Below are positions 1-24,879 of a stretch of DNA of 24,879 bases, in pieces. The notes under the pieces were generated by a model. It was given only the letters and a program-made list of their open reading frames with translations, had not been told where the DNA came from and made no database searches. This DNA comes from a virus: the IMG/VR virus record IMGVR_UViG_3300031857_001289, positions 1 to 24,879 of that record; one strand, given 5' to 3'. The number at the start of each line of letters is the position of its first letter. The first letter of the stretch is position 1. Both the position numbers and the translations under genes were made by a program.

Positions 1-289
1 ACTTTTGCTCAATTTTTGTCTTATCGTTTTTTCCGTAAAGGAATTCCCGCGTCCGTCCATCCTTATAGAACATTAACATCGGAATCGCCTTAATACGATT
101 CTTCTCTTTCAGTTCTGGTTGTTCATCTACATTTACCTTATAGAATGGAACAGTGGATTCATTTGCCACTTCTTCCACCATAGGTAACATTTCGATGCAG
201 GTTGGGCACCAAGGAGCCCAGAAATCTACCACGAACGGCTCCTTGGATGCCAACTTTTCTTCAAATTCTTGTAACGTGAGTTCCTGCAT
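1..289 (-). CDS. Thioredoxin (3' end beyond window)
   Basis: Small thiol-disulfide oxidoreductase; 96 residues are visible and the C-terminus runs off the window edge. The active site WCPTC (W27, C28, C31) follows the FWAP strand, and the cis-proline IPM motif is at about residue 70, as in thioredoxins. The CPTC sequence replaces the usual CGPC. The ATG overlaps the TAA of the ribonucleotide reductase gene by one base (TAATG), with GAGG just upstream inside that gene, so the two are translationally coupled. By known biology, class II reductases are re-reduced by thioredoxin through their C-terminal cysteine pair; the inference is that this is the dedicated reductant for the upstream enzyme. 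A glutaredoxin role is less likely because of the WCxxC and IPM context. Confidence 0.9.
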   Translation of the reverse strand, partial: MQELTLQEFEEKLASKEPFVVDFWAPWCPTCIEMLPMVEEVANESTVPFYKVNVDEQPELKEKNRIKAIPMLMFYKDGRTREFLYGKNDKTKIEQK

Positions 290-2139
290 TATTGCACCTC
301 ACATCCACCACCACCACAAGCAACTTCACCTGCGAGGTCGGTATTATCTTCGACTTCAACCACCTTGGTCAAATCAATCTTATGTAAGTGACCGACCATT
401 TCCTTGTATTGTTCTTCGGTGATATCTTCGAATGGAGCTTGCATATAACTGTGGTCACTATACGGCAGAACACTTAATGCGGTGAAGTTCTCACGATTGT
501 CCCACATCCATTCTCCAACACCAACCCATTCGTCTGGCTTGATGGTGACGGTGACGGATACGTTATTCTTGTTCTCACCCTTACGATGACCAGCCTTTAC
601 CCATTCCTTCCATACCTTACTGGTACGTCCAAGAAGGTCAAGTGCAGATTCTTGTCTGGTGATTGCACCCTTTGGTGCCTTTTGTGGAACAGAGATAACT
701 GCTTGTTGCTTCGGCTTGAAAAATTCATCTTCCACGATTTCTGGATGATTGTCTGCAAGATATTGATAGATACCTTCGTTCTTACCTACACGGATACGAC
801 GAATGTAGAAATCATTATGCCAAGCGTGAATGCCAGAGGAAGTTCCTAATACTAGAGATGAGGTTCCTTCGGGCTTGACAGTGGTGGTTCTCGCAGCCTT
901 GTTTGTCCCAATCATTTCCGCCACACGTGCATTCTCTTCCTTCACCACGTTGGCTGCTTCTTTCATATCTAAATTCAGGACGGTGCCCGAAGCGATACCC
1001 GTCATCGACACTCCGATGAGTGCTTCCTTTTCCGTTGTTCTCTTCCATATATCTCTCAAATAGTGAAAATTAGTATAGCTTGCTTGTAATGTTCCAATGA
1101 ATGCTGCTGCCTTCGCACGTGCGTTGAAATCATCTTGGTCCTTGATGTCACCGGCATTAATCGTGGTGAGGTTACAGAACTGGAATGGACGGAGTGAGAT
1201 TTCTGCACAAGGATTCAATCCCCAATTTGCATCATTTGTGAAGAAGAATCCAGGTTCACCAGAACCACTCATTTCAATCTTCTTCCAAAGTTCTAAGAAT
1301 ACTTCCTTTTCAATCTTGTGACGAACGATAACTGCAGAGTTATTGGAACGACCACGCTGTGGATTGGTTTCCCACCAGTTGCCGAACTTACAGGTCAACA
1401 TATCATCGTCATCCAAATCAAACAATGAAATCATTGCGGAACGACGAATGCCACCAGAAAGAACTGCATCAGCGATGAAGCACAGAATATCGTGCACTTC
1501 GAGTGTGGTAAGTTGTTGACCATTTTGCTTACGGTCGAAAATCTTTTGGATGTTGTGAAGTGCATCCTTGAGTGGTTCTGGACCAGGTGCCTTACCACCA
1601 GAGGTGAGCAATAATGCACCCTTTGGACGAACATCTGAGAAATCATAAACTGGTAATGCCTTCCCCTTCATATATGCTTCTACGAGCATCTTGACCGCAT
1701 CTGCCCAACCTTCAATACTGTCACCGACGAGATAACGGCGTGACTTGACTGGCTTGTTGATTGGTGGAAGTTGTTCAATATGATTCTTCTGTACGGAATA
1801 ACCCACACCCGTTCCAGAAAGAAGAAGGAACATCACTTCACTAAATGCGTCTGTGTGATTGATTGGAAGGAAACAGCAATTGTACAAACGTGCATTATTG
1901 ATTTGAATTGGCTTCCCTGCGAATTGGAGTGACCGCATGGATGGAAGTATCTTCTTATCATACACAAATTCGTATGCTGCTTCAATTTCTTTTTCTAACT
2001 TTGGGAACTTCTCTAAATGCATTGCTTTATTTCTATCTACGAGTTCCTTCCACGTTTCACGGCGTTGCTTCTTTGGAAGATACTTCGCATATTTCATAAA
2101 CGTTGTAATTTCTGACAATATCTTTGACTCTAGTTGCAT
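289..2139 (-). CDS. nrdJ: Adenosylcobalamin-dependent (class II) ribonucleotide reductase
   Basis: Makes deoxyribonucleotides from ribonucleotides for phage DNA synthesis. Visible class II features: the NPCAE catalytic loop (N309, C311, E313), a redox cysteine pair candidate formed by C88/C89 in LYNCCF and C322 in FCNLT, a VKPEGTSS segment near 422 followed by IRRIRV, and a C-terminal shuttle pair C608-x4-C613 in a glycine-rich tail. No separate small radical subunit gene lies next to it, as expected for a B12 enzyme. At 616 residues it is shorter than Lactobacillus RTPR (about 740). The start is supported by GGAG about 8 bases upstream. It follows the DnaB-type helicase gene after a terminator-like hairpin and runs into a thioredoxin gene with a one-base overlap. 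It depends on host or environmental cobalamin. Whether it uses di- or triphosphates cannot be read here. Confidence 0.92.
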   Translation of the reverse strand: MQLESKILSEITTFMKYAKYLPKKQRRETWKELVDRNKAMHLEKFPKLEKEIEAAYEFVYDKKILPSMRSLQFAGKPIQINNARLYNCCFLPINHTDAFSEVMFLLLSGTGVGYSVQKNHIEQLPPINKPVKSRRYLVGDSIEGWADAVKMLVEAYMKGKALPVYDFSDVRPKGALLLTSGGKAPGPEPLKDALHNIQKIFDRKQNGQQLTTLEVHDILCFIADAVLSGGIRRSAMISLFDLDDDDMLTCKFGNWWETNPQRGRSNNSAVIVRHKIEKEVFLELWKKIEMSGSGEPGFFFTNDANWGLNPCAEISLRPFQFCNLTTINAGDIKDQDDFNARAKAAAFIGTLQASYTNFHYLRDIWKRTTEKEALIGVSMTGIASGTVLNLDMKEAANVVKEENARVAEMIGTNKAARTTTVKPEGTSSLVLGTSSGIHAWHNDFYIRRIRVGKNEGIYQYLADNHPEIVEDEFFKPKQQAVISVPQKAPKGAITRQESALDLLGRTSKVWKEWVKAGHRKGENKNNVSVTVTIKPDEWVGVGEWMWDNRENFTALSVLPYSDHSYMQAPFEDITEEQYKEMVGHLHKIDLTKVVEVEDNTDLAGEVACGGGGCEVQ

Positions 2140-2198
2140 ACTTCTTACTCCAAAATCGTTAGGGGTTTGGGGTTAAATAAATACTACTGTGTTACGTG

Positions 2199-2223
2199 AA
2201 AAAATCGGTGATTACCCAACGAT
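2199..2223 (-). terminator. Intrinsic terminator after the DnaB-type helicase gene
   Basis: Read on the minus strand, a stem ATCG-T-TGG / TCA-C-CGAT with one mismatch and one G-U pair closes on a GTAA (GNRA-type) tetraloop. Six T residues follow at once (A-run 2199-2204 on the plus strand). It starts a few bases after the helicase stop codon and ends about 60 bases before the nrdJ start. This would limit read-through from the helicase operon into nrdJ-thioredoxin. The stem is short, so termination may be partial. Confidence 0.6.
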
Positions 2224-2228
2224 ATTTT

Positions 2229-3611
2229 TTAATCCAAATCCATCTCTAATAGTTTCTTTGCGAGGTTTTGTTTCGTAACCGTTTCACCATTTTCCATCTG
2301 CTTCTTCAACATAATCCCCTTTGCGGAGGATTCGTCGTAAATCTCTATCTTACCTACACTTGCGTCAATAATCATCGGGAACGTTTGACCATCTCCACCA
2401 AATCGGTTCTTGATGATATGAGCGCGACCCGTCTTATGAACCTTGTCCTCTAGTTTCCGAGAGATTGAGAGTACCAAGTCGGCTGTCATAATCTTGGAAT
2501 ACGATTCTGCAATCTTGTCCGCCTGAATCACTTCGTCTTGTAACGCACTTCTCTGAGTCTGTGAAGCCGTCCAAATCGGAACCTGCAATTCACCAGCCAA
2601 TCCACGAAGTTCTTCATAAACTGCACCCAACTCTTGATATCGTGCATCGGTTCTGGCGTTCGCACTCATCAAATCTGCATAATCAACGATGATGAGGTCT
2701 GGCTTGAATCCCAACGATGCCATCTGTTGAACGTGAGCCTGAATCGTATGAGATGTAATAGTACGAGCGGGATAATACTTAATGATAATTTCACCCTTAA
2801 TCGTTTCCACCAAATCCTTAATCAATTCAGGATTCTCTGGAATCTTTCCAGGCTCAATACCAGTATAAATCGTATCGTACCGAAGTCCCACATAATTTTC
2901 ATTCAATTCCAAGGTATAATGAACAACCTTTTTACCTTGCCTCAATGCATTCGCACCAATTGTTGCGAGTGCCCAACTCTTACCGACACCAGACGGAGCG
3001 ATAACGACTCCAAGTTCACCACCAGCCAATCCACCACCGATAAGGGAATCAAGAGCATCCCATCCAGTCGGAATCGTATCACGGGCGTCCTTCAATAATC
3101 GTTTCTCGAAATCCTTTTTCCAATCGTGACCAACAGTCTTGGGTTGACCACTCCGAAGAGCATTATCAACAAGAACTTTGATTTCACCATATTGACCAAT
3201 CTGCAGAAGGTCCACCGACTTAATGATGGCAGACTTTAAGGTTTGATTCTTAGCGAAATCAAGGAAACTATCTTGAACATAATCCAAATCGTTATCGTTC
3301 ATCTTTTGGAAGATACTACGAAGCGATTCCACGATACCAGTACGTAACGTATCGTCCTTGACATCCTTGTTCATCTCCACCTTGAATACTTCCAACGTAG
3401 GTAATGTCTTATACTCGTCAAAATATTCTAACGTAGTCGCAACAATCCACTGATTCGCATCCAACTCAAAGAAGTTTGGATTGATAACGTCATAGGATTG
3501 AGCAAGGAAATCAGGAGAGTTCAACATAGCCGCCACAGCTTTCGCTTGGAAACTAGGTCCGAATTTTGCCAACGTATCTACATTCTTGTCGTAATTCTTA
3601 TGGTCTACCAT
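2229..3611 (-). CDS. dnaB: Replicative DNA helicase, DnaB / T4 gp41 type
   Basis: Hexameric 5'-3' replicative helicase. Residues 1-170 form a divergent helical N-terminal region. The RecA-like motor has Walker A APSGVGKS (205-212), a catalytic-glutamate strand TLEL (E235), Walker B LIIVDYADL (D310), the ASQTQR sensor motif (349-354) and the KNRFGGDG arginine-finger/loop region (401-408). At 460 residues the length is normal. The ATG at 3611 lies inside the end of the exonuclease gene (14-base overlap), with a sigma70-type promoter about 65 bases upstream. A terminator-like hairpin follows. No separate primase gene is seen in the window and no zinc-finger primase domain is seen in this protein, so priming must come from elsewhere in the genome or from the host. 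Confidence 0.93.
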   Translation of the reverse strand: MVDHKNYDKNVDTLAKFGPSFQAKAVAAMLNSPDFLAQSYDVINPNFFELDANQWIVATTLEYFDEYKTLPTLEVFKVEMNKDVKDDTLRTGIVESLRSIFQKMNDNDLDYVQDSFLDFAKNQTLKSAIIKSVDLLQIGQYGEIKVLVDNALRSGQPKTVGHDWKKDFEKRLLKDARDTIPTGWDALDSLIGGGLAGGELGVVIAPSGVGKSWALATIGANALRQGKKVVHYTLELNENYVGLRYDTIYTGIEPGKIPENPELIKDLVETIKGEIIIKYYPARTITSHTIQAHVQQMASLGFKPDLIIVDYADLMSANARTDARYQELGAVYEELRGLAGELQVPIWTASQTQRSALQDEVIQADKIAESYSKIMTADLVLSISRKLEDKVHKTGRAHIIKNRFGGDGQTFPMIIDASVGKIEIYDESSAKGIMLKKQMENGETVTKQNLAKKLLEMDLD

Positions 3612-4638
3612 GATATCTCGCTAAAGGCGTAAAAGTAAATGTTATCCATTCATCATAATTCTGAATACTACTAATAATATTAGTACGAAACATCAGTCTT
3701 GTCAAGTCCGACTTCCGAATTGGAGGGCATCCTTCTTCGTATTTATGTAATATTTTCATCTTTGCATCAATATTAATATCCACATCGTGCAAATTCATTA
3801 ATTGCAAATTTCTATTTACTATACTGGTATTATCCAGTATATTTTCTACCAGCTTTGGCTTCTTTTTAATATCAGCATATTTCTGTTCAATTAAATCCAA
3901 ATTGACCTCAATATTTGGGTCAGCCAATTCTGGAATATACTTTAATACAGTTTTCTCACCAGCACCCTTGATTCCATCAATATTGTCACTCTTGTCACCA
4001 AGTAATGAACGATAGAATACAAAGTTGGATGGGTGAACACCATATGTTTCCATTACAATATCTATATCAAATGTTTTCTTCTTGACTGGATTGTATAGCT
4101 TAACGCTATCACTTACCATCTGTAAGAAATCTTTATCCGTAGAATAAATGATACTGGTACCACCATTCTTGGTGACCAACTCTGAGAAGTATGCGATAGT
4201 ATCGTCTGCTTCGATATTGTCCAACGCAAGAATAGAAACTGGTAAACATTCCACCATTTCTACAAGTGACACCAACTGCCACTTCATATTCTCCCGTTCT
4301 TGTTCATCCGTAGTCATATCATAGGAACGATTCAGACGAGTCGGTGGTTTCCGATTTGCCTTATATTCTTTATAAATCTTCCGTCTACGTTGTGACCCAC
4401 CCTTTCCATCAAATACGAGTACGACTCTGGTAGGTTTGAAACTACGAATAGCAAACCCCAAAGATTTCATAAATCCAGCCATTCCCCCAATATGATTACC
4501 ATCTTCATCTAATGTGGGAATAGCGGCATAACTCCGCATAAATGTGTTGAGTGCGTCAACAATAAGGACACGGGAATTATACCCAATGTCCTTATTGTCA
4601 AACTGCATACTATCAAACACCTTCAATAAATCAGTCAT
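3598..4638 (-). CDS. 5'-3' exonuclease / flap endonuclease (T4 RNase H-like)
   Basis: FEN-family nuclease that removes RNA primers and 5' flaps during lagging-strand synthesis. The metal-binding acidic residues are in order: D28 (LIVDALN), D77 (LVFDGKG), E143/D145/D146 (IEADD), D168 and D170 (STDKD), D215 and D218 (GDKSDN). The helix-3-turn-helix DNA-binding segment GIKGAGEKT spans 222-230. The basic arch segment RRRKIYKEYKANR is at 84-96. At 346 residues it is close to the phage T4/T5 enzymes. It overlaps the RecA-type gene by 8 bases upstream and the DnaB gene by 14 bases downstream, so the three are one translational unit. Since the polymerase in this window has no 5' nuclease domain, this gene probably supplies that activity. 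Confidence 0.9.
   Translation of the reverse strand: MTDLLKVFDSMQFDNKDIGYNSRVLIVDALNTFMRSYAAIPTLDEDGNHIGGMAGFMKSLGFAIRSFKPTRVVLVFDGKGGSQRRRKIYKEYKANRKPPTRLNRSYDMTTDEQERENMKWQLVSLVEMVECLPVSILALDNIEADDTIAYFSELVTKNGGTSIIYSTDKDFLQMVSDSVKLYNPVKKKTFDIDIVMETYGVHPSNFVFYRSLLGDKSDNIDGIKGAGEKTVLKYIPELADPNIEVNLDLIEQKYADIKKKPKLVENILDNTSIVNRNLQLMNLHDVDINIDAKMKILHKYEEGCPPIRKSDLTRLMFRTNIISSIQNYDEWITFTFTPLARYHGRP
3677..3705 (-). promoter_or_regulatory. Sigma70-type promoter for the DnaB gene
   Basis: The minus strand reads TTGACA (3705-3700), a 17-base spacer, then TAATAT (3682-3677). It sits inside the 3' end of the exonuclease gene and would start transcription about 60 bases before the DnaB ATG. The -35 is perfect; the -10 matches 4 of 6. 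It shares the TTGACAA core and 17-base spacing with three other promoters in the window, which raises confidence despite the coding location. Confidence 0.55.
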
Positions 4639-5815
4639 TTAGTAGTTGCTTTTTGGATGGTGATACTTCGTCCTCATCCTCTGCAGCTTCCTTGTTAACC
4701 GCAGATGGGTCGAAGTCCTTCTCATACTTCATAATAAGTGCTTCACAAATCTTGTCATACAACGTACTCTTACGTTCTTGGTCGGCTTCGAGGAAGGCTG
4801 GAAATTCCTTTGATTGGAACTTCTCGTCCTCATAGGAATACCATGCACCAGATTGCTTGACGATGCCGTTCTCCTTCAACACATCCAACCAACTGCTGTA
4901 GTCATCAATACCACGATTGAAGTAAATGTTGAATTCAGCTTCACGATACGGCGGACCCAAACGATTCTTGGTGATAACCGCCTTCGTGGTGATACCAATA
5001 ATATTTCCAGCCGAATCCTTCAACTTACCGACTTGTGACAGACGGATACGAGTTGAAGCGTGGAATCCGATTGCCTTACCACCAGACGTAGTGTATGGGT
5101 CAGAGAACGCAGGAGCGTTCATCTTCAAACGGAGTTGGTTCGTAAATACAAGTGCAATCTTCTCACGACCAAGAAGGTTCGTAATCTTTCTCATTGCCTT
5201 ACTGATAATGATGGACTTCGCAGTTGCGTAACCATCCTTATTGAAGTCTGCTGCCATTTCTGTCTTAGTAGAAGCGGCGGCAACGGAGTCAACCACAATC
5301 GTGACCAACTTATCCTTCTTCCCAGAGGCACGAACCTTCTCAATTATGTTGACAATAGAATCGAAAATATCTTCAACGGTATCGTGTTGGACATATACGA
5401 GCTTCTTCATATCCACACCAACTGCGGAGAAGAACTCATCGTTCACTGCATTTTCGGTATCAATCAGAACCGCAACACCACCACGCTTCTGTGTGGTTGC
5501 GATAAGTGACGCACCGACGAGTGACTTACCAGATGCTTCCAATCCAGTCAACTCAGTAATACGACCAGCGGCGATTCCACCATACGGACGATTACTGATT
5601 GCGATATCCAACATTGTATTTCCCGTCGAAATAAAATCTGTCAAATCAGTCGGGGTTTCCTCTTGACCATCCAAGAAATAAGCGACTTGCCCATCCTTGT
5701 ATAACTTGTTCAAGCTATCTGCGATAACTTGTGCCAGTTCATCGCGGTCTGCCGATGGGACTGGCTTCTTTTTTGCTTTTACATCTTCTGCGATAGCAGC
5801 TTTCTTTGGTGGCAT
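4631..5815 (-). CDS. recA: RecA/UvsX-type recombinase
   Basis: ATP-dependent strand-exchange protein for recombination-dependent replication and repair. Walker A GLEASGKS is at 91-98, DTENA at 119-123, Walker B VTIVVDS at 171-177, the FTNQLR motif at 224-229 and SGGKAIGFHASTRI, the L2-side core, at 244-257. There is a lysine-rich N-terminus and an acidic tail (EAAEDEDE), as in bacterial RecA. It is 394 residues from the ATG at 5815. An in-frame TTG 21 bases further up (5836) lies inside a terminator stem-loop flank and is a poor start. AAGG lies about 9 bases before the chosen ATG. It is separated from the SSB gene by a strong hairpin and overlaps the exonuclease gene by 8 bases. The core reads closer to bacterial RecA than to T4 UvsX, but a phage role equal to UvsX is expected. 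Confidence 0.92.
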   Translation of the reverse strand: MPPKKAAIAEDVKAKKKPVPSADRDELAQVIADSLNKLYKDGQVAYFLDGQEETPTDLTDFISTGNTMLDIAISNRPYGGIAAGRITELTGLEASGKSLVGASLIATTQKRGGVAVLIDTENAVNDEFFSAVGVDMKKLVYVQHDTVEDIFDSIVNIIEKVRASGKKDKLVTIVVDSVAAASTKTEMAADFNKDGYATAKSIIISKAMRKITNLLGREKIALVFTNQLRLKMNAPAFSDPYTTSGGKAIGFHASTRIRLSQVGKLKDSAGNIIGITTKAVITKNRLGPPYREAEFNIYFNRGIDDYSSWLDVLKENGIVKQSGAWYSYEDEKFQSKEFPAFLEADQERKSTLYDKICEALIMKYEKDFDPSAVNKEAAEDEDEVSPSKKQLLND

Positions 5816-5830
5816 AATATGTACCTTATG

Positions 5831-5884
5831 TAACAAAACACGCAGGCGCTAGGTAGTTCTGAGGCTACCTAGCACACAGCGTGT
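5831..5884 (-). terminator. Hairpin terminator / attenuator between SSB and RecA genes
   Basis: A perfect 9-base-pair inner stem (5848-5856 with 5865-5873, GCTAGGTAG/CTACCTAGC) with an 8-base loop is extended by an outer 6-base-pair stem (5838-5843 with 5879-5884, ACACGC/GCGTGT) across small internal bulges. On the minus strand it is followed by TTTTGTT. It starts 11 bases after the SSB stop and ends just before the RecA start. No promoter is evident between it and recA, so it probably lets some transcription through and lowers recombinase output relative to SSB. Confidence 0.7.
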
Positions 5885-5894
5885 CTTTGGTTAA

Positions 5895-6683
5895 TTAATC
5901 GTTGAACAACTCGTCAAACGCATCAACAGCGTTCTTGACGTTCTCCTTCGGAGCTGCGGCGGTAGCGGTCACCGCCTTAGGTTCCTCAGCCTCACGGGCT
6001 GGAGTGATGACTGAATTATCGGGGTCGAGATACTTTTCAAGTACGACCTTCAGCTCATTGTAGGTTGGCTCAGAATAAAGCTCCTTGATATCCGGCTGTT
6101 CCGTCATCCACAACTTCATTTGAGCTGGGTCAGACGAAAGCGGAGTCTGAGCTGGCTTGACCTTCACCGAAGTCTTGGCGAAGTTGGTATCGCTCTTTTC
6201 CTTCGGAATATACTCAACTACGATGTCACGACCAGTCTTGGCATCGGTGATATCACCGTAGTCAGGGTCAGAGATGTACGAAAGAAGCTCTTGATAGACC
6301 GTCTTACCGAACGAATAGAAACGAACGCCCTTGTCCTCTTCACCACGAACGATGACAGGGATATAGGTACGGAGCTTCGGCATGAACGGACGAGCCTCGG
6401 CATAACGCTCCTTCGGGTCACGGGTCTGGTCTGACTTCAGTGCGTCAGCAAACTCCGCAATCGGGTCACGGTTGCCATATGAAAGTGGTGAGAGATGGGT
6501 CTTATTGCCCAAATAGTGGAAGTAGAGTTCGATAAAGGGATTCTCGGGGTTGTCCTTCCACGGAACGATACGGATGACTGTCTTTCCTTCCTTCGGCTTC
6601 CAGATAGCGGTATCGCGGTCCCCACCGCCAACTCGCTTGAAACTGTTAAGCTTACTCTTTAGTGCATTGATGTCTAGCGCCAT
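5895..6683 (-). CDS. Single-stranded DNA-binding protein, T4 gp32-like
   Basis: Coats single-stranded DNA at the replication fork. Like T4 gp32 it has a basic N-terminus (LKSKLNSFKR), an aromatic-rich core with IRIVPW, FIELYFHY and VRFYSFGKTVY segments, and a strongly acidic, flexible C-terminus ending FDELFND, the part that in T4 contacts other replication proteins. It is 262 residues, a little shorter than gp32 (301). Unlike T4 gp32, which binds zinc through three cysteines and a histidine, this protein has no cysteine at all. The start has GAGG 8 bases upstream and its own consensus promoter with a leader of about 55 bases. The order SSB-recombinase-exonuclease-helicase supports the call. 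Confidence is from motifs and context only. Confidence 0.82.
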   Translation of the reverse strand: MALDINALKSKLNSFKRVGGGDRDTAIWKPKEGKTVIRIVPWKDNPENPFIELYFHYLGNKTHLSPLSYGNRDPIAEFADALKSDQTRDPKERYAEARPFMPKLRTYIPVIVRGEEDKGVRFYSFGKTVYQELLSYISDPDYGDITDAKTGRDIVVEYIPKEKSDTNFAKTSVKVKPAQTPLSSDPAQMKLWMTEQPDIKELYSEPTYNELKVVLEKYLDPDNSVITPAREAEEPKAVTATAAAPKENVKNAVDAFDELFND

Positions 6684-6744
6684 ACTGTTTACCTCGTTTA
6701 AAATGTTTAAGGGTGTTTATTGTGATATACCCCAAGTAGGAAGA

Positions 6745-6773
6745 AGTATACCACGCTTTGTTTAGTTTGTCAA
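6745..6773 (-). promoter_or_regulatory. Strong sigma70-type promoter for the SSB gene
   Basis: The minus strand reads TTGACA (6773-6768), exactly 17 bases, then TATACT (6750-6745). It lies entirely between the stop of the upstream unknown gene (6785) and the SSB start (6683), leaving a leader of about 55 bases with a GAGG ribosome-binding site. It is the clearest promoter in the window and fits the high protein demand for an SSB. Confidence 0.8.
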
Positions 6774-6784
6774 GTCCCTACTTA

Positions 6785-7186
6785 CTAAAAGTTTAATATT
6801 TCTTTTATTTTGGTTTTAACTATTTTTAATTGACCATGTGCGGTAACTAAAATAGAATTCTTTAATTCATCCCAATCAATCTTATAGGACTTATCTATTT
6901 TACCACCATTTTTACTTGCTATTAATGCGTTTAATGCATTAATCGTATATATTGTATTTGTTTGCTTCTTTCTGTGTACGGATATAGTGGAAGCTGGTGG
7001 TGCGTAATGTTCTTTTAATGAACCCACTACGATATTATATGTTAATATAAGTTGATTTGGGTCATCAATATTTTCAAGAACATACACGTTGTTGAACGCT
7101 AGTGTATAAGAATTCTTAATAAGATTTACATTTTCATCCAACTTATCAGCTGCTATAAACGTGCATAACAATTGAGTTTCGTTCAT
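6785..7186 (-). CDS. Hypothetical protein, 133 aa
   Basis: I do not recognise this gene. The product is a mixed, mostly soluble 133-residue protein with no signal peptide, membrane segment or obvious catalytic motif. The C-terminal half is lysine-rich and probably alpha/beta (IDWDELK, LKIVKTKIKEILNF). It sits between the polymerase and SSB genes, so a replication-linked role is plausible but not shown. The ATG at 7186 has a weak GAG Shine-Dalgarno at 7193-7195, which falls in the 3' arm of a 9-base-pair hairpin, so translation may be regulated. Its stop lies just before the SSB promoter. Confidence 0.75.
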   Translation of the reverse strand: MNETQLLCTFIAADKLDENVNLIKNSYTLAFNNVYVLENIDDPNQLILTYNIVVGSLKEHYAPPASTISVHRKKQTNTIYTINALNALIASKNGGKIDKSYKIDWDELKNSILVTAHGQLKIVKTKIKEILNF

Positions 7187-7192
7187 ATAGTA

Positions 7193-7223
7193 CTCATAAG
7201 ACTGTTAACCGACTTCTTATAAG
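7193..7223 (-). promoter_or_regulatory. RNA hairpin overlapping the ribosome-binding site of the 133-aa gene
   Basis: On the minus strand CUUAUAAGA (7223-7215) can pair with UCUUAUGAG (7201-7193) over nine positions, one of them G-U, leaving a 13-base loop that contains the palindrome GUUAAC. The 3' arm carries the GAG that would serve as Shine-Dalgarno 6 bases before the ATG at 7186. This geometry resembles a translational operator. The regulator, if any, is unknown. The stem is A/U-rich and may be weak. Confidence 0.4.
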
Positions 7224-7244
7224 TATCAAAATGTATTCAATAAA

Positions 7245-8519
7245 TTATATTTTGTATAGAGAAATTTGGTTATAATTGTGACCACGATATTGACGGACAG
7301 GATATCCACCTTTACTGAGTTTTTCTGCGACATTCCCCATAATATCCAATTCATCGTTGTGGACATCCAGTAGAATAGCGTCATAAGTATACAGAATGAC
7401 CTTGGATTTGAACATATCCAAATACTGGCAAACTCCGTTTACTCTGGCAATCGCTTCTTCAGTCTCCGTCAACTGCATCATATAGTTAAACACCTTATTA
7501 CTGGTGGGGTCAAATACAGTCACTTTGCGACCCGTTCCTGACAATACAAATCCATTCTGACGGTATTTCTCCCACAAATCAGACGAGTACTCCTTGAGCT
7601 TTTGGAAGAACTCTACACCACCTGTATCGTCACTATATCCATACATCAATCCGAACGTGCGGGACTTGGATTCTTCATATTGTTCTTCGGTAATATTATC
7701 TGTCCCATAATACTGTTTGGCAAGGAATTCGTGAACGGAACTTTCTGGGAGTTTATATCCGATAAGGTCAGCCGCAAGACGAAGATGGAATGCCTCATAG
7801 TCAAACTGGACAAGAGTACCATTCTCCCCAAACCGACTGACGAACTTCTCACGGGTACCATCGTTCTTATTGAGAGCGGCAAAGTTGATTCCACCAAACG
7901 CATTACTCGGACGACCTGTAGAAGTGTAGATGTTATAATCAGAATACACGAACTGATTGTCAGTAGTCCAGAGTCCTGCTTGCTCAATCTTGGTCAACGT
8001 AGGAATGGTAATCTGATTAATGAATTCAAACGCAGATGTCTGTTCCGTGGACTGGCATCGGTCGTACATATGCTTACAGTGTTGTAAGAACGCCTCTGCG
8101 GTTTCTATCCACGAAGTCAACGGGATACTGTAATGGAGATTCTTGAACTTGAACTGGCTCTTAATCTGGTGCATCGCCATCGTGTAGTATTCCCGATACA
8201 ACGGAATCACATCCCCATTCAAATGTATCAACGATGCCAAGTCAACTACATTCTTTGCATTAGTCAGTTGTTGTAATTCTTTTTTATGAAGGGTGACCAA
8301 CTTATATGCATCACTCAGGTCCATCTGAAAGTGTGGGGCATCGGGATGATTGACCGACACAGTATACGAGGTTCCATCATCAAAGAGGAAATGGAGTAAA
8401 GCAACACGATTCTGTGAAGAGTGTAGAAATGCGTCAACCGCCACGGGATAGACATAAGTAGTCTCACCCCGAAGGCGGTTGGTCAAATATTCTAGTTCTG
8501 CTTGTGTCGTAATAACCAT
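7245..8519 (-). CDS. polA: Family A DNA polymerase, short form with altered motifs
   Basis: Probable phage replicative polymerase. The 424-residue protein contains the family A palm/fingers: a TGRPSNAFGGINFAAL segment (201-216), motif A FDYEAFHLRL (D240), an O-helix motif KSRTFGLMYG (K285, F289, Y293) and motif C LYTYDAILLD (D380). The two essential metal-binding aspartates are kept. Compared with E. coli Pol I, the motif A glutamate (E710) is His245, the HDE of motif C is Tyr-Asp-Ala, and the R754 position appears to be Tyr281 (alignment by eye). Residues 1-170 show no clear 3'-5' exonuclease motifs and no 5' nuclease. It is much shorter than Pol I (928) or T7 polymerase (704). A consensus promoter lies just upstream and GAGG precedes the ATG by 5 bases. 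Confidence 0.85.
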   Translation of the reverse strand: MVITTQAELEYLTNRLRGETTYVYPVAVDAFLHSSQNRVALLHFLFDDGTSYTVSVNHPDAPHFQMDLSDAYKLVTLHKKELQQLTNAKNVVDLASLIHLNGDVIPLYREYYTMAMHQIKSQFKFKNLHYSIPLTSWIETAEAFLQHCKHMYDRCQSTEQTSAFEFINQITIPTLTKIEQAGLWTTDNQFVYSDYNIYTSTGRPSNAFGGINFAALNKNDGTREKFVSRFGENGTLVQFDYEAFHLRLAADLIGYKLPESSVHEFLAKQYYGTDNITEEQYEESKSRTFGLMYGYSDDTGGVEFFQKLKEYSSDLWEKYRQNGFVLSGTGRKVTVFDPTSNKVFNYMMQLTETEEAIARVNGVCQYLDMFKSKVILYTYDAILLDVHNDELDIMGNVAEKLSKGGYPVRQYRGHNYNQISLYKI

Positions 8520-8547
8520 TGGTTCCTCAATAATATATTATAATTTA

Positions 8548-8576
8548 AATATACTATCAATCCACTCTATTGTCAA
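8548..8576 (-). promoter_or_regulatory. Sigma70-type promoter for the polymerase gene
   Basis: The minus strand reads TTGACA (8576-8571), 17 bases, then TATATT (8553-8548). It overlaps the last codons of the upstream 115-aa gene and gives a leader of about 20-25 bases before the polA ATG at 8519. It marks the boundary between the tail block and the replication block. Confidence 0.75.
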
Positions 8577-8904
8577 CCCCTTGAAATCCTTCTAATGGAT
8601 TAGACAATAATCTAGTTAACCCGGGCATGTTTTTGTCATAAAATACTGCGGTCACTGTATTCTTATGTTTTGCTCCATAGATAATTGTACCATCCGATGA
8701 TAGTGTATCATTTGCAAACCCCGTGATAACCCAAGGAAATTCTACACGTTCATATAATACGTTTGTCTTGAACGCTTCATACTGCTTTTTATCTACTTCA
8801 GTTATCAACTTAGTAGAAATATGCCTTACAAAATACCGGGTAACAAATCCGCTACGTACATCAACTTGAGTTATTTTTGGGCGAGTACTATATGGTGTTG
8901 TCAT
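8557..8904 (-). CDS. Hypothetical protein, 115 aa, probably virion-associated
   Basis: Unrecognised 115-residue protein. It has a basic N-terminal half (TRPKITQVDVRSGFVTRYF) and a hydrophobic, beta-rich middle (FPWVITGFAND, TVTAVFYD), with no membrane helix or signal peptide. It starts 3 bases before the hub gene's stop side and is the last gene of the tail block, ahead of the polA promoter that overlaps its end. Co-transcription with the hub gene suggests a baseplate or assembly role; this is inference from position only. The ATG at 8904 follows the hub reading frame closely, but note that it lies downstream of the hub gene in transcription. Confidence 0.75.
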   Translation of the reverse strand: MTTPYSTRPKITQVDVRSGFVTRYFVRHISTKLITEVDKKQYEAFKTNVLYERVEFPWVITGFANDTLSSDGTIIYGAKHKNTVTAVFYDKNMPGLTRLLSNPLEGFQGVDNRVD

Positions 8905-8906
8905 AT

Positions 8907-11900
8907 TTATCGTCCGAATGGATTACGGAACGCGTCAAAACTTGAGGGGCGATTATTTACGGTTGTATTTCTCATCGGAGCATTCGCTGGGTTTGCCGAA
9001 CGTGAAGTAACCGATGGACGGGTGGTAGGAGTTGATGCTACTCTACCAGAGGTACCAGACGCACCCGATGTACCTGCGGTACCCGTTGATGGTGATGTCG
9101 GTGCTCTGGATTCTGCTGCTTTTGGTCTATATCTAAAGCGTCCTTGTATCTTGGTAATCCATCCATTTTGTGAACTAAATTCGTGTGTGATTTTTGTTAC
9201 GACATAAAATCCACGGTCAATAATAGATGGTATACGGTCAACTAAAAATGATTGGAATAGGTTAATACCACCAATACCAGGTAGTGTAACATCGACAATA
9301 GTTTTTGTAAGATTAGAACTGTTAAATGCGTGTGCTTTTGAAGGAGTTCTACCTTCCTCTGCTGCGGTTGAATCTAAATTCAATCTTTTCATCATACGTG
9401 CAGGATTAATTTCCATTAACTGTAGTGCGGTACCCAAATCCGCATACTCTCGTAATGTTCCAACTAGATTTGGATTGAATTGAGTCGAAGTAACAATATC
9501 ACGTTCTAATTGTATTGATGCAACGTTTCTTTGTGCACTAACAGTTCTTTCCGATGGACCAACGTTTACAAAAGTTTCACCTGTAAATTGTAGATTACCT
9601 TGTACACCCTGTCTAGCATCCTCTTCCCTTGCCAATCTTTCTTGTTCTACTGCGTCTGCCAATCGTCTGTCTAAACGTTGGAGTTCGTCACTCTGACAAT
9701 TACCGTTACCATCATCATTACCACATGGGGTATATAATCCCTGTATTAATGAAAGTTGTTGAAGTTCCTTCACATCAATCGTGTTTAATAATCCTTTTTG
9801 CGCCGGACCACCAATGTTTGCAATTGCCTGTACTGCCACTACTTGTGGCATATTGAATTCTACATTTAAATCTATTAAATCGCTGCCAAGTTCACCATCA
9901 TTAAGAATTTTGGTACCACGATTGAACATATAAATATACTTTGGATTATCTTCAGACCCTTCATAATATCTGTTAATATTTACACCACTTATACTATTTA
10001 AAATGTTGGTTGTATCGGCATCTTCCGTATCTACAGAAACTAACTTTGGTGTTTTTGATAATCCCATATCAATTACGTGCATACCTGGATTTTTAACATC
10101 CGTAGAATATAATTGAAGATTCCAATAACCTTCTGTTGCTGAATTCATCATACTCAATAATGAATTGATGCCAGAAGAAACTGTATCAGTGGAGGTAAAT
10201 GCTTGTTTGATTGCACTAGTGTTAATCCATATACCTCTGGTTAAATACGAAGCGCCCGATTCAACCGATGGCCCTATTACATTTTCAAATGGATTTAATG
10301 CTTGTTCAAGTCTACGTTCTAGTGTAGAATCTCTAAATGCTTGACTTATTGCCGAACTTCCCGACGCAGCAGCATTTGTTAAACTTGCAAATATAACATC
10401 ATCATCTGAGTTGATATATTGGGATTGTGCAATAGGATTACGGATAAGCATAACGCCTGGATTAATTGACCGTAAACTTGGATGATATCCGACTTGATTT
10501 GCAAACAATCCAGATTCCGCTAACGATCCAGTTACTTCTCTTGTGGGACGTAACAATGCTAATTGTGCCAATGCTTCTCTATTATCACCCAACATGCTTG
10601 CGATTCCAAGAACTCTATCATTGAGAATTTTTTCTACGAAAAATCTCCACGACACAAAATATTCATTCTCTCTAGTACCAGCATTAGTACTTGCAGCACC
10701 AGCAGTTCTTTGTTCACTTTGATCATTTTTTATCGGAACAATCTGGTCGGACCAAACACTATCAGGTCCGGTTTGTATATTTCTATAATACGATATTAAC
10801 TTGGTAAAATGATTCGCCTTCCAGTTGTATACATCATTAAAATATTCTTGAATATCTATTACTTTACATGCTGATACTGGCGATGGGCAGGTAGATTGTA
10901 CTGCGGTGTGTTTAGTAGGTACTTCAAATTGTTGAACAGAATGTATTGTTAAATCTATTTCAAATATATTATTCTTGTTATATTTTAGATTGAATTTTAC
11001 TACATACCCGATAAAGATTTCGTAGTTTCCATAATTGTTGTAAACATATTGTTTAATAAAATCCTTTTGATGATCTTCGTCTTTGATAAGGGAAGTAAAA
11101 TATTCTTTAATGTTTAATTTAATTTCACTATTATTCTTTTTATATCCTAACTCTCCTTTAACTGCTTTTTTCCAATCAAAAGGTGTAATTTTTATTTCAT
11201 TTGGGCTAGATGAGGTACGACCCAATTCAAGAACCACTCTTGTAGCAGGACGTAAGAAATATCTAAGTAATGCATCTACTTGTCCAACGGAGTAGGCGAC
11301 TATCTTTAAATCTGCTTTCATTAAGCCACCGCGAACGCCCATTGGGCCCGCAGTACTACGTTCTACATTTACTTGAGTGATGCCGGGAATTGGAATATTC
11401 TTTGCATCTTTTGATGCATTTGCAACAAGGATTGGTATTGTTCTGCTACCGTCTTGACTAATACCATATGCCACCGTACTTCTATTATTATCTCGCGTCA
11501 AGTAAATATCTTCAAACGACACATCGTTTAATCCGTGTATACCAAGCGAAGGGCAATAAGCTAATGTTTCACTATCAGGTAAATTATTCAATGCAGTACC
11601 ATCTAATAATTGTTTTGGTACTTGCGACAACGATGTAAGCTTTACAAACGGCATATAAGTATTTGCCGTTTCCGATGATATTCTACGTCTGGTTAATTCA
11701 TATTGAATTTTTGGATGAAATGATTCTAACGCTTCAATATATGGACTGATAGCAGCTCGGGACGGTGGTACTTGTTGTACTGGTCTAGTAGGTCTAGTAG
11801 AATTAGTTGAACTGTTATAAGATACATTTGCCACAGCCGTTAGGTAAGGCAACGGGTCTATAGCCGTATCTGTAATTTGAAGAATAGTTCCTTCTTCGCC

Positions 11901-12353
11901 TATTTCCTTATCCCCAACATCTGGATCTCTGTTAACTTTCTTAAGTATAAAATGTAAATGTGGACCGAATGTTCGTCCTGTCATTCCTACTCGACCAACT
12001 ACTTGTTGAGCGATTACCTTAGATCCTACAGTAATATTAAATTCTTGTGGGGAACCTGCTTGCATATGACAAACAGATGTTGTAAATCGTGGTTTACGAC
12101 CATAATTAGTCACACCTTCTACATCTACTTCATCGTGTAATAACACAATCCCAACACCGCATGTTGCATTATTTACTAATCTGAATACGGTACCATCCGC
12201 CACCGCATGTATTGGAGTACCGACCGGAGCAGCAATGTCCACTGCATTATGTGGTTCGATAGCATCATCTATTGTTCGTTTACCAAATCCACTGGTAATA
12301 TTTAAGACACCACTAGGTGGATATACTGGTGCAGATTTAAAGCGTATTGCCAT
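8907..12353 (-). CDS. Baseplate hub / tail lysin with N-terminal M23 endopeptidase
   Basis: Large 1148-residue structural protein. Residues 15-140 are a complete M23 (LytM/lysostaphin-type) zinc peptidase: H35-x3-D39 in HNAVD, H96 in VCHM and H132-x-H134 in PHLHF. This should cut peptidoglycan cross-links during injection. The remainder (about 280-1080) is beta-rich with segments such as DLKIVAYSVGQVDALL and, near the end, RGFYVVTKITHEF, which read like hub/late-control proteins. The last 60 residues are a low-complexity Thr/Ser/Gly/Ala/Pro tail. It follows the LysM baseplate gene by one base and precedes a small unknown. In T4 the equivalent needle complex carries a lysozyme domain (gp5); here an endopeptidase takes that place. 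The hub assignment is inference; the M23 call is firm. Confidence 0.85.
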   Translation of the reverse strand: MAIRFKSAPVYPPSGVLNITSGFGKRTIDDAIEPHNAVDIAAPVGTPIHAVADGTVFRLVNNATCGVGIVLLHDEVDVEGVTNYGRKPRFTTSVCHMQAGSPQEFNITVGSKVIAQQVVGRVGMTGRTFGPHLHFILKKVNRDPDVGDKEIGEEGTILQITDTAIDPLPYLTAVANVSYNSSTNSTRPTRPVQQVPPSRAAISPYIEALESFHPKIQYELTRRRISSETANTYMPFVKLTSLSQVPKQLLDGTALNNLPDSETLAYCPSLGIHGLNDVSFEDIYLTRDNNRSTVAYGISQDGSRTIPILVANASKDAKNIPIPGITQVNVERSTAGPMGVRGGLMKADLKIVAYSVGQVDALLRYFLRPATRVVLELGRTSSSPNEIKITPFDWKKAVKGELGYKKNNSEIKLNIKEYFTSLIKDEDHQKDFIKQYVYNNYGNYEIFIGYVVKFNLKYNKNNIFEIDLTIHSVQQFEVPTKHTAVQSTCPSPVSACKVIDIQEYFNDVYNWKANHFTKLISYYRNIQTGPDSVWSDQIVPIKNDQSEQRTAGAASTNAGTRENEYFVSWRFFVEKILNDRVLGIASMLGDNREALAQLALLRPTREVTGSLAESGLFANQVGYHPSLRSINPGVMLIRNPIAQSQYINSDDDVIFASLTNAAASGSSAISQAFRDSTLERRLEQALNPFENVIGPSVESGASYLTRGIWINTSAIKQAFTSTDTVSSGINSLLSMMNSATEGYWNLQLYSTDVKNPGMHVIDMGLSKTPKLVSVDTEDADTTNILNSISGVNINRYYEGSEDNPKYIYMFNRGTKILNDGELGSDLIDLNVEFNMPQVVAVQAIANIGGPAQKGLLNTIDVKELQQLSLIQGLYTPCGNDDGNGNCQSDELQRLDRRLADAVEQERLAREEDARQGVQGNLQFTGETFVNVGPSERTVSAQRNVASIQLERDIVTSTQFNPNLVGTLREYADLGTALQLMEINPARMMKRLNLDSTAAEEGRTPSKAHAFNSSNLTKTIVDVTLPGIGGINLFQSFLVDRIPSIIDRGFYVVTKITHEFSSQNGWITKIQGRFRYRPKAAESRAPTSPSTGTAGTSGASGTSGRVASTPTTRPSVTSRSANPANAPMRNTTVNNRPSSFDAFRNPFGR

Positions 12354-12354
12354 A

Positions 12355-12612
12355 TTAAATATTCGGAATAAAAAGTCTGGTTCCGATAGGTACTGCCATA
12401 CTACCGTTTGCTAAATTGTTCGCTTTGGCAAGTACCCACCAGTTTTCTGTAGTGTTGTAAAACTTATATGATAACGTGTCCAATCGGTCACCATCTTGCA
12501 CAACATAATAGAATGGAATGTCCTCAGACGGAATTGACGTAGGCAACACCGTAGTATAATATGGAATCTTTTTTGTCGTATCCACTTGTGGTGGTGTAGT
12601 ATATCGTTCCAT
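12355..12612 (-). CDS. LysM-domain baseplate protein (T4 gp53 / P2 gpX-like)
   Basis: An 85-residue protein that is mostly one LysM fold: residues 35-84 run YVVQDGDRLDTLSYKFY, then NWWVLAKANN, then PIGTRLFIP, the classic YxVxxGDxLxxIA...W..I...N.....I..G..L.IP pattern. In contractile tails, small LysM proteins (T4 gp53, P2 gpX) join baseplate wedge or hub parts rather than binding cell wall. AAGGA lies about 8 bases before the ATG. It sits between the 550-aa tube/baseplate gene and the M23 hub gene, which supports a hub-proximal position. Confidence 0.85.
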   Translation of the reverse strand: MERYTTPPQVDTTKKIPYYTTVLPTSIPSEDIPFYYVVQDGDRLDTLSYKFYNTTENWWVLAKANNLANGSMAVPIGTRLFIPNI

Positions 12613-12623
12613 TTAAGTTATCC

Positions 12624-14276
12624 TTAAGGAGTTTGGTTAAATCTTCTAATTTCTTCTAACTGATTTCTTGCATTTCTACGTTCTCTGATAATCTGTTCAG
12701 CATCTTCTGTAATCTTATAGAATGGACTATCGTGGAACTTACTACGCTTTTCAAGGATACTGAGTTGCATATTTACATTGATTGCAAATGGTACTTCTCT
12801 GTCAATATCAAATGTAATTGATTCATCTAAGAAATCATAGTCTAAAGATTCAATATAACACGGTTGGTTATCATATAATCCACCGATAGTAAATTTAAAT
12901 AGTGGTGGAGTCATAAATCCATTCTGCACACCCTTTGGAAATGCCAAACCAGTAAGATAATTTACCTTAGTCCACATCCCGTCAAGTTCACCGTCAGAAA
13001 ATGCCACAATATTAAATGATAAACTTAATCCACGTTTTGCCCCACCATATGTTACGAATCGTTCGGTACGACCCACATATCGTTGTTCAGTAAATTCTGG
13101 TTTAATTGATTCCTTTATACTTGATATTAATGCTCTAAAGTGTACAGGATTACTGTTTGCATCTGTTGCATCACGGAATGTAAACTTTACAATATCTGAC
13201 TTTTCTTTTTGTGGTTTAGTAATATTTGCATAATTTAGTTTATCACCGACTAAGTTCCCTGCTGCATCAAAATTATTTTCGTTACTTTGAAACTCTGCTA
13301 TATTATACGGATCCTTTAATGTGGTATAACCAACTACAGGATCTTTTCTTGCTTGAACAATTCCAGTATCAAATTGTGTTTCGGTTGGATTTTCTGCTTC
13401 GCTAAAATATTTACTCTTGAATCGTGATGTTCTATTGTTCTTCGTAAAACTATCCTTAAATTGTTGTGCTTTTTGTTCAAACGTAAAGTCTGATGCTGGG
13501 ATAGGTACGTTTGGAACAGGAGGAACCGTATTTCTTAAATTTCTTGGTACAAGTCTATTTAGCGCAGATGTTGTGGATGCGACTAATCTGGTGGTCACTC
13601 TTGATGCAATTACATTTACAAGTGTGGCAGTTACATTTGTTCGTACAATTCCACGTTGACTTAATGGTTGGGCTGGAAATATACGAATTCCCTTTTCAAA
13701 TGCTTTGTATTCTGGACGAGAGGTAGTGTAAAATTGAGGTAATGGAATAATAGAATTGGCAGCATTTTTTAATTGAGTTACCAAATAGTTTTTTGCCAAA
13801 CTACCAATTGTAGGTAACAACCTACGTTGACCCGTAGTGAGTGCTTGTAATTCACCTATAGTGTTAAATCGACTCGCAACGGTATTAACGGTGGTCGTTT
13901 GTAATAATCCAGATGGTGAAGGTACTAATGTATTCGTTGGTATATTTCGTCTTATGTGTAAGAACGGAACAGCATTTAAAGCGGGAGATAGTGGATTGTA
14001 TAATTTAGTATTGAGGAATGTATTTCCAGTTTGTAGTAATGCTTGTTTAGTAGTAAATAATACACCTTCTGGTGACGTTAAAAACTTACTGACTCGACGA
14101 GTATCTCGTAATACCGATACGGTTGGGACTGACCGATTGTCATTTTTAATACGACTATTACTTCCAAACACTCCATCGGTATCTGGCTTGACCACAATTA
14201 ATTGGTCACTACTTGGCGAAAATCTCTTGTAGATGTCTTGGGATTTTTCTTCAAATAAATCTTTCAACGTTGCCAT
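12624..14276 (-). CDS. Tail tube / baseplate-tube junction protein (probable)
   Basis: A 550-residue structural protein. The N-terminal 270 residues are Asn/Thr/Arg-rich with no recognised domain. The C-terminal part (about 370-520) is a compact beta domain with FRALISSIKES, RTERFVTYGGAKRGLSLSF, LTGLAFPKG and FKFTIGGLYDNQPCYIESL segments, followed by VPFAINVNMQLSIL. This pattern resembles contractile-injection-system tube or tube-cap proteins that initiate the tail tube on the baseplate (T4 gp48/gp54 role). It lies between the tape measure gene (3 bases away) and the LysM gene, the expected place for such a protein. The exact position in the virion is inference. Confidence 0.65.
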   Translation of the reverse strand: MATLKDLFEEKSQDIYKRFSPSSDQLIVVKPDTDGVFGSNSRIKNDNRSVPTVSVLRDTRRVSKFLTSPEGVLFTTKQALLQTGNTFLNTKLYNPLSPALNAVPFLHIRRNIPTNTLVPSPSGLLQTTTVNTVASRFNTIGELQALTTGQRRLLPTIGSLAKNYLVTQLKNAANSIIPLPQFYTTSRPEYKAFEKGIRIFPAQPLSQRGIVRTNVTATLVNVIASRVTTRLVASTTSALNRLVPRNLRNTVPPVPNVPIPASDFTFEQKAQQFKDSFTKNNRTSRFKSKYFSEAENPTETQFDTGIVQARKDPVVGYTTLKDPYNIAEFQSNENNFDAAGNLVGDKLNYANITKPQKEKSDIVKFTFRDATDANSNPVHFRALISSIKESIKPEFTEQRYVGRTERFVTYGGAKRGLSLSFNIVAFSDGELDGMWTKVNYLTGLAFPKGVQNGFMTPPLFKFTIGGLYDNQPCYIESLDYDFLDESITFDIDREVPFAINVNMQLSILEKRSKFHDSPFYKITEDAEQIIRERRNARNQLEEIRRFNQTP

Positions 14277-14279
14277 ATG

Positions 14280-15977
14280 TTATCTCACTTCGTTGCGGGA
14301 GTACACACCAACCAATTGTAAGCGAGGAACCGTTTGCATATTACCACCGACATTAATTGTGGTAGTTGCATTTGACAACGCGGTAATTAAATTATCCACC
14401 TTTCTGACTAAATCTGAGTTATCTGCCCCAGCTCTAAGCGACCCCTTCGGGAACAGATTAGTACCAGCGATAATATCATCTGCATTATTGAGAGCGAATG
14501 CTCCTTTTGGGGTGACTAATGTACGACTACCATATCCAGCGGAATACATATCGTTTGCTGGTGTTGTTGCTAATCCACCAAAATATCCACCCAACGAACC
14601 ACCTATACTTGCTCCAATCAGAGTACCGCCTGGAATAAATGACCCAGCTATACCACCTAATATAGACCCAATAACACTACCAGTTAAACTTCCGGTAGTC
14701 GTACCACCTGCAGCGGTGCCCAATGCAGTACCAACTCCCATACCGATAGCACCACCCGCTACTCCACCTAGTCCCTTAAGTAAAGTTGCTTGCATAGCAC
14801 CAGATGCAGCTACTTTTATTAAAGCTGCGGCGGCTGCATACGCTGCAATAGCTAATCCTCCAAATGACCCCATTAAACCAGAAGATAATTTACTTGCTAT
14901 ACCACCAAGCTCTCCAAGAGTTTTTGTTGTTTTTCCTGTAGCGGTCGCTGCTTCTGTCATTTTTGCTTCTATAGCGTCTGCCGCACTAACTTGTTCACCA
15001 CCGGACTTAATATAATCTTCAACAGAAATACCTAATTGTTTAAAGAGTGCACGGGTACTAGCACTTTGCATCAAGTTCGCAGGAACAGTAGCACGGACAT
15101 ATGCCATCAAGGCAGCTGGACCTTCAGTTTCTGCAACTCTTATTAAGTTACCAAAGTCTATTTGACCACCTAATTGATTAATTTGTGCAACGGTATCGAT
15201 GGTTCCATCAAGATTTGTGACCAATCCTTCTTGTGCAGCTTGGATACTTGCAAGATTTACTCCAAGACGTTCCGCATTAACGGCTGCTTTCGCAAAACTA
15301 TTTCCGTATAAAAGGAATGATAATTGATTCTTGTTATAAAGAGTCGATAATTGGCTAGCAGATAATCCAGCTCTTCCCGATGCTACACGAAGTGCATTAA
15401 ATTGTTCTGTGGTGGAAATACCTAATTGAGTTAGTGTACGGAATGTTTCTGCGGTTGGTTCAAATTCTGCACCAAATCCTTCCTTCAAACTTCTAACAAA
15501 CTCTACACTTCCCTTTGAACTTAATTGCATACCCGCTGCAGCACCAATAAACACATCACTGAATCCAGTTTGTGCTGCCTTTAGTTGTTCAACTGTAACT
15601 GCTAGATTTGCATTGAAGTTAGCTAACTGTGAAGCAACTGCTAGTCTATTTTGGATTTCAAGTTGGACACCACGGGTTGCGGTAGTGCCCACCGCAGTAC
15701 CAAACTTGACACCTGCGTTTGCAATATTAAGAAGTTCTTTTCCTAATGAAAGAGATTTATCTTTTAAGTCTTTTAATGCTTGGGATGACTTTTTTGTTTC
15801 GTCAGTTTCTTTCTTCTTTTCTTTTGTCGATTCTTGGGTGGCAGCAGTATTTGATTTGATTGCTTCATTAGTTTCTTTTTGAGCAGTAATTAAATCTTTA
15901 GTAGTATCAACCAATAGGTTTAAATACTCTACTGCTAACTCTGCTAAAGATTTTAAATCGGAGAAATCTTCTGCCAT
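14280..15977 (-). CDS. Tail tape measure protein
   Basis: A 565-residue protein that sets tail length and leaves the tail during DNA ejection. The N-terminus (10-90) is a charged, Lys/Glu-rich coiled-coil region. The middle is alanine-rich helix. Residues about 365-475 are a long hydrophobic Gly/Ala-rich stretch (GGVAGGAIGMGVG, GSVIGSILGGIAGS) typical of tape measures. The end has a compact ADDIIAGTN-type tail. At the usual rough figure of 0.15 nm per residue the tail would be about 85 nm. It follows the small overlapping ORF by 3 bases, exactly where tail-assembly chaperones are found in other tailed phages. Confidence 0.82.
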   Translation of the reverse strand: MAEDFSDLKSLAELAVEYLNLLVDTTKDLITAQKETNEAIKSNTAATQESTKEKKKETDETKKSSQALKDLKDKSLSLGKELLNIANAGVKFGTAVGTTATRGVQLEIQNRLAVASQLANFNANLAVTVEQLKAAQTGFSDVFIGAAAGMQLSSKGSVEFVRSLKEGFGAEFEPTAETFRTLTQLGISTTEQFNALRVASGRAGLSASQLSTLYNKNQLSFLLYGNSFAKAAVNAERLGVNLASIQAAQEGLVTNLDGTIDTVAQINQLGGQIDFGNLIRVAETEGPAALMAYVRATVPANLMQSASTRALFKQLGISVEDYIKSGGEQVSAADAIEAKMTEAATATGKTTKTLGELGGIASKLSSGLMGSFGGLAIAAYAAAAALIKVAASGAMQATLLKGLGGVAGGAIGMGVGTALGTAAGGTTTGSLTGSVIGSILGGIAGSFIPGGTLIGASIGGSLGGYFGGLATTPANDMYSAGYGSRTLVTPKGAFALNNADDIIAGTNLFPKGSLRAGADNSDLVRKVDNLITALSNATTTINVGGNMQTVPRLQLVGVYSRNEVR

Positions 15978-15980
15978 ACA

Positions 15981-16253
15981 TTATCTCTTTGAAGGTTTAC
16001 TTCGCGCTTGTGCCTGTTTAACTTGTTCTGCTTCTTTCTTTTTTACGTCTTCCAATTGTCTCAAATGGAAATTACGAAGATAGACCGGCATATTATAAAC
16101 TTGGTCAAAATTAAATGCTCCATTACTATAATACGCCATTGTAAACAACGTTTTGTGAATATCGACTTTATGCTCGGATGTCAGGCCAAAAAAAGTTTGC
16201 CCCAAAGGGCATCCTCGCTTTAATTGCCGTATCACAGCTTGGACATACAACAT
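15981..16253 (-). CDS. Small tail-assembly protein, start or recoding uncertain
   Basis: A 68-90 residue product with a core of DIHKTLFTMAYYSNGAF, YNMPVYLRNFHLRQL and a charged Lys/Glu/Gln tail, the look of the second part of tail-assembly chaperones or small baseplate assembly factors. It overlaps the gp26-like gene by 86 bases in another frame. The ATG at 16253 has no visible Shine-Dalgarno. Two alternatives exist: a TTG at 16205 preceded by GAGG with a 7-base spacer, or entry by +1/-2 frameshifting at the T7 run (16194-16188), giving a fusion of about 312 residues. The recognisable part begins only after the T7 run, so the N-terminus from 16253 is probably not real protein. The 3' end is certain, the 5' end is not. 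Confidence 0.65.
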   Translation of the reverse strand: MLYVQAVIRQLKRGCPLGQTFFGLTSEHKVDIHKTLFTMAYYSNGAFNFDQVYNMPVYLRNFHLRQLEDVKKKEAEQVKQAQARSKPSKR

Positions 16254-16920
16254 TTAATTCAAAATTCACATCAGGTGAAACCTTTCTATATGCTTCTCGT
16301 AATGCACGAACATCACGAATAATCATTGCTTCTGCAAATTCCCGTACAGTCTTGCGGTCACGGTTTCCATTAAATGAAGTGACAATGTACTTTAATCGTG
16401 TAGTTGCTTCATTATCGACACCAGTACCAATCTTCTTTGTTGCGTTCACTTCATTCATAATTTCTTTTTCATCTGCTCTGGTCAATAACTTAAAGGTAAC
16501 CTTGGTACCAGTTGGTAGGTCTATTTCATGTTCACCGTTGATTAATTCATCCGTAACATCAATCGTTGACAATCCAGATAAGTCAACTACGTGTTCGAAT
16601 TTCTTTCCACAGTTTCCACATCCTAATTCAATTGGATAATCCTTACCGTAAGCTAAGATACGAGCCGCAACCATTACTGCATTTAAATCCCCAATCAATA
16701 AATCATCGGGTTTTACACCAGGTGTGACAATTAAACTTTCCATCAACTTATCAATAACCGTCCCTTTTTGGATAAGGTTGGTTGAGGTCAAGATATCTTC
16801 TTCCTTTGCGGTCATATACTTGACATCAACCTTTCCACTCCGTAACGGACTTCCCTCTGGATAGAACTTCCCACCACTGGGCAAGTCTATCGTTTCTGTC
16901 GGGAAATTGTACTCTGCCAT
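16168..16920 (-). CDS. T4 gp26-like baseplate hub/assembly protein
   Basis: A 250-residue protein with two zinc-binding-type pairs, C101-x2-C104 (GCGNCGKKF) and C226-x2-C229 (VCPSCD), and an N-terminal VDVKYMTAKEEDIL segment, a pattern I associate with the T4 gp26 baseplate family. It ends FFWPDIRA. The start has a strong AAGGAG about 6 bases before the ATG. It overlaps the small ORF in a second frame and precedes the tape measure gene. An alternative is that it is the first part of a tail-assembly chaperone pair; position would fit both. Cysteine placement and the DLLIGDLNAVM segment favour the baseplate family. Confidence 0.7.
   Translation of the reverse strand: MAEYNFPTETIDLPSGGKFYPEGSPLRSGKVDVKYMTAKEEDILTSTNLIQKGTVIDKLMESLIVTPGVKPDDLLIGDLNAVMVAARILAYGKDYPIELGCGNCGKKFEHVVDLSGLSTIDVTDELINGEHEIDLPTGTKVTFKLLTRADEKEIMNEVNATKKIGTGVDNEATTRLKYIVTSFNGNRDRKTVREFAEAMIIRDVRALREAYRKVSPDVNFELNVVCPSCDTAIKARMPFGANFFWPDIRA
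16188..16194 (-). promoter_or_regulatory. Possible programmed frameshift site (T7 run)
   Basis: Seven consecutive T on the minus strand, in the context AAC-TTT-TTT-TGG of the gp26-like frame, lie 17 bases before that gene's TAA (16170-16168). A +1 (or -2) slip moves ribosomes into the frame of the small ORF, which then continues for 68 codons to 15983-15981. Position directly before the tape measure gene matches known frameshifted tail chaperones (lambda G/GT -1, Mu -2). No pseudoknot was worked out. Confidence 0.35.
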
Positions 16921-16962
16921 AAATAACTCCTTAAACTGGTTAGTTTTATACCTTTATAAATA

Positions 16963-18873
16963 TCAATCGTCTACGTTTTTGGTGGAAATATCTTCCCTAT
17001 AAACCTGACTAATTTTGGACACAAATTCCTTAAAATACGATTTAGAACGTTCTGGTGTGACCAATGCTCCGTCCACCACCAAATCTGCGACCTTTTGTTT
17101 CTCTTTGAGGATATCCCGCATATATTCGTCAATCGTATCGGCACATAACATATAATAAACTTGGACCTGACTCTTTTGACCGATACGATGGGTACGGTCC
17201 TCTGCTTGTTCGTGGTTTGCGGGAACCCAATCACAATTCAAGAATACGACTGTATCTATTTGTTTCTGTAACCCGTCAATACCCATACCTGCCGCTAACA
17301 GACTGAACAGACCGACCTTGGCTTCCCCACTTGTCAAACGGTCAATAGACTTCTGACGTTCCTTACTATTCATTTCACCTGTCAGTATGGCCGATTTCTG
17401 CCCATAATGTTCTTCTAAGAACTTCAGTGGAGCAATATAATTACTGAAGATAAGAATGGGTTTATCGTTATCTAAGAATTCATCAACCATTTCTACCAAT
17501 CGTGGCATCTTCTTTTCAATCAAGAACTCTTGGATTTTCGGCATATGACCAATGGTGGGCTTCTCTACCTTCCACCGACCAAAGACTTCTCGTAACATTT
17601 CTTTATATTGCTTCTGTTCGTCCTTCGTCAATTCCACGTACAAATCATTTCGTTGCTTCGCAGGAAGTTCCGTCAAGATTTGTTCTTTCTTACGGCGGAT
17701 GACCAAATCTTTTGTACGGTCGTGGAGGTCTTGGAGATTACGAGGAGCCTCACCTTTCCATCCCCCGTACCTTTGGGTGAAATGGAAAAAGTTGTTGAAA
17801 CGTTCTTTGTCGAGGAAGTTCAACAAAGCAAACGCTTCTATAGGACGAGACATCACTGGTGTGCCTGTGAGGAAGATACAGTACTTCGTTTTGATGCCTG
17901 GATATTTTCGTCGTTCCTTATATGACCCTAAGATACTCTTTGCTCTGATGGTTTGTCTGTTTTTGAGATAAGTTGCTTCGTCACATACCAATAGGTCGAA
18001 CTCTTGCTTCCGTAAGTCACCAACTACCTTACCCACGGCGTCATAATGAACGATGTGGAATTGGTTCTTTAACTTCCCATCATAACTCTTACTATCCCAA
18101 ATAGTAGAATCCTTACCAGTGAACTTTTTAATTTCACGTTGCCAGTTTACCACCACAGAGAGTGGGCAGACGATAATGGTCTTAAGATTCTTATGTTGTG
18201 CGAATCCAATAGCTTGAGCGGTCTTACCCAAACCAGGCGCATCCGCGATAAGACACCGACCATCGGCTCGTTCCACGAACTTGACCCCGACTTTCTGGTA
18301 TGGGTAGAGTTGAAGTTGCATGCCATCAATTGAGAAGTCCACATCTTCCTTAACCCGAATCTCGTCTAAGTCCTCTCTACGGTCACGCAATTTACTCAAC
18401 ATATTGAGTACTTTGTCATCACATTTAATATTTTGCTCCCCAAAGACGTTGAAAGCTTTCGGAAGGTGAACCGCAGGAAATTCCCACCACTTCTCTTCTC
18501 CATTCCATTTACGTCCGTCCACTTCGTACTTGAACTTCGCCATTAAGTTAGGATTATACGGCATGACAACCACCGCAGTTTTACTATCCTTTAAGTGAAT
18601 AGAAACTGCGGTATCTGTCGATACTTGTGGTGTGAATGTGGAAGTCGGATTGTTTGTCTTTGCAATCTTCAGGTGGGAAATATCCTCACCTTTGAGCGTC
18701 AATGTTGCCGCTTCTTTCCAGACTTCAGGTATCCCAACGGTTTGTGTCATCCATTGAAGGTATGACTGATTGTTGTAGTATACGTGAGCGAGTGAATAAC
18801 CTTTAAACTTTCCGAATGTCAGTATTGCTTGTTCAGCTGACTGATGTATCATTTGTTTGTTCGACCTTGACAT
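16963..18873 (-). CDS. SNF2-family helicase with ExoX-C-like and HARP-like N-terminal domains
   Basis: A 636-residue superfamily 2 ATPase. Residues 17-42 (FGKFKGYSLAHV, YLQWM) match the small domain found at the C-terminus of ExoX-type exonucleases. Residues about 95-135 (AKFKYEVDGRKWNGEEKWW) resemble the HARP annealing module of SMARCAL1. The motor has DAPGLGKT (211-218), DEATYLKN (298-305), LTGTP (335-339), a C-terminal RecA lobe from about 470, and motif VI QAEDRTHRIGQ (556-566). Likely role: fork remodelling or branch migration, similar to T4 UvsW (inference). It overlaps the upstream 73-aa gene by 41 bases and shares its promoter. The start may be 18873 or the in-frame ATG at 18852; neither has an ideal Shine-Dalgarno. 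Confidence 0.88.
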   Translation of the reverse strand: MSRSNKQMIHQSAEQAILTFGKFKGYSLAHVYYNNQSYLQWMTQTVGIPEVWKEAATLTLKGEDISHLKIAKTNNPTSTFTPQVSTDTAVSIHLKDSKTAVVVMPYNPNLMAKFKYEVDGRKWNGEEKWWEFPAVHLPKAFNVFGEQNIKCDDKVLNMLSKLRDRREDLDEIRVKEDVDFSIDGMQLQLYPYQKVGVKFVERADGRCLIADAPGLGKTAQAIGFAQHKNLKTIIVCPLSVVVNWQREIKKFTGKDSTIWDSKSYDGKLKNQFHIVHYDAVGKVVGDLRKQEFDLLVCDEATYLKNRQTIRAKSILGSYKERRKYPGIKTKYCIFLTGTPVMSRPIEAFALLNFLDKERFNNFFHFTQRYGGWKGEAPRNLQDLHDRTKDLVIRRKKEQILTELPAKQRNDLYVELTKDEQKQYKEMLREVFGRWKVEKPTIGHMPKIQEFLIEKKMPRLVEMVDEFLDNDKPILIFSNYIAPLKFLEEHYGQKSAILTGEMNSKERQKSIDRLTSGEAKVGLFSLLAAGMGIDGLQKQIDTVVFLNCDWVPANHEQAEDRTHRIGQKSQVQVYYMLCADTIDEYMRDILKEKQKVADLVVDGALVTPERSKSYFKEFVSKISQVYREDISTKNVDD

Positions 18874-19054
18874 AAGTAAATGTCTCTAGGTCTAATCTCC
18901 AACCATCTTCTGGATTAAGATTTAACATTCTCATCATTTCTTCGTTGGCTTGTGCGACCTTAGCAGTCAGCTCTGATTGGTAGATTTTTAATAATTGATT
19001 ATTACTTTCAATTAAATTTCGTAGTGCTAATGGTGCGGGAACCGTATTTGTCAT
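18833..19054 (-). CDS. Hypothetical protein, 73 aa
   Basis: Small helical protein of unknown function (LALRNLIESNNQLLKIYQ, ANEEMMRMLNLNPEDGW, then a short LDLETFTYVKVE strand). The first 45 residues could form a coiled coil. No enzyme motif. It is real rather than a shadow: GAAGG lies 6 bases before its ATG, a consensus promoter is directly upstream, and it is translationally coupled to the SNF2 helicase by a 41-base overlap. It may be an accessory or partner of the helicase; that is inference from pairing. Confidence 0.75.
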   Translation of the reverse strand: MTNTVPAPLALRNLIESNNQLLKIYQSELTAKVAQANEEMMRMLNLNPEDGWRLDLETFTYVKVEQTNDTSVS

Positions 19055-19081
19055 AATTTACCTTCGGTTAAAGTTTAATGA

Positions 19082-19110
19082 AATATACAATATATTTTAT
19101 TATTTGTCAA
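19082..19110 (-). promoter_or_regulatory. Sigma70-type promoter for the SNF2 helicase operon
   Basis: The minus strand reads TTGACA (19110-19105), 17 bases, then TATATT (19087-19082). The -35 overlaps the last codons of the third fibre gene. The leader to the ATG at 19054 is about 20 bases. This separates the helicase pair from the structural transcription unit in which it is embedded. Confidence 0.78.
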
Positions 19111-19565
19111 GGGATACTTGGATAAGTTGATGATACAGACCCACTAGGTAAATAGTCTGGACATACTGCATTTTCAGACGTACATCCTGGTGGAATTTGC
19201 ATGCATACCTTAATGAATTGTGAACCCGATGGTCGCAATAAGTTTAATTGTGGTAAGTATTGATTTAAACTAGTACATTCAATAGTTCCAGCTGGGCAAG
19301 TGACATTATCTGTTCCTTTCGACCCCGTTGGTCCTTGTACACCCGCCGAACCAGATACGGTACTTGGTCCACATAATTCTGCTGTTTGATTTGTTCCTGC
19401 TGGACCACTAGCAGGCGTATTCAATGCTGTAGGTGCATATGATGCTGTCAGTACTGACAACGTTGCACTAACAGGAACGCTTGCGGTAGTGGCTAATATA
19501 GAATGACTGATATTTGTTATTGATACGGTAGCACCACCGCCAAAAGGAAAATAATATGATGACAT
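19107..19565 (-). CDS. Collagen-like short fibre protein, third of three
   Basis: A 152-residue protein starting MSSYYFPFGGG. It has a Ser/Ala/Thr stretch (ATTASVPVSATLSVLTASYAPT), a short Gly-X-Y run (SGSAGVQGPTGSKG, around 75-88) and a distal domain with six cysteines and Pro/Ser-rich end. The start was set at the ATG at 19565, which shares one base with the upstream TAA (TAATG). Four extra codons upstream (MFFI) are possible but would need a 12-base overlap. It shares N-terminal style and GPTGS segment with its two upstream neighbours. Probably a trimeric tail fibre or virion decoration; receptor-binding is inference. The promoter for the next operon overlaps its 3' end. Confidence 0.78.
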   Translation of the reverse strand: MSSYYFPFGGGATVSITNISHSILATTASVPVSATLSVLTASYAPTALNTPASGPAGTNQTAELCGPSTVSGSAGVQGPTGSKGTDNVTCPAGTIECTSLNQYLPQLNLLRPSGSQFIKVCMQIPPGCTSENAVCPDYLPSGSVSSTYPSIP

Positions 19566-20113
19566 TATGAAGAACACCCAGTAGATGTGATTACACCTGT
19601 CCCGTCTGTATAGAATACAACTCCTTCTGTATTATGTATTGCATTACTTACCGCAACAGAACTACATGCACTATTTGTATACAATATTACTCCGTCTGCG
19701 TCACCAACTTGATTACTGTTGAGAAGGTCGAGACTACTTGTAGTATAATAGATTCCCGACCCTTGGTCGGTTCTACATTCATCGAAGCCTGGTCCTATAG
19801 CGTACAATGTAATTGGTCCGAGGCATGGGTCACCAACACTACCACATGCACTTCCACTCCACGATGATGATAGTAAGAATATACTATTTCCTCTAAATCC
19901 TGTTACTCCTCGTACTCCTTGTGAACCGGTAGGACCGATTACCGCGACACTCGTTCCTGGTGTTCCTGCCGACCCAGTTATATTTAGGGCCAAACTAGCT
20001 GTGTTGATGGCTATACCAGCGAAATTATTGATGAACGATGCGCTGGTCGCTGTACTTGCACTGATGGCTAACCCAATCGTTGTTGGCGGAACATTATGTG
20101 GATAAAATTGCAT
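19565..20113 (-). CDS. Collagen-like short fibre protein, second of three
   Basis: A 182-residue protein beginning MQFYPHN. It has a Ser/Ala/Thr repeat stretch (ISASTATSASFINN, INTASLAL) and a collagen-like segment (GSAGTPG, then GPTGSQGVRGVTGFRG, about 52-80). The C-terminal globular part has several cysteines (SGSACGSVGDPCLGP, NSACSSVAVSN, STGCSS), which may be disulfide-bonded outside the cell. Collagen-like runs in phages trimerise fibres. The distal domain differs from those of its neighbours, as expected for adhesive tips that diverge. One-base overlap with the next fibre gene. Confidence 0.78.
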   Translation of the reverse strand: MQFYPHNVPPTTIGLAISASTATSASFINNFAGIAINTASLALNITGSAGTPGTSVAVIGPTGSQGVRGVTGFRGNSIFLLSSSWSGSACGSVGDPCLGPITLYAIGPGFDECRTDQGSGIYYTTSSLDLLNSNQVGDADGVILYTNSACSSVAVSNAIHNTEGVVFYTDGTGVITSTGCSS

Positions 20114-20117
20114 ATTA

Positions 20118-20396
20118 TTAGTTTCCGTATCCTGACCCAGATGGGTACGCTATAGATGTTCCACCAACCGAACCAGCGAATCCAACCGATCCAGTTGGTC
20201 CTTGTAGACCTGCTTGATAACTACAACTTCCATTTGAACCACTCAAACCAGGCACTCCGTTTATTGCATACGAAGCACTAAGTATGTTTTGTGTGAAACT
20301 GGCGGTTACTGCATACTGAGATACCGATGCGGTTACCGCACCTGTGGGGTTATATACTTGGTTTAAAGAACTTGAACCAAACGGATAAAAACGCAT
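20118..20396 (-). CDS. Collagen-like short fibre protein, first of three
   Basis: A 92-residue protein beginning MRFYPFGSSSL. It has the Ser/Ala/Thr repeat (VTASVSQYAVTASFTQNILS) and a Gly-X-Y segment (GVPGLSGSNG, then GLQGPTGSVGFAGSVGG), but almost no distal domain. It may be a short-form fibre, or a connector for the larger two. It starts one base after the stop of the 269-aa virion protein gene. Shared start (M-x-FYP) and GPTGS motif show common ancestry with the next two genes. Confidence 0.75.
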   Translation of the reverse strand: MRFYPFGSSSLNQVYNPTGAVTASVSQYAVTASFTQNILSASYAINGVPGLSGSNGSCSYQAGLQGPTGSVGFAGSVGGTSIAYPSGSGYGN

Positions 20397-20397
20397 A

Positions 20398-21207
20398 TTA
20401 GTCCTCTAAACTATATGTTAATAGTGTTGCCGTTATGGTAGCAACACCACCAGAACGATTTTCTAAAATATATCCAAGTTGACCGGTGCCTGTTTCATAT
20501 GCATTACCTGACCAAGTGAATCCTTCCAATATAGGAACTAGAGGATATCGAAAACTTGCGGAATCAAACATTAAGTCGGCTATCAATCCAGAATTGTCAC
20601 CAGGTTGTACACCAAACGACCTGGTCATTTCTCCAGAAGGGATATCTGTATATGGTTTCGAGTAAATACGTAATCGTGATTCGTGGGTTGCACTTCCACT
20701 CAAAATTAGGAAACTCTTTGATGTGGTAATACTTCCACTAACTCCGTCACCCGTTGTGGGTATACTTGACCCCGCAATAACTATACTACTATTTCCAGTT
20801 GTACTATCTAGTCGTAGGGGATATGAAGTTATCGATGCCGTAATAGGTAAGAAACTTGACCCACTCAAATTATACCATAGTTGCCCATCAGTAAAGGTAT
20901 TACCGATAACTGGTGGAGTGAAATTAAGTACGGTGGACCCACTCAATACAATATCAGCCACTAAGGCAACCGAGTCATTCAAAGCAAAACTAGAGGATGC
21001 TCTACTCGCATCAGTAACCATACTAGCACTATCAGCGTATAATCTGATTCTGCACGGTGCGCCTGAGACAGATTGTGCATTTAAAAGTATAAACGTCCCA
21101 CCTAATGCAGTGGTTGACCCACTTACAATAGCGTTACTAGTTTGCTTAGCAAATCGTGTGGTATTGCGTTGAAACTTGTTAGTGACGTACTGTGTAATAA
21201 AATCCAT
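20398..21207 (-). CDS. Virion/fibre-associated protein with internal duplication, 269 aa
   Basis: Beta-rich, Ser/Gly-rich protein with no enzymatic motif. Two halves appear related: GTFILLNAQ...CRIRLYADSAS...VALVADIVL...LNFTPPVIG (about 37-103) and KSFLILSGS...SRLRIYSKP...SGLIADLMFD...YPLVPILEG (about 164-230). The first 30 residues (MDFITQYVTNKFQRNTTRFAKQ) are helical and basic, possibly the attachment part. It leads the collagen-like fibre cluster, so a fibre base or tail-tip adaptor is the most likely role; this is inference. GGA precedes the ATG by about 8 bases, and a TATAAT sequence lies about 25 bases upstream. Confidence 0.72.
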   Translation of the reverse strand: MDFITQYVTNKFQRNTTRFAKQTSNAIVSGSTTALGGTFILLNAQSVSGAPCRIRLYADSASMVTDASRASSSFALNDSVALVADIVLSGSTVLNFTPPVIGNTFTDGQLWYNLSGSSFLPITASITSYPLRLDSTTGNSSIVIAGSSIPTTGDGVSGSITTSKSFLILSGSATHESRLRIYSKPYTDIPSGEMTRSFGVQPGDNSGLIADLMFDSASFRYPLVPILEGFTWSGNAYETGTGQLGYILENRSGGVATITATLLTYSLED

Positions 21208-21228
21208 ATATATTCCGTATATAGTACT

Positions 21229-21234
21229 ATTATA
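21229..21234 (-). promoter_or_regulatory. Isolated TATAAT -10 element before the fibre block
   Basis: A perfect TATAAT on the minus strand lies in the 58-base gap between the sulfotransferase gene and the fibre block, about 22 bases before the ATG at 21207. There is no TTGACA-like -35 at 16-18 bases (TAATTT at 17) and no extended -10 TG. It may be a weak promoter, or one needing a phage activator. Low confidence. Confidence 0.3.
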
Positions 21235-21265
21235 AGTATCCAGTTACCAATAAATTACGTTATTT

Positions 21266-21889
21266 TTACGTGTCGGTAGAATACCCGTATACCGTGTAGT
21301 CATCTAAAAATAGGTATTGCATTACTTTTACAAATTCTGGGTCGTGAAAATTAAGATGTTGTAATTCGGAAGATTTTACTTCACCAACCCGCTTTATACC
21401 TACACTGTCTATTCCTAATTGCGTTTTTAACCAGTTATTGAACGTGGTTAAATTTTCATACTTAAACCATACCACTTTTGGATGATACGCCCAATGTACT
21501 TGTGTTTTGAAAAATGATTCATGATAATTGATATAGTCTAAACCAAAGATAGACTGTAAGGTTTTGTTATGTTTGGGTAAACAGTTTTCATAAAAATTAT
21601 CATATAAAAAATTAACAAGATTCTTTATACTATCACACGGTAAACTTCCCAAATGATTTATGTCTGCCAAGTGTTTTAGTGCCGATACAAAACGTGAGGC
21701 GGGATGACGAACTACAGTAAATCCAGAATATTTTTTCTGATTCTGGATGTACAATTCGTGAAATGTGTGATGAAAATGAAGTTGAGATTCTTTATCAGGA
21801 TAAAATAACTGTGAATAGGCTCTAGTTCCAGTTTTTGGAATTTTTACCCAAATCCATTTTTCATCAGTTATTTTTGAAGAGATTATCAT
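21266..21889 (-). CDS. Sulfotransferase (carbohydrate-type)
   Basis: A 207-residue enzyme expected to move sulfate from PAPS to a hydroxyl acceptor. The 5'-phosphosulfate-binding loop is WVKIPKTGTRAY (about 14-25). The 3'-phosphate-binding motif is FTVVRHPASRFVSAL (57-71), with the expected Arg and Ser. Both match cytosolic/Golgi-type carbohydrate sulfotransferases. It is shorter than usual (250-350), so the acceptor part is minimal. The ATG at 21889 has AGG 7 bases upstream and the gene overlaps the SGNH-like gene by 26 bases. Likely acceptor: a sugar on host surface or on phage fibres; not determinable here. Confidence 0.85.
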   Translation of the reverse strand: MIISSKITDEKWIWVKIPKTGTRAYSQLFYPDKESQLHFHHTFHELYIQNQKKYSGFTVVRHPASRFVSALKHLADINHLGSLPCDSIKNLVNFLYDNFYENCLPKHNKTLQSIFGLDYINYHESFFKTQVHWAYHPKVVWFKYENLTTFNNWLKTQLGIDSVGIKRVGEVKSSELQHLNFHDPEFVKVMQYLFLDDYTVYGYSTDT

Positions 21890-22652
21890 TCGTCAACCTA
21901 TCTATGATGTTATTGGCTATCACTTCGTGACATAACTTAGAGGGATGGTAGTCTTTTCTGGGCTTCTTAAAATTAATATAATCCGTAGCAATCGTTAGTT
22001 CTGGTCTAGATGTATTCGACACATCAAAAAATTCACCAGTATTAAAAAATAACGTTTGAGAAGTTTTTATCATTTTTGACAATAAACCAAATTTAGGTTT
22101 TAGTGGATTGTCCATTAAATCTGAAATCGATTCGTAAGTTTGTCCTTGATATGATAACTTAATCAATCTATCTGTTAGCCATGTATATTTTTTTATATAC
22201 GGTAGTGTTGTATCTGGCCAACATAAAATGTAAATGGGAAATCGTTGTTCGTACTGCTGTAGAAAACTTAAAACATTATGTACATCAGAAACTTTTGCCT
22301 GTTCAATGTACTCATCAGTACTAATATTATTCTCTATGGACCATTGACGAAAAACTTTTTCATGCTTACTAAACATATCAATGTGGGATACGCCAGGTAA
22401 AATGAGACTATCACTCCGTGTCCACATAGTGAACTGAAATACAAACGCATCCACGTTTTGAGTTTCAAAGAAAGACTCCCACCAACTAATAATTTGTGTG
22501 TGGGAGCCTCCCCGAAATGATTGATTTAACGACTGAACATTAAAATGAGAAGCTACTAAATGAGAAAATCTACTAGTTTCTCGACTACCAAAATAATAAT
22601 CTAAACCATCACCATACGTAAACGAACACCCAGCGAAACCAATTGTTTGCAT
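21864..22652 (-). CDS. SGNH/GDSL-like hydrolase-fold protein
   Basis: A 262-residue protein with a block I-like motif GFAGCSFTYGDG (Ser10 as nucleophile), a possible block II glycine in SFRGGSHTQ (about 45-53) and a block V-like DYHPS (D234, H236) near the C-terminus. This is the Ser-Asp-His layout of SGNH esterases and acyltransferases. Block III has QFTMWTR in place of the usual GxND, so oxyanion help may differ. It could deacylate or acylate a surface sugar. It lies in frame with, and overlaps, the sulfotransferase gene, so the two likely act on the same kind of glycan (inference). GGTGAT precedes the ATG. Confidence 0.7.
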   Translation of the reverse strand: MQTIGFAGCSFTYGDGLDYYFGSRETSRFSHLVASHFNVQSLNQSFRGGSHTQIISWWESFFETQNVDAFVFQFTMWTRSDSLILPGVSHIDMFSKHEKVFRQWSIENNISTDEYIEQAKVSDVHNVLSFLQQYEQRFPIYILCWPDTTLPYIKKYTWLTDRLIKLSYQGQTYESISDLMDNPLKPKFGLLSKMIKTSQTLFFNTGEFFDVSNTSRPELTIATDYINFKKPRKDYHPSKLCHEVIANNIIDRLTNDNLFKNN

Positions 22653-22662
22653 ATATCACCAA

Positions 22663-24183
22663 TTATGCACAATTTCCACCGGCACAAAATGCACCCTTAC
22701 CACAGTCTGCATCATAATAACATGCAGCGGTAACTATAGTTAAATAATCTACATTATTTTCGTCTGTAGTGAGATATTGTTCTAATTCTACAGCGTCTAA
22801 TTCTGTTGGTGAGTTTTCATACACACCTAAACTATATCGTGTGTAGTAGGTAACGTTGTTATTGTCAATTGATGTTAATTGAACCGTATATTTACCCACA
22901 GAAATTTCCTCAGTAGGTTCTACAGTTAGCGTAAGAACTCCATCAGAATAAGAACTGTTTGCCCACGGATATTTCTTAAAAAATGTTTCTGCGCCGGTTC
23001 TATCGTTTATGAGAACGCAGTCAGAATAATTAGCAGATGCTAATGGTAATGTAGTATTAAATGTTAATGTACTAGTAGCACCTCGTTGGACTGGAAACAT
23101 TGTAAAACTTTGCTTATCCCAAATCTTATGCATATCAATATACAATGCTTTAATTAATCTGTTTGGTGTTGTGCCGTATATCGACTCATTTCTAAATAAC
23201 ATATCTTCGGCCGCAGAATCTATTACTAAATTTTGTATTTGTTGCGCGGTTAATGAATTATTATTTTTTATGTATTGTGCAACAACACCAGATACGATAG
23301 CGGCAGCGATAGAAGTTCCTGAACCGGTTGTATATCCTCCGTTCAAATTAATTATGGGTACATCTACTCCAGGTGCGGTGAGGTCAACTTCTGGTCCCCA
23401 ATTGCTTGATAAACCACTACCCCAAGAAATAACTCTATCATATGCATCGGATGCAGCAACACCGATTACCGTATCCAATCCGACAGGAGACAGTGTGTCT
23501 GCTTCCACACCCGCATTTCCTGCGGCTGCTACTACAACCAAACCCGCGGCTTGAAGTTCAAGAATTTTACCGTCCAATAATTGACTCTTAGGAATTGTCC
23601 ACGAACAATTTACAACCTTGACGCCCGCAGTTGTATTATGGTCTGCTAAGATTGCATCGAACGCTGTTAGTAGTTGACCGAGAGAAGCGGAACCAAAAGG
23701 AATCTTTACGTTTTTAATAATAGATTTTTTAGATACGCCTACAGTCTGGCCATTTATTAAACAAGCCATCGTAGTTCCGTGACCTAGACTATCCGTATAT
23801 ACTCCATCGTATGAATATAAATTTACTATCGTAGACCCAGTAAATTCTTCATGTGTGGTAGTTATTCCAGAATCCATAAGATAAATAATACAATCATCAC
23901 CATTATTTAATGGACTATAGGTTTGCTTCATCGGTAACGTTGGCGACACCAAACGTAATAAGTGCCACGATGTTTGTGATGTTATGGTAGTACCACCATC
24001 CAATTCAACAAGAACAACGTTTACGATGGATTGAATAGCAGACATTTCTACTTCGTCTGCTACTTCTAGTCCAATCACACGGACATTTTGTAATGTGTAA
24101 ATAACGGTTCCATAAGTACTTAATGTTGTAGTTAATACTTCAACATTAGCATCAGAAGAATATGAGATATTAAATGTTTTCAT
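22663..24183 (-). CDS. Subtilisin-like serine protease (S8) with Cys-rich tail
   Basis: A 506-residue protease with a complete subtilase triad: D104 (YLMDSGI), H135 (GHGTTMA) and S291 (GSGTSIAAA), plus the oxyanion asparagine N223 (AAAGNAG). Residues 1-75 look like an I9-type propeptide/inhibitor fold (beta-alpha-beta), which implies self-processing. Residues 360-460 form a beta-sandwich. The end carries C488-x5-C494-x5-C500-x4-C505 in a small knot-like module. No signal peptide. AGGA lies about 6 bases before the ATG. Likely a virion-borne or assembly protease that processes fibres or host surface proteins (inference from position). Confidence 0.88.
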   Translation of the reverse strand: MKTFNISYSSDANVEVLTTTLSTYGTVIYTLQNVRVIGLEVADEVEMSAIQSIVNVVLVELDGGTTITSQTSWHLLRLVSPTLPMKQTYSPLNNGDDCIIYLMDSGITTTHEEFTGSTIVNLYSYDGVYTDSLGHGTTMACLINGQTVGVSKKSIIKNVKIPFGSASLGQLLTAFDAILADHNTTAGVKVVNCSWTIPKSQLLDGKILELQAAGLVVVAAAGNAGVEADTLSPVGLDTVIGVAASDAYDRVISWGSGLSSNWGPEVDLTAPGVDVPIINLNGGYTTGSGTSIAAAIVSGVVAQYIKNNNSLTAQQIQNLVIDSAAEDMLFRNESIYGTTPNRLIKALYIDMHKIWDKQSFTMFPVQRGATSTLTFNTTLPLASANYSDCVLINDRTGAETFFKKYPWANSSYSDGVLTLTVEPTEEISVGKYTVQLTSIDNNNVTYYTRYSLGVYENSPTELDAVELEQYLTTDENNVDYLTIVTAACYYDADCGKGAFCAGGNCA

Positions 24184-24206
24184 GACTATTCCTAAAAAAT
24201 TGTTTA

Positions 24207-24773
24207 CTATTCGTCAATTATATTGAGTGTGGTTACTGCCCAATCTCGTTCCATACAGAAATAACAACCACCACACTTATTTAATCCTGGTAATCCACAT
24301 GACCTAGTAAGGTTAAATAACTCAAGGATATTTTCTTCAACATACATCTGTAATATCTGAACTTTATCTATGTCTATAAAAGGTCGTAAATGGTACTCGT
24401 TTAATGCTGGTCCTCGAACAGGCGGCGTATCTCCTGGTATATAAACCGTTGGTGTAAAGTGTGTTACCACTTTATTACATCCAGTTAGTACCACACCTGG
24501 ATATACACTTAAAGTACGTTCTACCGCATCTCTGATAAACATACCTTGCTGTCTTATACGAGAAACTTTATATCTATCACCAAATTTGTTATGAAAATAC
24601 TGGTTTATTGGAACGAACAATTTATCAAAAATTTCATCATCGTTGTTCATTATGTGACATATAACCGGTACACTTTGTTGCTGTAAAACCAGATACGTCA
24701 ATAATGAACTATCTGCTCCACCCGATAATAAAATATTAATATTTTCACACCCCTCTGGTATAGAGATTCTCAT
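24207..24773 (-). CDS. PP-loop ATPase, QueC-like
   Basis: A 188-residue N-type ATP pyrophosphatase. The P-loop is LLSGGADSSL (S17-D21-S22). The C-terminus has a zinc site C159-x7-C167-x2-C170-x2-C173 (SCGLPGLNKCGGCYFC followed by MERDWA), as in QueC, which makes preQ0 from carboxydeazaguanine. It is shorter than E. coli QueC (231). Phage QueC homologues support 7-deazaguanine DNA modification, but no QueD, QueE, FolE or transglycosylase is in the window, so its pathway is open. Alternatives: a tRNA- or amino acid-modifying PP-loop enzyme. There is no clear Shine-Dalgarno; an A/T palindrome sits right before the start. Confidence 0.72.
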   Translation of the reverse strand: MRISIPEGCENINILLSGGADSSLLTYLVLQQQSVPVICHIMNNDDEIFDKLFVPINQYFHNKFGDRYKVSRIRQQGMFIRDAVERTLSVYPGVVLTGCNKVVTHFTPTVYIPGDTPPVRGPALNEYHLRPFIDIDKVQILQMYVEENILELFNLTRSCGLPGLNKCGGCYFCMERDWAVTTLNIIDE

Positions 24774-24775
24774 AG

Positions 24776-24792
24776 TATAAATAGTATTTATA
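24776..24792. repeat. Perfect palindrome TATAAATA-G-TATTTATA
   Basis: A 17-base perfect inverted repeat: TATAAATA (24776-24783), G, TATTTATA (24785-24792). Each arm equals the T4 late promoter box (TATAAATA), one on each strand. It covers the stop codon of the upstream gene and ends 2 bases before the QueC-like ATG. As RNA it could form a 7-base-pair A/U stem with an AGU loop that covers the start. A late promoter here would give an almost leaderless mRNA. It may be chance in A/T-rich DNA. Confidence 0.5.
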
Positions 24793-24879
24793 TGCCCATT
24801 TCCTTCCGAATTTGGGTTGCACTAATAGACTCAGTTTGGGGGTCTAGGTCAATTTTCTCCACCTTATACCCCACATCCC
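24788..24879 (-). CDS. Probable nucleotidyltransferase, C-terminal fragment
   Basis: The last 30 codons of a gene that enters from beyond the window edge; the stop is TAA at 24790-24788. The visible end reads VEKIDLDPQTESISATQIRKEMG. The ISATQIR piece matches the ISxTxxR motif near the C-terminus of HIGH-type nucleotidyltransferases (NMN or pantetheine-phosphate adenylyltransferase, cytidylyltransferase, ATP sulfurylase relatives). Which one cannot be told from this end alone. It is on the same strand, 14 bases before the QueC-like gene, so the two are probably co-transcribed. Confidence 0.65.
   Translation of the reverse strand, partial: DVGYKVEKIDLDPQTESISATQIRKEMGI

Follow-up and report, generated by a model that had tools for sequence, protein, structure and literature searches.

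The 424-aa protein encoded at positions 7245–8519 of the window (the whole analysed stretch of 24,879 nucleotides, whose record is a 24.9 kb fragment) is a new member of the already published divPolA1 family of short family A DNA polymerases. It is probably an accessory polymerase of a T4-like phage, used for gap filling or recombination-linked synthesis, with a family B polymerase (PolB) replicating the genome. The features of the window that bear on this reading are as follows.

289..2139, minus strand: B12-type ribonucleotide reductase (domain searches); PolB lies a few genes further, outside the window
2229..3611, minus strand: DnaB/gp41-like replicative helicase (PF03796, E = 1.3e-20; phrog_19, E = 1.7e-78)
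3598..4638, minus strand: Pol I-type 5'-3' exonuclease, FEN / T4 RNase H-like (PF02739, E = 1e-31)
4631..5836, minus strand: RecA/UvsX-like recombinase (PF00154, E = 1.9e-51)
5895..6683, minus strand: gp32-like single-stranded DNA-binding protein (PF08804, E = 7.7e-13)
6785..7186, minus strand: conserved 133-aa protein, next gene after the polymerase and candidate partner (conservation, model)
7245..8519, minus strand: short family A DNA polymerase, divPolA1-type, 424 aa (Pfam, HHalign, model, tree)
7377..7385, minus strand: motif C, Y379-D380-A381 (family alignment)
7638..7679, minus strand: motif B / O helix, Y281...K285...F289...Y293-G294 (HHalign and family alignment)
7779..7802, minus strand: motif A, D240-Y-E-A-F-H245-L-R247 (sequence alignments)
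7911..7985, minus strand: thumb remnant, residues 179–203 (length comparison with Pol I)
8124..8519, minus strand: degenerate 3'-5' exonuclease-like domain, about residues 1–132 (model and sequence alignment)
8548..8576, minus strand: promoter-like TTGACA-17-TATATT just upstream of the polymerase start (11/12 consensus match only)

The polymerase gene starts with an ATG at 8519 and its stop codon ends at 7245 on the minus strand; the plus-strand translation of the same interval contains many stops. An earlier note on this DNA had described a 424-residue family A polymerase-like protein here, correctly in coordinates, length and all residues named. The Pfam DNA_pol_A family matches the protein with E = 6.6e-8, slightly short of the family's cut-off, and the Klenow fragment is its top PDB sequence match. 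Structure prediction and superposition on Pol I, as proposed in that note, yielded a confident AlphaFold model (pLDDT 95.2, pTM 0.92), of whose 424 residues 396 align with Bst Pol I (Z 30.5, 3.1 Å) and which also matches the Klenow fragment in Foldseek (E = 1.4e-18). As modelled, the protein has the Klenow-type fold of Pol I.

A family profile built from 82 relatives aligns with E. coli Pol I in HHalign (probability 96%, E = 2e-9), residues 3–418 being matched to Pol I residues 333–926, that is, to both the exonuclease and the polymerase domains. A gap in this alignment covers about residues 550–651 of Pol I. From the conserved Glu that precedes the thumb to Arg668, the family has 23–41 residues where E. 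coli Pol I has 127, so that hardly any thumb is left. The model aligns with Bst/Taq Pol I from residue 1 onward. In the sequence alignment of this N-terminal region, whose register around D355 is uncertain, the E357 equivalent is acidic in none of 231 relatives and the D424 equivalent is Lys in 202 of them. On these alignments the N-terminal exonuclease domain is a shrunken, catalytically dead shell. The statement that the protein shows no 3'-5' exonuclease motifs thus holds for the catalytic acids, which are lost, but not for the domain itself, a degenerate form of which is present.

The palm catalytic residues D240, D380, K285, Y293 and R203 are kept in the window protein. The HHalign register places D240 on D705, H245 on E710, Y281 on R754, K285 on K758, F289 on F762, Y293 on Y766, and the YDA triplet on H881-D882-E883. 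All four sequence-based readings of the earlier note are borne out by this alignment: both metal aspartates are present, motif A is DYEAFHLR with His245 at the E710 position, Tyr281 occupies the R754 position, and motif C is YDA in place of HDE. Among 231 non-identical relatives, the equivalents of Asp705, Arg668 and Tyr766 are invariant. The position of Glu710 is His in all 231, a count that may be biased by the use, in part of the retrieval, of a search pattern ending in this His; the His is also found in 29 relatives retrieved without that pattern, and in the matches of a pattern-free tblastn search (immuto, Mel-JY01 and LR756508). Tyr at the 754 position and the Lys758 equivalent are each found in 230 of 231 relatives (the remaining residue at 758 is X), and the Phe762 equivalent is kept in 226. 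Both metal aspartates and the equivalents of Asn845 and Gln849 are invariant or nearly so. Motif C is Y-D-A in 131 relatives and Y-D-S in 98.

For comparison we used ten family A polymerases, including those of E. coli, T7, SPO1-like phage, mycobacteriophage, CRP-3 and LIS04 as well as the full-length PolA proteins of immuto and of one relative. E710, R754 and H881 are present in all ten, in contrast to His, Tyr and Tyr in the window protein. Motif C is HDS in five of them (CRP-3, MR003, LfeInf, SBSphiC, LIS04), and since Ser or Gln is frequent at position 883 in this set, a motif C without Glu is not distinctive. By sequence comparison, the replacements that set the family apart are only those at E710, R754 and H881. 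In Pol I, E710 excludes ribonucleotides and R754 contacts the triphosphate. The F762 equivalent is retained and the His at 710 is itself bulky; nucleotide selection may be relaxed by the two replacements or merely rebuilt. According to PMC4882331, E710 is conserved in all of family A and serves to position the incoming nucleotide.

Relatives were found at 51 loci in a protein scan of IMG/VR, and alignment queries returned at least 592 stretches encoding them. Named carriers are Flavobacterium phage immuto (gp001), Microcystis phage Mel-JY01 and the 484-kb uncultured phage LR756508. The window protein and immuto gp001 share 30.5% identity at 86% coverage (tblastn, E = 3e-41). The family, gp001 included, forms one clade within family A with support of 100/100, in agreement with the earlier suggestion of a distinct polymerase subclade, and has a long stem of 2.16 changes per site. 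An origin of the short polymerase as a recent duplicate of immuto's full-length PolA was rejected, the latter grouping with ordinary polymerases at a great distance from the family.

The virus also encodes a normal polymerase. Contig G026 (28,110 bp) encodes a polymerase protein 100% identical to that of the window and matches window positions 1–18519 at 99.96–99.98% nucleotide identity, window position 1 corresponding to contig position 8609. It runs past the left end of the window through thioredoxin and dUTPase genes to a family B polymerase of 839 aa (contig 4518–7037) with polymerase and exonuclease domains. The PolB gene starts about 1.6 kb outside the window and spans 1.6–4.1 kb beyond its left end; a relative with about 76% identity (G010) has the same layout. 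As remarked earlier, the window contains no polymerase other than the short enzyme, but the virus has a further one, and the proposal that the short enzyme is the replicative one is contradicted by this PolB, the kind of gene that had been named as speaking against it. A larger second polymerase was found in all 15 related records of at least 100 kb searched: PolB in G001–G004, G016–G019, Mel-JY01 and LR756508, and a full-length PolA with an exonuclease domain in immuto and G005–G008. Shorter records without a match to a second polymerase (e.g. G009, G013, G022, G023) are fragments and carry no weight. In Mel-JY01, the clamp-loader genes adjoin PolB and not the short polymerase.

Several of these records have peculiarities of their own. 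G001 (IMGVR_UViG_3300047510_001668, 177,878 bp) carries the short polymerase at one of its ends and, in a separate part, a T4-like set of clamp-loader, PolB and helicase genes. It may be a chimeric contig, because the short polymerase ends the contig and, from a look at its ORFs, the T4-like clamp-loader/helicase set is a second one; the second-polymerase result is unchanged when G001 is left out. In the 484-kb phage, PolB extends over two large frames of 1022 and 625 aa (LR756508.1:260623-266900, W03), which suggests an intein, an intron or a split gene. Beside PolB of the window virus, about 4–7 kb past the window's left end (L355:1297-4452, minus strand), is a gene for a TonB/Oar-like outer-membrane beta-barrel protein of 1051 aa that includes a carboxypeptidase-regulatory domain; such a protein is odd for a phage, and a similar ORF is present in G010. 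It could be a receptor decoy or an exclusion factor.

The gene order polymerase, 133-aa protein, gp32, RecA, FEN and helicase recurs over 285 loci, to the limit of each contig. Of 257 loci, 138 have the 133-aa gene immediately after the polymerase, and nearly all the others have it within 3 kb. Its product has the invariant residues T49-Y50-N51, H71, K73, N77, Y80-T81, N83, N86, G95, D98 and W105 and the invariant segments TYN, HRKK and NTxYTINALN, and it is conserved near the polymerase in hundreds of phages. Domain searches found no known domain in it. Its model is confident (pLDDT 95.3); comparison with PDB structures gave no clear match and no OB-fold protein among the matches listed, and the N-terminal half resembles ferredoxin-like domains (Z 6.6 over 63 residues). 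Promoter-like sites matching at least 11 of 12 consensus positions precede the polymerase in 18 of 203 relatives, as against one in shuffles, and the 133-aa gene in none of 184, both counts being of sigma-70-like consensus matches only. One transcript for the two genes would fit this distribution, with a predicted site before the former and none before the latter.

The remainder of the window carries genes of other kinds. The reductase is B12-type in the window (289–2139, minus strand) and annotated as NrdA/NrdF subunits at the same place in immuto (L054:6895-9483); the reductase class seems to have been swapped inside one conserved gene order. Other minus-strand genes encode a 1148-aa tail hub-like protein with an N-terminal M23 peptidase domain (8907–12353), an SNF2-type helicase with a short N-terminal match, below cut-off, to the ExoX-like C-terminal domain (16963–18873), and sulfotransferase-like, subtilase (Peptidase_S8) and QueC-like proteins, which are non-replication genes (21266–24773).

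The divPolA1 family was published in 2024 (Virol J 2024;21:200, PMC11348598) with immuto gp001 and 13 others, from phages with genomes of 155–190 kb. As described in the text of that paper, its members have a truncated thumb, a dead exonuclease and a regular second polymerase. The window protein is like them in fold, size, kept catalytic palm, truncated thumb and inactivated exonuclease, with no structural difference from the published text, and its gene likewise occurs alongside that of a regular polymerase, with the same kinds of replication genes downstream. The text of the paper does not mention the invariant His and Tyr changes or the 133-aa neighbour, although the alignments in its Fig. 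5 may show the residues; relative to that text, the His/Tyr invariance, the large size of the family (at least 592 IMG/VR stretches here versus 14 phages) and the 133-aa neighbour are extensions. The literature searched has no mention of divPolA1 beyond this paper and its preprint, and a search on phages Mel-JY01 and immuto gave nothing useful.

Compared with E. coli and Bst Pol I (Klenow fragment), the window protein shares the fold over 396 residues, the metal aspartates and the O-helix Lys/Phe/Tyr. It differs in E710 to His, R754 to Tyr, HDE to YDA, the nearly complete loss of the thumb and the dead exonuclease, and it has no fused 5'-3' exonuclease, a separate FEN gene being located nearby. 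The divPolA2 proteins of phages likewise are a second PolA accompanying a regular PolB and lack a normal thumb, but according to the text of PMC11348598 their N-terminal domain is unrelated and their gene neighbourhood varies. The TV-Pols (PMC2579912) are minimal family A polymerases of mobile elements and viruses in replication cassettes; they are recognised by association with a D5-like helicase, whereas the helicase neighbouring the window polymerase is DnaB/gp41-like. The CCPol-MP system of SCCmec (PMC7581432) and the related PolA-SSB pairs (PMC10061031) likewise combine a short PolA with a small nearby protein and a helicase gene. CCPol, however, retains E710 and lacks the exonuclease domain (PMC7581432), and its system differs from that of the window in an OB-fold partner and a linked Cch2-type helicase (PMC7581432, PMC10061031). 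A split polymerase as in Rhodothermus phage RM378 was rejected, since neither p024, which corresponds to the exonuclease portion of a family B polymerase, nor p012, which is a 5'-3' exonuclease, is related to the window protein. The proteins encoded immediately upstream of the short polymerase, of 323 aa in immuto and 219 aa in Mel-JY01, were considered as stand-alone exonucleases and rejected, Pfam finding no exonuclease domain in them.

Catalytic residues invariant among 231 relatives and a confident Pol I-like model argue for an active accessory polymerase. The enzyme would be template-directed, of low processivity and without proofreading, and would carry out short synthesis on gp32-coated DNA. 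For example, it might fill gaps after the neighbouring 5'-3' exonuclease has removed primers, making a Pol I in two pieces, or extend recombination intermediates, while PolB would carry the bulk of replication. In phage T4 FEN is also located near gp32, so its presence alone is no pointer to a split Pol I. The accessory role is favoured by the lost thumb and exonuclease, the PolB of the same virus, the second polymerase in 15 of 15 records, the Mel-JY01 clamp-loader genes adjoining PolB, the gene order kept over 285 loci and the published account of divPolA1, with which the protein agrees in every structural respect. Against a gap filler stands the closest studied precedent of a short-PolA cassette, CCPol-MP, which is a primase. 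Gene neighbourhoods are also better conserved around divPolA1 than around the regular polymerases, as would fit a larger replication role.

The inverse arrangement, with the short polymerase as main replicative enzyme and the family B enzyme as accessory, could explain why it heads a conserved helicase/SSB/RecA block and why relatives differ in the family, B or A, to which their regular polymerase belongs. We regard it as very unlikely, given an almost thumbless enzyme without proofreading, a full-length PolB with both domains in the same virus and a clamp loader that sits with PolB in Mel-JY01. A role in translesion synthesis or repair, called upon at a stalled PolB, would agree with the missing proofreading, the more open active site expected from thumb loss and the RecA and SSB genes alongside; but a position at the head of the core replication block, kept across hundreds of contigs, is more than expected of an optional repair enzyme, and this role is unlikely. 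Several replaced active-site positions and the high divergence would suit a catalytically dead, structural subunit of the replisome, which is hardly credible beside the (nearly) invariant metal aspartates and equivalents of Arg668, Lys758, Tyr766, Asn845 and Gln849.

The most interesting alternative to gap filling or recombination-linked synthesis is primer synthesis. In the manner of CCPol-MP, or of what has been proposed for TV-Pols, the short polymerase might make primers or tolerate RNA, perhaps with the help of the 133-aa protein; the space left by the thumb would then take the initiating nucleotide, and E710 to His would alter sugar selection. The CCPol-MP precedent is a primer-making pair of a short family A polymerase and a small partner, in which the shortening of the polymerase's thumb helix is believed to make room for the first nucleotide (PMC7581432, PMC10061031); the invariant His and the strongly conserved 133-aa neighbour point the same way. 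However, of 18 related records that were searched, 8 have a DnaG-like primase, among them Mel-JY01 and two close relatives of the window; CCPol retains the Glu; the 133-aa model matched no OB fold and nothing else clearly; and its gene directly follows the polymerase in just over half of the loci, though it is no more than 3 kb away in nearly all the rest. We consider this role rather improbable, and a replacement of the primase by the short polymerase was rejected because of the DnaG-like primase in relatives. In a more specific and quite speculative version, which we think improbable, divPolA1, its pocket rebuilt with His and Tyr and its thumb dropped, and the 133-aa protein would together be a novel two-component enzyme, working alongside a DnaG-type primase on gp32-coated DNA, where it would initiate primers or elongate them, possibly from ribonucleotides.

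Under the preferred reading of an accessory polymerase, replication of the phage does not hinge on a mini-polymerase that lacks proofreading, because a normal PolB is also encoded. The divPolA1 family extends far beyond the 14 phages listed in the text of its first description, and E710, described as universal in family A (PMC4882331), is uniformly replaced in it. The family thus offers biochemists a natural test of the function of E710 and R754, and the 133-aa neighbour is the obvious candidate partner of divPolA1.
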